A model generated the notes under the pieces. It ran no database searches. It was not told the DNA's origin and saw only the letters and a list, made by a program, of their open reading frames with translations. From a virus, in the IMG/VR virus record IMGVR_UViG_3300045996_001242, positions 1 through 64,000 of that record: a stretch of DNA of 64,000 nt; one strand, 5' to 3'. Below, piece by piece: positions 1-64,000 of the stretch (positions within the stretch are counted from its first letter, which is position 1; the number at the start of each line of letters is the position of its first letter). A program made the position numbers and the translations under genes.

Positions 1-159
1 CAGCTTGATGAAGGTCCCGTTGACGGTCCGGCCGACGTCCAGCCACAGCTGGCTCTTCGGCTTGTCGCCATTCGGGGTATTCTGGCCGGCGAACGGCGTG
101 CTGCGACGGCCGTTCTGGGGCTGGTTGTTCTGCTGGTTGAAGTCGATCGTAACGCCCAT
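1..159 (-). CDS. Hypothetical early protein, 3' end outside window
   Basis: A reading frame starts at ATG 159 and runs off the left edge, giving 53 residues. It begins MGVTIDFNQQNNQPQNG and continues polar (Gln/Asn rich) to a patch reading SQLWLDVGRTVNGTFIKL. A good Shine-Dalgarno (CAGGAG) lies about 10 bases before the start. It is the last gene seen of the leftward small-gene cluster. No function is recognised. The start and strand are well supported by the ribosome site and by the neighbours on the same strand. Confidence 0.6.
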   Translation of the reverse strand, partial: MGVTIDFNQQNNQPQNGRRSTPFAGQNTPNGDKPKSQLWLDVGRTVNGTFIKL

Positions 160-200
160 GGTGTGGTAGCTCCTGTGATGGCGTGTTGAATGGATCTGAA

Positions 201-214
201 GGCGCGCAAGCGCC
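201..214 (-). terminator. GC hairpin between small early genes
   Basis: A perfect 5-bp stem GGCGC/GCGCC closes a 4-base loop (GCAA on the plus strand). It lies between the stop of the gene at 250 and the start of the gene at 159. A near-copy in similar flanks is at 1773-1786. On the minus strand the stem is followed by TT only, so it could be a weak terminator or a promoter-type hairpin. Confidence 0.4.
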
Positions 215-249
215 CCCAGCAAAGCGAATTGTGGGTTGGTGGGAGGACC

Positions 250-459
250 TTAGACGAGGTCCAGCATGCCTCGAGAGAGGCGACGTTCTTGGTCGACGAC
301 CATGTAGAATGTGCCGCCGTGGTCGTCGCAGCTGAACTCGTTCAGCCATTTGCAGACGCCCTCGGCCTCAGCCTTTTTCTCGTCGGGGATGCGCTCGACG
401 AGGAGCTCATCAGCGACGGTATCGCGGTTGAAGTTGTCGACGCCGATGATCTTGAGCAT
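250..459 (-). CDS. Small hypothetical early protein (69 aa)
   Basis: A 69-residue acidic protein (MLKIIGVDNFNRDTVADELL...). It has a regular alpha/beta-looking composition, with a cysteine pair and a GGTFYMVVD strand near the C-terminus. It follows the 55-aa gene at 463-630 with a 3-base gap, so the two are probably co-translated. No family is recognised; gene reality rests on composition and on fitting the run of closely packed leftward genes. Confidence 0.6.
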   Translation of the reverse strand: MLKIIGVDNFNRDTVADELLVERIPDEKKAEAEGVCKWLNEFSCDDHGGTFYMVVDQERRLSRGMLDLV

Positions 460-462
460 GGC

Positions 463-630
463 TCAGCTCTCCTCGTAGAGGTTGTTGAAACCCGCCTCGA
501 TCCGGCCGCTGGCACATTGGCCATAGCCTCGGCGAAGCAGGTTCCAAGCGATGCAGTGATGGTTCAGCCACAGCCAATTGTAGTAATCGGCGATGTGCTG
601 GCATGGGATCGGCGGGATCTCGATGAACAT
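463..630 (-). CDS. Small hypothetical protein (55 aa)
   Basis: The chosen start at 630 (MFIEIPPIPCQH) has an AGGAG ribosome site a few bases upstream. The longer frame that opens at 705 has no such site. The product is rich in Trp, His and Tyr (YYNWLWLNHHCIAWNLL), which reads as one amphipathic helix. No function is recognised. It sits in the packed leftward cluster between the 62-aa membrane protein and the 69-aa protein. Confidence 0.55.
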   Translation of the reverse strand: MFIEIPPIPCQHIADYYNWLWLNHHCIAWNLLRRGYGQCASGRIEAGFNNLYEES

Positions 631-644
631 AGGATGCTCCTGGT

Positions 645-833
645 TCAGCCGTGGACCAAACGCCTCAGACGGGCCTGGCGCTCCTTGCGCCGGCGGTTGT
701 TCCAACGCTCACGTTTAGCGTCGGCGTTGACGTAGCTCACGATCCCGATGACGGCCGCGGTGAGGACGCAGCCGATCAGGAACGCAGTGAAGGTCCAGAC
801 GAAGAGGACCGGGACATCGGCGATGATGCTCAT
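645..833 (-). CDS. Small membrane protein (62 aa)
   Basis: Starting at ATG 833, the protein has one long hydrophobic segment (about residues 5-32, ending near GIVSYVNA) and a strongly basic tail (KRERWNNRRRKERQARLRRL). That is the layout of a single-pass inner-membrane protein with a cytoplasmic basic end. The start overlaps the stop of the preceding 39-aa gene as ATGA, indicating translational coupling. No specific function can be assigned; a holin-like or host-takeover role is possible but unsupported. Confidence 0.6.
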   Translation of the reverse strand: MSIIADVPVLFVWTFTAFLIGCVLTAAVIGIVSYVNADAKRERWNNRRRKERQARLRRLVHG

Positions 834-949
834 GATGCCTGGTTCTCCTGGATCTGCGCCAGCACTGCGTCGCCGACCCATACCGCCGAAGCGATGATGC
901 CGAGCGAGAGTGCAAGTGCGACAAGGATGTAGCGCAGGTTACCAGACAT
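830..949 (-). CDS. Very small membrane protein (39 aa)
   Basis: ATG 949 opens a 39-residue protein (MSGNLRYILVALALSLGIIAS...) that is almost entirely one transmembrane helix, followed by a short polar tail (AQIQENQAS). Its start lies inside the 3' end of the 61-aa gene, and its stop overlaps the next start as ATGA. This coupling, rather than sequence conservation, is the main evidence that the gene is real. Confidence 0.55.
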   Translation of the reverse strand: MSGNLRYILVALALSLGIIASAVWVGDAVLAQIQENQAS

Positions 950-1124
950 GGCCTGCGTCCCTGATCTGGCGATCGTCGTCCACGAGCTCGAGGCCGTGGA
1001 AGTCGTTGAGCTCATCAGCCCGGAACGCGTCCCAGTCCTCTTCGAGGATGAGCTCGTCGGGATCAGAGACAACGGCGACCTCGGACACGGCGGCAACAAG
1101 CGCTGCGATTGCGATAGAGCGCAT
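939..1124 (-). CDS. Small acidic protein with signal-like N-terminus (61 aa)
   Basis: ATG 1124 follows a GGAG site by 7 bases. Residues 1-15 (MRSIAIAALVAAVSE) are short, basic and hydrophobic like a signal peptide. The rest is very acidic (DPDELILEEDWDAFRADELNDF). The protein may be exported or membrane-attached. It is the first gene after the 1125-1408 control region and therefore probably the first of an early leftward unit. Function unknown. Confidence 0.6.
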   Translation of the reverse strand: MRSIAIAALVAAVSEVAVVSDPDELILEEDWDAFRADELNDFHGLELVDDDRQIRDAGHVW

Positions 1125-1408
1125 TGGTATTCTCCATATTTAAGGGGATTATCGTTGATAATCAGATGGACTGAGCGAGCTGCATCAGCCCTTGCTGCAT
1201 CCAATCACTGGTTCGACCTTGGGGAGACTGGCTCGTGGAGGGAGCGAGCACGGCTCATCGGTTCGACTAGCGACATCGTGGCAAAGGTGATGCAGCCGGC
1301 TCAGGCCAGCTGATTGGTGATTATCGAGAAAAGGATTAACAGATTAATCAGATAATCTGTCTATCCTCGGATTGGGGCAACCCCGGAGCCGGAGCTCCGG
1401 AGTTGGGA
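1125..1408 (-). promoter_or_regulatory. Control region with GATAATC motifs and a hairpin
   Basis: No gene is seen in this 284-base stretch. GATTATC/GATAATC occurs at 1147-1153, 1157-1163, 1319-1325 and 1351-1357. The first two form an inverted pair with a 3-base gap. At 1378-1405 a hairpin has a 7-bp core stem CCGGAGC/GCTCCGG with loop CGGA, extended by a 4-bp stem beyond one mismatch. It lies just past the stop of the gene at 1409 and could end that transcript. A small GGGG-CAA-CCCC hairpin (1374-1384) overlaps it. Confidence 0.5.
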
Positions 1409-1744
1409 TTAGGGCTTGGTTTCGGCGAAGAGCGACTCGAGGTGAGCTACGATTTTGTTGTAGCGTTCGGCGCCGGCTGTGTTCCCCGCGTACTGAGCGA
1501 GGATCTTGGCCTCAGTGGCCTCACGTTCGAGGGCATGCTCGCGGATCTGGGTCTCGAGCCAGCCGTCATCTTCGATGAGATGCAGCTTGCGCTGCTGGTC
1601 CTTGGCACGCTGGACATAGGCGTCAAGCATGTCGATGGACGAGGCAGCTGCGTCCACGGTCTTGGCGATCATGGTAGCACCAGAGCCAATGGTGCCGAGC
1701 AGGGTAACGATTGTGCCTGATGTGGCACGAGCAACAGTGGTCAT
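1409..1744 (-). CDS. Hypothetical early protein (111 aa)
   Basis: The frame opens at 1756, but a strong ribosome site (GGAGGT) sits 4 bases before the ATG at 1744, so translation most likely begins MTTVARATSG. The N-terminal third is small-residue rich and hydrophobic (TIVTLLGTIGSGATMIAKTV), possibly membrane-associated. The rest is a helical, charged region (AYVQRAKDQQRKLHLIEDD...LEREATEAKILAQY). It is transcribed from the AT-rich region upstream. No family recognised. Confidence 0.6.
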   Translation of the reverse strand: MTTVARATSGTIVTLLGTIGSGATMIAKTVDAAASSIDMLDAYVQRAKDQQRKLHLIEDDGWLETQIREHALEREATEAKILAQYAGNTAGAERYNKIVAHLESLFAETKP

Positions 1745-2377
1745 GATGACCTCCATGGTTGAACACTCACAAGGCGCGTAAGCGCCCAGCGATGCGAACC
1801 AGGAAAAGAAGGGGGGAGGTGTCCTGGTGTGAGGTGTGAATGACCCGGGGGGGATATCCCTAATTGAAACGGGACCCCCGGGTGTGAATACTACCTGAGC
1901 ACGTCTCCACGCAAAAATCCCATAATGCCAAAAATCCAGATAATCATTATAGTGATTATCAGGGCATTATCGTTAATAATGAGATAATCGGAGCCATGAG
2001 AGCGCCCTAAGATCGGGTCCTGATTATCTGATTATCAAAAAAATAGCGCAGGAATTTTATATAATGATTTTCGATTCGCTCTGATAATGACTCCCGAGCG
2101 GAGGGGATCCAGGTTCATTTCCCTGGTTCCGCCCTGCGAGGTGACCTACTATCGCGTATCTCAGATACGAATTGGTTATGATTCTCAATCCCTTGAGTGG
2201 GAGAGTCCCCCTAGCCCTGGCCTGGCGATTGAAGGCATAGCTTCGCCCGTCCGTCTTTTTTTCCTCTTGATTTTTCTTCCGGTGGTTTAAGCCCGGTGGA
2301 AGGTTTCAGAGGGAAAGACAGAGGTAGGGGGTGGGTTGCCCCGTTTCGGAGAGGAGGGGGGTATAACGAAAAGAAGA
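1745..2377. promoter_or_regulatory. AT-rich intergenic control region with clustered GATAATC motifs
   Basis: A stretch of about 630 bases without a convincing gene, far richer in A/T than the rest. GATAATC or its complement occurs at 1939-1945, 1954-1960, 1983-1989, 2022-2028 and 2030-2036, with one-base variants nearby. A 5-bp GC hairpin with GTAA loop is at 1773-1786. A larger foldback pairs ACCCGGGGG with CCCCCGGGT near 1841-1880. It lies between two leftward units, so it probably holds early promoters. It could also be an origin or lie near the physical genome end; that is inference. Confidence 0.5.
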
Positions 2378-2397
2378 GGGGGCCGTAAAGCCCCCTC
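2376..2397 (-). terminator. Intrinsic terminator of the spanin unit
   Basis: A perfect 8-bp stem GAGGGGGC/GCCCCCTC encloses loop CGTAAA. Read leftward it is followed by a T-rich run (TTCTTTTCGTT). It lies about 30 bases beyond the stop of the last gene of the 2425-3370 unit, where a terminator is expected. Confidence 0.7.
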
Positions 2398-2424
2398 ATG
2401 AAGTTTCTTTCGATTATATGATTT

Positions 2425-2556
2425 TCAAGTTAATGGCCAGGGCAGGAGCCGCCACGGATCGTGCATGTGCTTCACCATCAGCAGGGCGATGAGAATGAAG
2501 ACTAGCGCCCAGAGGGCGAGGGTAAACCCTGTCCGCGTGAGCTTAGTGGTAGACAT
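2425..2556 (-). CDS. Small membrane protein after the spanin genes (43 aa)
   Basis: ATG 2556 gives MSTTKLTRTGFTLALWALVFILIALLMV followed by a short tail ending LLPWPLT. It has one clear transmembrane helix with a positive N-terminus. The start overlaps the end of the 79-aa gene. Its place in the spanin operon and its size would fit a small holin or antiholin-like protein, but sequence alone does not show it. The ribosome site is weak, so confidence is moderate. Confidence 0.5.
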   Translation of the reverse strand: MSTTKLTRTGFTLALWALVFILIALLMVKHMHDPWRLLPWPLT

Positions 2557-2782
2557 AGGACGCCCAGATCCCCGAGTGGACGTCCACCTGGTAGAAGCCC
2601 ACCTGCTTATTGCCGCATAGCATCCAGCGGGCTTTGTGCAGCTCATCCAGGTCCACCCCTTTGCCCTCATCGTCGAGGGCCAGGAAGACGTCCACCTCGA
2701 GGCCGTTGTTCAGGCGGACGGTCGGCACCCACTCCTCGTCCTCTCCCTCGAGCTCGTCTTCGTCATCCAGCTCCAGGTCCAT
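2543..2782 (-). CDS. Acidic hypothetical protein (79 aa)
   Basis: A 79-residue protein with a very acidic start (DLELDDEDELEGEDEEW). A compact domain follows, with the pattern VRLNNGLEVDVFLAL...GFYQVDVHSGIWASYVYH. Its ATG overlaps the stop of the outer spanin gene by one base, so it is coupled to that gene. No function recognised. The co-transcription with spanins does not by itself make it a lysis protein. Confidence 0.6.
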   Translation of the reverse strand: MDLELDDEDELEGEDEEWVPTVRLNNGLEVDVFLALDDEGKGVDLDELHKARWMLCGNKQVGFYQVDVHSGIWASYVYH

Positions 2783-3102
2783 CAGCGCTTACCCCGCGGC
2801 GCCGCGTCGAAGCCGGCTTTCAGCTGGGCGATATAGGCCAGGAGCGCGTCGACGTTCCCGAAGCAGGCCGCGAGCCGGACGCGATCGGCTTCCCAGTAGG
2901 ACTCGACCTCGGCCCTGGTGAGATCCCGGGACGGGAGGACGGTTGCCTGCTTGCAGTTGGCGTCCTTGTCTGTCGGCGCGTTCGAGAGGTCGAGCCGGGC
3001 CCTAGCGGATCCGGTTGAGGCGCTGCACGCTGCCAGCGTCAAGGCCAAGCTCGCTGCCGCGAGGATCAGCGGCACGTGCCGCAGCATTTTCTGCAAGTGC
3101 AT
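2782..3102 (-). CDS. Outer-membrane spanin lipoprotein (o-spanin, Rz1-like)
   Basis: The start at ATG 3102 has AAGGA upstream. The N-terminus is a lipoprotein signal: hydrophobic LILAAASLALTLAAC with a lipobox LAAC and the acceptor cysteine at residue 26. The mature part is a short periplasmic protein of about 80 residues. The first 101 bases lie out of frame inside the inner spanin gene, the nested Rz/Rz1 arrangement. Known role of the family: it joins the inner spanin across the periplasm and fuses inner and outer membranes at lysis. The family assignment rests on architecture, not similarity. Confidence 0.75.
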   Translation of the reverse strand: MHLQKMLRHVPLILAAASLALTLAACSASTGSARARLDLSNAPTDKDANCKQATVLPSRDLTRAEVESYWEADRVRLAACFGNVDALLAYIAQLKAGFDAAPRGKR

Positions 3103-3370
3103 TCTCAAGTTCCTTGTTCTTTGCGGTGAGGGCCGCGACGCGCTCGGCGTAGACGCGGTCAGCCTGCTCGACGGCGCGATCGTTGGCCGCTTCGGTCAGC
3201 TGAATCTGGTGGAGGTAGTGACGCTCGGCTTTCTGGAAGCCCTGGTTGAAGACGTGCGTGTAGGCCGCGACGCAGACGCCGCCGATCGCCGCGACCTTAG
3301 TGATGGTGCCCCGGTGCTTCTTGAGGAAGCGCCAGGCCTGGAGGCCTAGGGCTAGGCTGTGGCTGCTCAT
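3002..3370 (-). CDS. Inner-membrane spanin (i-spanin, Rz-like)
   Basis: A 122-residue protein with one transmembrane segment near residues 24-40 (TKVAAIGGVCVAAYTHVF). A periplasmic coiled coil follows (AERHYLHQIQLTEAANDRAVEQADRVYAERVAALTAKNKELENALAE), then a tail ending GSVQRLNRIR. This is the classic i-spanin layout, and the o-spanin gene begins inside it in another frame. It is the first gene of a leftward unit that starts opposite the rightward late block. The spanins are on the other strand and about 13 kb away from the endolysin, which is unusual for a lysis cassette. Confidence 0.8.
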   Translation of the reverse strand: MSSHSLALGLQAWRFLKKHRGTITKVAAIGGVCVAAYTHVFNQGFQKAERHYLHQIQLTEAANDRAVEQADRVYAERVAALTAKNKELENALAENAAARAADPRGSELGLDAGSVQRLNRIR

Positions 3371-3473
3371 ATTCTCATAATCCGTTCAAAATAGGGTCTT
3401 GCATTATTCACCTAATGGTGCTCTAAAACCCAAGCTGATTATTCGATAACCCAACGACATTAGCAAGGAAAAT
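3371..3473. promoter_or_regulatory. Divergent promoter region
   Basis: A 103-base AT-rich gap separates the leftward spanin gene from the rightward accessory cassette. It contains degenerate versions of the GATAATC motif (CATAATC near 3376, GATTATTCGATAACC near 3438). A loose sigma70-like pair lies on the plus strand: TTGCAT then TCTAAA 17 bases later. Promoters firing both ways are expected here; exact sites cannot be fixed by eye. Confidence 0.45.
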
Positions 3474-3761
3474 ATGAGCATGGATTTCTCCGATGCGCTT
3501 CGTCAGCTGAAGGCGGGGCAGCGCGTGGCCCGCGCCGGCTGGAACGGCAAGGGCATGTGGATCTGCCTGGGCAAGGGCCTCGACGCCAACCCGGCGCAGA
3601 ACTTCTGGAACACGCACACCCGCGAGCATGCCGAGCAGAACGGCGGGTTCGCCAAGGTCCTTCCCTACATCATCATGAAGACCGCCGACGACGCGATCCT
3701 CATGGGCTGGCTGGCGAGCCAGAGCGATGTCCTGGCCGACGACTGGGAGCTGGTCCAATGA
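3474..3761 (+). CDS. tad2: Tad2-like anti-Thoeris protein (DUF2829 family)
   Basis: A 95-residue protein with the DUF2829 hallmarks in order: SDALRQLKAGQRVARAGWNGKGM at the N-terminus, LPYIIMKTADDAILMGW in the middle, and WLASQSDVLADDWELV at the end. Members of this family include Thoeris anti-defence protein 2. Tad2 binds the gcADPR signal molecule made by Thoeris TIR proteins and so blocks the abortive response. AAGGA precedes ATG 3474. The stop overlaps the next start (ATGA). It heads an accessory cassette. Whether this homologue keeps the ligand pocket needs structural comparison; the family call itself is strong. Confidence 0.85.
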   Translation: MSMDFSDALRQLKAGQRVARAGWNGKGMWICLGKGLDANPAQNFWNTHTREHAEQNGGFAKVLPYIIMKTADDAILMGWLASQSDVLADDWELVQ

Positions 3762-4261
3762 GCCACAAGGTAGCCCACGGCGGCGTAGCCGAGATCGAGC
3801 TCTCCGAACGCGCGACCGGCCCGCGCGTGACTCTCGCCCAGGTCGAGGCGGCTATCGCCAGTGAGCATTACTTCACCGCCTATGATGGGGCGTATGGCGC
3901 GACCATCGACTTCGCGATCGAGGACGTGCCCGAGGACCTACGGCTCCTGACCTTCTGCGTCCTCCGGCTGAAGAACGGCTACACCGTCCACGGCACGAGC
4001 GCCTGCGCGGATCCGGCCAACTACAAGAAGGACATCGGCGAGCGCATCGCCCGCGAGAACGCGGTCCGGCAGATCTGGCCGCTCATGGGCTACGAGCTGA
4101 AGACCCAACTCTTCACCCTCTCCCAGGGAGCCGGCCGGCCAGAGGGCGCGAGCGAGGCGCAGCCGAGCGAAGCAAGCCCGGCGGCCGCGGCGGCGACCGA
4201 CCTGATGGACGTCGACCAACTCGACCGATTCAGCAAGCTCAACAATCAGTGGGTGGTCTGA
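3758..4261 (+). CDS. Gp49/Gp66-family phage protein
   Basis: The start at 3758 overlaps the Tad2 stop. Residues about 25-110 match the phage Gp49 (N4 gp49 / Sf6 gene 66) family pattern: VTLAQVEAAIASEHYFTA, then LTFCVLRLKNGYTVHGTSACADPANYKKDIGE and ARENAVRQIWPLMGYEL. The family is common in phages, and its biochemical role is not known. The C-terminal 55 residues are Ala/Pro/Glu rich and probably disordered. The N4 counterpart lies in the same general late neighbourhood. Confidence 0.8.
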   Translation: MSHKVAHGGVAEIELSERATGPRVTLAQVEAAIASEHYFTAYDGAYGATIDFAIEDVPEDLRLLTFCVLRLKNGYTVHGTSACADPANYKKDIGERIARENAVRQIWPLMGYELKTQLFTLSQGAGRPEGASEAQPSEASPAAAAATDLMDVDQLDRFSKLNNQWVV

Positions 4262-4263
4262 GC

Positions 4264-4455
4264 ATGGCCATCCCGAGCGAGCCCCCCACCGACCAGCGGG
4301 AACGGGCGATCTGGACGATCCGTCGCCTGACCAAGGCGGTCACCGGCAAGGAGATGTCCCAGGCTGAGGCCGAGCAGCTCTACGCCAAGGCCGAGGCGCA
4401 GATGACGGCCGCCATGGCGAGCGTGACTCCCAAACCCCCGGGGAGCCAGGAATGA
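4264..4455 (+). CDS. Small helical hypothetical protein (63 aa)
   Basis: ATG 4264 opens MAIPSEPPTDQRERAIWTIRRLTKAV..., a polar helical protein with a middle QAEAEQLYAKAEAQMTAAM segment. The stop overlaps the next start as ATGA. The motif ERAIWT followed by a helix reappears in the 61-aa product at 4978-5163 (DERAIWTKEIPIELAVRALQ), so the two may be distant paralogues. Function unknown. Confidence 0.6.
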   Translation: MAIPSEPPTDQRERAIWTIRRLTKAVTGKEMSQAEAEQLYAKAEAQMTAAMASVTPKPPGSQE

Positions 4456-4985
4456 ATGACAGCTCCCGCTTCGCTCGCTTCATGGCGATCGTCGTGGCTC
4501 TGACCTGCCTCGCGATCGGCGGCCTGGTCGCCTACGCATCCCCCGTCCACGCCAAGGCGAACGTCGACGACCCGCCGGGCTGCAACAAAGACCCCTGCGT
4601 CATCCAGCATGACGGTGGCGGCTTCGTCGAGAAGTACGAGCACCTCGCCTGGCGCCTCAAGCAGACCGGCTGGAAGCTCTCGATCGACGGGGAGTGCTAC
4701 TCGGCCTGCGTCATCCTCGCGGACAAGGCGCGTCCGAACGTCTGCCTCACCCACAAGGCCCGCTTCTTCATCCACCAGACCAAGGGTGAAGAGAAGCGGC
4801 CGAACGGGGAGTACGAGCCCGTCCGCCGCCCCTACGAGGGCTACTCCGAAGACATCAACGAATGGATCGAGTTCAACGGCGGGCAGCCCATCACCGGCTG
4901 GCTCTACATGGAATTCCTCGAGGCCCGGAAGTTCTGGCCGGCGTGCGGCGCGAGCTTCTTCAACGCGAGGACGACCGATGAGTAA
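4452..4985 (+). CDS. Exported ClpP/crotonase-fold-like protein
   Basis: A signal peptide covers residues 1-34 (charged start, hydrophobic MAIVVALTCLAIGGLVAYA, cleavage likely after VHA). The mature protein has cysteines in DPPGCNKDPC, GECYSACVIL, VCL and WPACG. The core pattern, a gly-rich loop followed by GECYSACVILADKA and later ARFFIHQT, resembles bacterial periplasmic ClpP-fold proteins in which the Ser after the Cys is the nucleophile. This would be an unusual secreted hydrolase for a phage cassette. The assignment is by pattern only; the catalytic His/Asp cannot be placed with certainty. Confidence 0.5.
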   Translation: MNDSSRFARFMAIVVALTCLAIGGLVAYASPVHAKANVDDPPGCNKDPCVIQHDGGGFVEKYEHLAWRLKQTGWKLSIDGECYSACVILADKARPNVCLTHKARFFIHQTKGEEKRPNGEYEPVRRPYEGYSEDINEWIEFNGGQPITGWLYMEFLEARKFWPACGASFFNARTTDE

Positions 4986-5163
4986 GGATGCCCCCAGGGA
5001 CGAGGACGAGCGGGCCATCTGGACCAAAGAGATCCCTATCGAGCTCGCCGTACGCGCGCTGCAGCGGATGTTCCACACCTTCAGTGGCGTGGATCTTCCG
5101 GAAGAGAACGCCAAAGCCCTTCTCGAACAAACAAAGAACGAGACGAATGAAGATCGCGATTGA
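4978..5163 (+). CDS. Small hypothetical protein (61 aa)
   Basis: The start at 4978 overlaps the end of the preceding gene by 8 bases. The product MSKDAPRDEDERAIWTKEIPIELAVRALQ... is charged and predicted helical. It shares an ERAIWT patch with the 63-aa protein upstream. No family recognised. Reality is supported by the overlapping-gene pattern of the whole cassette. Confidence 0.55.
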   Translation: MSKDAPRDEDERAIWTKEIPIELAVRALQRMFHTFSGVDLPEENAKALLEQTKNETNEDRD

Positions 5164-5494
5164 CTACGACCTGACCTTCTCCCTGGATCCCCACTTCTGG
5201 CGAGCCTTCGTCGAGCTCGTCGTACGGCATGGCCATGAGTGCCGCTGCGTCACCATCCGCGACGATCGCTTCGATCGTACGGCGCCCCTCGTCGACGTCG
5301 AGCAGCTCATGCGGGTCCACTACACCCGGGGTGTCGCCAAGCGCCACCACATGGCCTCGGACCCCGACGCCAGCGACTGGGTTCCGGATGTCTGGATCGA
5401 CGACAAGCCCGAGTCGATCGTGAACAACTCTCCGACCACGCGAGACAAGCTGATCGAGTGGCGCGCGAACCGCGGCGAGGGCCCTTCACTGTGA
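5147..5494 (+). CDS. HAD-like small hydrolase-fold protein (115 aa)
   Basis: ATG 5147 starts MKIAIDYDLTFSLDPHFW. The DYDLT segment is the HAD motif I pattern (DxDxT). Near the C-terminus VWIDDKPESIVNN resembles HAD motif IV (DD). These features fit a minimal HAD-superfamily phosphatase or a fold relative without a cap domain. Substrate unknown; 5'-nucleotide or RNA-end phosphatases are the usual phage cases. The stop is overlapped by the GTG start of the next gene. Confidence 0.6.
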   Translation: MKIAIDYDLTFSLDPHFWRAFVELVVRHGHECRCVTIRDDRFDRTAPLVDVEQLMRVHYTRGVAKRHHMASDPDASDWVPDVWIDDKPESIVNNSPTTRDKLIEWRANRGEGPSL

Positions 5495-6069
5495 CCACGG
5501 TTGCCTACCGCGACGGCGTTCTCGCCACCGACAGCCGCGGGGTGTCGGGCGACATTATCGCCGACAACCACTGCCAGAAGCTGTTCGTCATGCAGGATGG
5601 CAGCCTCGTCGCCGCGGCCGGCAACTACAGCCTGATCTGGGCCTTCGTGAACTGGATGTACGAGGGCGACGAGAAGGTCGACAGGCCCGAGGTCCGCGAG
5701 AGGGACACGGCCGTCATCATCCATCTCGATGCCGCCGGCAGGTTATGGGAGTTCGAGGGCCACGACTGGGCGCCCTGCGTGGCCCCCTTCTATGCCTGGG
5801 GCAGTGGGGCAATGGCCGCGCTCGCCGCCATGCACCTCGGCGCTACCGCGGAAGAAGCCGTGCTGACGGCAATCCAGGTCGACCCGAACTCGGGCGGGGC
5901 CGTCCAGGCCAAGCGCCTGGTCGATAGCGTTGCCACCGTCGCTGAAAATGAAAGGGCCGAGTCCCGGGTGAAAGGAGGAAAGCCCCGGAAACTCGGCCCA
6001 CGTCCTCAGCGGCGGAAACCCACAAACGCCGCGAGGGAAGCAAATTCCTTGATAATCGAAAACGATTAA
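5491..6069 (+). CDS. Proteasome/HslV-like Ntn-hydrolase
   Basis: The best start is GTG 5491, which overlaps the previous stop (GTGA) and gives M-TTVAYRDGVLATDSRG. Removal of Met would expose a Thr nucleophile as in HslV and proteasome beta subunits. Further family features are the internal GSLVAAAGNYSLIWAF and GSGAMAALAAMHLGATAEEAVLTA helices. The C-terminal 45 residues are basic and probably disordered. Phage members of this fold are known but mostly uncharacterised. A self-assembled protease or a decoy of host HslU are both possible. No ATPase partner lies next to it. Confidence 0.7.
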   Translation: MTTVAYRDGVLATDSRGVSGDIIADNHCQKLFVMQDGSLVAAAGNYSLIWAFVNWMYEGDEKVDRPEVRERDTAVIIHLDAAGRLWEFEGHDWAPCVAPFYAWGSGAMAALAAMHLGATAEEAVLTAIQVDPNSGGAVQAKRLVDSVATVAENERAESRVKGGKPRKLGPRPQRRKPTNAAREANSLIIEND

Positions 6070-6134
6070 GTGGTGGTGGGTCAGGAATATGGATATAATG
6101 ATTACCACAAAAATAAGCTGACGCAAGGCAGATA
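6051..6134 (+). promoter_or_regulatory. GATAATC element before the terminase genes
   Basis: GATAATC at 6051-6057, in the direction of transcription, is followed by an AT-rich gap (GGATATAATGATTACC near 6088) ahead of the start at 6135. TATAAT occurs within it. This is the first gap in the rightward block after the accessory cassette, so it is a likely late promoter. Confidence 0.45.
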
Positions 6135-6944
6135 ATGACGACCCCCTCGCTTTTTAACGCGCCACCGCTGCAGTTCCCGGCCCCGAAGCCGGCCGCTCCC
6201 GTCGAGCCCGCTCCGGCTGAGACTGCTCCTACGCCGGCACCAGCTTCCTCTTCCCTGGTTCCGCTGACCGAGGACGACGTCAAGCGCGCCCTGCCGGCGC
6301 ATCTGCGCGCGTCAGTGACCCAGTCGATGGTTGACACGCTCAACCAGATCACGGCCGACCCGCTCGTCGCCGAGCAGATCCGCGGCAACTTCCTGGGCTA
6401 CTCGGGGGTCCTCAAGGAGGGGAAGTTCAAGACCGAGGATTACATCCACGCGGTCGCCTACGTCTCCTACAAGCTGATGGGCTACAACAACGAGGACAGC
6501 TACGCGCGGACCTTCCCGCAGCGCTATGCGACGCTCCTCGCCAAGGGCACCTCCAAGAAGGACATCTCGGCCTACGTCTCGGCTTATCACCGCGGCAAGC
6601 TCGTGAACCTCATCATGGAGCAATCCCTGGTTCCGACCTGGGTGCTCAACCAGGATCTCTTCCAGAAGGCGCTCAACGTCCAGGCCGATCTGATGCTCAA
6701 CGCCAACAGCGAGAAGGTGCGCGTCGAGGCGGCCAACTCGCTGCTGACGCACCTCAAGAAGCCGGAGGCCAAGGGCGAGTTCCAGATCAACATCGGCGCT
6801 CCGGACAACTCGGGCATGGGCGAGATGCGGGCTACCCTCGAGGAGCTGGCCCGGCAGCAGCGCGAGCTCATCGAGAAGGGCGCCATGAAGACGATCGACG
6901 TCGCCGGCGCCCGCCTGGTGAAGACGGAAGATCCGTCCAAATGA
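6135..6944 (+). CDS. Probable small terminase subunit (N4 gp69-like position)
   Basis: A 269-residue protein directly before the large terminase, overlapping it by 4 bases. Residues 1-45 are Pro/Ala rich and disordered. The middle is helical with small-terminase-like features: DDVKRALPAHLRASVT and YVSYKLMGYNNEDSYARTFPQRYATLLAKG, which resembles a phage terminase HTH region. NANSEKVRVEAANSLLTHL follows, and then an oligomerisation-type coiled coil (MRATLEELARQQRELIEKG). Function is inferred from position and architecture: DNA recognition for packaging. Confidence 0.65.
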   Translation: MTTPSLFNAPPLQFPAPKPAAPVEPAPAETAPTPAPASSSLVPLTEDDVKRALPAHLRASVTQSMVDTLNQITADPLVAEQIRGNFLGYSGVLKEGKFKTEDYIHAVAYVSYKLMGYNNEDSYARTFPQRYATLLAKGTSKKDISAYVSAYHRGKLVNLIMEQSLVPTWVLNQDLFQKALNVQADLMLNANSEKVRVEAANSLLTHLKKPEAKGEFQINIGAPDNSGMGEMRATLEELARQQRELIEKGAMKTIDVAGARLVKTEDPSK

Positions 6945-8617
6945 TGAGCCGCACCATCCCGGTCGGCATCGCCGATCCCACCGAGCTCGAGCTCGGCGAA
7001 AGCATCACCGGCCGGGTGATCATCAAGAAGAGCCTCGATCAATGGCTGGACGAGGTCGACTACCGGGCACTCAACGACAACACCTATGTGCCGTCCGAGT
7101 TCTCGCTCATCTACATGAACTTCATCAAGCTGGTGAACGGCGCCGAGGGCGAGAGCCACAAGACCCCGCCCGTCCACCTCAAGATGTTGGACAAGCTGGC
7201 GAATTCTACGTCGAACCAGATCGCCAACCTCTGCTTCCGCGGCGCCGCCAAGACCACGCTGTTCTTTGAATACCTGGTCCTCTTCATCGCGGTCTTCGGC
7301 TACCTGCCCGGGCTCGGCACCGTCACCGGGATGATCTACGTCTCCGACTCCATGGAGAACGGCGTCAAGTCGGCGCGCAAGAACATCGAGTTCCGCTACA
7401 ACAATTCGGACTATCTCCAGGAGTGGCTGCCCGAGGCCCACTTCACCGACAACTACCTCGAGTTCCGTAACAAGGAAGGCCATCGGCTCGGCGTCAAGAT
7501 GTTCGGCGCCAAGACCGGCATCCGCGGTACGAAGATCTTCGGCAAGCGCCCGACGCTGGCGGTCCTCGACGACCTGATCTCGGACGACGACTCGAAGTCC
7601 AAGGCCTCGATGGAGGCGATCAAGGACACGGTCTACAAGGGGATCAACTACGCGCTGGATCCAACGCGGCGCAAGATCGTCTTCAACGGCACTCCCTTCA
7701 ACAACGACGACATCATGATCGAGGCGGTCGAGTCCGGCGCCTGGGACGTGAACGTCTGGCCGGTCTGCGAGCGCTTCCCCTGCACGAGGGAGGAGTTCGT
7801 CGGCGCCTGGGAGGATCGCTTCTCCTACGACTTCATCATGGAGCAGTACGAGAACGCGGTCCTCACCGGCAAGGTCGCCGGCTTCATGCAGGAGCTCATG
7901 CTCCGCATCACCTCCGACGAGGAGCGCCTGGTCCAGGACGAGGAGATCCGCTGGTACTCGAGGACGGAGCTGCTCGCCAACAAGAGCGCCTTCAACTTCT
8001 ACATCACGACGGACTGGGCGGTCTCCGACAAGCAGACGGCCGACTTCTCGGTCATCTCGGTCTGGGCCTACAACCACAACGGCGATTGGTTCTGGGTCGA
8101 CGGCATCGTCGAGCGCCAGACCTCCGACAAGACGGTCAACGATCTCTTCCGCCTGGTTCAGGCCTCGCACCCGCAGTCGGTCGGCATCGAGGTGACCGGC
8201 CAGCAGCTCGCCTTCATCAAGTGGTTGCAGGGCGAGATGCTGACCAGGAACATCTGGTTCAACTTCGCGAGCTCGGAGAAGTCCGGCGCCGCCGGCATCC
8301 GGCCGCACACCAACAAGCTCACCCGCTTCAACCTGGTGGTGCCGCTCTTCAAGGCCGGGAAGATGTACTTCCCCCAGGAGATGAAGACCTCCCGGATTAT
8401 GGCGCATTTTCTCGGACAGATCCGTCTGGCCACAAAAAACGGCCTCAAGGGAAAAGACGACTGCCTCGATACGATTTCTATGTTAATGTACCTCAACGCT
8501 TGGAAACCGAGCGAGCAGGCCCCGCACCCGATGCAGGGCCATAATGGCGGTCCCGATTGGGACGCCGATGAGCTCGCCGACAACGAAGCCAGCCGCCTCT
8601 CCTCCTACATCGTTTGA
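6941..8617 (+). CDS. terL: Large terminase subunit
   Basis: A 558-residue packaging motor. The ATPase P-loop is RGAAKTT at residues 100-106. Walker B is LAVLDDL with D210-D211. The C-terminal RNase H-like nuclease has YITTDWAVSDKQTADFS (D358) and a late acidic motif KDDCLDTISML (D506, D510). Length matches N4-type TerL. It cuts and pumps genomic DNA into the prohead through the portal encoded at 19365. The start ATG 6941 overlaps the small subunit gene; a second ATG follows at once at 6944. Confidence 0.93.
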   Translation: MMSRTIPVGIADPTELELGESITGRVIIKKSLDQWLDEVDYRALNDNTYVPSEFSLIYMNFIKLVNGAEGESHKTPPVHLKMLDKLANSTSNQIANLCFRGAAKTTLFFEYLVLFIAVFGYLPGLGTVTGMIYVSDSMENGVKSARKNIEFRYNNSDYLQEWLPEAHFTDNYLEFRNKEGHRLGVKMFGAKTGIRGTKIFGKRPTLAVLDDLISDDDSKSKASMEAIKDTVYKGINYALDPTRRKIVFNGTPFNNDDIMIEAVESGAWDVNVWPVCERFPCTREEFVGAWEDRFSYDFIMEQYENAVLTGKVAGFMQELMLRITSDEERLVQDEEIRWYSRTELLANKSAFNFYITTDWAVSDKQTADFSVISVWAYNHNGDWFWVDGIVERQTSDKTVNDLFRLVQASHPQSVGIEVTGQQLAFIKWLQGEMLTRNIWFNFASSEKSGAAGIRPHTNKLTRFNLVVPLFKAGKMYFPQEMKTSRIMAHFLGQIRLATKNGLKGKDDCLDTISMLMYLNAWKPSEQAPHPMQGHNGGPDWDADELADNEASRLSSYIV

Positions 8618-8619
8618 TC

Positions 8620-8635
8620 GATTATCTCGATAATC
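8620..8635 (+). promoter_or_regulatory. Inverted GATTATC/GATAATC pair
   Basis: GATTATC and GATAATC are separated by two bases (TC), forming a nearly perfect 16-base palindrome in the 30-base gap between the terminase and the next gene. It is the clearest example of the motif as a symmetrical site. Confidence 0.55.
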
Positions 8636-8647
8636 CGGGTTGATTAA

Positions 8648-9409
8648 ATGCTTCTCTCCGCGCTCTTCCGCCGGCTGTCCTTTGGCGAGCTCTCCAATCT
8701 TGCGATCAGCAACTCTGGCTCGGGCACGATCGTCGAGGCCAAGTACCCGCAGCTGATCCAGTACGTGAACACCGCCCTGATCGACATCTTCACTCGCTTT
8801 GTCCTGAGCGAGAAGGAAGTGATTATCGAGCAGGTGGAAGGGCTTACGATGTACCACCTGCTGGCCAAGCACTCGGCCACCGTGGGCACCGAGGTCAACA
8901 AATACATCATCGACTCGGAGGAGGACACCTTCCGGGACGACATCGCCATCCGCATCCGCGAGGTCTGGGGCGTCGCCAATCCCACCAATCCGGCGGAAGA
9001 CGACGAGGTCGAGGAAGACCCCATCAAGTTCCCGCTGAACGATGCGGAGCACGATTACTCTCTCTTCACGCCCTCGCCCCTGTCGCTCCAGGTTCCGGAG
9101 CCCGTGGCCGGCGAGCCGCTCTCGATCATCTACCAGGCCTACCATCCGCCCCTGGTCGACGAAGAAGACGAGGAAGTGACGGAGCTGCTCGACCAGGTAA
9201 TCGATATTCCCCATTATCTTGATAATGCCCTCACCAAGCGGGTGGCATCGGAAGTCTTCTCCCACATGAACGGGCAGGAGAACATCCTCAAGGGCCAGGA
9301 GTACCTGGCCGCCTACGAGAAGGCCTGCTTCGAGATCGAGGAGCGCGATCTGGCGAACCAGTCCGCCCACACCTCCCACGACAAGCTCGAGCAGCGGGGC
9401 TTTGTCTAA
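8648..9409 (+). CDS. Head-tail/structural protein (N4 gp67-like position)
   Basis: A 253-residue acidic protein with an N-terminal helical part (QLIQYVNTALIDIFTRFVLSEKEVIIEQ), a middle acidic region (EDDEVEEDPIKFP), a strand-rich part and a long C-terminal helix (EYLAAYEKACFEIEERDLANQ). Similar small proteins sit beside the terminase in N4-like phages and are found in virions. A role as adaptor or collar between portal and tail is inferred from position only. It precedes the fibre gene by 2 bases. Confidence 0.55.
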   Translation: MLLSALFRRLSFGELSNLAISNSGSGTIVEAKYPQLIQYVNTALIDIFTRFVLSEKEVIIEQVEGLTMYHLLAKHSATVGTEVNKYIIDSEEDTFRDDIAIRIREVWGVANPTNPAEDDEVEEDPIKFPLNDAEHDYSLFTPSPLSLQVPEPVAGEPLSIIYQAYHPPLVDEEDEEVTELLDQVIDIPHYLDNALTKRVASEVFSHMNGQENILKGQEYLAAYEKACFEIEERDLANQSAHTSHDKLEQRGFV

Positions 9410-9411
9410 CC

Positions 9412-12306
9412 ATGGGTCGTAGGTCCACTTTCCACCGGCCCAACGACGTCACTATGACGGTCGATGAGCTGCTCGGTGAAGCTTATCCGGTCGTCAAGGA
9501 GGTCAAGGAGAACCTCGACGCGATCAACGAGGTCGCCGATAACCTCGACGACGTCACGGCCGCAGTTGCGTCTGCCGCCGCGGCTGCAGCATCCGCTGCT
9601 CTAGCTGCGAGCTCGGAAGCCCAGGCCGCCGCCAGTGCCACGGCCGCCATCATGGCCAAGGTGGGCGCCGAGCAGGCCGAGACCAATGCAGAGACGGCCG
9701 AAACAAACGCCGAGGCTGCCCAGGCGGCAGCTGAAGCCGCGGCTGCTGCTGCCCAACTCGCTGAGGCCAACGCCGAGACGGCCGAGGTCAATGCGGAGCT
9801 GGCTGAGACGAATGCCGAGACCGCGGAAGTAGCTGCAGAGACGGCAGCTGCTGCTGCCGCTGGATCCGCCACGACGGCCGCTGGTCAGGCGACCACAGCC
9901 GCCAACCACAAGACGGCTGCCGAGCTCGCTGAGGCGAATGCTGAGGCAGCTCTGGCTCAGGCCCTAGATGCGCTCGCTGCCGCTGAAGACGCACGAGATG
10001 CGGCCCTCGTTGCGCAAGCTGCTGCCGAAGCTGCCAAGGCCGCCGCCGAAGCCGGGTTCGACTCCTTCGACGATAAGTACCTCGGCTCGAAGACCTCGAA
10101 CCCCACCCTCGACAACGACGGCAACGCGCTCATCGACGGCGCGATCATCTGGCATAGCGTCGCCAAAGAATGGCGAGCCTACGACCTGGCCACCACTACC
10201 TGGTTCGCCATGTCGGCCGGTGTCGCCGAGGCCTCGAGCATCGGGTTCACGCCGGCGGGCAATCTCTCCTCGGACAACGTCCAGGACGCCCTGACTGAGC
10301 TCGATACCGAGAAGATCCCGCACACCTATCTCGACACCGACACGACGCTCGCTGCCAACAGCGACACCAAACTCGCCACCCAGAAGGCGGTCAAGGCCTA
10401 CGTCGACGACGCGGTAGCGGATGTCGAAGCGGTCATCATCGTGACCGACGAGTTCGTCGGCGACGGCACCGCAGACTACACCCTGAGCCAGGCGCCGCTA
10501 GAAGAGCAGACCTGCTGGCCGGTGGTGGGTGGCGTCGAGCAGCCCCCGTCGACGTTCTCGCTCTCTGGTTCCGTCATCACGTTCTCGGAGACGATCGCGG
10601 TTGGCGTCGCCATCCACGTCAAGTACATCGGCGGCGCTTTCGCGGTCGACAGCGAAACGCACGCGACGAACGCCGCTAATAGCGCCGCCGCTGCTGCCGC
10701 TTCAGAGACGGCCGCCGAGCTGGCCGAGACCAACGCGGAGACGGCAGAGACGAATGCCGAAGCTGCCGCTGCGGCTGCAGCTGCCTCGGCGACGGCGGCC
10801 CAGACGGCTGAAACGAACGCTGAGACTGCCGAGACCAACGCCGAGACCGCAGCCACAGCAGCTGCGGGAAGCGCCTCCAGCGCCGCCACTTCCGCGACCA
10901 ATGCTGCAACCTCTGCCTCCGCTGCTGCGACAGCCGAGACTAACGCCGAAACGGCCGAAAGCAATGCCGAGACGGCGCAGGCGGCAGCGGAAGCTGCTCA
11001 AGCCGCGGCCGAGGGTTTCCGTGACAACGCCGAAGCGGCCGAGACGGCGGCCGAAGCTGCTCGAGATCTGGCTCTCACTTACCGGGATGCGGCCGAGGCG
11101 TTCAAGAACAGCGCCCAGACCGCGGAGACCAATGCCGAGACGGCCGAGGCGAATGCCGAAACCGCAGAGACCAACGCTGAGACGGCACAAGCTGCTGCCG
11201 AGGATGCGCGCGATGCAGCGCTGGTCGCCCAGGCTGCAGCCGAAGCGGCACAGGCCGCTGCTGAAGCCGGCTGGGATGCCTTCGACGATAAGTACCTCGG
11301 AGCCAAAGCAGCCAACCCGACGCTTGATAACGACGGCAACGCACTCCAGGATGGCGCCGTCTACTGGAACAACGTTGCCCTCGAGTGGCGGGTCTACGAT
11401 CTTGGCACCACGAGCTGGGTGCCGCTCGCTGGTGGTGGAGCTGCTTCGGGCGTTGCCACGACTCCTGCCGGCGGTCTTGCGTCCACCAACGTGCAGGATG
11501 CGCTCAACGAGCTCGACACCGAGAAGTTCGCGAAGGCCGATGTCGACACCGACAACACCCTGGCGGCCGACAGCGACACCAAGGTAGCGAGCCAGAAGGC
11601 CATCAAGGCGCATGTCGCGGCGGCGATCGCCGCGCTCTCGAGCGTCTACCAGGCGGCCGCGACGATCCTCACCAATATCGTCGGCCTGAGCACCAACGGG
11701 CTCATCACCCGCACGGCATCGGGTGTGGTTGCGGCCCGCTCGATCGTCGGCACGACCAACGTCGTGACCGTCAGCAACGGCGATGGCGTTTCGGACAATC
11801 CGACGATCGACATCCCGACCAATGCGATCGGCAACACCCGCCTCGCCGACATGGCCGAGTCGACCATCAAGGGTCGGGCGGCATCGGCCGGCACGGGAGA
11901 TCCAACGGACCTCACCGCCGCCCAGGTGAAGACCCTCTTGGCGATCGCAGCCTCCGATGTTGTCTCTGGCCAGTTCGCGGATGCACGCATGCCGTCGCGC
12001 TTGGGCGTTAGTGCCGAGCAGACGACGGACCCCAACAACATCGTAACGACTGGCTTTTACGCAGGAGCGAACACGGCCTCGAACATCCCGGTCGCCGCGC
12101 ACTTCTACCTCTGGCACATCCGCTGGGATGTGAACTCCATGTACCAGGAGTTCCAGGTCTACAACACTGACGAGCGTTGGACCCGGAAGATGACCGGCGC
12201 AACCTGGGGCTCGTGGGCCCGAGCGCTCACCAATGGGTACACGGTCAGCACTTCCGACGCTTCCGGCTCGGCCCCTGATGGCACCATCTGGTTCAAGGTG
12301 CCGTAA
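9412..12306 (+). CDS. Tail fibre/appendage with Ala-rich coiled coils and C-terminal pyocin-knob-like domain
   Basis: A 964-residue protein. Residues about 55-215 and 415-620 are long runs of an AETNAET-type heptad, predicted trimeric coiled coils. After each run comes a related globular block: FDDKYLG...NPTLDNDGNAL...EWRVYDL, then NVQDALxELDTEK and SDTKxAxQKAxKA. The two blocks are about 404 residues apart, an internal duplication. The C-terminal 130 residues (VTTGFYAGANTASNIPVAAHFYLWH... GTWGSWARAL) look like a pyocin-knob domain, followed by YTVSTSDASG. The role is host receptor contact, as in N4 appendages. The product pairs with the small proteins downstream. Confidence 0.8.
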   Translation: MGRRSTFHRPNDVTMTVDELLGEAYPVVKEVKENLDAINEVADNLDDVTAAVASAAAAAASAALAASSEAQAAASATAAIMAKVGAEQAETNAETAETNAEAAQAAAEAAAAAAQLAEANAETAEVNAELAETNAETAEVAAETAAAAAAGSATTAAGQATTAANHKTAAELAEANAEAALAQALDALAAAEDARDAALVAQAAAEAAKAAAEAGFDSFDDKYLGSKTSNPTLDNDGNALIDGAIIWHSVAKEWRAYDLATTTWFAMSAGVAEASSIGFTPAGNLSSDNVQDALTELDTEKIPHTYLDTDTTLAANSDTKLATQKAVKAYVDDAVADVEAVIIVTDEFVGDGTADYTLSQAPLEEQTCWPVVGGVEQPPSTFSLSGSVITFSETIAVGVAIHVKYIGGAFAVDSETHATNAANSAAAAAASETAAELAETNAETAETNAEAAAAAAAASATAAQTAETNAETAETNAETAATAAAGSASSAATSATNAATSASAAATAETNAETAESNAETAQAAAEAAQAAAEGFRDNAEAAETAAEAARDLALTYRDAAEAFKNSAQTAETNAETAEANAETAETNAETAQAAAEDARDAALVAQAAAEAAQAAAEAGWDAFDDKYLGAKAANPTLDNDGNALQDGAVYWNNVALEWRVYDLGTTSWVPLAGGGAASGVATTPAGGLASTNVQDALNELDTEKFAKADVDTDNTLAADSDTKVASQKAIKAHVAAAIAALSSVYQAAATILTNIVGLSTNGLITRTASGVVAARSIVGTTNVVTVSNGDGVSDNPTIDIPTNAIGNTRLADMAESTIKGRAASAGTGDPTDLTAAQVKTLLAIAASDVVSGQFADARMPSRLGVSAEQTTDPNNIVTTGFYAGANTASNIPVAAHFYLWHIRWDVNSMYQEFQVYNTDERWTRKMTGATWGSWARALTNGYTVSTSDASGSAPDGTIWFKVP

Positions 12307-12309
12307 GTC

Positions 12310-13110
12310 ATGGCCTCCTCGATCCGAGATGGCGGGACCTGGAAACAGGTCAATGGGGTCTGGATCCGTGACGCCTCGAGCTGGAAGGAAGTCCAGAAGG
12401 CGTGGATCCGGGATGCCGGGAGCTGGAAGGAGTTCTACTCCCTGGCTCCGGCCCTGTCCCGCACGTTCGAGGATACCCGCGTAGACGCGGTCGACGGGAC
12501 CAACTCAGCGTGGACCGGCATAGCGATCGCCACGGCGCCCAATGCAAACAGGCGCATTGTTATCGCGGTCGGTGCCTCCATCTCCTCGGCGACTGAAGCC
12601 AATGCGCAGGCGTCGGCGGTCACCATCAACGGGACCATCTCGGCCACCAAGCGTCAGGGTGCTGACGTCGACACGAGCGGCAGCACCGGCTCCGGTATTG
12701 CGCTGTACACGGCGACTGTGCCTACGGGCACAACCATCGACGTGTCGGTGGACTTCCCGGCGTCCGTGAGGCGCTGCGGCATCATCGTCTGGTCGCTCAT
12801 TGCCCCTGCCGAAGCTCCGACGAACTCAGGTGTTGGCGAGACCGCCGGCTCGAGTTCGGACGACCTGAGCTTGACGGTGACCAACCCAGCAGGCGGCCTC
12901 GGCTTAGCCGCGTTCACCGATGCGAACAGCACGGCAGCAACTCTCCCCTCCACGTTCTCCGGCACCGCCAGCCCATCAGAGGTCGCGGACTTCCTGATCG
13001 AGGGCGGCTCGAACATGCACGGTGCGAACTTCGCGGCCAGCGGCACGGTCGTCTGCGGCGTCAATAACAACCTCGGCATGGTCGGCGTCTGGGCGTCTTG
13101 GGCGCCGTAA
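12310..13110 (+). CDS. Tail-tip accessory protein with WK repeats
   Basis: A 266-residue protein. The first 45 residues are three repeats of the type IRDAGSWKE (IRDGGTWKQVNGVW, IRDASSWKEVQKAW, IRDAGSWKEFY). The rest is strand-rich, Gly/Ser/Thr-rich and suggests a beta-sandwich (AIATAPNANRRIVIAVGASI..., GTIDVSVDFPA..., ending GVNNNLGMVGVWASWAP). It is a paralogue of the 241-residue protein at 13537-14262. Probably part of the adhesion apparatus, encoded right after the fibre gene. Confidence 0.65.
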   Translation: MASSIRDGGTWKQVNGVWIRDASSWKEVQKAWIRDAGSWKEFYSLAPALSRTFEDTRVDAVDGTNSAWTGIAIATAPNANRRIVIAVGASISSATEANAQASAVTINGTISATKRQGADVDTSGSTGSGIALYTATVPTGTTIDVSVDFPASVRRCGIIVWSLIAPAEAPTNSGVGETAGSSSDDLSLTVTNPAGGLGLAAFTDANSTAATLPSTFSGTASPSEVADFLIEGGSNMHGANFAASGTVVCGVNNNLGMVGVWASWAP

Positions 13111-13128
13111 TCACCATAGGAATTAGAC

Positions 13129-13533
13129 ATGGCTCTCCAGAAAGTTCACAGCTCCCGCATCGACACCCATGAGCACTCCGGCGCCGATGTTACCTCCGGC
13201 ACGGTCCCCGATGCTCGCATGCCTACCCGATTGGGCACCGTCGCCAAGACCGTTACCGACTGGAACGATGCCACCGAGGCCGGCTGGTATATGGGGAATG
13301 GCGTGACGAACACTCCCGCCGCCGGTTGGTGGATGGGCATCGTCGAGGTCCACAACTCGAACTACATCATCCAGACGCTCTGCGACTTCGACGGCGCCCA
13401 GGCTCGCTGGCGCCGCGTCAGGAACGCCGGGACCTGGGGGTCCTGGTACAAGGTCCTCACCGAGAAATACACGGTCAGCACCTCCGATGCCTCGGGCACG
13501 CCGGCCGATGGCGACCTCTGGTACAAGGTCTGA
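13129..13533 (+). CDS. Short fibre-like protein with pyocin-knob-like domain
   Basis: A 134-residue protein that corresponds to the C-terminus of the big fibre standing alone. DARMPTRLGTVAKTVTDWNDATEAGWYMGNGVTNTPAAGWW aligns by eye with the fibre's DARMPSRLGVSAEQ...GFYAGANTASNIPVAAHF, and both end with GTWGSWxxxLTxxYTVSTSDASG. It starts MALQKVHSSRIDTHEHSGAD, a phage-fibre HxH-type motif. It is probably a second receptor-binding tip produced by partial duplication. Role inferred. Confidence 0.7.
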   Translation: MALQKVHSSRIDTHEHSGADVTSGTVPDARMPTRLGTVAKTVTDWNDATEAGWYMGNGVTNTPAAGWWMGIVEVHNSNYIIQTLCDFDGAQARWRRVRNAGTWGSWYKVLTEKYTVSTSDASGTPADGDLWYKV

Positions 13534-13536
13534 CCC

Positions 13537-14262
13537 ATGACTCTAAAGGTCGGGGACGCAGGGACCTGGAAACAGGCCAAGAGCCTCTGGGTCGGGGATG
13601 CCGGCACCTGGAAGAAGGTAAAGTCCGCCTGGGTCGGCGACGGCGGCATCTGGAAGAAGATGTACTCCGGGATGCCGGAGTTCATCGGCAGCAGCAACGC
13701 CATCCAGAATGTGAGCGGCGGCACCTGCACCTATGCGGCCGGCACCACGACGGGTGACCTCCTCATCTGCGTCATCGCCTGCGACGACTCCGAGAACAAC
13801 AGCGGCCCCGCCGGCTGGACCTTCCTCGGCCGAGACACCGACGTCACGGAAGTCGCCGTGTGGGCGAAGGACTGCGCCGGCGAAACATCGGTGTCGATCC
13901 CTGGCTCGACCGGCGGCGGCGGCCCTTCGACCGTGGCCGAGGTCTACACCTTCCGGGGTGCGAACGTCGCCGGCATCACTGGCGTCAATACCGGCACGAA
14001 CAGCCCCGCTAACACACCGGTCGACAACTGCCTGGTCTTCTGCGTCCGCGGCAACACGCTCAACACCAACTCCGACAACCAGACGAGCTGGGGCACGGGC
14101 AACCTCGAGAACCCGGTCGAGGTCGGCGACTACTCCTACAACGACGGCTGGGACGTCGGCTTTGCTGCGCTGTACGGCGAGATGCAGACCGCCGGAGATC
14201 CAGGCTCGGTCACCAACAGCGCCGGCGCCGCCTACCTCAATTTTACCATCCAACCCCTTTAA
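13537..14262 (+). CDS. Tail-tip accessory protein, paralogue of 12310 gene
   Basis: A 241-residue protein with three N-terminal repeats (VGDAGTWKQAKSLW, VGDAGTWKKVKSAW, VGDGGIWKKMY) matching the repeat layout of the 12310-13110 product. The remainder is a Gly/Thr/Asn-rich beta domain (CTYAAGTTTGDLLICVIACDD..., ending NFTIQPL). It follows the short fibre by 3 bases. The order fibre-tip then WK-repeat protein thus occurs twice in tandem. Function: probably adhesion or tip assembly. Confidence 0.65.
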   Translation: MTLKVGDAGTWKQAKSLWVGDAGTWKKVKSAWVGDGGIWKKMYSGMPEFIGSSNAIQNVSGGTCTYAAGTTTGDLLICVIACDDSENNSGPAGWTFLGRDTDVTEVAVWAKDCAGETSVSIPGSTGGGGPSTVAEVYTFRGANVAGITGVNTGTNSPANTPVDNCLVFCVRGNTLNTNSDNQTSWGTGNLENPVEVGDYSYNDGWDVGFAALYGEMQTAGDPGSVTNSAGAAYLNFTIQPL

Positions 14263-14277
14263 TAAGGTCCTGTTATT

Positions 14278-14721
14278 ATGAGCAAATTTACCGGACAGCT
14301 GTCTGTCAATTACCACGACAATATCTACGGCCAACTGGCCATCCTCAACGAGCCCCTGGTCTGGGAGTGCGACGAAAAGGGCAGCGGCCTCACCGTCACG
14401 ATCCCGGCCGGCTATGTCAGCGATGGCGCCACCGTGCCCCGGATCTTCTGGTGGTTTATGCCCCCGTGGGGTCACCGCGGCACCCGGGCGGCGCTCGTCC
14501 ACGATTACCTCCTCGAGATGCTGGTCGATAAGCGCACCCCGGTAGCCGGCATCGACACTCGCTCGAAATGCGACTGGCAGTTCTTCCTGGCTCTCAAGGC
14601 GCTCGGCGTTCCGGACTGGCGGGCTCGCCTCACTTTCTGGGGCGTCACAGCCTTCACGGCGCTGTGGTCGGTCTCGAGGCAGCTCTCTTCCTGGTTCCCT
14701 GCCATCCCAGCGTTGCGATAA
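14278..14721 (+). CDS. DUF1353-family phage protein
   Basis: A 147-residue protein with the DUF1353 signature: VTIPAGYVSDGATVPRIFWWFMPPWGHRGTRAALVHDYLLE, then a conserved D (KCDWQFFLALKALGVPDWRARL) and a hydrophobic end. The family is frequent near phage tail and lysis genes. Its biochemical function is unknown, and the HDYL motif hints at a metal or catalytic site. It ends just before a hairpin at 14727-14757. Confidence 0.8.
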   Translation: MSKFTGQLSVNYHDNIYGQLAILNEPLVWECDEKGSGLTVTIPAGYVSDGATVPRIFWWFMPPWGHRGTRAALVHDYLLEMLVDKRTPVAGIDTRSKCDWQFFLALKALGVPDWRARLTFWGVTAFTALWSVSRQLSSWFPAIPALR

Positions 14722-14765
14722 TCTACAAAATCCGGTTGGTAATCCCAGCCGGATTTTGGTATGGA
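14717..14765 (+). promoter_or_regulatory. GATAATC plus hairpin element (terminator/promoter)
   Basis: GATAATC at 14717-14723 overlaps the stop region of the DUF1353 gene. A perfect 9-bp stem AAAATCCGG/CCGGATTTT follows (14727-14757), with a loop containing GGTAAT. Next comes TGGTATGGATATTTC. The stem with T-run can end transcription. A similar arrangement recurs at 16530-16577. Confidence 0.55.
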
Positions 14766-14793
14766 TATTTCAGAAAATACGAGGTGACTCTTC

Positions 14794-15066
14794 ATGACCA
14801 CGACTGTCCGCGTCTCCAACATCGATAGCGAAGGCTGGACCGAGCTTGCAGACGGCTCGGCCAATGTGACCGTCGACCATGATCGCGAGCTCTCATCTGA
14901 TGTCCTCATCTGGATCGGTGCGGCTGATCCTACGGCGGCCGTCAATGACGGGTTCCGCCTCACCAGCAAGCGGCCTACGTTCGCGATCGCTGGCCTGGAG
15001 GCCGGCGACAAGGTCTTCGCCCGTTCGACGGATGCGGAGCTCTCAGTCCTCGTCGCCAAGAGCTGA
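14794..15066 (+). CDS. Small structural-type hypothetical protein (90 aa)
   Basis: A 90-residue protein, TTTVRVSNIDSEGWTELADGSANVTVDH..., strand-rich with Asp/Ser/Thr turns, ending FARSTDAELSVLVAKS. Composition suggests a small beta-sandwich like phage head or tail decoration proteins. It stands between the DUF1353 gene and the 374-residue tail protein. No family recognised. Confidence 0.55.
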   Translation: MTTTVRVSNIDSEGWTELADGSANVTVDHDRELSSDVLIWIGAADPTAAVNDGFRLTSKRPTFAIAGLEAGDKVFARSTDAELSVLVAKS

Positions 15067-15075
15067 TCCCGCCAA

Positions 15076-16200
15076 ATGTCCGAGCTGCTGTGCTTCGGCC
15101 CTGTATCGACAATCGGGCAGGGCCTCGCCTTTGGCCCCGACCCAGCCGCTGGGGGCCCGGCTGGGCCCGCACAGTTCGGTACTGGCGATTGGTCTGTATC
15201 TGACCTCAACACGGTCGACGGCGCCCGTATCACGATCTCCGCGCTGCCTGACGACGGCGGCTCGGCGATCACCGACCTCGAGTACCAGGTCGACGGTGGC
15301 GCATGGATCTCGCTGGCCGGCACCACCGCCGACGCCTACGACGTCGCCGATCTCGCCTTCAACACAGCGCAGGCGATCGCGATCCGGGCAATCAACGCCT
15401 TGGGCAATGGCACGGCCAGCGCCACCAAGAGCGTGACGCCCACTGGCTCGGCTGACACCGATGCCCTCAATGCCCGCTTCACGACGCCGATGACGACGCC
15501 CAGGGCCAAGCTCTACCAGGCGCTCTATGCGTCACTCCGTAACGGCGCCACGAGCGGCACCGACATCCTCTCCAAGATGGACTATTTCTACGTCCTCGGC
15601 GCAGCTAATGCCCAGGCGGCGCAGCGAAATCTCGTCCAGGACGCCTACAATCTCTCGCCGGTCAATTCCCCGACCTTCACGGCTGACCGCGGCTACCAGG
15701 GCGACGGCTCGACGAGTTATCTGAATACGGGATTTGACTGCACGTCAGCTGTCGGCCGCAAGATTGCGCAGGACGATGCCCATAGGGGGCTTTGGCTCCG
15801 GACCGACCTGGCCAATGGCGCTGGTGTGAGTTTCGACTTTGGTGCGCCATCGAACAGCTATATCGGGCGCAACAACACCGCTGCAGGGCGGATGGTCACC
15901 CGCGCCAACTCGGCCACCGCGGTCAGCGTTGACAGCGTGTTCCCTGGTTATGGCGCATGGACCCGCGGCTCCTCGACCGTCATTCGGCGTTACGATGACG
16001 GCGCCCCGGCCAGTGGAAATCCGCTGTCGAATACCAGCGCGGCACTCTCGGCGGGGACCGATCGCATCCTCGCAATGAACGCCTCCTCGTTCGGTGCCAA
16101 CCAAGTCCTGTTCGCCCATGCGGGCTCGACGCTCACCGATGCGGAGATCCTCGACCTCTACAACGCCCTCAACACCTTCAAGACTGCAATCGGAGCCTAA
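15076..16200 (+). CDS. Tail protein with Fn3-like and lectin-like domains
   Basis: A 374-residue protein. Residues about 45-125 have fibronectin-III-like strand patterns (ITDLEYQVDGGAWISLAGTTADAYDVADLAFNTAQAIAIRAINALGNGTAS). From about residue 155 the pattern (YFYVLGAANAQAAQRNLVQDAYNLSPVNSPTFTADRGYQGDGSTSYLNTGF...) resembles concanavalin-like laminin-G domains of phage tail proteins. The end reads LTDAEILDLYNALNTFKTAIGA, as such proteins often do. It likely binds surface glycans. Enzyme activity is not evident. Confidence 0.6.
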   Translation: MSELLCFGPVSTIGQGLAFGPDPAAGGPAGPAQFGTGDWSVSDLNTVDGARITISALPDDGGSAITDLEYQVDGGAWISLAGTTADAYDVADLAFNTAQAIAIRAINALGNGTASATKSVTPTGSADTDALNARFTTPMTTPRAKLYQALYASLRNGATSGTDILSKMDYFYVLGAANAQAAQRNLVQDAYNLSPVNSPTFTADRGYQGDGSTSYLNTGFDCTSAVGRKIAQDDAHRGLWLRTDLANGAGVSFDFGAPSNSYIGRNNTAAGRMVTRANSATAVSVDSVFPGYGAWTRGSSTVIRRYDDGAPASGNPLSNTSAALSAGTDRILAMNASSFGANQVLFAHAGSTLTDAEILDLYNALNTFKTAIGA

Positions 16201-16204
16201 GCAC

Positions 16205-16519
16205 ATGGCCACTCAGAACTATTTCATCCTCACCTCTGCCCAGCGCACCGCGGCAATGGCCTTCAATGACCCGTCTGCGAGCATCGACCCGCGCGCTATT
16301 GATAGCGCCACTCCTGGCTCGGGCATCAACCTCAACGAGAACGCTGACGGCTTTGCCGCCGGCGCCGCGGTGACTCTGACGGACAAGTTCGTCGCCCCGG
16401 TCCGCATCATGAACGACCCCGCCTACCTCAGTGAGGTGCCGGACATGATCGCCTACCTGCTCGACCTGCCGTGGTGTCTCCTGGAAGACGAGACGATCTT
16501 CCTGCCCTCCCAGGCCTAG
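16205..16519 (+). CDS. Hypothetical protein in tail cluster (104 aa)
   Basis: ATG 16205 gives a 104-residue protein (MATQNYFILTSAQRTAAMAFND...). It has one notable stretch, AAVTLTDKFVAPVRIMNDPAY, and ends in an acidic, hydrophobic tail. It follows the lectin-like tail protein by 4 bases, and the two are clearly co-expressed. No family recognised; a tail chaperone or cap for the previous protein is one possibility. Confidence 0.55.
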   Translation: MATQNYFILTSAQRTAAMAFNDPSASIDPRAIDSATPGSGINLNENADGFAAGAAVTLTDKFVAPVRIMNDPAYLSEVPDMIAYLLDLPWCLLEDETIFLPSQA

Positions 16520-16529
16520 CATATTCACT

Positions 16530-16577
16530 GATAATCCCTGTGGTAATGCCCGCAGGATTTTGTTAGGTTGGTTCCAG
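16530..16577 (+). promoter_or_regulatory. GATAATC plus hairpin element, second copy
   Basis: GATAATC at 16530-16536 overlaps a stem AATCC(C)TG/CAGGATT with a loop containing GGTAAT, then TTTTGTTAGGTTGG. The layout matches the element at 14717-14765 and precedes the endolysin gene. Confidence 0.5.
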
Positions 16578-16607
16578 AAAATTCCCAAAGTGATTTTGGA
16601 ACCATTT

Positions 16608-17399
16608 ATGGAAAACTCGATTCCGGCCGGAGCGATGGTTTTGCTCCGGTTCATCGCCGAGACCGAAACCGGCCGTGAGCCCCCCGAGTGCTACGAGGTC
16701 GTCTTCGGGCACAACCAGCGCAAGATGAAGAAGCCGCTGACCCAGATGACGCTCGACGAGGTCGAGGCGGATGGGCCGCGTCGTACCAAGGCCTATGGCT
16801 CCTCGGCCGCCGGCGCCTACCAGTTCATGCGTGACACGCTCGACAAGCCCGGCACCCTCCAGGATCTCGAGGGCGAGCTCAAGCTCACCGGCAAGGAGAT
16901 CTTCAACAGCGAGCTCCAGGATCTGCTGGGCTACCACCTGCTCAAGCGTCGCGGCTATATCGACTTCGTGCGCGGCAAGATCGGCAGGGTGGCCTTCGCC
17001 AAGCGGCTGGCCCAGGAATGGGCCTCATTCCCCGTGCTCACCGCGACCAAAGGCGCCCATCGCCAGCTGACCCGCGGCCAGAGCTACTATGCCGGCGACG
17101 GCCTCAACAAGGCGCTGATCAGCCCCGAGAAGGTCGAGAAGATCCTCAACCAGGTCCTCGCGGTGCATAGCCACGCCGAGCCTGCCCCCATACCGGCTCC
17201 GCGGCCGGCACCCGCCCCAGCTCCTCAGCCTGTGCCTGAACCCGCGGTAGCCGGCCCTCAATCCCAGGCCACCCCCGAGAAGACGGCCGACGTCAGAGAT
17301 CCGCTCGTCGGCATCCTGCTGCTCGCCATCGCCGCCATGTCCGGAGTCTTCGCCTGGCTCGCCCTACTCCCCTGCAATCTCTTCAAGCTCTGGTGCTAA
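16608..17399 (+). CDS. Endolysin, lysozyme-like muramidase with C-terminal membrane anchor
   Basis: The start at ATG 16608 (MENSIPAGAMVLLRFIAETETG) is preferred over the longer frame because the catalytic domain begins here. Residues 10-175 follow the phage muramidase pattern seen in COG4678-type endolysins: FIAETETG with candidate catalytic E18 (or E20), PLTQMTLDEV, SSAAGAYQFMRDTL, then LQDLLGYHLLKRRGY and LAQEWASFP. A Pro/Ala linker (about 185-220) leads to a transmembrane helix (LVGILLLAIAAMSGVFAWLALL) near the C-terminus. It cuts host peptidoglycan at lysis. The C-terminal anchor is uncommon and may hold the enzyme inactive until membrane depolarisation; that is inference. Confidence 0.8.
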   Translation: MENSIPAGAMVLLRFIAETETGREPPECYEVVFGHNQRKMKKPLTQMTLDEVEADGPRRTKAYGSSAAGAYQFMRDTLDKPGTLQDLEGELKLTGKEIFNSELQDLLGYHLLKRRGYIDFVRGKIGRVAFAKRLAQEWASFPVLTATKGAHRQLTRGQSYYAGDGLNKALISPEKVEKILNQVLAVHSHAEPAPIPAPRPAPAPAPQPVPEPAVAGPQSQATPEKTADVRDPLVGILLLAIAAMSGVFAWLALLPCNLFKLWC

Positions 17400-17403
17400 G
17401 CTC

Positions 17404-17619
17404 ATGTGGAAAAAGATCAAATCCTTGTTCAAGAACAGCGAGACCATCTTCCTCGCCCGCATCCAGGTCCTGGCCGGCACTGTCGTCCAGGTCGTCGCTA
17501 CGACTGAGCCGCAGATCCTCGCCGGCCTCATCGGTGCCCAGTACCTGCCTTGGGTCCTGATCGGCCATGGCGTCCTGCTCGAATACCTGCGCCGGCGTGG
17601 CGCCACCGACCTGAAGTAA
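17404..17619 (+). CDS. Small holin-like/lysis-associated protein (71 aa)
   Basis: A 71-residue protein beginning MWKKIKSLFKNSETIFLARIQVLAG, with a moderately hydrophobic middle (VVQVVATTEPQILAGLIGAQYLPWVLIGHGVLLEYL) and a basic end RRRGATDLK. Short proteins with this ending are frequent right after phage endolysins. The single hydrophobic segment could be a holin of the one-helix class, but it is not hydrophobic enough to be sure. A GC hairpin follows at 17623. Confidence 0.5.
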   Translation: MWKKIKSLFKNSETIFLARIQVLAGTVVQVVATTEPQILAGLIGAQYLPWVLIGHGVLLEYLRRRGATDLK

Positions 17620-17622
17620 CGC

Positions 17623-17642
17623 AAGGGGGCCAGCGCCCCCTT
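17623..17642 (+). terminator. GC hairpin after lysis genes
   Basis: A perfect 8-bp stem AAGGGGGC/GCCCCCTT with loop CAGC begins right after the stop at 17619. The T-run is only two bases, so termination may be partial. Confidence 0.6.
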
Positions 17643-17746
17643 CAGCGTATCCACCCGCAGCGGCGCTCAAATTTCCGCAGCCGCTGTTTTCAAATAATCA
17701 ACAAGCTATTATCTCGATAATCGCTCAGAAGCGGAACTGAGATCCC

Positions 17747-18097
17747 ATGACCGGAAACATCACCTGGGAGATGCTCCTCGGCCTATTCGCCATCGCCAGC
17801 TTCGTTGGCGGTGTCTGGTGGCGCGTGGAAGGCAAGATCAAGGCGGCCGAAGACGCCGCAAGCCAGCGCGCGGCAGCTGCGCAGATCAAGGCGGACCAGA
17901 TCGCCGTCGACCTGGCCAAATACCAGCTCCACGTCGTCGAGACCTACGCCAGCAGGGAAGGCGTCAACCGCCAGTTCGAGCAGGTATCGACGACCATCAA
18001 AGAGGTCGGCGATCGCATGGATAAGCGGCTCGACGGCGTCCATGAGCGGCTCGATCGCTTCCTGGATCCCAGCAAGCTGGGCGGGGGCGCTCGCTGA
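17747..18097 (+). CDS. Membrane-anchored coiled-coil protein (holin-like candidate)
   Basis: A 116-residue protein. One transmembrane helix lies at residues about 7-26 (WEMLLGLFAIASFVGGVWW). A charged coiled coil follows (RVEGKIKAAEDAASQRAAAAQIKADQIAVDLAKYQLH...FEQVSTTIKEVGDRMDKRL) and a Gly-rich end. This is an N-in or N-out single-pass protein with a long helical tail, like some phage holins and spanin-like proteins. It is encoded next to the endolysin; ATG 18097 of the next gene overlaps its stop. GATAATC at 17717-17723 lies 24 bases upstream. Confidence 0.55.
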   Translation: MTGNITWEMLLGLFAIASFVGGVWWRVEGKIKAAEDAASQRAAAAQIKADQIAVDLAKYQLHVVETYASREGVNRQFEQVSTTIKEVGDRMDKRLDGVHERLDRFLDPSKLGGGAR

Positions 18098-19353
18098 TGA
18101 CCCAGCCCAACGTCCACTCCAAGGCAGTCTACTCCCAGATCTGGGAGCTCTCGCGCACCGTCCTCAAGATTGACGGCAAGCCGAACTGCAGCCGCATTGG
18201 GCAGATGGTCGGTGTCTCCAAGGATACCGTTGCCCGCACGCTGCTGAAGCCCGAGCTCGATTTTCGCAACCCGGGCACCTACGACAGCGAGGTCCTCGAG
18301 GCGGCGGCTGCCGGCGGCATCGAAGATCCGCGCAACCTCAGCCACTTCTGGAAGATCATCAAGGACGAGGACGGCAACGGCTATTCGCTCTTCGTCAAGA
18401 ACCCCAAGACCGGCCGGGACGTCTCGATCTATGACCTGGTTCGGGAGTCGGTGCTCGAGGCGCCAGTGCGCCCGATCGCGCTCCCCAAGCGAGAAGCGGC
18501 GACAGGCGACCACCTCCTGGTCATCGACCTCGCCGACGTCCACTTCCTCAAGCTCTGCGTCAAGGCCGAGACCGGCCACGAGTACAATCGGGAGGTGGCC
18601 CGGCATCGAGTGATCGAGGGCACCAAGGCTCTCCTGCGCCTGGCCAAGCCCATGGGCATCGGCCGCATCCTCTTCGTCCTCGGCAACGACATCCTCCACG
18701 TCGACAACCCTCGTGCGACGACGACGTCGGGCACCTTCCAGGACACCGATGGCACGATCTTCCAGGGCTTCAAGGATGCCGCTGATGCGATCGAGATCGC
18801 CATCAACGAATGCACCAAGGTGGCTGACGTCGACCTGGTTCACTGCATGTCGAACCACGACTGGCTCATGGGCTGGGCGCTTTCCCAGGCCGTCGCCGGC
18901 CGGCTCCGCGGCAACGATCGTGTCCGGGCCAGCGAGTACAACCTCTCGGAAGCGCACCGCAAATACTACCGCTTCGGCGGCAACCTCTTCGGGCTCACGC
19001 ATGGCGATGGAGCCAAGGAAGAGAAGCTCTACGGCCTCATGGTCAAGGAAGCCCGCGAGCACATCTCCGAGTGCCTCAACCTCTACTGGTTCCTCCACCA
19101 CGTCCACCACAAGGACCGCAAGACCCGGGGCGAGTTCGCCTACCTGCGCGAGAAGGACCACAACGGCATGACCGCCCATATCGGCGGCAGCCTCAAGGTC
19201 GAGGGCGCGCATCTCAACATCGAATACGTCCGCTCTCCGTCAGCTCCTGACGGCTGGCACGATCGCAATGGCTACGTGAACCGGCAGGGGGTCGAGTGCT
19301 TCGTCTACCACCCCGAGCTCGGCCAGCGGGCCCGCTTCACTGAATGGTTCTGA
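18097..19353 (+). CDS. Calcineurin-like metallophosphoesterase with N-terminal HTH
   Basis: A 418-residue protein. Residues about 10-55 resemble a helix-turn-helix (NCSRIGQMVGVSKDTVARTLL). The catalytic core has the metallophosphoesterase motifs in order: VIDLADVHF (DxH), FVLGNDILH (GND), HCMSNHDWL (NHD), LTHGDG, and a late His cluster FLHHVHH. Such phage proteins are usually DNA or nucleotide phosphoesterases. The HTH suggests DNA binding. It sits directly upstream of the portal gene, an unusual place for a nuclease-type enzyme; a role at the packaged end or on host DNA can be imagined but is unproven. Confidence 0.75.
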   Translation: MTQPNVHSKAVYSQIWELSRTVLKIDGKPNCSRIGQMVGVSKDTVARTLLKPELDFRNPGTYDSEVLEAAAAGGIEDPRNLSHFWKIIKDEDGNGYSLFVKNPKTGRDVSIYDLVRESVLEAPVRPIALPKREAATGDHLLVIDLADVHFLKLCVKAETGHEYNREVARHRVIEGTKALLRLAKPMGIGRILFVLGNDILHVDNPRATTTSGTFQDTDGTIFQGFKDAADAIEIAINECTKVADVDLVHCMSNHDWLMGWALSQAVAGRLRGNDRVRASEYNLSEAHRKYYRFGGNLFGLTHGDGAKEEKLYGLMVKEAREHISECLNLYWFLHHVHHKDRKTRGEFAYLREKDHNGMTAHIGGSLKVEGAHLNIEYVRSPSAPDGWHDRNGYVNRQGVECFVYHPELGQRARFTEWF

Positions 19354-19364
19354 GGACCGCGGCC

Positions 19365-21557
19365 ATGACCACCGAGACCACCTTTAATTCCGACCAGCCG
19401 ATCAACGGGGCCCAGGCACCCAAGCTGACGGACTGGGCGAACGAGCCGACGGCCATGCGGCTGCAGGAGGACCTCGAGGCCTCCCGTCCGGCGCATGATA
19501 CGTTCGTCCAGAAGGTCAAGCACTGGAACGAGCTCAACACCGTCACCGGTGCGGCCAAGCCCAAGAAGGTCAAGGGGCGCTCCGAGATCCAGCCCAAGCT
19601 GATCCGTCGCCAGGCGGAGTGGCGCTACTCGGCGTTGAGCGAGCCGTTCAACTCGTCCGAGAAGCTCTTCGACGTCAAGCCGGTGACCTTCGAGGATACC
19701 AAGTCTGCCCGGCAGAACGAGCTCGTCCTCAACTGGCAGTTCCGCAGCAAGATCAACCGCGTCCACTTCCTCGACAACTACGTGCGCGCCTGCGTCGACG
19801 AGGGCACCGCCGTCGTCCGCACCGGCTGGAGCCGTCTCACCAAGGAAGTCGAGGAAGACGCCCCCACCTGGGAATACCGCCGTCCGAACACGGCCGAGGA
19901 GATCGAGGCGCTCGAGATGGCCGAGCAGCTTCGCCAGACCAATCCCAACGAGTATGCCAAGCTCGATCCGGCGCTCGTTGCTGCCTGCCAGTTCTTCCAG
20001 GAAACCGGCGAAGCCAACGTCGCCGTCCAGATCGGCACCGAGAAGGTCAAGGTCAAGAAGGTCATCGAGAACCGTCCGACCGTCGACCTCATCAACCTCG
20101 AGAACCTCTACTTCGACCCGAGCTGTGGCGGCGACATCGAGAAGGCCGGCTTCGTCGTCTTCTCCTTCGAGACCTCGCAGGCCGAGCTCCGCAAGCAGCC
20201 CAAGCGCTACAAGAACCTCAAGTACGTGGATTGGGAGGGCGCTTCGGCGATCCTCGAGCCCAACCATGCGCCGCAGTCGACTGACATCAACTTCAATTAC
20301 AAGGATCCGCTCCGCAAGCGCGTCGTCGCCTTCGAGTATTGGGGCAACTACGACATCCACGGCAACGGCGAGCTCGTGCCGATCGTCGCCACCTGGATCG
20401 GTAGCGTTCTCATCCGTCTCGAGGAGAACCCGTTCCCGGACAAGGCCCATCCTTTCATCCTGGTTCCTTACATGCCGGTCAAGCGCCAGGCCCTGGGCGA
20501 GCCGGATGCTGAGCTGCTCGAGGACAACCAGAAGGTCCTCGGCGCCGTCACTCGTGGCATGATCGATCTCCTGGGTCGTTCGGCCAACGGCCAGCAGGGC
20601 TTTGCCAAGGGCATGCTCGACGTCCTCAACAAGCGCCGCTTCGAGTCGGGCCAGGACTACGAGTTCAATCCGAACCTGCCGCCGCAGCAGGGCCACATGG
20701 AGCACAAGTATCCCGAGATCCCGCAGTCGGCGATCGTGGTGATGCAGATGCAGAACCAGGAAGCCGAAGCCCTCACGGGTGTGAAGGCGTTCTCCGGCGG
20801 ACTTTCGGGTGAGGCATTCGGCGACGTCGCCGCCGGCATCAAGGGCATCCTCGATGCGGCGTCCAAGCGCGAGATGGCGATCCTACGCCGGCTCGCCGCT
20901 GGCCTGGTGGCGATCGGCAAGAAGTTCATCGCCATGAACGCCGAGTTCCTCTCCGAGGAAGAGATCATCCGGGTCACCAACGAGGAGTTCGTCACTGTCC
21001 GCCGTGACGAGCTGCCGAGCGTTGCCGGCAGCTTCGACATGAAGGTCGACATCTCGACGGCCGAGATCGACTCCAACAAGTCCCAGGATCTGGCGTTCAT
21101 GCTCCAGACCGTGGGTCCGAACCTGGGCTTCGAATTCGTCCAGATGATCCTCATCGAGATCGCCAGGCTCAAGCGCATGCCCGAGCTCGAGAAGATGATC
21201 CGCGATTACAAGCCGCAGCCCGATCCGCTCGAGCAGCGCCTCAAAGAGGCCGAGATCAAGAAGGCCGAAAAGGAAGTCGAGAAGCTCCAGTCGGAGATCA
21301 ATCTCAACAACGCCAAGGCCCAGAGGGAAATGGTCGGTGCCGAGCAGGATGCGCTCGATGCCCTCGAGCAGGAGACCGGCACCAAGCATGCCCGCGAGAT
21401 GCAGAAACAGGTCGCCCAGTCGGAAGGCAACCAGAGCCTTGAGATCACCAAGGCCCTCCTGAAGCCGATCAAGCCGGAAGAGAGCAAGCCCAACGTCGAG
21501 GCCGCGGTCGGCTTCAACGAGCTGAGCAAGCTGGGTCGGGACCCATTAAGGAACTGA
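19365..21557 (+). CDS. Portal protein (N4 gp59-like)
   Basis: The frame opens at 19344, but ATG 19365 (MTTETTFNSDQP) follows AGGA and is chosen, giving 730 residues, close to the N4 portal size. Recognisable portal features: WRYSALSEPFNSSEKLFDVKPVT, an acidic DLINLENLYFDPSCGGDIEKAGF segment, VPYMPVKRQALGEPDAELLEDNQKVL, ALTGVKAFSGGLSGEAFGDVAAGIKGILDAASKREM, and a long C-terminal coiled coil (LEQRLKEAEIKKAEKEVEKLQSEINL). It forms the dodecameric DNA channel at the capsid vertex. It is followed by a small gene, the scaffold and the capsid. Confidence 0.88.
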   Translation: MTTETTFNSDQPINGAQAPKLTDWANEPTAMRLQEDLEASRPAHDTFVQKVKHWNELNTVTGAAKPKKVKGRSEIQPKLIRRQAEWRYSALSEPFNSSEKLFDVKPVTFEDTKSARQNELVLNWQFRSKINRVHFLDNYVRACVDEGTAVVRTGWSRLTKEVEEDAPTWEYRRPNTAEEIEALEMAEQLRQTNPNEYAKLDPALVAACQFFQETGEANVAVQIGTEKVKVKKVIENRPTVDLINLENLYFDPSCGGDIEKAGFVVFSFETSQAELRKQPKRYKNLKYVDWEGASAILEPNHAPQSTDINFNYKDPLRKRVVAFEYWGNYDIHGNGELVPIVATWIGSVLIRLEENPFPDKAHPFILVPYMPVKRQALGEPDAELLEDNQKVLGAVTRGMIDLLGRSANGQQGFAKGMLDVLNKRRFESGQDYEFNPNLPPQQGHMEHKYPEIPQSAIVVMQMQNQEAEALTGVKAFSGGLSGEAFGDVAAGIKGILDAASKREMAILRRLAAGLVAIGKKFIAMNAEFLSEEEIIRVTNEEFVTVRRDELPSVAGSFDMKVDISTAEIDSNKSQDLAFMLQTVGPNLGFEFVQMILIEIARLKRMPELEKMIRDYKPQPDPLEQRLKEAEIKKAEKEVEKLQSEINLNNAKAQREMVGAEQDALDALEQETGTKHAREMQKQVAQSEGNQSLEITKALLKPIKPEESKPNVEAAVGFNELSKLGRDPLRN

Positions 21558-21653
21558 TTTTCGAGATAATCGAGGAAAATGGTTGACCTGCTATTATTGG
21601 AAAGGGTAAACGGATAATCGCCACAAACCCCAACCCAATAATAGGATTTGATA

Positions 21654-22004
21654 ATGTCGGATATCCAAGACCTGGAACAGCACATCAAGGACGCTGAGTT
21701 TCTCATCGAGCGTCGGAAGATGGCCATCAGGCTTTCCGAGAACCACGATTTTCGCGTTCTCTTCCACGAGGGCTATTTCAAGGAAGACGCTGCTCGCCTG
21801 GTCCAGCTGGCCGGAGACCCGGCCTGCGACCCCCAGCAGCGGGCTGACGCTCTCGAGATGGCCAAGGCCACCGGCCACGCCAAGCGCTACCTCTCGATGG
21901 CGATCCAGATGGGCTTCCACGCCGAGCGTGAGCTCCCCGAGATGCACTCGACGCTCGCCGAGCTCCGTGCCGCCGAAGACGCCGGCGACGATAACGAGGA
22001 GTGA
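21654..22004 (+). CDS. Small helical protein between portal and scaffold (N4 gp58-like position)
   Basis: ATG 21654 with AGGA upstream gives 116 residues (MSDIQDLEQHIKDAEFLIERRKMAIRLSENHDF...), charged and helical throughout, ending AAEDAGDDNEE. Proteins of this size lie at the same place in N4-like genomes. Its function is not known; an assembly co-factor is likely. The 90-base gap before it holds two GATAATC motifs (21565-21571, 21613-21619). Confidence 0.6.
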   Translation: MSDIQDLEQHIKDAEFLIERRKMAIRLSENHDFRVLFHEGYFKEDAARLVQLAGDPACDPQQRADALEMAKATGHAKRYLSMAIQMGFHAERELPEMHSTLAELRAAEDAGDDNEE

Positions 22005-22009
22005 GAGCC

Positions 22010-23299
22010 ATGACCACCGAAGCCACGGAAACCAAAGACTACCTCGGGATGTCCGACGCCGACTTCCTGAACCTCAACGCGCCGGCCGAAGCGACGCCGG
22101 CTCCGGCTTCGGACGACAACAAGACCCAGGAGGCAGCTCCTGGGTCCGTTGCCGCCGAGGAACAGACCCAGAACGCCGAGCAGACCGCCGATGATGCTGC
22201 TGCCGAGACTGATGAGCAGAAGGCCGCCCGTGAAGCCGAAGAGGCCGCAAAAGCTGCCGCTCCTCCCGCTGATGCCGACCCCGCTGCTGAAAAGCCCGCT
22301 GGGGATCCTGCTCCTGGTTCCGCTGACGCAGCTGCTGCCGATCCGGCAAAAGTCGAAGCGGACAAGGCGGCGGCAGACGCTAAGGCAGACCCGAAAGCTG
22401 CGCCAGCGGCTGACGCCACCAAGAAGGACGAGCCCAAGGCGGACGCAAAGCCGGTAGACCTCGAGGCCTTCTACAAGCAGGTCATGGCGCCGTTCAAAGC
22501 CAACGGCCGCACGATCGAGATCAAGTCGCCCGAGGAGGTCATCCGCCTCATGCAGATGGGCGCGGGGTTCGGCCGCAAGCTCCAGAGCCTGCAGCCGGCG
22601 CTCAAGACGCTGAAGATGCTCGAGAAAGCCGACCTGCTCGACGAGGGCAAGCTGTCGTTCCTCATCGACATTAACAACAAAAATCCCGACGCGATTAAGA
22701 AATTAATCAAGGATTCGGGTATCGACCCTCTTGACTTGAATATCGGAGATAATGCATCTTACACCCCGAAGAGCCACGCTGTCAGTGACAAGGAGATGGC
22801 GTTTCACTCCGCCCTGGAGGACGTGCAGTCCCTCCCAGGGGGTAATGAGACGGTCCGAATTGTCAACCAGACGTGGGACAAGGAGAGCAAGGCTGCTCTC
22901 TGGGAATCGCCCGAGCTCCTCGGCGTCATCCAATCCCAGCGCGAGAATGGTATCTACGACCAGATCGCTGCTGAGATCGACCGCCAGAGACTTCTAGGCC
23001 AGATCCCCGCGAATACACCGTTCCTCAAAGCTTACAAGCTCGCCGGGGATCACTTGCAGGCCACCAATGGCTTCAAGCTCCCACAGGCGCAGGCGCCGAT
23101 CGACAAGTCGGGGGATACCCCGCAGCCCCAAGTGATCGCGACTCGCACGGCAGCCCCGAAGCCCCAGGTGCAGAACGGTGAGAAGGCTGAAGCAGCAGCG
23201 TCGACGAAAGTCACGCCGAAGCGGGCAGCCAGTGCGCCCATCAATCCGCTGCAGATGGCGGACGATGAGTTCCTGAAGCAATTCGAGGGTCGCCTCTAA
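22010..23299 (+). CDS. Capsid scaffolding protein (N4 gp57-like)
   Basis: The start at ATG 22010 (MTTEATETKDYLGMSDADFLNLN) gives 429 residues. The first 150 are Ala/Glu/Asp/Pro rich and disordered. The centre is helical (VDLEAFYKQVMAPFKANGRTIEIKSPEEVIRLMQMGAGFGRKLQSL) and the C-terminus is basic, ending ADDEFLKQFEGRL. Acidic, low-complexity composition and position directly before the major capsid gene are typical of scaffolds. It should be in proheads and absent from mature virions. Confidence 0.75.
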   Translation: MTTEATETKDYLGMSDADFLNLNAPAEATPAPASDDNKTQEAAPGSVAAEEQTQNAEQTADDAAAETDEQKAAREAEEAAKAAAPPADADPAAEKPAGDPAPGSADAAAADPAKVEADKAAADAKADPKAAPAADATKKDEPKADAKPVDLEAFYKQVMAPFKANGRTIEIKSPEEVIRLMQMGAGFGRKLQSLQPALKTLKMLEKADLLDEGKLSFLIDINNKNPDAIKKLIKDSGIDPLDLNIGDNASYTPKSHAVSDKEMAFHSALEDVQSLPGGNETVRIVNQTWDKESKAALWESPELLGVIQSQRENGIYDQIAAEIDRQRLLGQIPANTPFLKAYKLAGDHLQATNGFKLPQAQAPIDKSGDTPQPQVIATRTAAPKPQVQNGEKAEAAASTKVTPKRAASAPINPLQMADDEFLKQFEGRL

Positions 23300-23337
23300 A
23301 CCCCTAGCTGGGTCGGCGCCCAAAAGGTTTTTCCAAA

Positions 23338-24537
23338 ATGTTGAACTATAACGCTCCGACCCAGTCGGCCGCCGGTACGGCCTCCGACATCGAAGGCTCT
23401 GGCTCCAGCCAGATGCAGACCTTCTTCTGGCTGAAGAAGGCCCTCATCGAGGCCCGCAAAGAGCAGTATTTCATGCCGCTCGCCAATGCGGTCAATATGC
23501 CCAAGCACTTCGGCAAGACCATCAAGGTCTACGAGTACGTGCCCCTGCTCGACGACCGCAACATCAACGACATGGGCCTCGACGCGGCCGGTGCCACGAT
23601 CGCGGACGGCAACCTCTACGGTTCGTCCAAGGACATCGGCACGATCACGTCCAAGCTCCCGACCCTGACCGAGAGCGGCGGCCGTGTGAACCGCGTTGGC
23701 TTCACCCGTCTGACCCGTGAAGGCACGATCAGCAAGTTCGGCTTCTTCACCGAGTTCACCCAGGAGAGCCTGGACTTCGACTCGGACGCCGAGCTGATGG
23801 ACCACCTGAGCCGCGAGCTCATGAACGGTGCCGTGCAGATCACCGAGGCTGTCCTCCAGAAGGACCTGCTCTCGAACGCCGGCGTGATCCTGTACGCAGG
23901 TGACGCGACGTCGAATGGCACCATCACTGGTGAAGGCGCCACGCCCTCCGTCGTCAACTACGACGACTTCGTGCGTCTCGACCAGCTGCTCACGGACAAC
24001 CGTACTCCGAAGCAGACCAAGGTCATCACTGGTTCGCGCCTGGTCGACACCAAGACGCTGCCGGCGGCCCGCATCATGTTCATCGGTTCGGAGCTCGCTC
24101 CGCTGGTGAAGAAGCTGGTCGACTCGTTCAGCAACCCGGCGTTCATCCCCGTGCAGCAGTACGGCGATGCCGGCACGATCCTCAACGGCGAGATCGGCAC
24201 CGTCGATGCGTTCCGCATCATCCAGGTTCCGGAGATGCTGAACTGGGCTGGTGTTGGTGCCGCGGTTACGGACAACGACGGCTACCGCGAGACGGGCGAC
24301 AACTACGACGTCTACCCGATGCTCGTGGTCGGCGACGACTCGTTCTCGACGATCGGCTTCCAGACCGATGGCAAGACGGTGAAGTTCTCGGTCATGACCA
24401 AGATGCCGGGCAAGGAAACCGCGGATCGCAACGATCCCTACGGCGAGACCGGCTTCAGCTCGATCAAGTGGTACTACGGTGTCCTGATCAAGCGGCCCGA
24501 GCGTATCGGCCTCATCAAGACCGTCGCCCCGATCTAA
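23338..24537 (+). CDS. Major capsid protein (N4 gp56-like)
   Basis: A 399-residue protein, the same size as N4's. It begins [50 protein letters not shown], has the phage-capsid pattern [41 protein letters not shown], and later [15 protein letters not shown]. It ends with [15 protein letters not shown]97-fold is expected. Preceded by the scaffold and followed by a strong terminator at 24569, which probably limits readthrough so that the capsid is the most abundant product. Confidence 0.9.
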
Positions 24538-24568
24538 TCGGCGGCCCGGCTGAGTAGCGCAAGTATCT

Positions 24569-24600
24569 GGGAGGAGGAGCTTCACTCCTCCTCCCTTTTT
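24569..24600 (+). terminator. Strong intrinsic terminator after the capsid gene
   Basis: A perfect 11-bp stem GGGAGGAGGAG/CTCCTCCTCCC encloses loop CTTCA and is followed by TTTTT. It is the clearest terminator of the window, placed 32 bases beyond the capsid stop. Confidence 0.92.
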
Positions 24601-24632
24601 CCATCCAAACCCAGAGATCCAAGGAAATTCAA

Positions 24633-25427
24633 GTGACCGACACGACCATTCCCAACGTCTTCGCCAACCTGCCGCTCAAGGGTGAGACTGCAGCCGAGAC
24701 CCCGGCTCCGACCGTCAACGAGCCCGAGGCCGATGAAGACGACGAGACCGAGACTGCCGCCCCCAAGGGCGACGAGCTCTCCCTGCTCAAGCAGCGCGCC
24801 ACGCTAATGGGCATCAAGTTCTCGAACAACATCGGCGTTGATTCGCTGCGCGCGAAGATCAAGGCCAAGCTTGAAGCAGAAGATCCGGCCGAGCAAGAAG
24901 ATGACGGTGACGATGGGGTCGAGGTTGTTCTTACCGAAGATCCGGCAGCGGCCAAGATCCGTGCGCTCGAGGCGCAGATCGCCTCTCTCCAGGCTGGCAC
25001 GGCTTCGGCTCCGGTCTCTGCCGAAGTGAAGCCGGTCTCCAAGCTGGCCGCGAAGAAGAACAAGCGTGCGGCAATGCGCAAGGAGCAGATGCGCCTGGTT
25101 CGCCTTCGCATCACCAACCTCAACCCGGCCAAGAAGGATCTCCCTGGCGAGATCTTCACCTTCGCCAACAGCGTGCTCGGCGCCGTCCGCAAGTTCGTCC
25201 CCTACGGCGAGGCGACCGACAACGGCTACCACGTTCCCTACTGCATCTATCAGCAGCTCAAGGAGCGTGAGTTCCTGCAGATCAAGACCAGCAAGGACAG
25301 CCGCGGTCGCGAGAAGATCGACACCAAGTGGGTCCGTGAGTTCGCTCTCGAGGAGCTCCCGCAGCTCACCGAAGTCGAGCTCGCCCGCCTCGCTGCCCAG
25401 CAGGCAGCCGCCAAGGGCATGGACTAA
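24633..25427 (+). CDS. Structural protein with HeH/LEM-like motif (N4 gp55-like position)
   Basis: GTG start at 24633, 264 residues. Residues 1-50 are acidic and disordered. About residues 50-82 (LSLLKQRATLMGIKFSNNIGVDSLRAKIKAKL) match the HeH/LEM helix-extended-helix motif, a small nucleic-acid or protein-binding fold. The conserved domain at about 155-240 reads MRLVRLRITNLNPAKKDLPGEIFTFAN...PYCIYQQLKEREFLQIK. Position between capsid and tail-tube-like genes is that of N4 gp55. Function unknown; head completion is plausible. Confidence 0.65.
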   Translation: MTDTTIPNVFANLPLKGETAAETPAPTVNEPEADEDDETETAAPKGDELSLLKQRATLMGIKFSNNIGVDSLRAKIKAKLEAEDPAEQEDDGDDGVEVVLTEDPAAAKIRALEAQIASLQAGTASAPVSAEVKPVSKLAAKKNKRAAMRKEQMRLVRLRITNLNPAKKDLPGEIFTFANSVLGAVRKFVPYGEATDNGYHVPYCIYQQLKEREFLQIKTSKDSRGREKIDTKWVREFALEELPQLTEVELARLAAQQAAAKGMD

Positions 25428-25451
25428 GACTACGACTAGGGAGTAGCTGCC

Positions 25452-26057
25452 ATGGCCGTCGTGAAGATCGCATTCACGGACCTGACCACCGGTGTCCCCG
25501 TATCGGGCACCGGCGTCTTCGACAAGCTGATGGTGAGCCTCACGGCTCACCTCAAGGTCGAGTATGAAGCCAACCGGATCTCCGGTGCCGAATACACCAA
25601 GGCGTATATCGGGATCGTCAGTGCCGCTCTTCAGACGGCCAGCAGCTTCCTCGTCGCTGCCGAGCAGACCTATTGGCAGGCTCAGGTGCAGGAAGCGCAG
25701 ATGAACAACCTCATCGCGCAGGGCGAGGGCATCGACTACACCAACACTAATATCCTGCCGCAGCAGCTGGCGCTCCTCGAGGAGCAGACCGAGGTGCAGC
25801 GGGCCCAGACGCTGAACACCCGCACGGATGGTGTGACCACCGTCGTCGGTGTGCTGGGCAAGCAGAAGGATCTCTACAGCCAGCAGATCACCTCCTATCA
25901 GCGGGACGCCGAGACCAAGGCGGTGAAGATCTTTTCCGACGCCTGGATCACCCAGAAGACGATCGACGAAGGTCTTGTGGCGCCGACCCACTTCACGAAC
26001 ACCGAGATCAACGAGGTGCTCGGGGTTCTCCGGACGAACCTCAACCTGGGCAGCTAA
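25452..26057 (+). CDS. Tail-tube-like structural protein (N4 gp54-like position)
   Basis: A 201-residue protein with a characteristic N-terminus (DLTTGVPVSGTGVFDKLMVSLTAHLKVEYEANRISGAEYTKAYIGIVSAALQTASSFLV) seen in many short-tailed phage virion proteins. A Gln-rich helical middle (YWQAQVQEAQMNNLIAQGEGI...LLEEQTEVQRAQT) follows. The family in N4 was assigned to the tail tube. It lies directly upstream of the large hydrophobic virion protein with a 3-base gap. Assignment is by position and style. Confidence 0.65.
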   Translation: MAVVKIAFTDLTTGVPVSGTGVFDKLMVSLTAHLKVEYEANRISGAEYTKAYIGIVSAALQTASSFLVAAEQTYWQAQVQEAQMNNLIAQGEGIDYTNTNILPQQLALLEEQTEVQRAQTLNTRTDGVTTVVGVLGKQKDLYSQQITSYQRDAETKAVKIFSDAWITQKTIDEGLVAPTHFTNTEINEVLGVLRTNLNLGS

Positions 26058-26060
26058 ACC

Positions 26061-28124
26061 ATGGCCGAGGAAGTCGCCGTCGCTTCCGTCGTCTACAACA
26101 TGGCCGGCGACGAAGCCGATCGACCAAGCTACCTCAAGAGCCTGGTCATCCAGCAGCAGTTCGGCCGCTACAAGAGCTCGATCAGCGAGGCAATCACGAG
26201 TGGCCTCCTCAATGGGCCGGCGATGCGCTTGCGCTCCTTCTTTCGTTGGGCTCGAGACAACGGCGACTTCGACCTGATCGGGCTCCCATCAGGGGAGCTC
26301 GAACGATCGACGGAAGCCGACGAACCTCTGCTCATCGCGGCAATCGAGGAGGACAACCCGACCATTGTTGTCGACGACATCACAGAATCCGCAACTGGCG
26401 CTCCGTCTCCGCTCTGGTGGGCCGCGCGATGGATCCTGGAAGAACTGGGGGAAGCCTGGCTCTCAAGTGAGTGGAGCGCCTCGATCGACTCCGCCGGCGA
26501 ATTCATCACGATCATCGTCGAAGGAGAGGTGGCCGATGTCATTGCGGCCGTCGATCCAGTCTATGACTCGACGGCGTGGTATGCCTACGCCATGTACGAG
26601 ATCAACCCGAGCGGGGTTGGGGTCTGGATCTACAAGGAGGGTGGGGGTCACCCCGAGATCGATGCCCTCGTCGGAGCTGGCCTCGACATGGGCAGCTTCT
26701 TCCCACACATACCGGTCCGGCTGAACAACAACTTCCTGTCACCAAGCTTCGGCCCGCTCACGTATGCGGCGGCCTCCGCGGCCTATAAGAAGGCGACGGG
26801 TGGCGCCAAGTTCGACGAGCTCGTCGACATCATCGCCGACAACGAGGATATCGGTGACATCGACCACGCCTATATCGTCTTCGGCGTCTCGCTCAACGTC
26901 CTCGAGAACCAGTGTCGGAAGTACCTCTACCAGTTCTTCGAAACCCTGCGCGGCTCGCAGTCCGGTGGGGCCAGTGCCTATGACGACTGGGTTGCCCGGG
27001 GAAAGACGGACACGCCGCTGAACAGCCTCAAGGTGAGGACCTCTATCACTGGCACGGCGCCCTTCGATTTCCGGATCAGGTGGCGGTTCATCACCGAGAT
27101 CACCGGCAGCGGGCTCGGCAAGGTCGACGCTGAAGTTGGTGACTACTGGGTCCAAAAAGCCGGCACCGTCGACGGCTACCTGAATGCCCGCATTTACTGG
27201 CAAGAGACCGCGAGCTCATATCGCTATCTCTCGCTGCTGGGCATGGAGCACCGCAACTACGTCTACGGCTCCTCGGCTGTGGTCATCACCACTCACCAGG
27301 CGATCGACGACCTGGAGGACTCGGGCTTCATCGTCCCCCTCAACTACGAGCTCTGGCGGGAGATGAGCCTGGTGTCGACGTCGCAGATGGCGACGGCGTG
27401 CATGTTCATCGTCTTCAACTGCTTCGAGGTCCACGTCCAGCAGTGGTACGAGACGTTCCTCTTCAAGATCCTGCTGGTCGTCGTCATCGCCGTTGTCAGC
27501 GTGGTGCTCACCGGTGGCGTCGGCACAGTCGGCCTCCTGGGCAGTGCTCTCTCGCTTGGTTCCGCCCTGGGCTTCACCGGCATCACCGCGGCGATCGTCG
27601 GCTCGGTCGTCAATGCCCTGGCGGCAATGCTCCTGGTCTCGCTGCTGCAGCCGTTCCTCGAGCAGGTTGCAGGTCCCCTGGCTCCCGTCGTCATGGCGGT
27701 CCTGATGTTCGCCATCGGCCAGGCGGCCGGATCCCTGACGCAGACCGGCGTCCTCTCCATCAACTGGGCGGATCTGCTTAGGGTCGACAACCTCCTGGCA
27801 ATGACCAGCGCCGTGGGCCAGGGCGTCACCAATGCCATCAACGCCGACACCCTGGCGCTCCAGCAGCAGGCCCTCGATATTATGCAAAATGCCGAGGCTG
27901 AAGCGCTGAAAATACAGCAAGCATTTTTCGATAAATTCGGCTATGGTGCTGCGGCTATAGATCCTCTCCTCTTCGTCGACGCCCTCAAGGCGCCCGTCGC
28001 AGAGAGCTCCGACACCTTCCTCCACCGGACCCTGATGACCGGAAGCGAGATTGCGGAGATGTCACGAGAGCTCCTCTATGACTTCCCGACGTACAGCCTG
28101 AAGCTGCCCGACGCATTTACCTGA
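26061..28124 (+). CDS. Large virion protein with membrane segments (N4 gp53-like position)
   Basis: A 687-residue protein. The first 440 residues are mixed alpha/beta with many Trp and Tyr. From about 470 to 570 there are several hydrophobic helices (ILLVVVIAVVSVVLTG, LGSALSLGSALGFTGITAAIVGSVVNALAAMLLVSLL, APVVMAVLMFAIGQAAGSL). A C-terminal helical tail follows. Such membrane-inserting segments in a virion protein suggest it is ejected or forms part of a trans-envelope channel. It lies between the tail-tube-like gene and the internal proteins. Confidence 0.65.
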   Translation: MAEEVAVASVVYNMAGDEADRPSYLKSLVIQQQFGRYKSSISEAITSGLLNGPAMRLRSFFRWARDNGDFDLIGLPSGELERSTEADEPLLIAAIEEDNPTIVVDDITESATGAPSPLWWAARWILEELGEAWLSSEWSASIDSAGEFITIIVEGEVADVIAAVDPVYDSTAWYAYAMYEINPSGVGVWIYKEGGGHPEIDALVGAGLDMGSFFPHIPVRLNNNFLSPSFGPLTYAAASAAYKKATGGAKFDELVDIIADNEDIGDIDHAYIVFGVSLNVLENQCRKYLYQFFETLRGSQSGGASAYDDWVARGKTDTPLNSLKVRTSITGTAPFDFRIRWRFITEITGSGLGKVDAEVGDYWVQKAGTVDGYLNARIYWQETASSYRYLSLLGMEHRNYVYGSSAVVITTHQAIDDLEDSGFIVPLNYELWREMSLVSTSQMATACMFIVFNCFEVHVQQWYETFLFKILLVVVIAVVSVVLTGGVGTVGLLGSALSLGSALGFTGITAAIVGSVVNALAAMLLVSLLQPFLEQVAGPLAPVVMAVLMFAIGQAAGSLTQTGVLSINWADLLRVDNLLAMTSAVGQGVTNAINADTLALQQQALDIMQNAEAEALKIQQAFFDKFGYGAAAIDPLLFVDALKAPVAESSDTFLHRTLMTGSEIAEMSRELLYDFPTYSLKLPDAFT

Positions 28125-28134
28125 TGGTGTGACC

Positions 28135-28566
28135 ATGACCCCCAACGACCTGAACTTCGGACTTCCTGCCTGGGGCGCTGGCGCTTCCAACCCGGTGGCT
28201 GCCTGGATGCAGGCTTCCGCGAGCCCGAGCGCAGCTCCTGCGGCTTCGACCCCCAACTGGCTCACGGGCTCCAGCCCGGGCGGCATGGGCGGTCTCGGCT
28301 TCAACCTCGACACCGGCAAGCTGGTCCTTGGTGGGCTTCAGACCATTGGCTCCCTCTGGCAGGCTTTCGAGGCCAACAAGCTGGCCAAGGAGCAGTTCAA
28401 GTTCGGCAAGGACTTCGCTAACGTGAACCTCGCGAATTCCATCCAGTCTTACAACACCCAGGTCGACAACATCGGCCGCTCCCGCGCCGTGACCGAAGGT
28501 CAGTCGCCCGAGCAGGCCGCAGCCTGGCTCGCCACCAACAAGCTTCCCGATCGCAAGATCGGCTAA
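28135..28566 (+). CDS. Internal virion protein (N4 gp52-like position)
   Basis: The start ATG 28135 gives 143 residues (MTPNDLNFGLPAWGAGASNPVAAWMQASASPSAAP...). The first half is Gly/Ala/Pro rich. The second half is helical (LGGLQTIGSLWQAFEANKLAKEQFKFGKDFANVNLANSIQSYNTQVDN). This form (disordered start, short hydrophobic helix, amphipathic end) fits ejection proteins of podoviruses. N4 gp52 occupies the same place next to gp51. Function inferred from context. Confidence 0.6.
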   Translation: MTPNDLNFGLPAWGAGASNPVAAWMQASASPSAAPAASTPNWLTGSSPGGMGGLGFNLDTGKLVLGGLQTIGSLWQAFEANKLAKEQFKFGKDFANVNLANSIQSYNTQVDNIGRSRAVTEGQSPEQAAAWLATNKLPDRKIG

Positions 28567-28580
28567 TCCAGGACACGAGA

Positions 28581-30701
28581 ATGGCCCCGCTCACCTGGCG
28601 CGAAGTCGCCGCCCCCAACTTCGCCGGCGTCTCCGAGTCGCAGCGCCTTGCCGGCACGCTCCTGAACACGGGCTTCGACAGCGCCATCAAGGCGCTCGAG
28701 GGCTTTGGCACCGCCCAAGGCAAGGCAGTGGACAGCGAGTTCATGTCGCGCATTGCCAGCTACGGCAACGACACCAAGAGCCTGTTCCGCGACCTCAATA
28801 ACGGCACGATCTACGACGGCCTGACTCGGGGCGGCATCTCGGCGGATGCCTATAAGTTCGGCCTGGGTCGGGAAGCCGACGTCCTTGCCAACACCCAGAC
28901 GGGTGTCCAGACCGAGGGCATGCGGCTCAACAACCAGAACCAGGGCCTGGTCAACGACCAGCTCGCCTTCAACAACCAGACGCTCCGCGGCTATGAAGCG
29001 GCCCGGCCGGCGGCTGTGGACCTGGTCAACCAGATCCGCACGTTCTCCGCTGACGGCACCCCCGAAGGCCGAGCCAAGGCCCGGGAGCTCACTCTCGCTG
29101 GATCCAAAGTGCTGGCCGACGCCGGCTATACGACTGACGACATTGCCGGCCTCATCAACGGCAACCTCTCGACGACCGAGGCGGGCGTTGGGACCAATAC
29201 GACCCTGCGCAACCAGGGTGATGCGGTCCGCCTGCATGGCGAGGAGGCCGAGGCCCGGAACCTCTATGAGCAGGTGATCCAGGCCGCCGGCGGCGACGTC
29301 GGTGCAGCCGAGCGCCTCATCCGGGAGAACCTGGGGAGCATCAACCCGCAGGTGGCGACGCTTACCCTCTCCATGCTTGGCTCCGATGGCGCCAAGCTCC
29401 TCCAGAGCCCCGACACCAATGCGGCGTCCTACCTGCTGCAGGCGACGGTCGATGCCCAGCAGAGCGGTAACTCCGCCGCCCCGCTTCAGGGCCTTATCGT
29501 CGGCACCGAAAGCGGCCGCGGTGGCTACTCGGCCCTCTATGGCCAGGCGCAGGAACCCGGCGGCGCTTTTGCGGGCGCCGACGTCACCAAGATGACGCTG
29601 GACCAGATGGACCAGTTCGAGCAGAGCGGCTACGGCGACTGGGTCAAAGACCAGGTCGGCCGTACGGCTACGCCGGCGGGGATGTACCAGATCGTGGGCG
29701 ACACCCGCCGCCAGGTTGCCAAGGAAATGGGCCTGTCGGGCGACACCCTGTTCAACCAGGCGACCCAGGATGCGATGTTCCAGCACCTGGTCAATAAGCG
29801 CCTCTCTAGCGCCGACAGCATGGCAGGCAAGATGGCCGGCCTTCGCCAGGAATGGGAGGGTTTCAAGCAGGTTCCCGATCGTGAGCTCCGTGCGGCCATT
29901 GAGGCCTACGAGAGTGGCGATCGCAATGCCCTGACCGGCGCCTCGCCACTCGGGCCTGATCCACGTGAAACCGTCGCGGCTTTCGACGCAGCGTTGAACA
30001 AACGCGGCGCATTGTCCACGAATGAGAACGAGGCCCTTTTCACGGGCGCCCAGGAGCTCGCCAATCAGGCCGCTTCGGTCATGGACGCGATGACGGTCGA
30101 CGGGCTGTTCGGGACCAGTGCCCTGGCCTCGAACCTGCTCGACCCCTCCCTGGCTCGCGAGAGCCAGTCCTCCAGCGTTGCCCGCGTCCGGGCCGCCCTG
30201 GGCGAGGGGATCGACATCGCCGATCCGGAGCTCACGGACAACATCAACCAGATCAAGGACCGGTATGGCCTTTCCTTCGGCCAGGCCGCGGTCATCCTCG
30301 AGAACTCCGTCCATCAGGAGCCGTGGGTCCTCAAGTGGATCCAGGGCAATGCCAACGTCGACTTCGGCAAGGAGATGGATGCTCTCGTCAACCAGGTCTA
30401 CAATAAGGACGGCAAGACCAAGGGCCAGAAGTTTGCCCCGGCCATGGATCTTCTCGAGACCGCCCGGGCCAAGGAGAATGCTGCCTCCACCCTCGAGCAG
30501 ACCCAGGGGCTCGTGCAGGCGGCGCAGCAGCGCTACGTCAACCTTCTCAATTCCGTGCGAACCCGCCGGAACCCGACGCCGCTCCTGCAGCAGGAGCTTG
30601 AGCGGGCGCAGCTCGAATACCAGGCGCTGCTTGGCCAGCTCGAGCAGACGATCAGCCGGATCGACAGCGATCCCACGGTCGGTTTCAACATCCAGGAATA
30701 A
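28581..30701 (+). CDS. Internal virion protein with lysozyme-like domain (N4 gp51-like)
   Basis: A 706-residue, mainly helical protein. Residues about 300-430 look like a lytic transglycosylase/lysozyme domain: LIVGTESGRGGYSALYG with candidate catalytic E310, then MTLDQMDQFEQSGYGDWV, GRTATPAGMYQIVGDTRRQVAKEMGL and LFNQATQDAMFQHLVNKRL. Virion-associated muramidases of this kind open the cell wall during DNA entry. The C-terminal 100 residues form coiled coil (AQQRYVNLLNS...LLQQELERAQLEYQALLGQLEQTI). It is the gene before the vRNAP, which is also ejected. Confidence 0.75.
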   Translation: MAPLTWREVAAPNFAGVSESQRLAGTLLNTGFDSAIKALEGFGTAQGKAVDSEFMSRIASYGNDTKSLFRDLNNGTIYDGLTRGGISADAYKFGLGREADVLANTQTGVQTEGMRLNNQNQGLVNDQLAFNNQTLRGYEAARPAAVDLVNQIRTFSADGTPEGRAKARELTLAGSKVLADAGYTTDDIAGLINGNLSTTEAGVGTNTTLRNQGDAVRLHGEEAEARNLYEQVIQAAGGDVGAAERLIRENLGSINPQVATLTLSMLGSDGAKLLQSPDTNAASYLLQATVDAQQSGNSAAPLQGLIVGTESGRGGYSALYGQAQEPGGAFAGADVTKMTLDQMDQFEQSGYGDWVKDQVGRTATPAGMYQIVGDTRRQVAKEMGLSGDTLFNQATQDAMFQHLVNKRLSSADSMAGKMAGLRQEWEGFKQVPDRELRAAIEAYESGDRNALTGASPLGPDPRETVAAFDAALNKRGALSTNENEALFTGAQELANQAASVMDAMTVDGLFGTSALASNLLDPSLARESQSSSVARVRAALGEGIDIADPELTDNINQIKDRYGLSFGQAAVILENSVHQEPWVLKWIQGNANVDFGKEMDALVNQVYNKDGKTKGQKFAPAMDLLETARAKENAASTLEQTQGLVQAAQQRYVNLLNSVRTRRNPTPLLQQELERAQLEYQALLGQLEQTISRIDSDPTVGFNIQE

Positions 30702-30704
30702 TCA

Positions 30705-30804
30705 GATAATCGCCAGACGATTTTCTTCTGGCGTAAATCACGGATTTAGGTAAAAGTGGGGGCTCAAAAGGTCCCCACATTTTCCTTATAATCCAGAGCG
30801 GGTA
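30705..30804 (+). terminator. Two hairpins between lysozyme and vRNAP genes
   Basis: GATAATC (30705-30711) overlaps the first hairpin, 7-bp CGCCAGA/TCTGGCG (30711-30733). The second, GTGGGG/CCCCAC (30756-30778), is followed by ATTTTCC and looks like an intrinsic terminator. The region may end the upstream transcript and start a separate vRNAP transcript. Confidence 0.65.
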
Positions 30805-33800
30805 ATGGCCGACTTCAACATCCTCGATCCGTCGACGTGGCTCCCTTCGCAGGCCCCGGCGGCGCCAACGCCTGCCAATGCAGTGATCAACGGCGTCGAG
30901 GACCCCGGTCTTCCCCTTCCTGGTTCCGTCGCAGCGCCCGCGCCGGCTCCCGCCGCCCCAGTCCAGCCGCAGATGTCCGAAGCCGATAAGCTCCGGGCCG
31001 ACATGCTGCAGATCAACGCGGCGCTCGGGGATCCGGACGCCATGGCGGCGCTCGCCCTGTCCGAGCAGCGGGGCAACGGCCTCACTGCCAACAACCAGCT
31101 GCTCAACGACTTCGAAGGACTGACCCCGGTCCAGTTCCAGCAGAAGTACGGCGTCGGCACCTATCGGCGCCTGGTGACGTCCCGCATGCGTTCCCGCGAG
31201 GTTGTGGCCGATGCCAATCCCGATAGGGATCTCACCACGACGCTGTCCGACATCGGGATCGATGCCCTCGAGGGCGTGAACCAGACGGCCTATGGGGTCG
31301 CCGCAGCCGCCGTGCAGGCAGGTCTCGGACCTGGTCGTCCCAAGGACTGGCTACTCGAGCAGATCTCCGGGCTCTCCGCGGACCAGACGGCCCGTACCCG
31401 CCGGCTCGAAAGCGAGGAGCTCGCCGAGCACCGCCGTTATGACTCGATCCGTACGGCGCTCGATGATCTCGATGCCAAGGTGGCCAGCGGAGCCGACCAC
31501 GCCGACGACAGCAACTTCATCGACAATCTAGCCAGCTACGGCCGAGACTACCTCCGGGGCGCCGTCGATGCCGGCGGTCGCCTCATCGAAGATCCGACCA
31601 TGGCTGGAGCCCTGGCGGCTGAGGGCGTTGGTTCCCTCGCCGTGGGCGGGCCGCTCGCCAAGACCCTTTCGACGACTGCCCGGGCTGCAGGCCTCGCCGG
31701 CCGCGGCGCCGCCGAGCTGAGTGAAGAGGCGCTCACCAGGGCCATGTTCCCGGGTGGCATTGCCGCCATGGAAGCAGGCGGTGCTGCGATGCAGGCCGAG
31801 CAGGAAGTGCTCGCCATGACCGAGGGCCAGCTCCTCGAGAGCCCCAACTATCGCGAGCTCCTCCAGAACGGGTACACTCCCGAGGAAGCCCGGGCCCGGC
31901 TTGCGACGATCGCTGGCTCCATTGCTTCGGTGCCGGCGGCGCTCACCGGCGCCCTGACCGGTAAGCTCGTCGAGGGGATCGAACTTCGTCCTTTGCGTGC
32001 CGCTGGCCCGGCCGGCCTTGCCGTCAATGCCGGCAAGGAGACCGTCGAGGAAAGCATCCAGTCGACTGTCGGCCAGCTGGCCAGCAACACCGGTGTGGCG
32101 CTCTCCGGCGCCGACCCCGACAAAGATCTCGGCGAAGGACTGGGCCGGGCCACCGTCGAGGGTGCAGTTGCCGGTGCCGGCACGACGCTCCTGACGCAGG
32201 GACCTGGCGTTGCTCTTTCGACAGCAGCCAAGTCGATCGGCGCCACCATCACGTTCCCGGCCAAGGTCATCCGCGGCCTTGGCGAACGCAATCTCGCCGA
32301 GCGGGCTGCTGCGTCGCCGGTCTCCGCAGAGAGCATGGCTCCTGCCGTGCAGACGGCTGCCGAGCAGGCGCCGGCTGTGGCCGAGACGCTGCGCACCGTG
32401 GCCACTGAGCAGGGAGCCAGTGGAGCGGAAGTCGATAGCTACATCGAGAGCGTCCAGCAGGCTTCGCAGATCCAGCAGGCCGATGCTGCAATGATGCCGG
32501 CCATTCTCAAGGCCAAGCTCAAGGAAGCCCGTGATGTGCTGGGCAGGCTGCCCAACCGCTTCGAGGCGCTCCATGTCGCGGCGGTCCTCGCCGGCGACAA
32601 GTCGGCCGACCAGGACGATCGTACCGCAGCGGCGACCTTCATCCTCAAGAACATCGAGGCGAACCGGAAGCTCTTTGGCGAGCTCCCCACCTTCCTCGAG
32701 AACATCCCGTCCGATCGCCCGGAGTTCAAAGCCTTCAGCGATTACGCGGCGACGCTCGTCGCAATCGACCAGGAACCCGCTGTCCGCGATGCGGTGAAGT
32801 GGGCCCAGGAGGAGATGCAGCAGGCCGACCGGGATCTCTCCGCGGTCGATCTCAAGACGCCCGAAGGCCAGACCATCGTCGCCCAGGCTGTGCAGATGGC
32901 AGCGGTTGCACCGCAAGCGGTGAGCCCCAACGTCGCCGACCAGATCCTGCATCAGGCCGAGAAGGGCACGGCAACCCTCACCCCCGAGCAGCGCCGCATT
33001 CTTGCCGGTGCCTCGGCGATGAAGAAGGCCTCCGCTACCGCAGCCCAGGAGCTCGATGAAGATCCGGTCCAGCTGGTGGGCCGCCAGATCGAAACCGAGG
33101 GCGGAACTAAAGCCCATCAGATGGCCCTAGTTCAGCACGTCGCTGGCATCAATGAGGCTGTCGAGGCCGGCGACACGAAGACGGCGCAGGCTCGCATCAA
33201 CTCGCTGGGCATGTTTGCGCGCTCGATGCGCAACAAGGTTCAGGCGTTCAACACCGCGATCCAGAACGGCGATCGCAAGCGTGTGCCGTATCAGTCACTG
33301 GGTCGGGACGGCTGGCTGCCGAAGGACGAGTATTTCAGCGTCTTCTTCAACCCTGGCTCCGAGGCCTCCGAGCGCCTGGCTCGCCGGGTCCATGCCGAGG
33401 CGGCAATGATCGCAACCGTCGCCAACGAGTACGCCCGCCAGTTCCCCGAGCTGGGGATCCAGGAGGTGGCAATCCCGGCGCTCCGTCCGATGCCGGCCAA
33501 GGCCGAGTCGGCGGTTGAGAAAAATGATAAAAGGGGAGGCGCGACGTCGGAGGCGGCTGCTCCGTCCCAGGCTACCACGTCCAGGACAGAGGCCGCTCCC
33601 AAGCAGTCGGAGCCTCCCCTTCAGCCACCTGCGCCGACCAGGGAACCCGAGACGGCCGCTCCGGCTGTGGAGCCAGTCGCCTCAGAGGATTCTACCAATC
33701 AGCGTCAGGATGACGAACAGCCGGCCGAACCCCAGGTGGAGGTCGTTGCTGAGCCTGAGACCCAGCCGGCTGAAACAGTTTCGCAGGTTTCGGAGCCAGT

Positions 33801-36800
33801 TGCTACCAAACCCGAAGAAACCGCTGACGCTACGCCAGCGGCGATTGATGAGTTCGTGGATCCGCCGCCGTTCGTCGAGCCTACGATCGAGCAGCTGTTC
33901 CCGAACCTGGTTCAGCCCAAGGGCCGGAACTTCTTCCTCAAGGCCTTCCGCCTCCCGCAGGTACGGGCATCCCGTATCCTCGGCATGACGGCGCCGCTGC
34001 GTGAGTTCATCGGGGCCCTCTCGGATGGCGGCCGCCTGGTCGAGTGGCTGGGCGCCGATCGCAACGCCAACCTCAAGTATCGCGTGGATCCAGAGGACCG
34101 CGCCAACCTCGGCCAGCTGATGAAGATCGGCGTCGAGGTCCGCACCCTGATGCGGGATCGCCTCTTCAAAGTGCTCACCAGCCAGGAGGAGAAGGGCAAG
34201 CCGACCTACGTCGAGATGCTGGCTTCCGGCCGGGAGATCAACCAGTGGCGCCGCTTCCGTGCCCTGAACATTTTCGAGAAAACCGAAAAGGGTTATCTCT
34301 ATAATCAGTCCCTGGTCGAGGGGGCGATCCTCGCCGGCTTCGACTGGCTCCTCAATGCCGCCGATCGCAGCGTGCCCATGACCCGGCAGGATGTGGCGCA
34401 GCTGCTCGGGATCGATGAGGACACGGTCACCGATGACCAGGTCAAGGCGCTCAATAACGGCCTCTCGCTCGACATGGCGGTGCGCTCGCTCGCTGACAAC
34501 ATCCGCAAGTTCTGGGGTGTCGAAGCCAACAAAGACATGCCCGAGGATTACGTACGCGGGATCCCGCAGGCTGTGGCGCTCGAGGTGCTGCACGCCTTCG
34601 CCGAGATCGAGGTCAACATCGGGGAGGAGTCCTCTCCGCTTCTCGAGCTCGGCATCAAGTTCAGCGACGACAACGACAAGCGTCTGGCCTTCCCCGACGT
34701 CACCCACAAGAAGTTCAACCGGGTCTACTTCGACAAGCGCTCCGATGGCCTGAAGGAATACCTCCAGTCCCTCAACGGCGTCAGCAACCTGATCGCCGAC
34801 ATGGCGCTCATCGGGCGTGAGGTCGAGGGCTTCGCCTTCGAGCCGATCACTGAGGTCGACCAGGCCCAGTTGCGCAATCACCTGGTTCCGACCACGGCGC
34901 AGCAGAAGCAGGCCCTGGCCAATACCCAGGCAGCGCCGCACTACCCGAACCTGCCGATGTTCGACTTCATCACGGCGATGGGCGAGGAAGCCTTCGTCAC
35001 GCTGATGAGCAAGCGGCCCTACAAGAAGGGCGACCTCAAAAAGACCCATCGCGATATGGGCCTCAACAAGAACCACTGGAGCTCGCTCCAGGGCCTGCAG
35101 CGCCAGCTCGCATCTTCGTTCGAGCATGTGGCCAAGCAGATGGCGCAGCTCCAGAAGCACGGCGCCGATGCCGCGGTCTACTACAAGCACCACGTCAACA
35201 AGCTCGGCCGCCTGCAGATGGCGGGCCTCAGCAATCCGCAGAGCGACAAGCTCGCTCGCGAGATCTTCATGCCGACCCGGACCAGGCTCGATCTTTCCAA
35301 GCCCGGGAACGGAGACTTCCTCAAGTTCCTGATGACGATCGGCCAGGGCATCGGCCTGAAGACCGAGAAGGAGCCCCGGCGGGCCATCCTCAAGAAGGTC
35401 GTCGAGTCGACGATGACCGACGATGGAGCGCTGCGTCCTCTGGTCCTGGCTCTCAAGACCTGGCTCGAGGCTCGTGCCGCCGGCCAGGATACGACGATCC
35501 CGGCAGCGACCACTGAGCTGCTGACGGCGGCCGGGCTCTCGATGCACGGCATCCACTCGCTCATCACCGTCGCCCGCTACGAGCTCGATCGCGATGCTGG
35601 TCGGGACCTGACCCAGTTCGAGACGATGACCTACCTCGAGGCCGATGGCAAAACCAACGGCCCGATCAATTCGCTGATGCTCTACGGCAACGACGAGATC
35701 ACTCCCACCTGGCTCAAGACCGTGGCCAAGGGCGGTGCCTTCTTCGGGAAGCTGGGCAAGACGCTCAACTCCCACACGGAAGATGGCGAGGCCTTCAAGG
35801 ATCTCTACGAGGAAGGCGCGCTCGGCACCAACGATCGTGTAGCCGATCTCGGCCGTGCCATCCAGGCGAACGGCAACACCGCCGCCGGCGATCTCTTCAA
35901 GTCGTTCCAGCGGGTGCTGGCGGCGCTCGACGCCAACGTCGAGGTCGATCCCACGACCAAGGAGATCACCATCAAGCGTGGGATCACCAAGAACCCGCTG
36001 ACGATCACCATCTATGGTTCCGGCGCCAAGGGCATCGCCGGCAAGATCACCGACGAGCTGCTCGCTGCAATGTACGAGGCGCTATCGGCCTCGACCGAGA
36101 AGGACAGCCCCCGGGCCGGTGAGCTCATCTACGAGGGCGTCGAAGGCGCCGACTTCACGTCGGACCTGCAGGCGCTTCTCTCGGGTGTGCTCCGCAAGAA
36201 CAAGAAGGGCGAGTATTTCGTCGGCCGGGACAACGATCCCGATCTCAAGATCCGCGGCAATGCGCTCGACTTCACCCTGAGCCGCAAGCAGCGCGAGAAC
36301 CTCCGGGCCAACATCCAGGCGATGCTGGTGAAGCCGATGCGTGAGGCGATCAACGAGACGGTCACGACGCACGTGAGCGCCGTCACGGACTCGATGCAGC
36401 AGGCGACGCAGATCCAGTCTGTGTTCCTGCGCGCCATGTTCATCGACAAGCTCACGCACCGGCTGGCCATGAAGCAGGCCAGCCCGGAGAAGTTCGGCTA
36501 CATCAAGGGCGAGTTCCTCTCCCAGGCCGAGCTCGACGACATCATCAAGAGCCTGATGCCGTTCTCGCCGGTCATGAGCACCGGCACCCAGAGCTACTTC
36601 CTTTCGGGTGGCGAGACGTCGAACCTGCTCTCCCGCGAGGAAGAGCAGGCGGACGGGACGACCAAGACGATCCACGTCAAGATCGAGATCGCCGGCCAGG
36701 AGTTCGAGGTCCCGATGCCGGAGACCTTCGCCCGCTCGCTGACTGACGACATGTCGACGCCGGCCTTCACCTATGGTCCGACCCAGGCCGGCGTTAAGGC

Positions 36801-39800
36801 GATCCCGACGATCGTCGTCGGCTCGGGCGATGGGCAGATGATGCTCAACCTCCTCGCCGATCATCCCGACGTCGCCAAGCGTGTCGAGCACGTCTTCGAT
36901 GGTCTCGACATGCCGGCCGATGCGATCGACGACTATTCGCGCCTGGTGAACGAGGCGGTCTTCAAGACCTGGACCAGCAATGGCAACCCGGTCCGTGCCG
37001 CCTATGAAAGCTTCAAGACGTTCCTCGATCGCAATCCGATCGATGGGCTCTTCGGTGAAGCCAGCAAGCTCAACGAATACCAGCAGCAGGCGATGCAGGA
37101 TCTCGTCCGTGCTATGGGTCTTGACGAAGGCACCGAGGACACGCAGCTGGTGCAGGTCACCATGGACAGCCTGCTCGCCCGCATGAGCCAGCTGGCCGAC
37201 GAGACCGATGCCCGGCGCCTCACGTATGCCGAGTTCCCGTTCTCCGTCGACCAGATGGCGAGCGCGGAATCCCCGTATGTGAACCAGGGTTCCATCACGA
37301 TCGACGAGAACGCTACCTACGAGCAGATCGCCGATGCGATGAACGAGCGGTATCGCTTCCACCTGGCTCAGATCCAGGCGGCCAGCAAGGATGCGCCGGC
37401 GCCCAATTCGATCCAGGAACAGGTGACTGCAGCGGCCGATGAGTTCGGCGTGCAGGTCATGCCGGCAACCGAGCTCGAGGACCTCTACAAGAAGCTCCGC
37501 GAAAAGCTCAACCCGACCCAGAAGGAGATGATGCGCCAGGCCGCCAAGCTCCTGAAGGACTCGGGGTATCGTCTCGGCTTCGGCACGAGCTCGCAGCTCG
37601 ACGCCTGGGAACAGGCGAACAACGCTGATCGCTTCATCCCTGGCTCCAACAGCCACCGCGGCAAGATCGATCCGGTCTCGAAGCTGATCCTCATCTCGAG
37701 CATGGAAGCCGAGACGGTCATCCACGAGCTGGTCCACGCAGCTACGATCGACAAGGTGCGGGCCTACTATGCCGATCCCAAGACGCTCGCTCCCGAAGAG
37801 CGGGATGCCGTCGTTCGCCTCGAGGGGCTGATGGAAGATTGGCTCGACCAGGATCCCGGCAAGGAGACTGCCGAAGGGCAGGATGCTCGCGCTCTGGCCG
37901 AGGCCGAGATCGCCAAGTGGCAGGACAAAGGCCGCAAGGCCGAAGCGCTCAACGAGTTCATGGCCTGGGTGCTCGGCAACCAGGACCTCGCCGAGCGGGC
38001 CCAGAAGATCAAGATCAAGAACCCGGTGCTGCGTGTCGTGAGCGAAGCGCTGGCGGCGCTGAAGTCGCTGCTCTGGGGCGCCAAGAACAAGGGTCCCCGT
38101 GTCGGTGACTCGCTGCTCTCGAACCTGCGCTTCAACACCCGCGTGCTGATGAACGGGCCGACCTCGATCGAGAGGCTCAAGGCGGACAGCGCCGCAGTGG
38201 CGCTCTACCAGTCGAGCTCGTTTGGCGACAATCCGCGGCTCACGGCGCTCCGCCAGAAGATCCACAATCGTGTCATCTCCTGGATCGACAGCGCTACCGA
38301 TCCGCTCGCCAAGAGCCGCCGGCAGGTTGACACCTTCAACCAGGGTCTTCTCGCCGATCAGCTGACCGGTGAGTTCGCCTATCACTTCGAGGATCTCGGG
38401 ACGCTGCAGGCCAAGGGCACGTTCTCGGAGATCCAGCTGATGCTGATGACCGAGGCCGAGCTCAACCCCAGTGCGCTTTCGCGCATGGAGGATCTCTATA
38501 CGCACGTCATCGGGCAGCTGAAGTTCGAGGACTTCCTCGCCGATCGCAATGCATCGCCGCGGGATCCCAACGACGAACGCCAGGCCCAGGACAAGCTCAA
38601 GGTGCTGCAGGGCAAGACGATGACCGTGACTGACAAGTCCGGCCGCTCCTCGCTGCTCTCTTCGTTCCTGGCTCTGGCGATGACCAGCGACCAGTTCCGC
38701 ACCATCCTATCCGGCATCCAGAAGCCGGCGTCGGACAAGAGCGATGCCAAGGGCTTCGATGCCGTGCTCGAGAACGCAGCGACCGCTGCGATCGACCGGC
38801 TCGGGATCCTGATGTCGGGGGAGAAGGGCAAGGACGGCAACGTCCGTGACGCCCTCGACCGGCTGATGTACGCCATGATCGAGAACGTGGGCGACCAGCG
38901 CACTCACATCGAGCGCAAGATCGAGCACGGCTTCGAGAAGATCGAGACGCTTGTCGCCGATCAGATCCAGGAGAAGAGCGCTCTCGTCGCCGAGAAGGCG
39001 AAGGACATTCGCGCCAATTCCAGGAGCCGCGTCGTCAAGGCCGGCGCTACCCTGGTTGGGTTCGTGGCCGACATGGTCAACGAGGAGAATGCCGCCGAAG
39101 CGCAGATGGGCATGGTCCACTGGCTCAACAAGCACAAGGGCTTTGAGAGCGTCCGGGCCCTGGTCAACGACGTCGTCGGCCGCACTCGCGAGAATGCGCC
39201 GGTCTTCGACATGATCTCCAAGGTCCGCGCCACCGTGCAGCAGGTCCGCCAGCAGTTCCGCGACGAGCTGCCGGTGAAGCTCAATCGCATGTTCGAGAAG
39301 CCTGTCTCGGAGGCGAAGTGGACGGCGATGTTCAAGACGCTGGGTCGGACCGACCTCGCTGCTCTGACCGGCGCCTATGGCGTCGACGGTGCGCTCGAGA
39401 TGGTTTCCAACCAGCAGCGCCGGGAGACCGAGATCCGCACCCTCGAGGGCAAGTTCGATCCGCGCTTCCACGAGAAGGCCAAGCAGCTCGCCCACTTCAT
39501 GGTGAGCGGTGAGCATGGCACGAAGCTCTTGCGCAATGCCTATGCGATCGCTGCCTTGACGATCCCCGGGATCAAGAACCTGAACCCCACTCAGGAGATG
39601 GTCGACGAGCTCGACCGCCTGGTGACGCTCTACGCTATCGAGGAGACCGACCAGGCCAGCAAGGATGCCGTCATCGAGCTGATGCGGGACGAGGAAGCCG
39701 GCGTCGAGTTCGTCACCAGCTACCTGATGGGCCAGCGAGTCGATGAGCTCGCCAAGGTCGCAATGACGCCGGTGGCGAAGATCAACCACTACAAGGGCCA

Positions 39801-41556
39801 TCTCCCCTCCGAGGCGCAGAAGGGCGGCTCGCTGATCATCGCTTCGGACACCGAGAACGCGACGCTCATCAGCCGCGGCTACACCCGGGTCATGGATTAC
39901 GGCGGCTCCTCGGCCGATCGTCTCCTGGGCCGGCGTGGCTACTATTTCGCGCCTGTCTCGGGCCGCGCTCCCTTCACGCAGGGTGTGCTGCAGACCGTCC
40001 ATCAGACGGCCTCGGGTGTGGATCCGGAAACCGGATTTACGGTTGGCGAAGTCATGGCCGGGCGGATCGAGGATCCTCGTGAGATCCAGGTCATCGAGCG
40101 CTTGCTCCGCAACCAGAGCCAGACGAGCGAGAACCTCCTTCCCGTCTTCGACGACAAGGGCAGGATCGTCGCCTTCGAACGTGCGGCCGATCCCAGCCAG
40201 CTGCAGAAGCTCAACCGCTCGACGGACCTTGCGGCAATGATCGGCGTGTGGCGTGGTCGCCAGGCCGAGGAGCTGCTCGCCCAGGAGGTGAACAAGCAGC
40301 TGGTCGACAATCTCTACGAGATCTGGAAGCAGGGGGAGAGGGAAGGTCGCAAGGGTGAGTTCGTGAACATCGCGAAGCTCGATCCGCGCACCGACGATCG
40401 CGTGCTCATCGAGGCGGTCAACCTCATCCCGAACCAGGCAGCGTCCTACATCAAGTCGGTCTTCGGGCCTGATCGTTTCATGGTTCGCCGTGACATGCTG
40501 CTCGACACCTTCGGCGCCCGCCAGGCGTCGGTCGGGGATCTCTTCTCGGGGCATACCCGCTGGAGCCCCAAGATCGCCAGCGAGTTCGAGAAGTACGCTG
40601 CCGGCATCATGGGCAAGAAGGCCTACCCGATCCTCGTCGGCGGCGAGAAGAACATCCAGGAGCTGGTCTCGAACGTGAAGACCATGATCGTGGTGAAGTC
40701 GGTCATCGTGCCGGCGGCCAACATGGTCTCCAACATGTTCCAGCTTCTGGCTCGAGGTGTGCCGGTGCGTTCCATCATCCACGGCGTCGGCGCCAAGACG
40801 GCTGAGATCAGCACCTACGTGAAGCGTCGCCAGCAGGAGATCGACCTCGAGGCGGATCTGCGTGCCGCTCGCGGCAAGGGTGACTTCATCGCCGAGCGTA
40901 CGATCGAGGCGAAGATCCAGTCGATCCAGGACAGCTACAAGCGCATGGCCATCTGGCCGCTCATCGAAGCCGGTGAGTTCTCGGCGATCTCCAATGGCCA
41001 GGTGACGGCCGAGGACCTGTCGCTCGCCAACGGCACCTGGACGGACTGGGTCGAGCGCAAGGTGAACCAGCTCAGGGAGCCGCTACGAACGCCGGCGCGG
41101 TATGCGCTCATCACTCGCGACACCACTCTGTTCCAGGGCCTCGCTCGTGCGGTCCAGTACGGTGACTTCGTCGCCAAGGCGGTACTCTACGATGACCTGA
41201 CCAAGCGCAAGAAGATGACTCAGAAGGACGCCATAGCCACGGTGAATGAGGCCTTCGTGAACTACAACCGGCTCGCCGGCCGCGGCCGTCAGTATCTCGA
41301 GAGCGTCGGCCTGCTCTGGTTCTACAACTACAAGCTTCGCATCCTCAAAGAGGCGGCCTATCAGCTGCGTCACAATCCGCTCCGTTCCCTGATGGCGGTC
41401 GCTGTCCCGGGCCTGCCGCTGATCGGCGACATCGGCACTCCGGTGACCGACAACATCCTGGCGTTGTTCAATGATGGGAAGCTCGGCTACTCGATCGGCC
41501 CCGGTATGGGCCTCGGCAGCTGGCAGCTCAACCCCTGGCTCAACCTCGCCAGGTAA
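30805..41556 (+). CDS. Giant virion RNA polymerase (N4 gp50-like) with extra zincin-type domain
   Basis: 3583 residues, the size of N4 vRNAP (about 3500). The N-terminal third is helical and Ala-rich, with a Pro/Glu/Ala linker near residues 905-1030. The polymerase core shows NKLGR (1465-1469, TxxGR-type), ADGKTNG with catalytic D1614 (motif A), RGITK with K1729 and IYG with Y1737 (motif B), and HVFDGLD with D2032 (motif C). The spacings D to K (115), K to Y (8) and D to D (418) resemble N4 mini-vRNAP (111, 8, 392). Past the polymerase, HELVH at 2307-2311 plus NEF with E2384 form a gluzincin-like metallopeptidase motif. The C-terminal 1100 residues are helical. The protein is packaged, ejected, and transcribes early genes. 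Confidence 0.92.
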   Translation: MADFNILDPSTWLPSQAPAAPTPANAVINGVEDPGLPLPGSVAAPAPAPAAPVQPQMSEADKLRADMLQINAALGDPDAMAALALSEQRGNGLTANNQLLNDFEGLTPVQFQQKYGVGTYRRLVTSRMRSREVVADANPDRDLTTTLSDIGIDALEGVNQTAYGVAAAAVQAGLGPGRPKDWLLEQISGLSADQTARTRRLESEELAEHRRYDSIRTALDDLDAKVASGADHADDSNFIDNLASYGRDYLRGAVDAGGRLIEDPTMAGALAAEGVGSLAVGGPLAKTLSTTARAAGLAGRGAAELSEEALTRAMFPGGIAAMEAGGAAMQAEQEVLAMTEGQLLESPNYRELLQNGYTPEEARARLATIAGSIASVPAALTGALTGKLVEGIELRPLRAAGPAGLAVNAGKETVEESIQSTVGQLASNTGVALSGADPDKDLGEGLGRATVEGAVAGAGTTLLTQGPGVALSTAAKSIGATITFPAKVIRGLGERNLAERAAASPVSAESMAPAVQTAAEQAPAVAETLRTVATEQGASGAEVDSYIESVQQASQIQQADAAMMPAILKAKLKEARDVLGRLPNRFEALHVAAVLAGDKSADQDDRTAAATFILKNIEANRKLFGELPTFLENIPSDRPEFKAFSDYAATLVAIDQEPAVRDAVKWAQEEMQQADRDLSAVDLKTPEGQTIVAQAVQMAAVAPQAVSPNVADQILHQAEKGTATLTPEQRRILAGASAMKKASATAAQELDEDPVQLVGRQIETEGGTKAHQMALVQHVAGINEAVEAGDTKTAQARINSLGMFARSMRNKVQAFNTAIQNGDRKRVPYQSLGRDGWLPKDEYFSVFFNPGSEASERLARRVHAEAAMIATVANEYARQFPELGIQEVAIPALRPMPAKAESAVEKNDKRGGATSEAAAPSQATTSRTEAAPKQSEPPLQPPAPTREPETAAPAVEPVASEDSTNQRQDDEQPAEPQVEVVAEPETQPAETVSQVSEPVATKPEETADATPAAIDEFVDPPPFVEPTIEQLFPNLVQPKGRNFFLKAFRLPQVRASRILGMTAPLREFIGALSDGGRLVEWLGADRNANLKYRVDPEDRANLGQLMKIGVEVRTLMRDRLFKVLTSQEEKGKPTYVEMLASGREINQWRRFRALNIFEKTEKGYLYNQSLVEGAILAGFDWLLNAADRSVPMTRQDVAQLLGIDEDTVTDDQVKALNNGLSLDMAVRSLADNIRKFWGVEANKDMPEDYVRGIPQAVALEVLHAFAEIEVNIGEESSPLLELGIKFSDDNDKRLAFPDVTHKKFNRVYFDKRSDGLKEYLQSLNGVSNLIADMALIGREVEGFAFEPITEVDQAQLRNHLVPTTAQQKQALANTQAAPHYPNLPMFDFITAMGEEAFVTLMSKRPYKKGDLKKTHRDMGLNKNHWSSLQGLQRQLASSFEHVAKQMAQLQKHGADAAVYYKHHVNKLGRLQMAGLSNPQSDKLAREIFMPTRTRLDLSKPGNGDFLKFLMTIGQGIGLKTEKEPRRAILKKVVESTMTDDGALRPLVLALKTWLEARAAGQDTTIPAATTELLTAAGLSMHGIHSLITVARYELDRDAGRDLTQFETMTYLEADGKTNGPINSLMLYGNDEITPTWLKTVAKGGAFFGKLGKTLNSHTEDGEAFKDLYEEGALGTNDRVADLGRAIQANGNTAAGDLFKSFQRVLAALDANVEVDPTTKEITIKRGITKNPLTITIYGSGAKGIAGKITDELLAAMYEALSASTEKDSPRAGELIYEGVEGADFTSDLQALLSGVLRKNKKGEYFVGRDNDPDLKIRGNALDFTLSRKQRENLRANIQAMLVKPMREAINETVTTHVSAVTDSMQQATQIQSVFLRAMFIDKLTHRLAMKQASPEKFGYIKGEFLSQAELDDIIKSLMPFSPVMSTGTQSYFLSGGETSNLLSREEEQADGTTKTIHVKIEIAGQEFEVPMPETFARSLTDDMSTPAFTYGPTQAGVKAIPTIVVGSGDGQMMLNLLADHPDVAKRVEHVFDGLDMPADAIDDYSRLVNEAVFKTWTSNGNPVRAAYESFKTFLDRNPIDGLFGEASKLNEYQQQAMQDLVRAMGLDEGTEDTQLVQVTMDSLLARMSQLADETDARRLTYAEFPFSVDQMASAESPYVNQGSITIDENATYEQIADAMNERYRFHLAQIQAASKDAPAPNSIQEQVTAAADEFGVQVMPATELEDLYKKLREKLNPTQKEMMRQAAKLLKDSGYRLGFGTSSQLDAWEQANNADRFIPGSNSHRGKIDPVSKLILISSMEAETVIHELVHAATIDKVRAYYADPKTLAPEERDAVVRLEGLMEDWLDQDPGKETAEGQDARALAEAEIAKWQDKGRKAEALNEFMAWVLGNQDLAERAQKIKIKNPVLRVVSEALAALKSLLWGAKNKGPRVGDSLLSNLRFNTRVLMNGPTSIERLKADSAAVALYQSSSFGDNPRLTALRQKIHNRVISWIDSATDPLAKSRRQVDTFNQGLLADQLTGEFAYHFEDLGTLQAKGTFSEIQLMLMTEAELNPSALSRMEDLYTHVIGQLKFEDFLADRNASPRDPNDERQAQDKLKVLQGKTMTVTDKSGRSSLLSSFLALAMTSDQFRTILSGIQKPASDKSDAKGFDAVLENAATAAIDRLGILMSGEKGKDGNVRDALDRLMYAMIENVGDQRTHIERKIEHGFEKIETLVADQIQEKSALVAEKAKDIRANSRSRVVKAGATLVGFVADMVNEENAAEAQMGMVHWLNKHKGFESVRALVNDVVGRTRENAPVFDMISKVRATVQQVRQQFRDELPVKLNRMFEKPVSEAKWTAMFKTLGRTDLAALTGAYGVDGALEMVSNQQRRETEIRTLEGKFDPRFHEKAKQLAHFMVSGEHGTKLLRNAYAIAALTIPGIKNLNPTQEMVDELDRLVTLYAIEETDQASKDAVIELMRDEEAGVEFVTSYLMGQRVDELAKVAMTPVAKINHYKGHLPSEAQKGGSLIIASDTENATLISRGYTRVMDYGGSSADRLLGRRGYYFAPVSGRAPFTQGVLQTVHQTASGVDPETGFTVGEVMAGRIEDPREIQVIERLLRNQSQTSENLLPVFDDKGRIVAFERAADPSQLQKLNRSTDLAAMIGVWRGRQAEELLAQEVNKQLVDNLYEIWKQGEREGRKGEFVNIAKLDPRTDDRVLIEAVNLIPNQAASYIKSVFGPDRFMVRRDMLLDTFGARQASVGDLFSGHTRWSPKIASEFEKYAAGIMGKKAYPILVGGEKNIQELVSNVKTMIVVKSVIVPAANMVSNMFQLLARGVPVRSIIHGVGAKTAEISTYVKRRQQEIDLEADLRAARGKGDFIAERTIEAKIQSIQDSYKRMAIWPLIEAGEFSAISNGQVTAEDLSLANGTWTDWVERKVNQLREPLRTPARYALITRDTTLFQGLARAVQYGDFVAKAVLYDDLTKRKKMTQKDAIATVNEAFVNYNRLAGRGRQYLESVGLLWFYNYKLRILKEAAYQLRHNPLRSLMAVAVPGLPLIGDIGTPVTDNILALFNDGKLGYSIGPGMGLGSWQLNPWLNLAR

Positions 41557-41562
41557 GAGAAA

Positions 41563-41600
41563 GGCCAGGGAGGTCTCTCGCGAGATCGGTCTCCCTGGCC
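41563..41600. terminator. Bidirectional terminator hairpin, first
   Basis: A perfect 10-bp stem GGCCAGGGAG/CTCCCTGGCC begins 7 bases after the vRNAP stop. Its loop contains the palindrome TCTCGCGAGA, which can extend the fold. It marks the end of the rightward late block. Confidence 0.75.
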
Positions 41601-41693
41601 CCTCCAGGCCGGTTGCAACATCCGACATCGCCCACCGTGGATGCGGGAGCTACCCAGACCACGGGTCGGTTAAGGGACGGCCTGAACTGAAGA

Positions 41694-41732
41694 GCCCCCG
41701 ACGCGAGCTGAGGGGGGCAGCGCGTCGGGGGC
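41694..41732. terminator. Bidirectional terminator hairpin, second
   Basis: A perfect 12-bp stem GCCCCCGACGCG/CGCGTCGGGGGC with a 15-base loop. It stands between the convergent rightward and leftward blocks, where it would stop leftward transcripts from the replication genes. No T-run follows on either side. The rest of 41733-41930 holds no gene that I can support. Confidence 0.65.
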
Positions 41733-41930
41733 GGACGTCAGGATCGAAGGTCGCACTGGGGGGGCAAAGCAGGGCGTTGGAGGACCTACCTAGCTGCCCG
41801 CCATCGATCCTGGCGCGGGAGGAGCTGCAGCGAAGCTTCATGGTCGTCCGCCCATGAGCCAGGTGAGAGTGCATCGCCGCAACGGGAGCCGTAACTGTGA
41901 TCCCGACTCATCGGTTCCGAACAATTTTAG

Positions 41931-42050
41931 CTACTCGGGATCCTGCTGAGCTCGTTGCTCGATATCCTTGACCACCCACATGGCCCACATGCCGATCAGG
42001 AAACCCAGCGCGAGGCCGACAATCACGCCTCCGATGAACCATTCGATCAT
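41931..42050 (-). CDS. Very small membrane protein (39 aa)
   Basis: ATG 42050 to TAG at 41931 encodes MIEWFIGGVIVGLALGFLIG followed by MWAMWVVKDIEQRAQQDPE. It has one Gly-zipper-like transmembrane helix with a Trp belt and a charged cytoplasmic tail. It follows the 120-aa gene (ending 42075) by about 25 bases on the same strand and is the last gene of the leftward replication block. Clean composition supports it; the ribosome site is not strong. Function unknown. Confidence 0.6.
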   Translation of the reverse strand: MIEWFIGGVIVGLALGFLIGMWAMWVVKDIEQRAQQDPE

Positions 42051-42074
42051 ATATTCGTGCCCCCTCGAACCCGG

Positions 42075-42437
42075 CTAAGCGACGTCACCAGTTAGCAAAA
42101 ACGACCTGAAGGCCGCAGTAAACTGTCCGTTATCCTCGAAGACCTCTATTTCGAGATCCTCGTCCGGGTAGGCCCAGAGCGGGTACGGCCGGCGGGCATT
42201 GAGCGGGCGCATCAGACGCACGAACTTGCCGCGGACCTTGAGCTGGACGTGGCCCATGGAGAGCGAGCCATCGGCTGGATCCTGGCGGATCCACCAACCT
42301 TGCTCGCTGCCGTCGCTGAGATCCTGGAGGCACTCCTCCATGTGCAGCTTCTCGAGGTTGAGGTAGAGCTGGCCCATGCACTTGAGGAGATTCCCCTCGT
42401 TGAAGAGGTCCCGGGGGATGACGCGGTTGTAGGTCAT
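42075..42437 (-). CDS. Hypothetical protein (120 aa)
   Basis: A 120-residue protein (MTYNRVIPRDLFNEGNLLKCMGQLYLNLEKL...) with a helical N-terminus and a strand-rich middle (LSMGHVQLKVRGKFVRLMRPLNARRPYPLWAY). The acidic end reads DEDLEIEVFEDNGQFTAAF. Its start overlaps the stop of the 128-aa gene. It sits with dUTPase in the 3' part of the replication block. No family recognised. Confidence 0.65.
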   Translation of the reverse strand: MTYNRVIPRDLFNEGNLLKCMGQLYLNLEKLHMEECLQDLSDGSEQGWWIRQDPADGSLSMGHVQLKVRGKFVRLMRPLNARRPYPLWAYPDEDLEIEVFEDNGQFTAAFRSFLLTGDVA

Positions 42438-42820
42438 GTCAGTGGATCCAGTATCACGTCCCTGCGTGCGTCCTCAATTTGGACCGCCCGCAGAGCCTTG
42501 ATGATGCGAATGTAGTAGCCCCTCGTGCCGACGACTCCGAATTCGCGGCCGATGGCGCCCTTCAGCACCTCTATCTCGGCAGCTGACGGCTCATAATCCG
42601 AGGTCAGCCGGCCGGTGTCATCGCGCTCGAGGTGGTTGAGGATCGTCGCAATGGTGCGGGCCTGGTAGTCGGCTTCGATCTCGGCCTTCTTGTCGGCGAT
42701 CTGCTCGTCGGACATGTTGGTCGGACAGAAGGCAGCGAACTCCCCGCCGAGTCCGAAGCCTCGGGTCTTGGCACGGCCGAAGACCTCGCCGTTGACCCAG
42801 AAGAGGGGTTTAAGCTTCAT
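42434..42820 (-). CDS. Hypothetical protein (128 aa)
   Basis: The start ATG 42820 lies one base after the dUTPase stop, with a GGGGAAGTGAG ribosome region inside the dUTPase end. The 128-residue product begins MKLKPLFWVNGEVFGRAKTRGFGLGGEFAAF. It has a helical middle (MSDEQIADKKAEIEADYQARTIATILNHLE) and ends LRAVQIEDARRDVILDPLT. Tight coupling with dUTPase suggests nucleotide or DNA metabolism, without direct evidence. Confidence 0.6.
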   Translation of the reverse strand: MKLKPLFWVNGEVFGRAKTRGFGLGGEFAAFCPTNMSDEQIADKKAEIEADYQARTIATILNHLERDDTGRLTSDYEPSAAEIEVLKGAIGREFGVVGTRGYYIRIIKALRAVQIEDARRDVILDPLT

Positions 42821-42821
42821 C

Positions 42822-43280
42822 TCACTTCCCCGTGGATCCAAGGCCGCCGGCATCACGCTGGGTGTCGCCGAGCTCGGGTACGTCGACGAAGACCGCCCGG
42901 AAAATCGGGACGATGACCAGCTGGGCGATGCGGTGACCAAAGTCGACGGTGAAATCCTGCGAGCTATGGTTGATCAGGATCACCTTGATCTCGCCGCGGT
43001 AATCGCTGTCGATGGTCCCGGGGGTGTTATTGATGCTGATGCCATGTTTGGCCGCCAGCCCGGAGCGGGGGCGGACCTGTGCCTCGAAGCCGAGGGGCAG
43101 CTCAATGGCGATGCCAGTGCCCACTACCCGCTGTCCGCCGGCTGGGATGACTGTACGCTCACTTGCGAAGAGATCGGCGCCAGCGGCCTCGGCTGAGGCG
43201 TAGAAGGGTACGTGAGCGTCCGAGTTCAGCCTCTTGAAGCGAACGTTGACGGTCGCGAGACCGTCGAGGGGGTTCCACAT
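42822..43280 (-). CDS. dut: dUTP diphosphatase (dUTPase)
   Basis: A 152-residue trimeric-type dUTPase with its conserved motifs in order: ASAEAAGADLFAS (motif 1), VRPRSGLAAKHGI (motif 2), NTPGTIDSDYRGEIKVILINHS (motif 3), FGHRIAQLVI (motif 4), and the C-terminal arm LGDTQRDAGGLGSTGK (motif 5). It hydrolyses dUTP to dUMP, keeping uracil out of the phage DNA and feeding dTMP synthesis. All catalytic motifs appear intact. AGGA lies about 9 bases before the ATG at 43280. Confidence 0.95.
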   Translation of the reverse strand: MWNPLDGLATVNVRFKRLNSDAHVPFYASAEAAGADLFASERTVIPAGGQRVVGTGIAIELPLGFEAQVRPRSGLAAKHGISINNTPGTIDSDYRGEIKVILINHSSQDFTVDFGHRIAQLVIVPIFRAVFVDVPELGDTQRDAGGLGSTGK

Positions 43281-43316
43281 TGTAACGATCCTGAAACGAT
43301 GTTGTAACGCTGGGGC

Positions 43317-43499
43317 CTAGCGTGGAGGCCCCAGCTCTCTGCTCTGTTCGTCCTGATTTTCCCTCAAAACCGCGTAGACGATTCCGGAGATAATCGAGGT
43401 GATTATCAGGAAAATCATTATCGGGATTAGGGCGAAGAAGGCGAACAGTCCGGCGGTGATGAGGCCCCCAATAACGAGGGCCCTGAGAAGGAGGTTCAC
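43317..43499 (-). CDS. Small membrane protein (60 aa), GTG start
   Basis: The frame starts at GTG 43499 and reads MNLLLRALVIGGLITAGLFAFFALIPIMIFLIITSIISGIVYAVL followed by a charged tail. There are two closely spaced hydrophobic helices, or one long one. The AT-rich Ile/Phe codons of its second half contain two GATAATC motifs (43389-43395, 43401-43407), so a regulatory element and a coding segment overlap here. No function recognised. Confidence 0.55.
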   Translation of the reverse strand: MNLLLRALVIGGLITAGLFAFFALIPIMIFLIITSIISGIVYAVLRENQDEQSRELGPPR

Positions 43500-43509
43500 C
43501 TGGGCCGGC

Positions 43510-44037
43510 TTAGTTCGGCTTGCCGAGGTTGGCGAACAGTGACTTCGCCTTCACGGTCGGATCGACTTCCGCGGCCGGCGGGGGCGGCGGTGCCGAGGTC
43601 GAGACGTCAGGGAAGATCTTCGTCGTGGCCGTGACAGGCTTGGCCTTCGCTGGCTCCTGGACCGGCGCCGTCTCAGGCTTCGGCGGATCCACGTCGAACG
43701 GGGGTTCGTCCTTTACCTCTGGCTCAGGAGCTGCCTCGATCGTCGCGGCCGGCAGGGGTGCCGGAGCCGGAATGGGCTTGGTCGACCGGGGCTTGGAAGC
43801 CGGCTTGGTTGTGGGAGCGGGCTTCTCGGCCGGCAGATCCCCAGCCGTGCTGGTGATGTCGATGAAGCCGGCAAGGTCGCCCTTGTCGTCGTCGGCGAAT
43901 TCGACGTCGATCTTGGCATCCGGTGCGGCTGCCAGCTCGACCTTGGCTTTGATAAAGGCGAGGACAGCTTCCTTGAGCTCATCCTGGTTCAGGATGACCT
44001 GGGTGACCGTCACGACGCGGGCGGTGGAAATTTGCAT
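43510..44037 (-). CDS. Hypothetical protein with Pro-rich linker and SLF tail (175 aa)
   Basis: A 175-residue protein. Residues 1-65 form a compact domain (VTQVILNQDELKEAVLAFIKAKVELAAAPDAKIDVEFADDD). Residues about 70-155 are a Pro/Ala/Lys/Glu-rich disordered linker, and the protein ends VKAKSLFANLGKPN. This short tail resembles the end of the SSB (TTSLFGGAN) two genes away, suggesting a shared partner. It lies between resolvase and the small membrane protein. Confidence 0.6.
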   Translation of the reverse strand: MQISTARVVTVTQVILNQDELKEAVLAFIKAKVELAAAPDAKIDVEFADDDKGDLAGFIDITSTAGDLPAEKPAPTTKPASKPRSTKPIPAPAPLPAATIEAAPEPEVKDEPPFDVDPPKPETAPVQEPAKAKPVTATTKIFPDVSTSAPPPPPAAEVDPTVKAKSLFANLGKPN

Positions 44038-44042
44038 TGGGT

Positions 44043-44600
44043 TCAGACCTCTTTGAAGAGTCGCATCAGCTGTTGGAACATGGGCGTTCGCACGCCCGAA
44101 TGGATGGCGGCAATGGCATCGGCCAGATGCTCGGCTTTATCAGGGATTTTCCCGGCGTGCCACGGCCAATTCGCGTCAGGGTAAAGCTCATAACCCCTGT
44201 CGATCATTTGCCGCTTGGTGGCGTTTTTGTCGCCGGCGAGGAGAAGCTTGCTCTCCGAGGCAGTGACCTCGATGATGGATATGCCGAGAGCACGAACCGC
44301 CCCCAGGATGCCCACACAGATGCCGTAGCTGGCCATCGCCCTGGCCGACTGGGAGCCGACCGGGACTTCGACGAAGATCGCCTTGGCCTTTCGTGCTGCG
44401 GCGATGACGGGCCCTGCCAGCTGTTCGGCCCGGTGGAGGTCGTTGGAATTGACGCGCACCTGCTTGCCCGCCAGGTCCATGGGTTGAACCAGGGACAGGG
44501 TCGGGCTCGCAAGTACGCCGGTCTCGAGACAGAGGGACGCCTCGGCAAGGCCCCAGTTTTTGAGACTTGGATCCATGCCGAGGACGTTGATCAGCATCAT
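44043..44600 (-). CDS. RuvC-like Holliday junction resolvase/nuclease
   Basis: A 185-residue RNase H-fold nuclease. The motifs are INVLGMDPSLKNWGLA with D10, AIFVEVPVGSQSARAM with a conserved Glu, and DKAEHLADAIAAIHSG with the C-terminal acidic pair. These correspond to the catalytic acidic residues of RuvC-type enzymes. It would resolve replication or recombination junctions before packaging. It follows SSB on the same transcript with a 17-base gap. Exact structure specificity cannot be told from sequence. Confidence 0.75.
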   Translation of the reverse strand: MMLINVLGMDPSLKNWGLAEASLCLETGVLASPTLSLVQPMDLAGKQVRVNSNDLHRAEQLAGPVIAAARKAKAIFVEVPVGSQSARAMASYGICVGILGAVRALGISIIEVTASESKLLLAGDKNATKRQMIDRGYELYPDANWPWHAGKIPDKAEHLADAIAAIHSGVRTPMFQQLMRLFKEV

Positions 44601-44617
44601 CGAGCCCCCAAGGCTGA

Positions 44618-45400
44618 TCAGTTAGCGCCGCCGAACAGCGACGTCGTGGGCTTGGCGGCCCCGTTCGCTTTCGGAGGACCGCCGGCACCGTTCGGACGGC
44701 CGCTACGGCCACCCTGGGCGCTGGCACCGTCCTTGATCGAACGGCGGTCCAGCGTGTTGCCGGTGTTGCGCTCGACCCAGGCGCCATAGAAGGTCGCCGT
44801 CTGGATGCCCTTGCGGGCCTCGACGACGGTCAGCTTTGAGGGCGAGTGGAAGATCTTGTCGATCGCGTTCTCCTCGCGGCTGTCGGCGGTGTCCTCGTAC
44901 TCACCAGACGTGGCGTTCCGCACCTGCTTGTTGCGGAGCACCTTCTGGATGCCGAGGATGACCTCCTTGCCGAGCAGCTCGACGAGCATGGGGACGGCGG
45001 TCGGGACTTCCTTCTTCTGGTCGAAGTCGTAGATGTTGACCATCTTCTCCTCGGCCGGCTGCTCGGAGAGCGGCTTGTTGGTGGTCACGAGGCAGAGGTC
45101 CTCGATGACCGTGAAGCCGGGCAGTGGGAACTTCTTTTTGCTGTCGTCGCCCTTGCCCATGTAGAAGTTGAGGTCGTCCTTGTTGGTGACCCAGAAGGTC
45201 TCCCGGTATTCGCCGTCGCCGAGATCGACCACGATCGTGACGCTGCGTGCCTTGGAGTTGGCGGACTTGCCGGCGTAGGCCAGCTTGATCGTCCCGAGGT
45301 AGGCGCCGGACTCACGGACCCGGAAGCCGCCGATGCGGTCCTGGGATTCCTCGAGGCCGTCGTTGTTGAGATTGCCGAAAACGTTGGTCATCAGATGCAT
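44618..45400 (-). CDS. Single-stranded DNA-binding protein (N4 gp45-like)
   Basis: The start at ATG 45400 has AAGGA 4-5 bases upstream; the second ATG 9 bases later is too far from it. The 260-residue product matches N4 SSB in size and place. Features: ESGAYLGTIKLAYAGKSANSKARSVTIVVDLGDGEYRETFWVTN (OB-like strands), a basic PSKLTVVEARKG stretch, and a Gly/Asn-rich C-terminus ending TTSLFGGAN. In N4 the SSB is also the activator of host polymerase at late promoters; that role here is inferred from the homology of position. Confidence 0.7.
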   Translation of the reverse strand: MHLMTNVFGNLNNDGLEESQDRIGGFRVRESGAYLGTIKLAYAGKSANSKARSVTIVVDLGDGEYRETFWVTNKDDLNFYMGKGDDSKKKFPLPGFTVIEDLCLVTTNKPLSEQPAEEKMVNIYDFDQKKEVPTAVPMLVELLGKEVILGIQKVLRNKQVRNATSGEYEDTADSREENAIDKIFHSPSKLTVVEARKGIQTATFYGAWVERNTGNTLDRRSIKDGASAQGGRSGRPNGAGGPPKANGAAKPTTSLFGGAN

Positions 45401-45435
45401 TCTTTCCTTGGTTCTGATGGTGGATCCTGGATCGA

Positions 45436-46167
45436 TCAGGCGTAGAACTGGCGCAGATGATCCAGGAGGAGCTGCGCGTCGTTGTCCATGTAGGTCTGCT
45501 TCGGGGTGAAGAGGCCCATGGGAGAGCGGATGCGTTCGCCGACCGTGCCTTTGGTCAGCCGGGTCTGGAAGACGTGCTTGTAGCCAAGCTCGCGGTCCTC
45601 ATCGGTGATGGTGAGGAGATCCGACCCGTACTTCTCGAGCTCGCGGAGATCGACCTTCTTGGTCGACACCACGGTCGAGAAATAGGCTTCGATGCCGTTG
45701 TTCTTGAGCGCGCCCTTGATGGGGACGGCCCGTTCCATGATGTGGCTCGACTCGTTGAGCTCGGCCCTGGTGTGACCCAGGATGATGACGGGCTTGCCGA
45801 AGTTGACGACCTTGTCCTGCATCAGGTTCTTGAAGAACTGGGCATAGGCCGACCACTGCTTCTGGGTGTCCGCGGCGCCGATGATGTAGACGCTCTCGAA
45901 CATGTCCATGAGGAAGGTCGCGGTGTCGATGATGACGCCGTCCACCTTCTCGGGCACGTTCACCATGGCGTGGTCGAAGGCCTCGTAGACCTGGTAGGGG
46001 TCGACGATCTTCAGGCTCCAGAACTTGTTCTGGAACGGTAGGCGCTTCCCGGCCTCGCAGTTGAGGTACATCCACCTCTCCTGGTTCGGGATGTTGCGTA
46101 AGCTCGCCGACTTGCCGGATCCCGACTCGCCTGAGATGAGTACGAGCTGGGTGTTAATCTCTTCCAT
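45436..46167 (-). CDS. RecA-fold ATPase (N4 gp44-like position)
   Basis: A 243-residue P-loop ATPase: LVLISGESGSGKSASLRNI with K19 in Walker A, and KVDGVIIDTATFLMDMF as Walker B. Later come PVIILGHTRAELNESSHIMERAVPIKGALK and a Lys/Arg-rich C-terminal region. Proteins of this type (AAA_24/RecA-like) lie beside the SSB in many phage genomes and are thought to act in recombination or loading. Size and position fit N4 gp44. Direct function unknown. Confidence 0.75.
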   Translation of the reverse strand: MEEINTQLVLISGESGSGKSASLRNIPNQERWMYLNCEAGKRLPFQNKFWSLKIVDPYQVYEAFDHAMVNVPEKVDGVIIDTATFLMDMFESVYIIGAADTQKQWSAYAQFFKNLMQDKVVNFGKPVIILGHTRAELNESSHIMERAVPIKGALKNNGIEAYFSTVVSTKKVDLRELEKYGSDLLTITDEDRELGYKHVFQTRLTKGTVGERIRSPMGLFTPKQTYMDNDAQLLLDHLRQFYA

Positions 46168-46216
46168 AGTTTCCTCAGTGTTGCGGGGGTATCGGCGATG
46201 CGAAGCCCAGAAAAGG

Positions 46217-46236
46217 AAGCCTGATTGCTCAGGCTT
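46217..46236 (-). terminator. Intrinsic terminator at the end of the helicase-primase gene
   Basis: An 8-bp stem AAGCCTGA/TCAGGCTT with a GCAA-type tetraloop (leftward strand) overlaps the stop codon of the helicase-primase gene and is followed by CCTTTTC. It could separate expression of the primase from that of the ATPase and SSB. Confidence 0.6.
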
Positions 46237-48397
46237 CTCCCTGATACTTCTTGGCGACGGTGATCATGATGGTCGAGTCTACCTCTTGTTCGTCCATCGG
46301 GCTCGCCAATTTCTTGTTGAACGCATGAACTTGATCACGCACGGCGGGGAGCTCCCAGCCGGAGTCGACCAGGCAGAGGGCATACTTGATCATCTGGTTG
46401 TTACGGTTGCCGTTGCCGATGCGTTCGGCGAACCAGCGTTCCAGATTGTCGAGCGAGTCGAGCTGCTGGCTCTGCTTGCGCCGCTCTTCGTTCCGGCTCG
46501 TCTTGGGGATGAAGTAGGAGGCGTCGAGGAGCTTGCCCTCGTTGTAGTGGTAGGAGCCACCGTGGAACGACTCCGACTTCTTCTCCCGCTTGATGTAGCT
46601 CTCGTCGGTCCCGAAGGGGAGCCATGCGAAGATCCCTCGCATGAACTCCTTGTATTCCTCGTTGTCGAGCTCGAGCCGGTAGTTGATCGGCAGCAGCATC
46701 CGGAAGCGATCGCGGACCTCGCCATTCTCGTCCGGCACCTGATGACGCTTCGTCGTGTAGGTCAGGAACCTATAGTCCGCCATCAGCTCCTGAGCTGCCT
46801 GGAGGGAGATCCCTTCATCCACGTCGATGGCGATCATGTTGAAGCCGGCGATGACGTTCTCTTCGGCCCGGTGACCTTGCTTGAAGTGATGGTTGACCCA
46901 GTGCTTGCCCTCGGCTTGCGTGAGGACGTGCAGCTGGTCGAACGGCACCTCTTCGGTGAGATAGTCGTAGGCCCAGTGGTCCGAGTAGGAGACCACCATC
47001 TTCGATAGATCGGTCTCCTCGAGCGTCTCGCCCTTGAAGAACTCGATGCCGTCGACGAACGTCTTCTTGATGATGACGTTGTTCCGGTAGCCCCAGCCCA
47101 TCGCCAGCATCATCATGTCGTTCCGCGGGCTCTGGGCCCTCGGGTAGAAGGGAAGTTTCTCGTGGATGTCGGCGTGGGTCTGCTCCATGCCGACCTGGGC
47201 GATGTACTTGGCGAGCTTCACGTAGGTCATCTCGCGGCTGAGGATCTTCTGGAAGGCTGCCCCCGACTCCTCGACGAGCTTGATGGCTGCGTGGAGGTGG
47301 CTGAGCTCGATCAGCGTGGACCCATCGACGAAGGCGAAGGCGCCGGCGAGCTTGAGGGCCTTGGAGTGACGATGCTCCATCTCGGCCTTCTTGATCTCCT
47401 CGTGCTCGCCCATCTCGTGCGACAGCTTGAGGCAGTTGTCGTGGTATTCGATGAGCTCGATGCCGACGTCGTCGATGACTTCGACACGCCAGCCGAAGAT
47501 CGCCGGATCCGCGAGCTTCTCGAACACCTGATACCACTTGTTCACGGCCGCGCTGTTGGCCGGATCGATACGCATGGCGTACTTCTCCGCGGCCGAGAGC
47601 TGACCGCCGGCGAGCGACTTGGTGCCCATCCCGAAGATGCAGCGGCGGGCATAGCCGGTCTCGAGGAGCGAGTAGAACTCGGTCTCGGTCTGGCCGCCGT
47701 CGAAGAGCTTCGAGGGGGTGCCGAACAGCAGCATGTTGGTCGGGGTGGAGCCATCGAGCTCCTCGCCACGCTGGTTGTCGGAGGTGTTCTTCACCAACTT
47801 GATGTTGATGAGCCCGTTGTCATAGAGCTCGAGGAAGGCGGTGAGGACTTCCGTCTCGCGCAGGAGGTTCGAGCCGATCTCGTCGATCTGCATGTTGATC
47901 GATCCGGCGCCGGCGATGAGCAGCTTCTGACGCAGCTGCTTGACGGCAGGGGTGGTGCCCGAGTCGAAGGTGAAGGGGTAGGCGCCGTAGGAGCGGTACT
48001 CCTTGTTGACCTTGTCGAATTCTTCCTGCTGGTCGGTGCCGTTGCGGGCCGCCCGGTTGTTGGCGAGGACCCACATGTTCTGCTCGGCGATGACCGGCAG
48101 GGTGTCCTCCATGAAGCGGGTTTTGAAGCCCTTGAGGAGCTCGTTCTCCATCACATGGATCGAGTGACCCTTGCCGAAGCCGGATGGAGCCAGGCCAAGC
48201 GCATAGACGTTGACCGGCATCTCGCCGCGGTCCTTGGTGATGATCGTCGCACGCATGGTGCCGGCGATCTTGCCAATGAAGTAGGCGACCTCGGCCTGGA
48301 AGAAGCTACGGTCCTCCTGCTGGGTCTTGGCGCAGAGAACGTCGACGGTCTCGGTGATGACCGGGTGGTGCTGAACGGTGGCGAGATCAGGCAACAT
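46229..48397 (-). CDS. Helicase-primase fusion (N4 gp43-like)
   Basis: The start ATG 48397 (MLPDLATVQHHPVITETVDVL) overlaps the end of the nuclease gene and gives 722 residues, close to N4 gp43. The N-terminal part is a DUF3987-type P-loop domain: LGLAPSGFGKGHS with K76, MQIDEIGSN, and TNMLLFGTPSKLF. The C-terminal part is an archaeo-eukaryotic-type primase: MIAIDVDEG with D525 and D527, YTTKRHQ, and DRFRMLLPINYRLELDNEEYKEFM. It makes primers for the DNA polymerase at 50668-53352. The two-domain reading is from motifs. Confidence 0.8.
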   Translation of the reverse strand: MLPDLATVQHHPVITETVDVLCAKTQQEDRSFFQAEVAYFIGKIAGTMRATIITKDRGEMPVNVYALGLAPSGFGKGHSIHVMENELLKGFKTRFMEDTLPVIAEQNMWVLANNRAARNGTDQQEEFDKVNKEYRSYGAYPFTFDSGTTPAVKQLRQKLLIAGAGSINMQIDEIGSNLLRETEVLTAFLELYDNGLINIKLVKNTSDNQRGEELDGSTPTNMLLFGTPSKLFDGGQTETEFYSLLETGYARRCIFGMGTKSLAGGQLSAAEKYAMRIDPANSAAVNKWYQVFEKLADPAIFGWRVEVIDDVGIELIEYHDNCLKLSHEMGEHEEIKKAEMEHRHSKALKLAGAFAFVDGSTLIELSHLHAAIKLVEESGAAFQKILSREMTYVKLAKYIAQVGMEQTHADIHEKLPFYPRAQSPRNDMMMLAMGWGYRNNVIIKKTFVDGIEFFKGETLEETDLSKMVVSYSDHWAYDYLTEEVPFDQLHVLTQAEGKHWVNHHFKQGHRAEENVIAGFNMIAIDVDEGISLQAAQELMADYRFLTYTTKRHQVPDENGEVRDRFRMLLPINYRLELDNEEYKEFMRGIFAWLPFGTDESYIKREKKSESFHGGSYHYNEGKLLDASYFIPKTSRNEERRKQSQQLDSLDNLERWFAERIGNGNRNNQMIKYALCLVDSGWELPAVRDQVHAFNKKLASPMDEQEVDSTIMITVAKKYQGEA

Positions 48398-49367
48398 AGT
48401 AGAGATCTTTCTGCTTGCAGGCGTTGAACGCCGGGCAGAACTCGCAGGCCCGCACCTCACCAGGGACGGCGATGACGGTGCCCTTACCCTTGCTCGCCAG
48501 GAAGGCGTGGGCTTCGGCTTTGTCATCGAAATTCTTGGTGGAGCGGCCCGAGGTTTTGCTCGCGTCGGCGTAGTATTTGTAGACGGTCTCCCCACGCCAA
48601 AGCTCCTTATCGGTGCATTGCGGGATCTGCTCGTCCGGGGCGTTCTGGTACTTCCTGAGCTCGCGCAGCTTGGCGATGATGAACTGCTCGGTGGCCTCGA
48701 TCGAGGGCAGCTCGACCGGGTACTCGATCGCCTTGGTCTGCGGGTAGTCAGGGTCGTTACGGGCCCGGGCCTTCTGCCAGTCGGTGAAGATGAACTGGAT
48801 GTAGATGTGGTCCGAGGTGATCAGCTCAGGGTTGAGCCAGCGATAGATGCCGCCCTGCCAGGCGTAGTCGTCGTCCTTGCGACCCAGGAGGTAGGCGTAG
48901 ACCGACGTCGACTTGGCATCGAACAGCCGGCCCTCGAGCACGAGGTCGTACTTGCCGCCGATCTTGTAGGTGACGCCGTCGACCTCGATCTCGCGGAAGG
49001 CCCGCTGCTCCATCCAGACCGGCACGATCGCCGGATTGGCGGCCACCTGTTCAGGTGTCGGGTTGACGATGATGTTGTTGGCGATGTGGTCGGGGTAGCC
49101 GAGCTTCTTCATCGCCCTGGTTCCCGAGACGGTCCACGCCTTCTCGATCGAGTCGTGGATGGCAGTGCCCATCCGCGAGGCAAGAAAGGCGCTGATGTCG
49201 AGCTCGCGCTCGTCCTGGTTCACCCGCCGGCCGAGGACCAGCTGACGAGTGCTCTTCAGCATGCTCGTCGCCGAGATGTAATTCGGCTCGTCGATGTAGT
49301 CGTATTCGTCGTGGAGGAGCCACACGGCGAGCGGCAGGCTGATGCCGTGGATGTTCGTCAGTTTCAT
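48387..49367 (-). CDS. Cas4/RecB-like PD-(D/E)XK nuclease with Fe-S cysteines (N4 gp42-like)
   Basis: A 326-residue protein. The nuclease core reads GGKYDLVLEG with D141 and LFDAKSTSVY with D150 and K152 (D...D-x-K). Four cysteines, C251 and C308/C311/C317, have the Cas4/AddB layout of one upstream Cys and three C-terminal ones, so an iron-sulphur cluster is likely. Size and place match N4 gp42, a replication-block protein of unknown role. It may trim ends for recombination or degrade host DNA. Its stop overlaps the helicase-primase start. Confidence 0.8.
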   Translation of the reverse strand: MKLTNIHGISLPLAVWLLHDEYDYIDEPNYISATSMLKSTRQLVLGRRVNQDERELDISAFLASRMGTAIHDSIEKAWTVSGTRAMKKLGYPDHIANNIIVNPTPEQVAANPAIVPVWMEQRAFREIEVDGVTYKIGGKYDLVLEGRLFDAKSTSVYAYLLGRKDDDYAWQGGIYRWLNPELITSDHIYIQFIFTDWQKARARNDPDYPQTKAIEYPVELPSIEATEQFIIAKLRELRKYQNAPDEQIPQCTDKELWRGETVYKYYADASKTSGRSTKNFDDKAEAHAFLASKGKGTVIAVPGEVRACEFCPAFNACKQKDLYYVA

Positions 49368-49552
49368 TGAGGCCTCGAGCTAGACCGGGATTGGTGGAAA
49401 GCCGTGGTTCCGCCCCACTCCCCCGTAGGGATCGGATTTACAATCCGATTGCCGAAACTACCGGCTTTGGCTTTCCTGGATTTGGAGGGCACGAAGCCAG
49501 GGGGCGAAACGCCCCCTGACGTCATGGTGATTTTCTTGATAATCGGGTGGGA
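49368..49552 (-). promoter_or_regulatory. Intergenic region with two perfect 3-base-loop hairpins
   Basis: No gene is seen in these 185 bases. Hairpin one, CAGGGGGCG/CGCCCCCTG with loop AAA (49498-49518), lies after the stop at 49553 and is probably a terminator. Hairpin two, ATCGGATT/AATCCGAT with loop TAC (49431-49449), stands about 65 bases before the nuclease start. An 8-bp stem with a 3-base loop and central purine on the template strand resembles the hairpin promoters used by N4 vRNAP. GATAATC is at 49538-49544. Confidence 0.5.
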
Positions 49553-50101
49553 TTAAGGGTCCACCCAGGCGCCCCGTGGGAGAGGCAGGTTGAACTCTTT
49601 CTCGAGCTCTTCCTGCAGGAGCGCCAAAGCCCTCCAAGCCAAAGCAGCGCTCTCCCGGGTGTCCCCGTCGAAGCCGCCGCGGCCGGCGAGGTGCCTCATG
49701 ATGCAGTCGGCATGGTCCATGGACTTGCCGCGGGAGTGGTGCATCGGCTGGCCGGGATTATGCTTCTGGTTCCCGAGGTAGGAGATCCTGGCGACCTCGG
49801 CCAAGGCGTCCGGGAAATAGTCGAGGAGCCCAGCGGCCATCGGATACTGTTTGCGCTCGGCGCTGGTCGTCTCGAGGAGACGCTTACGCTGCGGAGCTGC
49901 CGGGGTGACGAGCGTCGGAGGAGTAATCTCCCCCTGGTAAACCGGCTCCATGTTGGCATGGTTCAAGGTGTCCTGGATCAGCTGCTCATTGAGCACGTCC
50001 AGCTTGATCCCGAGCACCGGCGGCTCACGATCGCGGCCGCACTCCAGGCATTTCCCATTAGCCCAGATGCAGTGGCCGTTGCAGTCATCAGCCTTGGCCA
50101 T
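49553..50101 (-). CDS. dGTP/dATP diphosphohydrolase N-domain protein (DUF5664 type)
   Basis: ATG 50101 shares one base with the previous stop. The 182-residue protein has N-terminal cysteines (CNGHCIWANGKCLECG, a small zinc-ribbon-like start). From about residue 85 it has the strong pattern RKQYPMAAGLLDYFPDALAEVARISYLGNQKHNPGQPMHHSRGKSMDHADCIMRHL and AALAWRALALLQEELE. This matches the N-terminal domain of phage dATP/dGTP diphosphohydrolases. It may adjust purine nucleotide pools or remove modified dNTPs. A link with 2-aminoadenine DNA is not supported, since no purZ is seen here. Confidence 0.75.
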   Translation of the reverse strand: MAKADDCNGHCIWANGKCLECGRDREPPVLGIKLDVLNEQLIQDTLNHANMEPVYQGEITPPTLVTPAAPQRKRLLETTSAERKQYPMAAGLLDYFPDALAEVARISYLGNQKHNPGQPMHHSRGKSMDHADCIMRHLAGRGGFDGDTRESAALAWRALALLQEELEKEFNLPLPRGAWVDP

Positions 50102-50394
50102 CACTTCGGCTCCCCGGCTTCAGTCGCGAAAGAGCCCTCGAATTGCTCTTCGGTCATCTCCCCGAGGTGGCTGACCGAGAGCAGGAAGACGTCGACGATC
50201 TTGCCGCCCTTCTCCTGCGGGGTCTCGCTGACGAAGCGGCGCATCAGGCCGTCCTGGGCCGCGGCCATGTCCTCGCGGGCGAAGAATGGCTGGGTGGTTC
50301 GGACCAGGGTGTTGAGGCCCTTCTGGCCGATCTGCCCCTTGGGTCCGGCGGCAAGGACGTTGCCCGCGACGAGCCAATAGTGCTTGGCGCTCAT
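50101..50394 (-). CDS. Small hypothetical protein (97 aa)
   Basis: The start at ATG 50394 (MSAKHYWLVAGNVLAAGPKGQIGQKGLNTLVRT) is preferred because GGAGA precedes it; the longer frame from 50478 has no ribosome site. The protein is alpha/beta-looking and includes GGKIVDVFLLSVSHLGEMTEEQFEGSF. A GATAATC motif (50483-50489) lies 90 bases upstream in the right orientation. Coupled to the diphosphohydrolase gene by a TGATG overlap. No family recognised. Confidence 0.6.
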   Translation of the reverse strand: MSAKHYWLVAGNVLAAGPKGQIGQKGLNTLVRTTQPFFAREDMAAAQDGLMRRFVSETPQEKGGKIVDVFLLSVSHLGEMTEEQFEGSFATEAGEPK

Positions 50395-50667
50395 GGTGGA
50401 ATTCTCTCCGGGATTTACGACAGAACCGATCGGCGAGTCGCTGTGGCACGACTTGTAATCGATCAGAGTTTCTATCATAGGGGATTATCTCGAAACTGAC
50501 CACAATTAAGTGTGGTGATTTTCAGAGAAAATCAGGAGCTACTAGATCTAGTGGGTTGGCCGTCTCTCCGGCCTGTCACGCGCTCTGTTCGTCGGCGTTC
50601 ACGTCCGGTTGCTCCGCATTTGATTCCGCTGCAGCAACCGGCAAGGAGCCCGGAATTCCTAGCCCGC
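50395..50667 (-). promoter_or_regulatory. Regulatory region with hairpin and palindrome
   Basis: Between the DNA polymerase stop and the 97-aa gene there is GATAATC (leftward, 50483-50489). A 6-bp hairpin ACCACA/TGTGGT lies at 50499-50516. A perfect 7-bp hairpin GATTTTC/GAAAATC with loop AGA is at 50517-50533. The 12-base palindrome ACTAGATCTAGT is at 50541-50552, and a small GGCCG/CGGCC foldback is near 50558. The 7-bp stem with 3-base loop and central G on the template strand is the second N4-type hairpin-promoter candidate. Confidence 0.5.
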
Positions 50668-53352
50668 CTAAGCGGCGAGCTTCATCACGTGTCCCTCGAA
50701 GGCCTCGTAGATCTGAGCCTGGGAGGCATTGTTGGGGATCGAGATCTCCGAGCTCCAGTCGGGGTAGAAGATCGAGAACTCGCCCCCGAGCTTCACCTCC
50801 TCGTGCCAGATGTCCGGGTGGTTCTGCCACTCGCACGCCTTGACCAGGTGAGTGTTGGTGTACTCGATGGCGTCGACGTTGTCCCGGACCAGGCAGTAGT
50901 TGGCGTCGTGGATCTGGGCGCACGGCCGGATGTCGTGGCGGAACTCGCTCTTGCGGACCTTGCCGTAGAACTCAGAGCCCGCTCTCGAGTTGAGCAGGCA
51001 CCAGGACTGCCCGAGGGCGTTCCCCGCTGTACGGCCTTCCGCTTCAGCCTGGTAGGGCGTTTTGGTCGTGCCGAGCACCGTACGGTGCAGGAGCGGCGTC
51101 CGTACCCTCAGCCCGAAGGCCACGGTCACATAGCCGTCCTTGCAGGCCTGAGCCAGCTTCGCCTGGATCCAGTTGTCCGAGACCACGTAGAGCTCGTGGT
51201 AACTCTTCTCGACCGCCTTGGCTTTCGCTTCCGGCCAGCCTAGGGCGTTCATGATCCCCATATAGGTCCCGCCGTAGGTCAGGAGAAACGTCGGCACCTT
51301 CGAGTCCTGGCGCAGCGCCGGGTACTTCTCCTGGATCGAGTTGATCAGCTCGACCGTCATGTCGAGGTTCAGGAACGCCGGCATCTGGTCGGCGAAGTAG
51401 CTGTGGGCCCGCAACGAGTGGCCGTCATAGCCATCCGTATAGACCTTGAGCTTGTTCGGGTCCTTCGTGGTGAGCGCCGAGATCCGGTCCTCGAGGGATG
51501 CGAAGTCGATGCCGCAGAAGAACCAGCCCGGAGGCGCCTGGAAGCAGTATTTGATCAGCTTGCCCAGGCTCAGCTTGCCCTTCTTGGCGTACCGCTGGAG
51601 GAGCGGGAAGCGATCGAGGAGCGCCTGCATGATCTTCATCTCGACGTTGGCCGGGATGTTCTGGAGGTTCGGGTCGCTCGACGAGAGCCGTCCGGAGACG
51701 GTGCCGCCGAGGTTGAAGTTCCCGAACAGCCAGTGCCACCCGTCAGGCCCCAGCTGGGCGCCTTTGAGGGCCGGGATGAAGGTCTCGAGGATGGTTGCGA
51801 CAGCGCTGTATTCCATCAGCGCGGTCAGGAAGTCCTTCACCTCCTGGCTCTGGGCATGGTTGATCAGCTTCTCGAGAGTCTTGCCGCCGGTCGCCGGCTG
51901 CTTGGTGTCCGTCCGGTCGATGACCGGCAGCCCCAGGTCTTCGTAGAGGAGCTTCTGCAGCTGCGGACCCGAGTTCGGGTTGAACGTCACCTCTTTGCGA
52001 GTCGGCTCGTGGGTCTTGGCGAGCTCGCCCATCTCGGCGACGGTCATGCGCTTCTTGACCCACTCGGCGTTCATCTTCGCCGTGTAGGCCTCGAGACGCT
52101 GGTACTCGAACTGCTGGATCATCGGCAGCTGCAGCATCCTGGCCCGGGCGTCTTCGGAGAGCGTGAGCAGGATCTCTTCGACCTGCAGCACCCGCTCCAT
52201 GTTGACGGGCATGCCGGTCAGCTGCATCTGGATGATGTCGACGATCGCCGGCTTGAAGATCGTCTCGTAGATCTCGAGCTGGTTGTCCTTGACCATCCGC
52301 TGGTAGTGCTTCTCGTGGACGAACCAGGTCGAGAGACCATCGACGAGATTGTACTGCAGCAGCTGCGGCAGCGGGATCTTGCGGATGTCCTTGATGTCTT
52401 CCTGGGCATAGTCCCCGGCGTATTCCTGGGCCTGGATCTTGAGCTTGAGCTCGTTCTTGCCGGCGCAGGAATTGGTGGCCAGGTACGTGATGAGCTTAGT
52501 GTCGTCCCAGTTGCGCAGCATCACCTCGAGCCCATGCAGGAGCCCCTCGTTGTCGAGCAGGTCCTTCATGAACAGCTGGTAGATCAGCACGTAAACGTCG
52601 AAGCTGATGTTGTGGTAGATGGCCTTGCGCTTGAAGCGCTCGAAGAAGCTCCTCAACAGGGTCCGGCAGGCCGCCGAGTAGGCAGGGTCGTCGAGGATGT
52701 CGACCGGGAAGCAGATCCCCTCTGACTTCGACCAGGAGAACGAGATCGTCCCGATGCCGGCCGAGTAGTGCTTGAGCGAGAAGGTCTCGGTGTCGATTGC
52801 CAGGTCTTTGTCCATGTCGAGCAGGCGCTCGAGCCAGAGGGAGATCTCCTGGATCGTCTGGGGGTACTCGCAGAACTTGATGATATCGATGCCGGGATCG
52901 GTGTAGGTCCCCAGCATCCAGCGGATCAGGGCGTTGATGCTGGTGTTGATCTTTTGGGGCACCTTCACCGGATCGTAGTAGATCGAGAGGTAGGCGGGCA
53001 CGTAGACCAGGTGCCAGTCGCCGAACTCGGTAGCGAAGACGTAGCCGAGCACCGGGTCGATCTTCTGGACCTTGGTGAAGGTCTTGAAGTAGTCGCCGTC
53101 AGCGACGATGAGGTACTGGACGCCGAGCCCCTCGAGGGTCGGCTTGAGCTCGTCGAGGATGTACTGCTTGCGCTCGGCGGCCGGGGTGCTCTTCTTGCCG
53201 GGGCTCTGGTGGAGGGTGATGACGATGATGTCGTCTTCCCTGAGCCCGTAGGGCGTCACGTATGCCCGGAGGATTTCGTCCCTTTTGATCTCGTTGACGA
53301 GGATGGCGATCTTGTAGGTGGGCCGCTCAGGGCCGAAAGTCAGGTATCGCAA
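50668..53352 (-). CDS. Family A DNA polymerase with 3'-5' exonuclease (N4 gp39-like)
   Basis: 894 residues. The only start available is TTG 53352 (MRYLTFGPERP). The exonuclease domain has LAIDTETFSLKHYSAGIGTISFSW (D187, E189), YHNISFDVYVLIYQLF and a later Y/D motif (LLQYNLVDGLSTW). The polymerase shows GTVSGRLSSSDPNLQNIP, motif A FFCGIDFASLEDR with D616, motif B near K685 with LLTYGGTY, and motif C AQIHDANY with H815-D816. It replicates the genome with the primase and helicase nearby. The rare start codon and structured leader suggest controlled translation. Confidence 0.95.
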   Translation of the reverse strand: MRYLTFGPERPTYKIAILVNEIKRDEILRAYVTPYGLREDDIIVITLHQSPGKKSTPAAERKQYILDELKPTLEGLGVQYLIVADGDYFKTFTKVQKIDPVLGYVFATEFGDWHLVYVPAYLSIYYDPVKVPQKINTSINALIRWMLGTYTDPGIDIIKFCEYPQTIQEISLWLERLLDMDKDLAIDTETFSLKHYSAGIGTISFSWSKSEGICFPVDILDDPAYSAACRTLLRSFFERFKRKAIYHNISFDVYVLIYQLFMKDLLDNEGLLHGLEVMLRNWDDTKLITYLATNSCAGKNELKLKIQAQEYAGDYAQEDIKDIRKIPLPQLLQYNLVDGLSTWFVHEKHYQRMVKDNQLEIYETIFKPAIVDIIQMQLTGMPVNMERVLQVEEILLTLSEDARARMLQLPMIQQFEYQRLEAYTAKMNAEWVKKRMTVAEMGELAKTHEPTRKEVTFNPNSGPQLQKLLYEDLGLPVIDRTDTKQPATGGKTLEKLINHAQSQEVKDFLTALMEYSAVATILETFIPALKGAQLGPDGWHWLFGNFNLGGTVSGRLSSSDPNLQNIPANVEMKIMQALLDRFPLLQRYAKKGKLSLGKLIKYCFQAPPGWFFCGIDFASLEDRISALTTKDPNKLKVYTDGYDGHSLRAHSYFADQMPAFLNLDMTVELINSIQEKYPALRQDSKVPTFLLTYGGTYMGIMNALGWPEAKAKAVEKSYHELYVVSDNWIQAKLAQACKDGYVTVAFGLRVRTPLLHRTVLGTTKTPYQAEAEGRTAGNALGQSWCLLNSRAGSEFYGKVRKSEFRHDIRPCAQIHDANYCLVRDNVDAIEYTNTHLVKACEWQNHPDIWHEEVKLGGEFSIFYPDWSSEISIPNNASQAQIYEAFEGHVMKLAA

Positions 53353-53509
53353 TGTGGTTTCCCCCGGAGGTACGACGGGTCACGAAGGGCGGGCGGCCCT
53401 TGCGCGCCGAGCCCTGTCCTCCCCAGTGATCGGTTGAGGAGGGCGGACCCTCGGTCTCTCACCGGCAGAGGGGGAGTAAGCCCGACCTTCGAAACCCGTC
53501 GTGGGTGGC
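53353..53509 (-). promoter_or_regulatory. Structured leader before the DNA polymerase gene
   Basis: A GATAATC motif (53510-53516, leftward) is followed by a region that can close into a long stem: ACGACGGGT pairs with ACCCGTCGT (53494-53502 with 53372-53380), then a 2-by-2 internal loop, then CGAAGG with CCTTCG (53486-53491 with 53383-53388). Inside are GC-rich hairpins. The 3' arm ends just before the ribosome site and TTG start of the polymerase. It reads like a cis-acting RNA control element. No known riboswitch class is recognised. Confidence 0.5.
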
Positions 53510-53515
53510 GATTAT

Positions 53516-54025
53516 CTAGTAAAGCAGACGAGACGCCACGTAAAATTCGATCTTATCCCGGAGCATCATATACTGAGAATATGCCCGGGGATTATCGCGG
53601 AGCGTGTAGGCTTCCTCTCTGGTTCGCGCAAGCCCTTTGGCAGTCGGAACCAGGTCCTGGAGGCAGTTGGGCAGAGCATCACGCACATCTTGTGGGGTGC
53701 GGGTGTCCTTGAGGACCAGATAGAGGGCCTGCTGGATCCTGGACCGGTCGGCCTCGATGACCCGGCGGACGGTCATTATCGAGCTCGCCTCGGGAGCCAG
53801 GTCAGAAGAGAGCCGATCGTATTTGCCGCGGGAAATGGCAGCACCCGTCAGCTGGGTGTAGACCTTCCCCATGTGCTTGAACCCGTCTCTCGATCCGCCC
53901 GCCGCCATGTGCTTGGCGACGAGCTTCTCCTCGCGTTGACGGAGATGCGCCTCCTCCCGTTCGAACAGGAAGTTCACGATGGTGTGGATGCTGTAGTAGA
54001 GGGCGCTTTGAGGGCTGTAAGCCAT
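53516..54025 (-). CDS. Hypothetical helical protein (169 aa)
   Basis: The start at ATG 54025 (MAYSPQSALYYSIHTIVNFLFEREEAHLRQREEKLVAKHM) has GAGGA upstream. The product is helical, with basic and acidic patches, an Arg-rich middle (MTVRRVIEADRSRIQQALYLVLKD) and a C-terminal helix (YSQYMMLRDKIEFYVASRLLY). It lies between helicase and DNA polymerase. GATTATC (53590-53596) lies inside its coding region. Function unknown; a polymerase accessory role is possible from position. Confidence 0.6.
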   Translation of the reverse strand: MAYSPQSALYYSIHTIVNFLFEREEAHLRQREEKLVAKHMAAGGSRDGFKHMGKVYTQLTGAAISRGKYDRLSSDLAPEASSIMTVRRVIEADRSRIQQALYLVLKDTRTPQDVRDALPNCLQDLVPTAKGLARTREEAYTLRDNPRAYSQYMMLRDKIEFYVASRLLY

Positions 54026-54038
54026 GGGGAAGATCCTC

Positions 54039-55403
54039 TTAGGGGAGGGCGAGCCCTCCGTATTTGGCGGCCAGGTCCCCATAGAGGAAGACCCGGGTGC
54101 GGGCCCGAGAGAACGCTACGTAGAGCATACGGGCGACCTGCTGGGGCTGGTGGCAGGTGCTGATGTTGCCGAGGTCGACGAACACCGTGTCGTAGGTCGA
54201 GCCCTGCGACTTATGCACCGTCGCCGCGTCTCGCGGGCGAAGGTCCGCGATGTTGTTCTTGAGGTAGAAGTACGGCGTCCATTGCTTGGTGCGGGAGTAG
54301 TACCGAACCAGATCGTCGAAGTGCTGACGATCGGTCATCACCGGGACCTCATAATAGGAGTTCCCCAGGGAGTCCTGGATGTCGACGTGGTCGATATCGA
54401 GGTAGACGTCGTGGGTCTTGTCGATGAGGATCTTGCTGGCGCCGCGGTTGCGGAGGACCTCGACCTCAGTCTCGATCGGGACCTGGCCCCGCTTGTGGTG
54501 GATGACTGAGCTCGTGACCAGGTATTCGCCCTTGGTGTAGCTATCCGGCAGCTGGCGGATCGAGCGGATGTGGTTGTTGTACTCGATCACCCGCTTGTTG
54601 GTGTAGGCGAGGATGCGGGCCGCATGCGTCTGCTTCCCGAACTGTGCCTGGATCTCGGCCTGCATCTGCGCTCCATCGAGCAGGTCGATGACGCCGGGAA
54701 CCACCTGGATCGGATTGAACTGGCCGGTCGCCACGGTGTCTCTCAGCTGCTGGCAGATGCCCATCAGTGCCGGCTGGCCGGCATTGCGGACGGGCTCGAG
54801 TAGCTCGACCATCGGCGAGTCGTGCTTGTAGACCGGCGACAGGTCCTCCTGGACGGGAGCCAGCTGATGGCGATCCCCGACATAGACGAGCTTGCAGTTG
54901 ATGGTGCCTTCGTGGAGCATCTTCCAGAGCTCGGTGTCGATCATCGAGCTCTCGTCGATGAAGATGATCTTGCCGTGGTGGACCATCCAGCGGTTGGTCT
55001 TCTTGACGATCGACTTGCCCGTCGAATAGTCGTCCTTGACCGTGAGGTTGAAGAACGAATGCACGGTCCCCGCCGGCCGGCTGACGCTCTGCGAGAGCAC
55101 CTCGGCCGCCTTGTTCGTGGTCGCTGTCATGACGACGCCATCGAACAGGGGGTGGATCCCGACCAGCGCGCACATCTCGTGGTAGCGCGGCATCGTGTTG
55201 TCGATGATGTAGTTCATCAGGTAGGTCTTGCCGACGCCGGCGGGCCCCGAGATGATGAATTCCTTGTCCTCGCTGAAGAGGAACTCCATGAAGGCGTCGG
55301 CGGCTGCCTTCTGCCCCTGGTTCAGATTGTACTGCTTGGGTGCCGGAGGAGCTGCGACGCCCGGGTAGGTCATCGCGATGGTGCTGGCGGTGGCGGAGGG
55401 CAT
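54039..55403 (-). CDS. SF1 DNA helicase, RecD/Dda-like (N4 gp37-like)
   Basis: A 454-residue helicase with superfamily 1B motifs in order: FIISGPAGVGKTYLMNYI with K59 (motif I), TATTNKAAEVLS (Ia), IIFIDESSMIDTELW with D150-E151 (II), YVGDRHQLAPVQE (III), AATVHKSQGSTYDTVFVDL (V) and MLYVAFSRARTRVFLYGDL (VI). It unwinds DNA 5' to 3' in its relatives and matches N4 gp37 in size and place beside the polymerase. It starts at ATG 55403, near an ATTATC motif. Confidence 0.9.
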   Translation of the reverse strand: MPSATASTIAMTYPGVAAPPAPKQYNLNQGQKAAADAFMEFLFSEDKEFIISGPAGVGKTYLMNYIIDNTMPRYHEMCALVGIHPLFDGVVMTATTNKAAEVLSQSVSRPAGTVHSFFNLTVKDDYSTGKSIVKKTNRWMVHHGKIIFIDESSMIDTELWKMLHEGTINCKLVYVGDRHQLAPVQEDLSPVYKHDSPMVELLEPVRNAGQPALMGICQQLRDTVATGQFNPIQVVPGVIDLLDGAQMQAEIQAQFGKQTHAARILAYTNKRVIEYNNHIRSIRQLPDSYTKGEYLVTSSVIHHKRGQVPIETEVEVLRNRGASKILIDKTHDVYLDIDHVDIQDSLGNSYYEVPVMTDRQHFDDLVRYYSRTKQWTPYFYLKNNIADLRPRDAATVHKSQGSTYDTVFVDLGNISTCHQPQQVARMLYVAFSRARTRVFLYGDLAAKYGGLALP

Positions 55404-55446
55404 TAAAGGCTCACATTATCTTGTGGGTTGGTCCGAAAATGGAAAA

Positions 55447-55464
55447 CCCCGGGGTTAACCGGGG
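55447..55464 (-). terminator. Intrinsic terminator of the H-NS-like unit
   Basis: A 6-bp GC stem CCCCGG/CCGGGG with loop GGTTAA; leftward it is followed by TTTTCCATTTT. It separates the small regulatory unit from the helicase transcript. Confidence 0.65.
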
Positions 55465-55493
55465 CTTCCTACTTGATCAGGATTTGTCTGGGC

Positions 55494-55679
55494 CTAGAGC
55501 GTGTCGTAGATCCTCTCGACGTCCTCACGGGCCATCTCGGGGTGCGACAGCATCATCTGCCCGATGACCCATGATCGCCTCTGAGCGTCGATCTCGGCCT
55601 TGGTCATCGGCGGCCTGTTCCGAACCTCGGCCAGCAATCGAGCCAGCTCGGGGTCCATTGGAATGGGCTCACTCAGCAT
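55494..55679 (-). CDS. Small hypothetical protein (61 aa)
   Basis: MLSEPIPMDPELARLLAEVRN... is a charged helical protein of 61 residues ending EMAREDVERIYDTL. Its start overlaps the end of the H-NS-like gene by 11 bases, so the two are translationally linked. A second ATG at residue 8 is another possible start. It may be a partner or regulator of the H-NS-like protein; there is no direct evidence. Confidence 0.55.
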   Translation of the reverse strand: MLSEPIPMDPELARLLAEVRNRPPMTKAEIDAQRRSWVIGQMMLSHPEMAREDVERIYDTL

Positions 55680-56103
55680 CGGCGATCAGGAACTGCTCGC
55701 GGTCTTTGCCGCGGATCCAGACGGGCTCTTTGCCGCGGCCCGACCAGGTCGCCCCGCTGGCGGGATCCCGGTACTTCTGGATCGCCTTCTGGCCCTTGCG
55801 CTTGATCTTGAGACCGCCCAGGGCGTCGACGAGCTCGTCGATCGGGATGTCGTAGCTATGGACGACGCTCACGATCTGCTCGATGACGGCCCGCTTCTCG
55901 GCCTGCTGCTTCTCGAGGATCTTCCGCTGGATCTCGTCCTGCTGACGTTGCAGGTCCTCGAGGGTCATGTCAGAGGTCGGGTCGTCAGGCGCTTCCATCT
56001 GTACCTCCTTCATGTTGCTGGGGGTGGTGGTTGCCTCGTCGGCGTTGAAGACGAGGCGCTGCGTGCGGACGGCAGGTTCTTCACGAACTTCTTGCTCGGT
56101 CAT
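55669..56103 (-). CDS. H-NS-like nucleoid protein
   Basis: 144 residues from ATG 56103 (CAGGAG upstream), or 109 from ATG 55998, which has a very strong AAGGAGGT site 5 bases before it. The helical dimerisation region (LEDLQRQQDEIQRKILEKQQAEKRAVIEQIVSVV) is followed by a linker and the H-NS C-terminal DNA-binding motif: KYRDPASGATWSGRGKEPVWI and EQFLI at the end. H-NS proteins silence AT-rich DNA. In this GC-rich genome the AT-rich control regions are the obvious targets. It may also compete with the host's silencer. Two isoforms from two starts are possible. Confidence 0.85.
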   Translation of the reverse strand: MTEQEVREEPAVRTQRLVFNADEATTTPSNMKEVQMEAPDDPTSDMTLEDLQRQQDEIQRKILEKQQAEKRAVIEQIVSVVHSYDIPIDELVDALGGLKIKRKGQKAIQKYRDPASGATWSGRGKEPVWIRGKDREQFLIADAE

Positions 56104-56183
56104 TTGTTGCTCCTGGCCTACGTGGCCGTGGCAGATAAGTCGGTTTCTGAGACGCACCCTTTTCGGGTTTCGATTTTGGAGTC

Positions 56184-56206
56184 AAGAGATATTCGAGATA
56201 TCTCTT
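56184..56206. promoter_or_regulatory. Perfect 9-bp inverted repeat, operator candidate
   Basis: Arms AAGAGATAT and ATATCTCTT flank a 5-base spacer TCGAG between the HTH regulator gene and the H-NS-like gene start. The low GC of the stem argues against a terminator and for a protein-binding site, perhaps for one of the two adjacent regulators. Confidence 0.55.
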
Positions 56207-56221
56207 AAACTTTCCTGAAAA

Positions 56222-56533
56222 TCAGGCCGTGACCCCCGCCGCCGTAGTTCGGTTCACGTATTCCTTGATCAACAGGGCACGGACAAAGTCCTTGACCGTG
56301 TAGCCTGGGCCGAGCTGCTGGATCAGCCACTCCTGCTGGGCAGGGGCCAGGGCTTCGAAGATGTCCTCCATGAAGGCTCGCCGGGTATCGATGGGGTCGA
56401 TCCGCAGTTCTTTCAGCCGGTTGGAAACGGTAGTCGGGTGGACGTTGAGGCGTTCACCAATGCCGGTCAACGACAGGCCTAGGTTGTTGAATTCGATGAT
56501 CTTTCTGTCATCGGCTTTGCGCTGGTAAGGCAT
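56222..56533 (-). CDS. HTH DNA-binding protein (103 aa)
   Basis: The start at ATG 56533 (MPYQRKADDRKIIEFNNLGLSLTGIGERLNVHPTTVSNRLKELRID) is preferred because a homeodomain-like helix-turn-helix begins at once. Residues 12-46 carry the HTH. The rest is helical (RRAFMEDIFEALAPAQQEWLIQQLGPGYTVKDFVRALLIKEYV) and may be for dimerisation. Similar small proteins are common in N4-like and other phages; targets unknown. GATTATC (56548-56554) lies 15 bases upstream, and a sigma70-like promoter is further up. Confidence 0.7.
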   Translation of the reverse strand: MPYQRKADDRKIIEFNNLGLSLTGIGERLNVHPTTVSNRLKELRIDPIDTRRAFMEDIFEALAPAQQEWLIQQLGPGYTVKDFVRALLIKEYVNRTTAAGVTA

Positions 56534-56573
56534 GGGTCGGGTTCCGTGATTATCCACCATTAACTCGGGGACC

Positions 56574-56602
56574 ATTTTATTGATTATTGCACGGATTTTC
56601 AA
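56574..56602 (-). promoter_or_regulatory. Sigma70-like promoter for the HTH gene
   Basis: Leftward strand: TTGAAA, 17 bases, TAAAAT, about 40 bases before the HTH start. Spacing is ideal and the boxes differ from consensus at two positions each. It comes right after the terminator of the upstream operon. Confidence 0.6.
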
Positions 56603-56616
56603 GATACCCTTCTCAA

Positions 56617-56660
56617 GAAAAAGGACCCCCCGTTCACTGGCCAAGAGAACGGAGGATCCC
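56617..56660 (-). terminator. Intrinsic terminator of the AAA-RtcB-VWA operon
   Basis: The stem CCGTTC/GAACGG (56630-56635 with 56647-56652), extended by GC pairs on the outside, is followed leftward by TTTTTCTTG. It would end the long operon that finishes with the XRE gene. Confidence 0.65.
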
Positions 56661-56665
56661 ACCAA

Positions 56666-56896
56666 ATCCCCTCCCGGAAGAGGCGTCCGGCTCTGTGGAG
56701 TACCGTGTGCGATAGTGGGTTTCGCCTACGCCGCGGGGCGTCGCTGCGCATGCCCCGCTCTGACCACGTCACCAGAACTAACGGGAACCCAAAATGGTTT
56801 CATTGCGTCTGTCAAGCGGTAACGTACGAAAAAATGCGTACAACCCCTTGATATTATTAGGAAAATCGCCACCGGATTATGACGATTCGGGTGTGT
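56666..56896. other. Gene-free stretch with hairpins
   Basis: No coding region is supported. Visible structure: a 7-bp hairpin GCGGGGC/GCCCCGC at 56733-56758, a 5-bp hairpin GTACG/CGTAC with an A-rich loop at 56824-56841, and a perfect TTGACA on the leftward strand at 56810-56815 without a matching -10 box. With the terminator at 56617 this could encode a small RNA of about 190 bases; speculative. Confidence 0.3.
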
Positions 56897-57136
56897 TTAT
56901 TTTTCGAGTTTCTCCCGGACGGTCAGCTCCAGGCCCAGGACATTGAGGCAGGCATCGAGGTTACCGATGGTCGGCTCGGTCCTGGTCCGCCAGTCCTTGA
57001 AGGTGTTTTTGTTGATGCCGGAGCGGTCTGCCATGTCGATCGGGCCGACCTGCTGGGCATTCATCTCGACGAAGAGCCGGCGAACCAGGGGATGCGTCGA
57101 GTCGGGGATCGAGACCGGGCGAAAGCGGCGGATCAT
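56897..57136 (-). CDS. XRE-type HTH regulator (79 aa)
   Basis: 79 residues with a Cro/CI-like helix-turn-helix: QVGPIDMADRSGINKNTFKDWRTRTEPTIGNLDACLNVLGLEL is the standard pattern (helix 2 IDMADRSG, recognition helix NKNTFKDWR). It begins MIRRFRPVSIPDSTHP and ends TVREKLEK. It is the last gene of the long leftward operon, overlapped with the previous one by ATGA. It may shut down early transcription, or bind the repeated GATAATC sites; neither is shown. Confidence 0.75.
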   Translation of the reverse strand: MIRRFRPVSIPDSTHPLVRRLFVEMNAQQVGPIDMADRSGINKNTFKDWRTRTEPTIGNLDACLNVLGLELTVREKLEK

Positions 57137-57357
57137 TGGTCGTCAGGATCCCCTGGTTCGATGACTGTGCCATCGTCGCGCAGGATCTCGTGATAGAGGA
57201 CCTCGACGCCCTGGCCGTCGCCGCAGAAGTCGTGAATCGGGTCCTGGGAGGCGTTCCACGTCTCGCGGGCCAGCTCCTCAGCCTTGTCGCCGTCTTCGGC
57301 TTCAACCTCGACTTGGTAACGGACGGTCTCGACCAGCATCACTAGGAATTTGGTCAT
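57133..57357 (-). CDS. DpnD/PcfM-like small protein (74 aa)
   Basis: The start ATG 57357 gives MTKFLVMLVETVRYQVEVEAEDGDKAEELARETWNASQ..., ending RDDGTVIEPGDPDDQ. The pattern, a beta strand followed by 'VEVEAEDGDKAEELARE' and another strand, matches the DpnD/PcfM-type small proteins common in phages. Function unknown. Overlaps the XRE start. Confidence 0.6.
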   Translation of the reverse strand: MTKFLVMLVETVRYQVEVEAEDGDKAEELARETWNASQDPIHDFCGDGQGVEVLYHEILRDDGTVIEPGDPDDQ

Positions 57358-57359
57358 CG

Positions 57360-57569
57360 TCAGAACCCCAGGATCCGCATGAACCACATCTCGATGCCCT
57401 TGCCGTTGGCCTTGCGGAACTTCTCCGCGCGGGCATGGCCCTGCTCTTTGATCACGAGCTTCTTGGGCGCTCTCAGGATGTGGGTGAGCTCGCCATCGAG
57501 GTAGACGTGGACATGTCCCTCGTCGCGGATGTCGATCTCGACGAGGCCGGCGGTAATTTCAGTGGTCAT
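57360..57569 (-). CDS. Small hypothetical protein (69 aa)
   Basis: MTTEITAGLVEIDIRDEGHVHVYLDGELTHILRAPKKLVIKEQGHARAEKF... has a strand-rich N-terminal half and a basic helical end (69 residues). It overlaps the previous gene's stop, as throughout this operon. No family recognised. Confidence 0.55.
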   Translation of the reverse strand: MTTEITAGLVEIDIRDEGHVHVYLDGELTHILRAPKKLVIKEQGHARAEKFRKANGKGIEMWFMRILGF

Positions 57570-57880
57570 TGGCTATTGGTCCATTCTTCGATTTCAGTGA
57601 CCTGGGCGATCGTCAGCCCGCCATGCTTGGCGATGATGTCGATGGCTTCCCAGACTGGTTCCTCAGCGCGGTTGCGCTTGCGCTCGGGGCGGCTGCGTTC
57701 GTAGGCGTCCCAGCACTTTTCGTTGAGCTCGTCGGCGCAGGCTTTGGCGTCCGACTGCCTGGCGAATTTGACGGGCCACCTGGGGGCGGCCGGATCCTTG
57801 AAGACGTGCAGGAACGTCTCGCCGGCACGAAGGCAGAGCCGCCAGGTGCCGTCGTCGTGTTGTCGATTGGAGAAGGCCAT
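57566..57880 (-). CDS. Hypothetical protein (104 aa)
   Basis: The start at ATG 57880 shares bases with the stop of the 40-aa gene. It has 104 residues (MAFSNRQHDDGTWRLCLRAGETFLHVFKDPAAPRWPVKFARQSDAKACADELNEKCW...). The N-terminal strand pattern and a charged middle (RSRPERKRNRAEEPVWEAIDIIAKHGG) suggest a small alpha/beta fold. No function recognised. Confidence 0.6.
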   Translation of the reverse strand: MAFSNRQHDDGTWRLCLRAGETFLHVFKDPAAPRWPVKFARQSDAKACADELNEKCWDAYERSRPERKRNRAEEPVWEAIDIIAKHGGLTIAQVTEIEEWTNSQ

Positions 57881-58002
57881 CAGGGCAACAAGCTCCAGAA
57901 CAGGGCCCCGACTAGGAGCACGGCGCCCAGGGCTATGAAGCCGGCCCACAGGTAGAGCGGCCACATCGATTGAGCGGTGAGGCAGGCAGCGTCGCAGAGC
58001 AT
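57880..58002 (-). CDS. Very small membrane protein (40 aa)
   Basis: ATG 58002, preceded by AAGGA at a good distance, gives MLCDAACLTAQSMWPLYLWAGF then a hydrophobic IALGAVLLVGALFWSLLP. One transmembrane helix. TGATG overlap with the next start. The strong ribosome site and overlap make it credible despite its size. Confidence 0.65.
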   Translation of the reverse strand: MLCDAACLTAQSMWPLYLWAGFIALGAVLLVGALFWSLLP

Positions 58003-58012
58003 AGTGAGTCCT

Positions 58013-58153
58013 TCAGGAGAGGAAGTTCCAGACCAGCTGGGCGCCATAGACGATCCCAGTCGCGGTCTCGATCATGGCGATCGCGATCACGCCGCCGGCG
58101 ATCGCGCAGAACAGGGTGAACCCTGCGATCTCGAGGGAGCGCCTAAGCCGCAT
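58013..58153 (-). CDS. Very small membrane protein (46 aa)
   Basis: ATG 58153, inside the end of the 90-aa gene, gives MRLRRSLEIAGFTLFCAIAG then GVIAIAMIETATGIVYGAQLVWNFLS. Basic N-terminus, one or two short hydrophobic helices. It is followed after 10 bases by the next membrane-protein gene; the two could form a pair. Function unknown. Confidence 0.6.
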   Translation of the reverse strand: MRLRRSLEIAGFTLFCAIAGGVIAIAMIETATGIVYGAQLVWNFLS

Positions 58154-58415
58154 CCGGTAGCTCCAGCGGGATGATCTCCAGCGTCGTCCGCGGGAAGTTC
58201 TGCGTGACCCGAATCGTGAACGGCATGCCGCCGGGGTAGTCGTTCTGCCATTCCATGAGCATGGTCTCTATGTTGCTCAGGATCTCGGGCACACGGGCCT
58301 CGTTGTGGAACTCCCTCGAGAGCGGGCCGAGGTTGAGGCGGGCTTGCTTCCGCCTCTCGTATGGGTCGACGTAGCCGGCCTCCTTGGCGAGTGCCAAATC
58401 CTCGTTGAAGCTCAT
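58143..58415 (-). CDS. Hypothetical protein (90 aa)
   Basis: ATG 58415 with AAGGAG upstream gives 90 residues (MSFNEDLALAKEAGYVDPYERRKQARLNLGPLSREFHNEARVPEILSNIETMLMEW...). The end TIRVTQNFPRTTLEIIPLELPDAA is a strand pair. It overlaps the GcrA-like gene's stop. No family recognised. Confidence 0.6.
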   Translation of the reverse strand: MSFNEDLALAKEAGYVDPYERRKQARLNLGPLSREFHNEARVPEILSNIETMLMEWQNDYPGGMPFTIRVTQNFPRTTLEIIPLELPDAA

Positions 58416-59008
58416 CGACTGGTTCTCCTTGTCTGGAATAGGCGGCCCCGATGGTTGGGGCAGTAGCGTGGGTGGCCTTCGGTCCCGTGGCCGCAGAAGA
58501 GGTGCCGTTCCCCTGGAGCTGGTTCGTTGATGCCCCAGTGGCACTGGTTGGGGCCGAGCTCCCAGAGTGCGAGCTTGAGCGCCGTCCGGTCATAGGCGAG
58601 GTTGACCTCGGCGACCGGCACCTTGGCCGGCTGCTGGACCTCGCCCCGCACGTAGTTGAGCTTCTTGCGCTTGCGCTTCTCGAGGCGCGGAGCGTGCTGG
58701 CGAGGCAGCTTGTTGCCGTGCTCGTCTCGCAGCTGGCGCTGACCGGGCACACCACCTCCGCCCAGCGGATAGCTGATCCTGAGCTCGGGAACGCGGGTGT
58801 AGAAGCCCATGATCGAGTTGCGGGTCACCTGCGAGCCGGTGAGCTTGGTGAGGGTGACCGCAAGGGTCTTGGCGGAACAATTCTCGTTCCAGTTTTCGGT
58901 GATGAGCGCGACGCGATCTTCGCGGCTCAGGTCTGGCCAATGCAACATCTGGTCATTCGATTTCTGGAGTGGGGGAGGCCCGGCAGAAACCGCCGGGTGG
59001 TTGATCAT
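58412..59008 (-). CDS. GcrA-family cell-cycle regulator homologue
   Basis: 198 residues. The N-terminal region (MLHWPDLSREDRVALITENWNENCSAKTLAVTLTKLTGSQVTRNSIMGFYTRV) follows the GcrA DNA-binding pattern: W...L...W....SA..IA..L...TRNAIIG. The C-terminal region NQCHWGINEPAPGERHLFCGHGTEGHPRYCPNHRGRLFQ matches the GcrA Cys/His-type end (C-W...FCG...YC..H). GcrA binds methylated GANTC sites and sigma70 in Alphaproteobacteria. A phage copy could redirect host transcription. The start overlaps the VWA gene stop as ATGA. An internal start at MLHW is possible. Confidence 0.8.
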   Translation of the reverse strand: MINHPAVSAGPPPLQKSNDQMLHWPDLSREDRVALITENWNENCSAKTLAVTLTKLTGSQVTRNSIMGFYTRVPELRISYPLGGGGVPGQRQLRDEHGNKLPRQHAPRLEKRKRKKLNYVRGEVQQPAKVPVAEVNLAYDRTALKLALWELGPNQCHWGINEPAPGERHLFCGHGTEGHPRYCPNHRGRLFQTRRTSR

Positions 59009-60219
59009 TCGTGTAGGTGGACGATGGTCCCGTGCGGCACTTCGGCCTTCCGGTTATTGAGGGCGACCCAGATGATCGGGACGTGCGCCAGGTCCGCGGG
59101 AAGCGGGTGCATGGGATCGCACTGCAGGTCCGAGAAGATGACGACAGCGGTCGGCTTGTGCTCGATGATGTGCTCGCGCACGCAGACCAGCGAGGTGCCG
59201 CCGCGGCCGACGATCTTCACCTCGTCGACTTCGTCCTCCTCGAGGAAGACGTCTTCCTTCTGGATCTGCTCGTCGAACTGGACCATCGTCATCTTCTTCG
59301 GCTTGAAGTAGTCGTGGACGTACTTGAATTCCGAGTTGAATCTGATGGCGTCGCCGTCCGAGATCGAGCCGGAGACGTCCTCATAGTAGATGACGTGGTC
59401 GAGGCCGTTGTACTCTTCCATGAGGTCCGGCAGGTACATGTCCTGGTAGCGCCGGTTGGGGCGGGCCCAGCTGTAGTCGTGGCCGCCCAGCTCGTTGAAG
59501 AACTGGAAGAGCGCCTTGTCCCAGTCGATCTTGGGAGCAAGGAAGCGCTTCAGCGTCGTCTCGATCTCTCCGGGGATGCTGCCGCCGGCGAGCTGTGCCT
59601 GGTGGGCGGCCGAGATGACGTTGTTGAGGACCTGATGCTGCAGCGCGGCTGCGACGTCGACCTCATCTGGCTCCACGAGGTCGCCGACAAGATCGCCGAG
59701 TCCGGTCTCCGGGTTGGTCAGCCAGGGAGTTGACCAGGGCATGGCGGGGGCATTGCCCTGGCCTTGGGCCTGGTGTTTGGCGATGAGCTCGTCGCGGATC
59801 CTGACGATGTCGTCATAGACGTCCTCGGTGACCCAGCCCTCGTAGTCGAAGTTGAACCAGGGCTTGAAGCCTTTGAAGCTCTTGCCCTCGCGGATCAGTG
59901 TGTTGTTGATCAGGATGTCGGCCGCGTAGTTCCAGATCTCATGCTCCCTGGATCCACAGCGCAGCATGTCAAGCCGCGCTGGGTGCCAGAGCTCATGGAG
60001 GAGGATGGTCTCGCGGACCTCCGGCAGCAGCGAGAGGAAGAACCGAGGGTTCCACCAGAGCGTCACGCCGTTGGTGCAGGCCGTCTGTATGTCCTCGACC
60101 CAGGAGAAGTTCATCGAGCACATCAGCGGGCCGAGGAAGGCGGCGTTGCTGTTGAGGAACACCTTGGTCTTGGTGCGGTCGAACTCACGTTCGAGCAGCG
60201 TGTAGTCGATCTCGGTCAT
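59005..60219 (-). CDS. VWA protein with metallopeptidase-like N-domain (N4 gp25-like)
   Basis: 404 residues of the DUF2201 type. The N-terminal domain has LLHELWHPARLDML with HELWH at 75-79, the zincin signature. The C-terminal domain has a VWA metal-adhesion site, YYEDVSGSISD with D281, S283 and S285, and later a Thr/Asp pattern (GRGGTS, FSDLQCD). In N4 a protein of this kind lies next to the AAA ATPase; the pair resembles MoxR/VWA systems thought to act as metal-dependent chaperones. Here the two are separated by RtcB and a 73-aa gene. Confidence 0.85.
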   Translation of the reverse strand: MTEIDYTLLEREFDRTKTKVFLNSNAAFLGPLMCSMNFSWVEDIQTACTNGVTLWWNPRFFLSLLPEVRETILLHELWHPARLDMLRCGSREHEIWNYAADILINNTLIREGKSFKGFKPWFNFDYEGWVTEDVYDDIVRIRDELIAKHQAQGQGNAPAMPWSTPWLTNPETGLGDLVGDLVEPDEVDVAAALQHQVLNNVISAAHQAQLAGGSIPGEIETTLKRFLAPKIDWDKALFQFFNELGGHDYSWARPNRRYQDMYLPDLMEEYNGLDHVIYYEDVSGSISDGDAIRFNSEFKYVHDYFKPKKMTMVQFDEQIQKEDVFLEEDEVDEVKIVGRGGTSLVCVREHIIEHKPTAVVIFSDLQCDPMHPLPADLAHVPIIWVALNNRKAEVPHGTIVHLHE

Positions 60220-61658
60220 TTCCTGTCCTTCTTCTTGAGCCAGGGCTTATGACCCTCGCCCGCCATGATGGTGCCGGCCGGGATGACCTCGTCGACGATG
60301 GTGGCGAGATCGAACTTCGTGATCTGGCGACGCACCTCATCGGGCCGCTTGTAGGCACTGGGCAGCTCCGAGATGTCGGGCTTGCCGCAGTAGAAGCGGA
60401 CGTCGAGGCCCTGCGTCTCACGGTCGATGATCGTCTGCAGGTCTCGTGGCGAGATCCCTCGTGCGTCGGACGGGAACTCCTCGAGCAGGCGCTTCATGTG
60501 CGCGGTGCGCGAGAGGTTCCTGCCGGCGCCGTGTGGTGCGAAGCCCAGACCGTCGATCGGTCGGCGATCGTTCGGCATGGTGATCAGGATCGGCTGCCCC
60601 ATGTTCAGTGGGATCAGCATCTGCCCGCAATCGTCATTGGCGTAGCCGTAGTAGGACGGCGTCGAGCCCTTGGCATGATAGAAGAGCCCGTCGGCCCGTC
60701 TGAAGACGAAGTTGTGCTCGTTCCAGAAGCGGCCGACGATGGCGTTGCCAAGTCGCTGCTGCATGGCGTCGTGGATCGCGTAGTGGTTGAGCTTGGTCCA
60801 CTCGCGGACCAGCTGCAGGGCTTCCCAGTAGTCGTGGCCTTCCTGCGAGTTGGCATCGATCCAGGCTGCTGCCTTGGGCGTCCGTGGCGAGACGATCGAG
60901 GTGTGCTTCTCGGCCACAGCTTTACCACGGCGATAGACCTCGGCGCCGAAGCCTCGAGATCCATGGTGGGTGACGATCGCCAGCTGTCCGGTCGACTTGA
61001 GGTGGCCCACGAAAAAGAAGTGGTTGCCATCGCCCTGGGTCATAAATTGGCCAATGGCACGGTCCTCGAGCCCGGCAGTGAAGCGGTTTTCTGGCAGGCG
61101 GTCGATCAGCCCGGCGAACTGGGTGTCCCGGCCGTAGGCGGCCAACTGCTGCCGCGGCTGGTTGCCGAAGTGCGTCGTCTGCATGGCGACGTCGAGGACC
61201 CGGCTGACGTCCATGTCCCGCTTGAAGACGGTGATGGCCATCGAGCAGCAGGCGTCCTCGGAGTGGAAGCCCGGATGGATCGCGTCTTTGGTTGCAACCA
61301 CACCACCAACCGGGATGACGCCGGCAGCCGGACAGGCATCCGGCATGACGGCGGCGTGCATCACGGTGGGGGTGCGGACGAGCTCGTCCATCTGCCGGAC
61401 GACGCCGGCGTAGTTGACCACCTCGTCGTCGGTCTCGGCCTCGAGGAAGATGCCGAAGGGGATCGAGTTGGTGCGCAGCTGCAGCGCAGGGTCGAGTTCA
61501 GGCTCGCGAGGCTTGTAGTTGTTGGAGATGAACTCGCGGATCTCGTCGAGGGGGTACTTCCCCAAGACAGTGTTGCCGAATTCGATCGCCTCTTTGAACC
61601 AGGGGCCAGGCTTGAAGCCCCAGGCGATGAGCGTCTCGCCGGTGATCTTATCGGTCAT
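60216..61658 (-). CDS. rtcB: RtcB-type RNA ligase
   Basis: 480 residues from ATG 61658 (AGAGGA upstream). The RtcB signatures are present: SEDACCSMAI with D135 and C138 at the metal site, TQGDGNHFFFVG, VTHHGSRGFG, NEHNFVF, YHAKGSTPSYYG, and the guanylation loop APHGAGRNLSR with H376. RtcB joins 2',3'-cyclic phosphate to 5'-OH RNA ends using GTP and Mn. In phages it could repair tRNAs cut by host anticodon nucleases. It overlaps both neighbours, which places it firmly inside the AAA/VWA operon. No archease gene is seen. Confidence 0.93.
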   Translation of the reverse strand: MTDKITGETLIAWGFKPGPWFKEAIEFGNTVLGKYPLDEIREFISNNYKPREPELDPALQLRTNSIPFGIFLEAETDDEVVNYAGVVRQMDELVRTPTVMHAAVMPDACPAAGVIPVGGVVATKDAIHPGFHSEDACCSMAITVFKRDMDVSRVLDVAMQTTHFGNQPRQQLAAYGRDTQFAGLIDRLPENRFTAGLEDRAIGQFMTQGDGNHFFFVGHLKSTGQLAIVTHHGSRGFGAEVYRRGKAVAEKHTSIVSPRTPKAAAWIDANSQEGHDYWEALQLVREWTKLNHYAIHDAMQQRLGNAIVGRFWNEHNFVFRRADGLFYHAKGSTPSYYGYANDDCGQMLIPLNMGQPILITMPNDRRPIDGLGFAPHGAGRNLSRTAHMKRLLEEFPSDARGISPRDLQTIIDRETQGLDVRFYCGKPDISELPSAYKRPDEVRRQITKFDLATIVDEVIPAGTIMAGEGHKPWLKKKDRK

Positions 61659-61876
61659 TGGGTTTCCTCTTTGATGACGGCCTCGACCTTGGCGATGGCA
61701 GCCTCGAGCGTGTCGAAGGTGCCCATCTGCGGGTTCACGGGCAGCCCAGCGTGATCGTTGACGATGAACCGTCCGTGGTAGACCTGGATGCTCAGGTGCG
61801 GGTGTTCGACGCACTGGTAGGTATCGTCGACCGAGTCATCCTCGGCGGGGGTGAAGACGTAGGTCGGCCGACTCAT
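61655..61876 (-). CDS. Small hypothetical protein (73 aa)
   Basis: MSRPTYVFTPAEDDSVDDTYQCVEHPHLSIQVYHGRFIVNDHAGL..., 73 residues, strand-rich with an acidic N-terminus and a helical end (LEAAIAKVEAVIKEETQ). It is the link gene between AAA and RtcB, overlapping both by ATGA. No family recognised. Its fixed place makes a role in the module likely but unproven. Confidence 0.6.
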   Translation of the reverse strand: MSRPTYVFTPAEDDSVDDTYQCVEHPHLSIQVYHGRFIVNDHAGLPVNPQMGTFDTLEAAIAKVEAVIKEETQ

Positions 61877-62946
61877 GCTGCCACTGCGGTCGGAGTCGTG
61901 GTCGGCAGATCGTCGTGCAGATACCTCGAGATATCGACCAGGGAGCGCCGCCAGGCCGGGTGCAGCTTCAGGTCGGGCTTCTGAATCATCAGCCCGCGGA
62001 AGAAGATCACCCGCATCTCGGCGGTGAACTTGGCGATGTAGGTGGAGACCGCGTCGAAGCTGTCCCCATCGACGTGTTCGATCAGATGGGTGACCGTCGC
62101 CCAGCGGGTCGCGGCATCTTGCGGCACGTCGATCCCGTTCGGGTCCCTGACGATCTCCTGGAATCTCGGCAGAGTGGCATAGACCTTGGTGAAGGTGATG
62201 AACTCGACGGCAACGCCCGAGGTGATGGCGCCGGCATAGAGAGCTGCATCAGCTTCGACGACCTCCTGATCCTTGATCAGCTTGTTCATGAACTCCCAGG
62301 TCCGCGGCGAGCAGAAAGTCTTCTCGTTGTGGTCGGGCCGGAAGTCGTGTAAGGCGCCCTTTTTGTAGTTGAGGTAGGCGATGATGCGGCTGTCCCAGCG
62401 CTGGGGAAGGGCCACGTCCTCCATGAACTCCTGATGGTCGAGGATCATCTCGAGGGTGATGAGGCGGCTCTGCATGGCCGTCGAGAGCGGATTGACGATC
62501 GCCCGGTCGGTGGTGAGGTTGCCGGCGGCGACGATCACCACGTTGGGGTGGAGCTTGGCCAAGCCGACCATCTTATCGAGGACGAGCTTATAGGCCGCGG
62601 CCTGCACCATCTTGCTGGCCGAGTTGAACTCGTCGAGGAAGATCATCCAGCCCTGGTAACCGTCCGGGATCTTCGTGCCTTCAGTCGGGAAGGTATCGAA
62701 CGGCGCGAAGGTGGCGGTGCCGTCCTCCTTGAACCTGGGGAGACCGGTGAGATCCTCCGGCGCCGAGGTCGAAAGTCGATGATCGATCAGCTTGAGGCCG
62801 TACTCGTCGGCGATCGACTTGACGACGGCGCTCTTGCCGATGGCCGGCGAGCCCTGGAGGAAAGGAACCAGGCCCGCCAGCATGCAGCGGACGATGAACC
62901 TGCGTGCCTGGCGAGGTGTGACTTTGTAGGCGGAAATGCCCGACAT
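61873..62946 (-). CDS. MoxR-type AAA+ ATPase (N4 gp24-like)
   Basis: 357 residues. Walker A is FLQGSPAIGKSAVV with K38. Walker B is GWMIFLDEFNSASKMVQAAAY with D105-E106. Sensor 1-like VIVAAGNLTTDRAIVNPL and an arginine-type SRLITLEM follow. This is the MoxR/AAA_5 type that works with VWA partners. N4 has the same protein before gp25. Starts at ATG 62946 with GAGAG upstream. Confidence 0.88.
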   Translation of the reverse strand: MSGISAYKVTPRQARRFIVRCMLAGLVPFLQGSPAIGKSAVVKSIADEYGLKLIDHRLSTSAPEDLTGLPRFKEDGTATFAPFDTFPTEGTKIPDGYQGWMIFLDEFNSASKMVQAAAYKLVLDKMVGLAKLHPNVVIVAAGNLTTDRAIVNPLSTAMQSRLITLEMILDHQEFMEDVALPQRWDSRIIAYLNYKKGALHDFRPDHNEKTFCSPRTWEFMNKLIKDQEVVEADAALYAGAITSGVAVEFITFTKVYATLPRFQEIVRDPNGIDVPQDAATRWATVTHLIEHVDGDSFDAVSTYIAKFTAEMRVIFFRGLMIQKPDLKLHPAWRRSLVDISRYLHDDLPTTTPTAVAA

Positions 62947-62977
62947 GGGTTTTCTCTCTTGGTTCGAACGAAGGAGG

Positions 62978-63211
62978 TCAGTGCTCGTCGGACGGCAGCG
63001 GGTAGAGCCGCTTCAGCGTCTCGACGGTGAAGGGATCCGGCACGATGAGATCGAGCTCTTCGCCGAGCTCGAGGACGTACCGGGCGTAGTCCTCGCCGGC
63101 ATCGAAGGCAGCACGAGCCGCCTCGGGGTCGTCATCGATCAGCTCCGGGTAACCCCAGAGTCGGCCGGCAGCCCGCTTGGCATTGGCCTTCCACTTATCG
63201 AAGGGGGTCAT
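62978..63211 (-). CDS. Small hypothetical protein (77 aa)
   Basis: MTPFDKWKANAKRAAGRLWGYPELIDDDPEAARAAFDAGEDYARYVLELGEEL..., 77 residues, helical and acidic in the middle. Its ATG overlaps the previous stop. It lies immediately upstream of the AAA gene (31-base gap). Function unknown. Confidence 0.6.
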   Translation of the reverse strand: MTPFDKWKANAKRAAGRLWGYPELIDDDPEAARAAFDAGEDYARYVLELGEELDLIVPDPFTVETLKRLYPLPSDEH

Positions 63212-63429
63212 CAGGCGGCCTTTACGATGATGGTGACGGTGGGGGTGAACGGGCCCTTGCGAGCCGCCACCAGCTTCCTGGCGAGGATGCTGACCCTCTG
63301 CATGCGCCTGACCTCGCTAGGGCTCAGTCCGCTGCCTTGGGTCCGATATTTGAGGTAGGCGAGCTCCTCGGCGCCGATCCAGCTGATCAGGTGGTCGAGC
63401 TCGTGGTCGTCGAGTTCAAGGGTGGCCAT
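63211..63429 (-). CDS. Small hypothetical protein (72 aa)
   Basis: ATG 63429 gives MATLELDDHELDHLISWIGAEELAYLKYRTQGSGLSPSEVRRMQRVSILARKLVAARKGPFTPTV..., 72 residues, helical with a basic C-terminal half. Its stop and start overlap both neighbours by one base. A hydrophobic DHELDHLISWI helix followed by a basic region suggests a small binding protein. No family recognised. Confidence 0.6.
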   Translation of the reverse strand: MATLELDDHELDHLISWIGAEELAYLKYRTQGSGLSPSEVRRMQRVSILARKLVAARKGPFTPTVTIIVKAA

Positions 63430-63641
63430 CAGGCAGCCTCCTCGATGCGAACCAGCTTCCCGTTTTCGAAGCGGTAGTTGACGGGGTCCTCGCTCTCGAC
63501 GACGCGATAGTCGTGGACGAGTGTCCAGCGAAAGGCGAGGTCGATGACCTGAGCCAGGGCCTCTTCCTTGGTGGCGAAGCGCAGGGCGTTGCCGTACCAT
63601 TTGCCGGTGCTGTCGGTTTTGACTTCGGGCTTCCAGCTCAT
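63429..63641 (-). CDS. Small hypothetical protein (70 aa)
   Basis: ATG 63641 opens MSWKPEVKTDSTGKWYGNALRFATKEEALAQVIDLAFRWTLVHDYRVVESEDPVNYRFENGKL..., 70 residues. The pattern YGNALRFATKEEAL...VxDLAxRWxxVxDYRVVES is one seen in many small phage proteins of unknown function. One-base overlap with the next gene. Confidence 0.6.
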   Translation of the reverse strand: MSWKPEVKTDSTGKWYGNALRFATKEEALAQVIDLAFRWTLVHDYRVVESEDPVNYRFENGKLVRIEEAA

Positions 63642-63931
63642 GGGATCAGCTCCACCATTTCGTCGTTGGGTTCGTCGTTGCCAGCCTCGTGGATGCAGTG
63701 GTCCTGCAGCTGTTCGATGAGGCCGCAAAAATAGCGATCGTACTTCTCAGCACGGTCGCGAAGGTGCGTGGGGATGGGCTTCCCCTTGGATCCATCGCGC
63801 TTGCGCCAATAGATCTCGACGATCTCGGCGAAGCCCTCGCCGTCCCAGGGGCTATGGCCCCAGTAGACGTCGGCGATGACGGGCAGCCCGCCGAGGATCG
63901 TGCCCTCGCCGGTGTAGTGGGAGCCCGGCAT
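63638..63931 (-). CDS. Hypothetical protein (97 aa)
   Basis: MPGSHYTGEGTILGGLPVIADVYWGHSPWDGEGFAEIVEIYWRKRDGSKGKPIPTHLRDRAEKYDRYFCGLIEQLQDHC..., 97 residues. A strand-rich first half (VIADVYWGHSPWDGEGFAEIVEIYW) and a helical second half. It overlaps the 70-aa gene by 4 bases. No function recognised. Confidence 0.6.
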   Translation of the reverse strand: MPGSHYTGEGTILGGLPVIADVYWGHSPWDGEGFAEIVEIYWRKRDGSKGKPIPTHLRDRAEKYDRYFCGLIEQLQDHCIHEAGNDEPNDEMVELIP

Positions 63932-64000
63932 CAGGCGATCTTCCCAGTCAGCCGGGACAGCATGATCTCGAGTGCCGCCTCGAATGTCGGGCGGGCATCG
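63931..64000 (-). CDS. Hypothetical protein, N-terminus outside window
   Basis: The frame ending at 63931 overlaps the next start (ATGA) and reads ...DARPTFEAALEIMLSRLTGKIA. It is the last 22 residues or so of a gene that begins beyond the right edge. The operon therefore continues to the right of the window. Confidence 0.5.
   Translation of the reverse strand, partial: DARPTFEAALEIMLSRLTGKIA

Follow-up and report, generated by a model that had tools for sequence, protein, structure and literature searches.

A swapped gene cassette upstream of TerS in an N4-like viral genome, headed by predicted Tad2 and Acb4 signal sponges

Genes and edges of the cassette

The stretch of DNA analyzed here (the window) comprises 64,000 nucleotides, positions 1 to 64,000 of IMG/VR record IMGVR_UViG_3300045996_001242, a viral genome of 77,644 bases (77.6 kb) that is N4-like (Schitoviridae) and whose TerL is 70-74% identical to the large terminases of Schitoviridae (N4-like phages). 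A total of seven compact genes, all confirmed as open reading frames on the + strand, lie between a divergent promoter region and the terminase genes, and nearly all of them overlap, as an earlier note on this DNA had described. The first (3474-3761) encodes a Tad2-like sponge of 95 aa and overlaps by ATGA with the second (3758-4261), which encodes a 167-aa candidate cyclic-dinucleotide sponge of the Acb4 family (Gp49/PF13876). After a 2-base gap follow genes for a 63-aa helical protein (4264-4455), a secreted protein with a ClpP-like Ser/His motif (4452-4985; 4 nt overlap), a 61-aa helical protein (4978-5163; 8 nt overlap), a HAD-like phosphatase of 115 aa (5147-5494; 17 nt overlap), and an HslV/proteasome-like Ntn hydrolase of 192 aa with a GTG start (5491-6069; 4 nt overlap). 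On the - strand at 2782-3370, across the divergent promoter region, overlapping genes for an inner-membrane protein and a lipoprotein resemble Rz/Rz1 spanins; the match of this putative pair to the Rz-like spanin family phrog_312 is weak (E 0.005).

The cassette is headed by a promoter-like box of 35 bases, TTGCATTATTCACCTAATGGTGCTCTAAAACCCAA (3399-3433, + strand), that marks the upstream edge of the slot. Scored with a matrix made from five sequences, of which the window itself is one, the box occurs once in the 77.6 kb genome, with a score of 49.9 against 5.9 for the runner-up and up to 14.6 for shuffled sequences. The box stands before the first cassette gene in several loci, namely Tad2 in the window and in L011, Acb4 in L004, an Acb2-like gene in L008, and a metallophosphoesterase-like gene in L009. 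Two tandem hairpins on the + strand lie toward the other end. Hairpin 1 (5954-5999), with a G+C-rich stem and a loop containing GGAGG, falls within the 3' part of the Ntn hydrolase gene and has equivalents at the corresponding position in relatives; hairpin 2 (6003-6037), with the invariant loop GAAACCCAyaAA and a covarying stem, marks the downstream edge. In hairpin 2, which was found by motif in 13 of 76 related loci, both partners vary in 7 of 11 base pairs, and 80.9% of cells are paired versus 36-52% when the alignment is slid. The tandem arrangement (5954-6037 in the window) recurs upstream of TerS in L002-L011, L049, L054, and L085. A search of Rfam with the hairpins returned no match, and matches to the 15-base pattern of the loop among viral contigs were mostly due to chance. 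Possibly, the tandem hairpins serve as a terminator, processing signal, or packaging signal in these Schitoviridae. The final ~35 codons of the Ntn hydrolase gene lie in this conserved element and, since it is found before TerS in relatives irrespective of which gene comes last, the C-terminal tail that they encode is probably incidental.

A second promoter-like box, at 6087-6128 (+ strand) with TATAAT at 6094-6099, precedes TerS; it could be aligned in seven loci and has one strong copy in the window. This box was considered as a promoter shared with the cassette and rejected, as the box is not shared. With its own upstream box, its hairpins, and a separate box for TerS, the cassette looks like a separate unit.

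Two predicted signal sponges

The first gene product matches PF11195 with an E value of 1.4e-25 and 90 bits against a curated cut-off of 25, which bears out its earlier description as Tad2-like (DUF2829). A search of the PDB recovered Tad2 structures (8kbi at E 5.6e-17, SptTad2, and SPO1 Gp34.65). The whole domain aligns with these known members of PF11195 (formerly DUF2829), the GWNGK and WLASQ-D-DW motifs are common to them and the window protein, and GWNGK, W79, S82, D85, D90, and W91 are invariant with the sequences of 8kbi, SptTad2, and 8v3e. However, the window protein has an inter-strand insertion of intermediate length, and its closest solved relative is 8kbi rather than SPO1 Tad2. Depending on the member, the ligand of a Tad2 protein is gcADPR, His-ADPR, or a cyclic dinucleotide (PMC12043709, PMC13299392); the statement in the earlier note that Tad2 sequesters gcADPR thus holds for some members but is too narrow for the family. 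It should be noted that the insertion that confers dinucleotide binding on some Tad2 proteins is shorter in the window protein than in 8kbi, which counts against the interpretation favored below.

The second gene encodes a member of PF13876, a family that is named after Gp49 of phage N4 and that was long without an assigned function. The match (E 1.9e-28; 99 bits against a curated cut-off of 27) leaves the earlier placement of this gene in the Gp49 family secure. As described in the report of Chang and colleagues (2024; PMC11722364), Acb4 of phage SPO1 is a PF13876 member that acts as an anti-CBASS sponge, its structure was solved with 3'3'-cGAMP (9e4w), and this ligand was bound by 8 of 8 PF13876 members tested. 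Because PF13876 is the characterized Acb4 anti-CBASS family, the second gene is a far better anti-defense candidate than the earlier note could tell. A sequence profile of the gene found Acb4 (9e4w) in the PDB at an E value of 2.7e-7, with the next match at 0.66. Further, a protein model built from 49 relatives, with a core pLDDT above 90, had Acb4 as its best Foldseek match in the PDB (probability 1.00; E 8e-3), and in a structural comparison 9e4w was the best of 1000 chains (Z 9.0; rmsd 2.4; 74 of 86 residues), followed by an entry with Z 7.5. As modeled, the second gene product has the Acb4 fold. It has in common with SPO1 Acb4 the fold, the family profile, and a C-V-L-NGF-V-G-SAC core, but differs in its length of 167 aa, in a C-terminal extension that is modeled at low confidence, and in the replacement of several base-contact residues. 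When the ligand contacts of SPO1 Acb4 were read from the profile alignment to 9e4w, F48 and F62 were found to be Tyr in the window protein and I66 was kept, whereas K36 is replaced by Leu and E49 by Thr, a further point against the favored interpretation. Given the assignment of the second gene to Acb4 by family, profile, and fold, the cassette opens with two predicted sponge genes.

Exchange of genes between fixed edges

The content of the slot was compared among 76 distinct loci that encode a related TerS; these are not phylogenetically independent and, in the relatives, were subjected to simple ORF calling. Acb4 was present in 41 of these loci, the HAD-like gene in 9, Tad2 in 8 (on the other strand in some), and the small paralogues in 6; only the window has the ClpP-like gene, and its combination of genes is unique. 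The edges of the slot are kept in the closest relatives while the gene content varies, such that relatives do not all keep the cassette as a block. The question raised earlier of whether related phages swap the cassette is thereby answered in the affirmative, and its description as an accessory cassette headed by a Tad2-like gene stands. In L005 (~2494-3117), a trypsin-like lipoprotein (PF13365, 5e-25) is encoded in the slot, where the window has the secreted ClpP-like protein instead. The slot of L009 holds genes for a metallophosphoesterase and a dGTPase-like protein; a 72-aa protein of this locus that resembles Acb2 was considered as such and rejected, as it matched only phrog_1761, which has no function assigned there.

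A second set of 36 near-complete Schitoviridae genomes was scanned for sponge families. Acb2 (PF24729), which differs from the window sponges in family and fold, was detected in 5 of these genomes, always at most 1.5 kb upstream of TerS, and represents the same kind of function (signal sponge) in the same slot. Four of the five matches are above the curated cut-off and that of L008 is below it; the gene of G003 is on the opposite strand. All five genomes lack Acb4 (p 7e-4, kinship ignored), such that the two families did not co-occur in this set. Tad2 was present in 10 of the 36 genomes, all of which also encode Acb4, and in 9 of these 10 it lies within ~1.4 kb of Acb4, either in the slot or mid-genome.

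The closest matches to the Tad2 protein of the window come from other phages (65% identity), whereas Tad2 proteins of its TerS relatives are only 41-50% identical to it; exchange would produce such a pattern. The base composition of the cassette is the same as that of the genome, which speaks against the favored interpretation and suggests that transfer was not recent or that the source had a similar composition.

Pairing of Tad2 and Acb4 in other phages

Tad2 and Acb4 are each already known singly. Their neighborhoods were examined in 160 Tad2-seeded loci from viral contigs and bacterial genomes and in 79 Acb4-seeded viral loci, with some contigs in both sets and neither set phylogenetically independent; the Acb4 scan was seeded with a smaller alignment, the 49-row alignment being too diverse. 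Acb4 flanks Tad2 in 22 of the 160 Tad2-seeded loci, always on the same strand and in both orders, and in 20 of these pairs the gap between domains is at most ~420 nt or both domains are in a single ORF. From the other side, Tad2 was found near Acb4 in 11 of the 79 Acb4-seeded loci, all on the same strand, within 650 nt, and in both orders; 10 of these 11 pairs are without TerS nearby. As a rough background for this neighbor test, Acb4 was absent from all 36 chance viral loci that lacked TerS. At the sensitivity used (tblastn), each family is present in only 0.6-0.9% of phage records. At least three loci (L018, L244, and L270) encode Tad2-Acb4 fusions in one ORF, and the pairing as a whole extends over many phages that are unrelated. 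Counting against the favored interpretation, 86% of Tad2 loci are without an adjacent Acb4.

Escherichia phage N4 itself (EF056009; L397) has such a pair at 33632-34485, where gp48 (PF13876) and gp49 (DUF2829/Tad2) overlap by one base. Although these are adjacent Acb4-family and Tad2-domain genes as in the window, their order is opposite, and they are located mid-genome, next to the gene for the virion RNA polymerase, rather than upstream of TerS. It should be noted that PF13876 matches the gene annotated as gp48 and that gp49 is the Tad2 gene, though Pfam names PF13876 after N4 Gp49. The SPO1-like phage SP8 has both genes, ~25 kb apart. SPO1 Tad2 is reported not to bind 3'3'-cGAMP (PMC11722364), indicating that the two sponges are complementary in SPO1-like phages. 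No report of Tad2-Acb4 pairing was found among the papers searched, only two of which name both proteins, and the passages of the Acb4 paper that concern Tad2 (PMC11722364) do not describe it.

The five remaining genes

The 63-aa and 61-aa helical proteins are paralogous, and the former had no match in family searches. Their homologues in L004 and L006-L008 occupy the same slot, where the two are adjacent to each other; in L008, they and a HAD-like gene accompany the Acb2-like gene. The secreted protein matches phrog_19619 (E 7.7e-11) and has homologues in rhizobial and Nostoc phages; a viral scan with this protein alone as query returned no relatives. It had been described earlier as a secreted protein with a ClpP-like fold. 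A ClpP-like motif (GECxSACxxL...H) is present, with S84 and H108 invariant in four homologues, but a single-sequence fold model reached a pLDDT of only 47, so that the fold part of the label rests on the motif. The HAD-like protein had no Pfam match; its match to phrog_4256 (E 6.8e-23) and the invariance in five homologues of DxDxT, T36 (motif II), K65 (motif III), and DD85-86 (motif IV) agree with the assignment made earlier. The Ntn hydrolase matches phrog_1040, 'peptidase HslV family' (E 2.6e-36), and its T2 (after Met), D14, and K30 align with HslV-type enzymes. At 19.1 bits against PF00227, below the curated cut-off of 22.4, it is not filed as a proteasome subunit; the looser label of a proteasome-like Ntn hydrolase is upheld by phrog_1040 and the conserved Thr, Asp, and Lys.

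A relative of the Ntn hydrolase lies beside the slot of L008 on the - strand (5737-6204), suggesting that the gene moves around the slot. In L033 (Bradyrhizobium phage BDU-MI-1), homologues of the Ntn hydrolase (4877-5323) and of the secreted ClpP-like protein (6938-7420) are ~2 kb apart on one strand. The earlier proposal that the unknown members are anti-defense candidates by association has gained from the second gene, now a member of the Acb4 family, and is weak for genes 3-7, where the argument is positional and homologues of the Ntn hydrolase and the ClpP-like protein occur in other contexts. That these five genes encode new counter-defense factors, for example proteases or phosphatases that disable defense proteins or signals, is doubtful.

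Interpretation of the cassette

We consider it highly probable that this region is an accessory anti-defense cassette that occupies a fixed position immediately before TerS, carries a promoter-like box of its own, and is headed by a predicted Tad2 and Acb4 sponge pair. The cassette would be transcribed from the upstream box and, if expressed before the signals act, could rescue the phage. Tad2 is predicted to sequester the ADP-ribose signal of Thoeris, perhaps cyclic dinucleotides too, and the Acb4-family protein, unrelated to Tad2, is predicted to sequester the cyclic dinucleotides of CBASS. These diffusible signals would be bound before effectors kill the cell, and both kinds would be blocked from triggering abortive infection. 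For the other five genes of the slot, a counter-defense role is unproven and rather unlikely.

It is quite probable that the site is a general accessory (moron) slot, in which Tad2 and Acb4 counter signals of the host and genes 3-7 perform unrelated tasks such as head or host proteolysis, nucleotide salvage, or lysis. The assorted genes in the slots of relatives (the trypsin-like lipoprotein of L005; the metallophosphoesterase and dGTPase-like genes of L009) fit this, as do HAD and Ntn homologues in other contexts in other phages, including an Ntn homologue between TerL and portal, among the packaging genes, in phiM5. Yet sponges of three different families turn up repeatedly at this single site, which is more than one would expect of a random moron slot. 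The opposite extreme, in which the whole cassette is a single counter-defense operon and the small paralogues, HAD, ClpP-like, and Ntn proteins are new anti-defense factors, is improbable, since no other locus of the 76 has the window's combination and ClpP-like and Ntn homologues occur elsewhere in several phages, even if the compact gene string is headed by a sponge pair and the small paralogues and HAD-like gene also accompany the Acb2-like gene in L008.

Adjacency of Tad2 and Acb4 could also arise merely because both are small hitch-hiking phage genes with no joint function, as phage morons often cluster and as the ~25 kb that separate the two genes in SP8 would allow. This is unlikely given that the neighbors are on the same strand in 11 of 11 Acb4-seeded and 22 of 22 Tad2-seeded cases in both orders, that fusions recur, and that both families are rare.

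Under the preferred reading of an anti-defense cassette headed by two sponges, a recurrent coupled or fused pair is directed against two signaling families, Thoeris and CBASS. Together with a fixed slot in which sponge families are exchanged among N4-like phages, this pair offers a simple route to further anti-defense genes. Additionally, it leads to a prediction for a classic laboratory phage, namely that, with N4 gp48 and gp49 present, CBASS and Thoeris should be less effective in Escherichia coli K-12.

Other features of the window

Between genes on the - strand, positions 1780-2400 hold few genes and many GATTATC/GATAATC words, perhaps promoters or a genome end. A 964-aa protein encoded at 9412-12306 consists mostly of repeated AETNAETAEANAE-type units and is probably a tail protein. 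Further downstream, an ORF of 3583 aa (30805-41556) is comparable in size to the N4 virion RNA polymerase.

Follow-up and report, generated by a model that had tools for sequence, protein, structure and literature searches.

The rtcB gene of this N4-like phage probably encodes a horizontally acquired accessory RNA-repair ligase, lodged in a permissive slot of the core AAA-VWA gene pair and read in its operon. The phage record to which the window (the whole stretch of 64,000 nucleotides analysed) belongs is N4-like by its vRNAP (phrog_2206, E=0), RNAP1/2, portal and capsid genes. The first-pass annotation had described an AAA ATPase gene, a 73-aa gene, rtcB, a VWA gene and a GcrA-like regulator gene joined by ATGA overlaps, and the genes, coordinates, strand and overlaps were all confirmed (Table 1). 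It had also read them as one translated set; the overlaps are real, occurring at five junctions (AAA/p73, p73/RtcB, RtcB/VWA, VWA/GcrA and GcrA/p90), but they carry little information because 12 of the 15 junctions in the strip around rtcB overlap, and we rejected them as the sign of a special unit.

Table 1. Genes at and around the AAA-VWA slot (positions in the window)
Feature	Position	Strand	Evidence
AAA+ ATPase, N4 gp24 family, 357 aa	61873..62946	-	phrog_1297 E=2e-126; Walker A GSPAIGKS, Walker B FLDE
73-aa ORF (p73), orphan, in AAA-VWA slot	61655..61876	-	no Pfam/PHROG match
RtcB-family RNA ligase, 480 aa from ATG, predicted intact active site	60216..61658	-	PF01139 1.6e-28; phrog_1075 1e-87
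N4 gp25-family metallopeptidase-like (HELWH) + VWA with complete MIDAS, 404 aa	59005..60219	-	PF13203, PF09967, phrog_1314
GcrA-like regulator, 198 aa	58412..59008	-	PF07750 8.5e-10
90-aa ORF (p90), coupled to GcrA-like gene, no family	58143..58415	-	no Pfam/PHROG match

The identity of the ligase is supported by profile, alignment and predicted structure. The protein scored 100.6 bits against the Pfam profile PF01139 (cut-off 27), and residues D135xxC138, N212-H213, H231, H315 and H376-GAGR are invariant in two family alignments, so that the residues for metal binding and guanylylation (DxxC, NH, H, H and HGAGR) are present, partly aligned with those of PH1602. The predicted model (pLDDT 84.9) had PH1602 RtcB as its top PDB match (E=6e-23), followed by human RTCB, and all 16 PDB matches at E <= 0.001 were RtcB/RTCB-family chains. 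The gene is predicted to encode an RtcB that has the family fold and whose active site is intact. Enzymes of this family use Mn and join 3'-phosphate or 2',3'-cyclic-phosphate ends to 5'-OH ends, and other RtcBs are helped by archease or PYROXD1. Neither archease (PF01951) nor a PrfH/RF-1 domain (PF00472) was found in the phage record, and both were rejected as partners of this RtcB.

Judged by phylogeny, the ancestry of this RtcB is foreign: it falls inside a clade of rhizobial-phage and Rhizobiales sequences (SH-aLRT 100), its nearest relatives sharing 56-60% identity. Its GC and GC3 agree with those of the phage genome, so the gene was rejected as a recent foreign arrival by composition, and the gain was either not recent or made from a donor of similar genome. 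Phages often carry RtcB: one query matched 660 GenBank records.

The genes on either side of the slot belong to a pair for which, to our knowledge, no client is known in N4 (gp24/gp25). The AAA protein gave weak AAA_5/AAA Pfam matches, its Walker motifs are conserved in the alignment of relatives, and its profile matches the AAA domains of midasin. The VWA protein consists of DUF2201_N (PF13203, 3.4e-40) and DUF2201 (PF09967, 1.6e-27), belongs to phrog_1314 (1.9e-116) and has a predicted model matching VWA domains; H75, E76 and H79 as well as D281-S283-S285, T342 and D364 are invariant in 28 relatives. The PHROG name of this family, 'HNH endonuclease', was rejected as unsupported by Pfam domains or fold. 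An AAA protein with Walker motifs is thus encoded together with a VWA protein with MIDAS, as in MoxR-VWA remodellers, and both families lie side by side in an N4-like genome, as do gp24 and gp25. These two are among the core N4-like proteins, gp25 by CoreGenes only (PMC7650795), and roseophages carry structural genes near them (PMC4193335). MoxR/VWA pairs act in protein remodelling and metal insertion, NorQD metallating the enzyme that shares its operon (PMC9976466, PMC13036017), and a role in virion assembly has been proposed for a viral MoxR-vWA-metallopeptidase pair (PMC7824862).

The pair is general among N4-like phages and the ligase is rare. RtcB occurs in 1 of 99 unselected N4-like records, about 99% of the sampled records (about 100 with an AAA-VWA pair) have the pair without it, and the five closest relatives (AAA 63-76%, VWA 57-73%) keep the pair and lack RtcB. 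The slot between AAA and VWA measures at least 150 nt in 60 of 102 contigs, where it holds unrelated small ORFs and HNH endonucleases that differ from phage to phage. It is therefore a permissive slot that accepts small genes and homing endonucleases, and RtcB is an accessory gene in these phages. RNA-repair genes were rejected as general slot cargo, with none recognised among 58 ORFs of other N4-like phages (first 25 PHROG families listed). The 73-aa ORF had no match in any locus compared, and a GcrA-like homologue (35-36%) lies 3' of VWA in two close relatives, L014 and L005. The suggestion that the N4 AAA-VWA pair acts generally on RNA is not supported by these counts.

The position of rtcB recurs all the same. 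Three N4-like carriers were found (the window phage, the roseophage-like L338, and L145), and in each the gene adjoins the pair or lies no more than 2.1 kb away: between AAA and VWA in the window, directly after VWA in L338 and 2 kb before AAA in L145. The three RtcBs belong to different lineages, and none of the carriers found has the gene far from the pair; by our own arithmetic (n=3), the chance of this is ~0.0008 under uniform insertion and ~0.02 if insertions are confined to 25 kb. A metagenome-assembled genome of an alphaproteobacterium (L211) contains an RtcR / RtcB-MoxR-DUF2201-VWA locus. RtcB beside an AAA-VWA pair is thus not confined to the window phage, since it returns in L338 with another RtcB lineage and in L211 with MoxR/DUF2201. 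The outcome that would have refuted the first-pass annotation, one occurrence with no recurrent position, was therefore not what was seen, and its reading is partly supported. A common cellular RtcB-MoxR-DUF2201 operon was rejected, as only L211 was seen beside RtcB among the above-cut-off DUF2201 loci of 289 Alphaproteobacteria genomes (one locus in that survey, L430, is a 5-kb contig). Another cellular AAA-VWA locus, L456, ends at a contig edge. The close cellular AAA-VWA pairs L457 and L458 have no RtcB nearby, and among 80 cellular relatives of the window RtcB, 79 have no AAA-VWA alongside and 37 adjoin Rsr (TROVE-vWA). As judged from gene neighbourhoods, the association is rare but arose more than once, in another N4-like phage as well as in a single bacterium, and a working AAA-VWA-RtcB partnership is possible.

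We propose that rtcB was gained by horizontal transfer from a pool of rhizobial phages and Rhizobiales and was placed, with the orphan 73-aa gene, between the core AAA and VWA genes, where it would be expressed with the middle genes. The ligase may re-ligate host RNAs cut to 2',3'-cyclic-phosphate and 5'-OH ends (tRNA, tmRNA or rRNA), thereby countering ribonucleases of the host or of rivals during infection. The 77.6-kb phage record yielded no tRNA gene, and the substrate would therefore be a host RNA. The AAA-VWA pair would keep its own core role in MoxR/VWA-type protein remodelling, most likely not specific to RNA. No particular defence (anticodon nuclease, retron or PARIS, as had been offered for the target) is singled out by these data.

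The occurrence of three carriers with different RtcB lineages near the pair, and the existence of the bacterial locus L211, count against the accessory-ligase reading. A pure accident of gene order, to which we give slightly less than an even chance, overlaps that reading and differs solely in denying selection for co-expression: RtcB would have landed in a permissive slot, and L338 and L145 would mark a region open to insertions. The inserts in 60 of 102 slots, homing endonucleases included, the unrelated cargo and the general overlaps across the strip fit such an accident, whereas RtcB directly adjoining VWA in two lineages and lying near it in a third, with no distant carrier found, does not. 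At the other extreme, AAA, VWA and RtcB could form one functional module in which a MoxR-like AAA ring with a VWA adaptor acts on RtcB as its client, by (i) metal loading, (ii) freeing a dead-end guanylylated state or (iii) delivery to RNA-protein substrates. Modelled by analogy on NorQD/CbbQO, whose metalloenzymes are encoded by adjoining genes, and on archease and PYROXD1 with other RtcBs, this module is unlikely, and a true three-protein machine is a live minority hypothesis. It draws on the recurrent adjacency with different RtcB lineages, on L211, on the missing archease, on the intact MIDAS and zincin motifs of the VWA protein and on metal loading by NorQD of its operon partner (PMC9976466, PMC13036017), RtcB requiring Mn. 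It is weakened by the ~99% of N4-like pairs that lack RtcB, by a gene order that differs in each carrier, by the RtcB-free L457 and L458, by the 79 of 80 cellular relatives of this RtcB that have no AAA-VWA alongside and by the fact that most RtcBs function without such partners. More narrowly, it is quite improbable that AAA-VWA (MoxR/DUF2201) is a remodeller dedicated to RtcB in the carriers, for example for metal loading or reset, the pairing having arisen separately in N4-like phages and in the RtcR-linked bacterial locus. A ligase serving rRNA repair or the phage's own RNA processing, and not tRNA, also seems a distant prospect: it has a parallel in RtcB2-PrfH, which acts on colicin-cut 16S rRNA and guards against its cleavage (PMC9223846), and agrees with the lack of tRNA genes, against which stand the absence of an RF-1/PrfH-type protein from the record and of structured RNA near the locus.

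Independent placement of RtcB at a core Schitoviridae pair, and of the same three families at a bacterial RtcR locus, supplies a concrete client candidate. If RtcB is indeed a client, AAA-VWA would join archease and PYROXD1 as a further kind of RtcB helper, and N4 gp24/gp25 would have their first client; if there is no link, the locus remains an example of RNA repair carried as rare cargo by N4-like phages and marks the AAA-VWA junction as an entry site for accessory genes.

Known systems share some features with the locus and differ in others. In the bacterial rsr-Y RNA-rtcBA operon, controlled by RtcR, RtcB stands beside a VWA-domain protein, as in the window, but the window protein is DUF2201 plus metallopeptidase-like without TROVE, unlike Rsr; with no TROVE domain in the window (DUF2201_N and DUF2201 only in the VWA protein), no match to RtcR between 56000 and 77644 of the record and no credible Rfam match to a Y RNA or structured RNA in 54000-64000, which undescribed Y RNAs might escape, membership of a Ro/Rsr-RtcB operon was rejected, and the likeness drawn earlier is thematic only. 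The RtcB2-PrfH system differs in its PrfH gene, lacking in the window phage record. The nearest GenBank phage RtcBs (55-57% full-length, same clade), from the rhizobial phages RHEph10, RHph_X66 and V1VFA-S of about 115-122 kb, have no AAA-VWA pair adjoining rtcB, unlike the window phage. L211 resembles the window in having RtcB with a MoxR-type AAA and a DUF2201 VWA on the same strand, with an AAA-VWA ATGA overlap; in contrast to the window it is cellular and RtcR-linked, has RtcB directly upstream of AAA (order RtcB-AAA-VWA), a 618-aa VWA protein and an RtcB from an Rsr-linked clade, and was seen once. NorQD, CbbQO and RavA-ViaA share with the window an AAA ring and a VWA/MIDAS adaptor whose genes are neighbours, and the NorQD and CbbQO genes lie near their client enzyme, a position in which RtcB would be only a candidate client of the N4 pair. 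Finally, Schitoviridae gp24-gp25 have the same families (phrog_1297 and phrog_1314), order and strand as the window pair, and where the slot of these relatives is empty or holds small ORFs, that of the window holds rtcB and the 73-aa gene.

The record is 77,644 bases long (the window covers bases 1-64000). N4-type families are matched by its virion RNA polymerase (3583 aa), RNAP1, RNAP2, portal, major capsid protein, and primase; it also encodes a Dda-like helicase and a DNA polymerase. The strip at 57133-62946 of this N4-like phage consists of short minus-strand genes in series, in which the first-pass annotation had described AAA, RtcB, VWA, and their neighbors as a set translated together through ATGA overlaps. 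The ORF coordinates bear out both genes and overlaps, and the arrangement is compatible with coupled translation; however, since overlaps are general in the strip (12 of 15 junctions), they show no special tie among AAA, RtcB, and VWA. A GTG start for RtcB, as in the listed 532-aa ORF, would cover most of the 73-aa gene and was rejected; the 73-aa gene itself had no relative in any locus fetched. Just right of the window lies a tyrosine integrase gene (phrog_1, E=2.4e-30). The N4-like family is generally regarded as lytic; this phage could be temperate or have once been so.

Coordinates of RtcB loci and associated features
Record	Feature	Coordinates	Strand	Remarks
Window phage	AAA, 73-aa ORF, RtcB, VWA, GcrA-like, 90-aa ORF		minus	in this order; ATGA overlaps
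Window phage	RtcB start	ATG at 61658	minus	480 aa
Window phage (G000)	Tyrosine integrase	65171-66319 (L454:2172-3320)	minus	
L338 (68.9-kb N4-like contig)	AAA	5532-6710		consecutive genes
L338	VWA	6755-7978		consecutive genes
L338	RtcB	7989-9410		consecutive genes
L338	Six tRNA genes	L455:13010-14064		Met, Thr, Tyr, Leu, Trp, Ser
Alphaproteobacteria MAG	Divergent RtcR gene, then RtcB, MoxR-type AAA, DUF2201 VWA (618 aa)	L211:3042-9302		AAA-VWA ATGA overlap
Viral contig	RtcB, then DUF2828/DUF7788 protein	L331:3068-6139		
Mesorhizobium phage Lo5R7ANS	rtcB	L179:5004-6199		two adjacent ORFs
Rhizobium phage RHph_X66	rtcB neighborhood	L174:8381-10875		

The RtcB protein matches PF01139 and phrog_1075, and its metal and guanylylation residues (D135xxC138, N212-H213, H231, H315, and H376-GAGR) are invariant in an alignment of 20 phage and cellular relatives; every structure match of the predicted model at E below 0.001 belongs to the RtcB/RTCB family. 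PHROG matches assign the AAA gene to the N4 gp24 family and the VWA gene to the N4 gp25 family. The VWA protein combines DUF2201_N (metallopeptidase-like, HELWH) with DUF2201 (VWA), its zincin and MIDAS residues are unchanged in 28 relatives, and a fold search with its predicted structure returned VWA domains.

RtcB is an accessory gene in N4-like phages. Searches with AAA or VWA only yielded 102 distinct N4-like contigs and records containing the full pair, and RtcB lay between the two genes in none of them. A whole-record PF01139 search was positive in 2 of 100 N4-like records, some of them fragments: L338, which had been chosen for its RtcB, and L145, which had not. The five closest relatives (AAA 63-76% and VWA 57-73% identity) keep AAA-VWA without RtcB; in two of them (L014 and L005), VWA is also followed by a GcrA-like gene. 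The slot at the gp24-gp25 junction is permissive and varies in content, measuring at least 150 nt in 60 of the 102 contigs and holding unrelated small orphan ORFs and a few HNH endonucleases; no RNA-repair genes were recognized among the junction contents of the other N4-like contigs.

RtcB beside AAA-VWA does recur as an arrangement, in L338, near the pair in L145, and in the bacterial locus L211, but it is rare and its gene order varies. The AAA and VWA of L338 share about 50% identity with those of known roseophages, and no RtcB was found in the fetched flanks of 17 other contigs from a search with its type of VWA. In L145, a 397-aa RtcB on the same strand as AAA ends 2.05 kb before it. A tree built without L145 grouped the window RtcB with sequences of rhizobial phages and Rhizobiales (SH-aLRT 100) and placed that of L338 in a separate clade of phage sequences beside Bacteroidota, forcing two changes; the L145 protein belongs to another subfamily, since it shares 24% identity with the window protein and has its own relatives. 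As a control against choosing only close cases, 50 viral contigs of 35-84 kb with an RtcB gene were screened for the N4 AAA, and only L338 and L145 gave a strong match. By simple arithmetic, the chance of three independent insertions all falling within 2.1 kb of the pair is 0.0008 with the whole genome open and 0.02 with 25 kb open; these figures, which come from three cases and concern a slot known to be permissive, are suggestive.

The established reaction of RtcB is ligation of a 5'-OH end to an end bearing a 3'-phosphate or a 2',3'-cyclic phosphate. The role of the window-phage enzyme is likely repair of host tRNA, tmRNA, or rRNA, which host or rival ribonucleases would have cut. Bacterial RtcR is activated by cut tRNAs (PMC7790460), and RtcB2-PrfH counters 16S rRNA cleavage (PMC9223846). 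No tRNA, archease, or PrfH gene was found in the phage record; that of L338 carries its six tRNA genes within about 10 kb of the RtcB-VWA-AAA block.

Other RtcB neighborhoods are diverse. Among 80 cellular relatives of the window RtcB, mostly Rhizobiales, a gene for Rsr (TROVE-vWA) lies near RtcB in 37 and a WYL regulator in 9 Bacteroidota. The protein following RtcB in L331 has a possible VWA-like part; the rtcB of Lo5R7ANS is apparently broken and adjoins a tRNA-Leu gene; and RHph_X66 carries an NAD-supply pair (NMN adenylyltransferase/Nudix and nicotinamide phosphoribosyltransferase) and RNA ligase 2 near rtcB. The bacterial RtcB-MoxR-DUF2201 arrangement is rare: L211 is the sole DUF2201 locus seen beside RtcB among loci above the family cutoff in 289 genomes of the class, and RtcB is absent at the closest cellular AAA-VWA pairs, L457 and L458 (68% and 46-47% identity). 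The available parts of the open-licence literature on RtcB and MoxR/von Willebrand proteins hold no description of RtcB with MoxR-DUF2201, nor was one found there of an L211-type locus with RtcR; a search for Schitoviridae with RtcB matched one, unrelated, paper.

The first-pass annotation had proposed that AAA-VWA and RtcB may act jointly on RNA or RNA-protein substrates. This interpretation is half right: the neighborhood recurs, more so than could have been known to that annotation, but it is rare and variable in order, and the analysis revealed no mechanism tying AAA-VWA to RNA. AAA-VWA cannot have a core function specific to RtcB, given that the pair occurs without it in nearly all N4-like phages. 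RtcB is a Mn enzyme, and it could have been recruited as an AAA-VWA client in the few carriers; some functional partnership is nevertheless improbable, and this specific client model slightly more so. Known MoxR-VWA pairs carry out client-protein remodelling and metal insertion, as NorQD does for nitric oxide reductase (PMC9976466, PMC13036017), and CbbQO works on rubisco (PMC4660213). Virion assembly has been proposed as the role of a viral MoxR-vWA-metallopeptidase pair (PMC7824862), and in roseophages gp24/gp25 have structural genes in their vicinity (PMC4193335).
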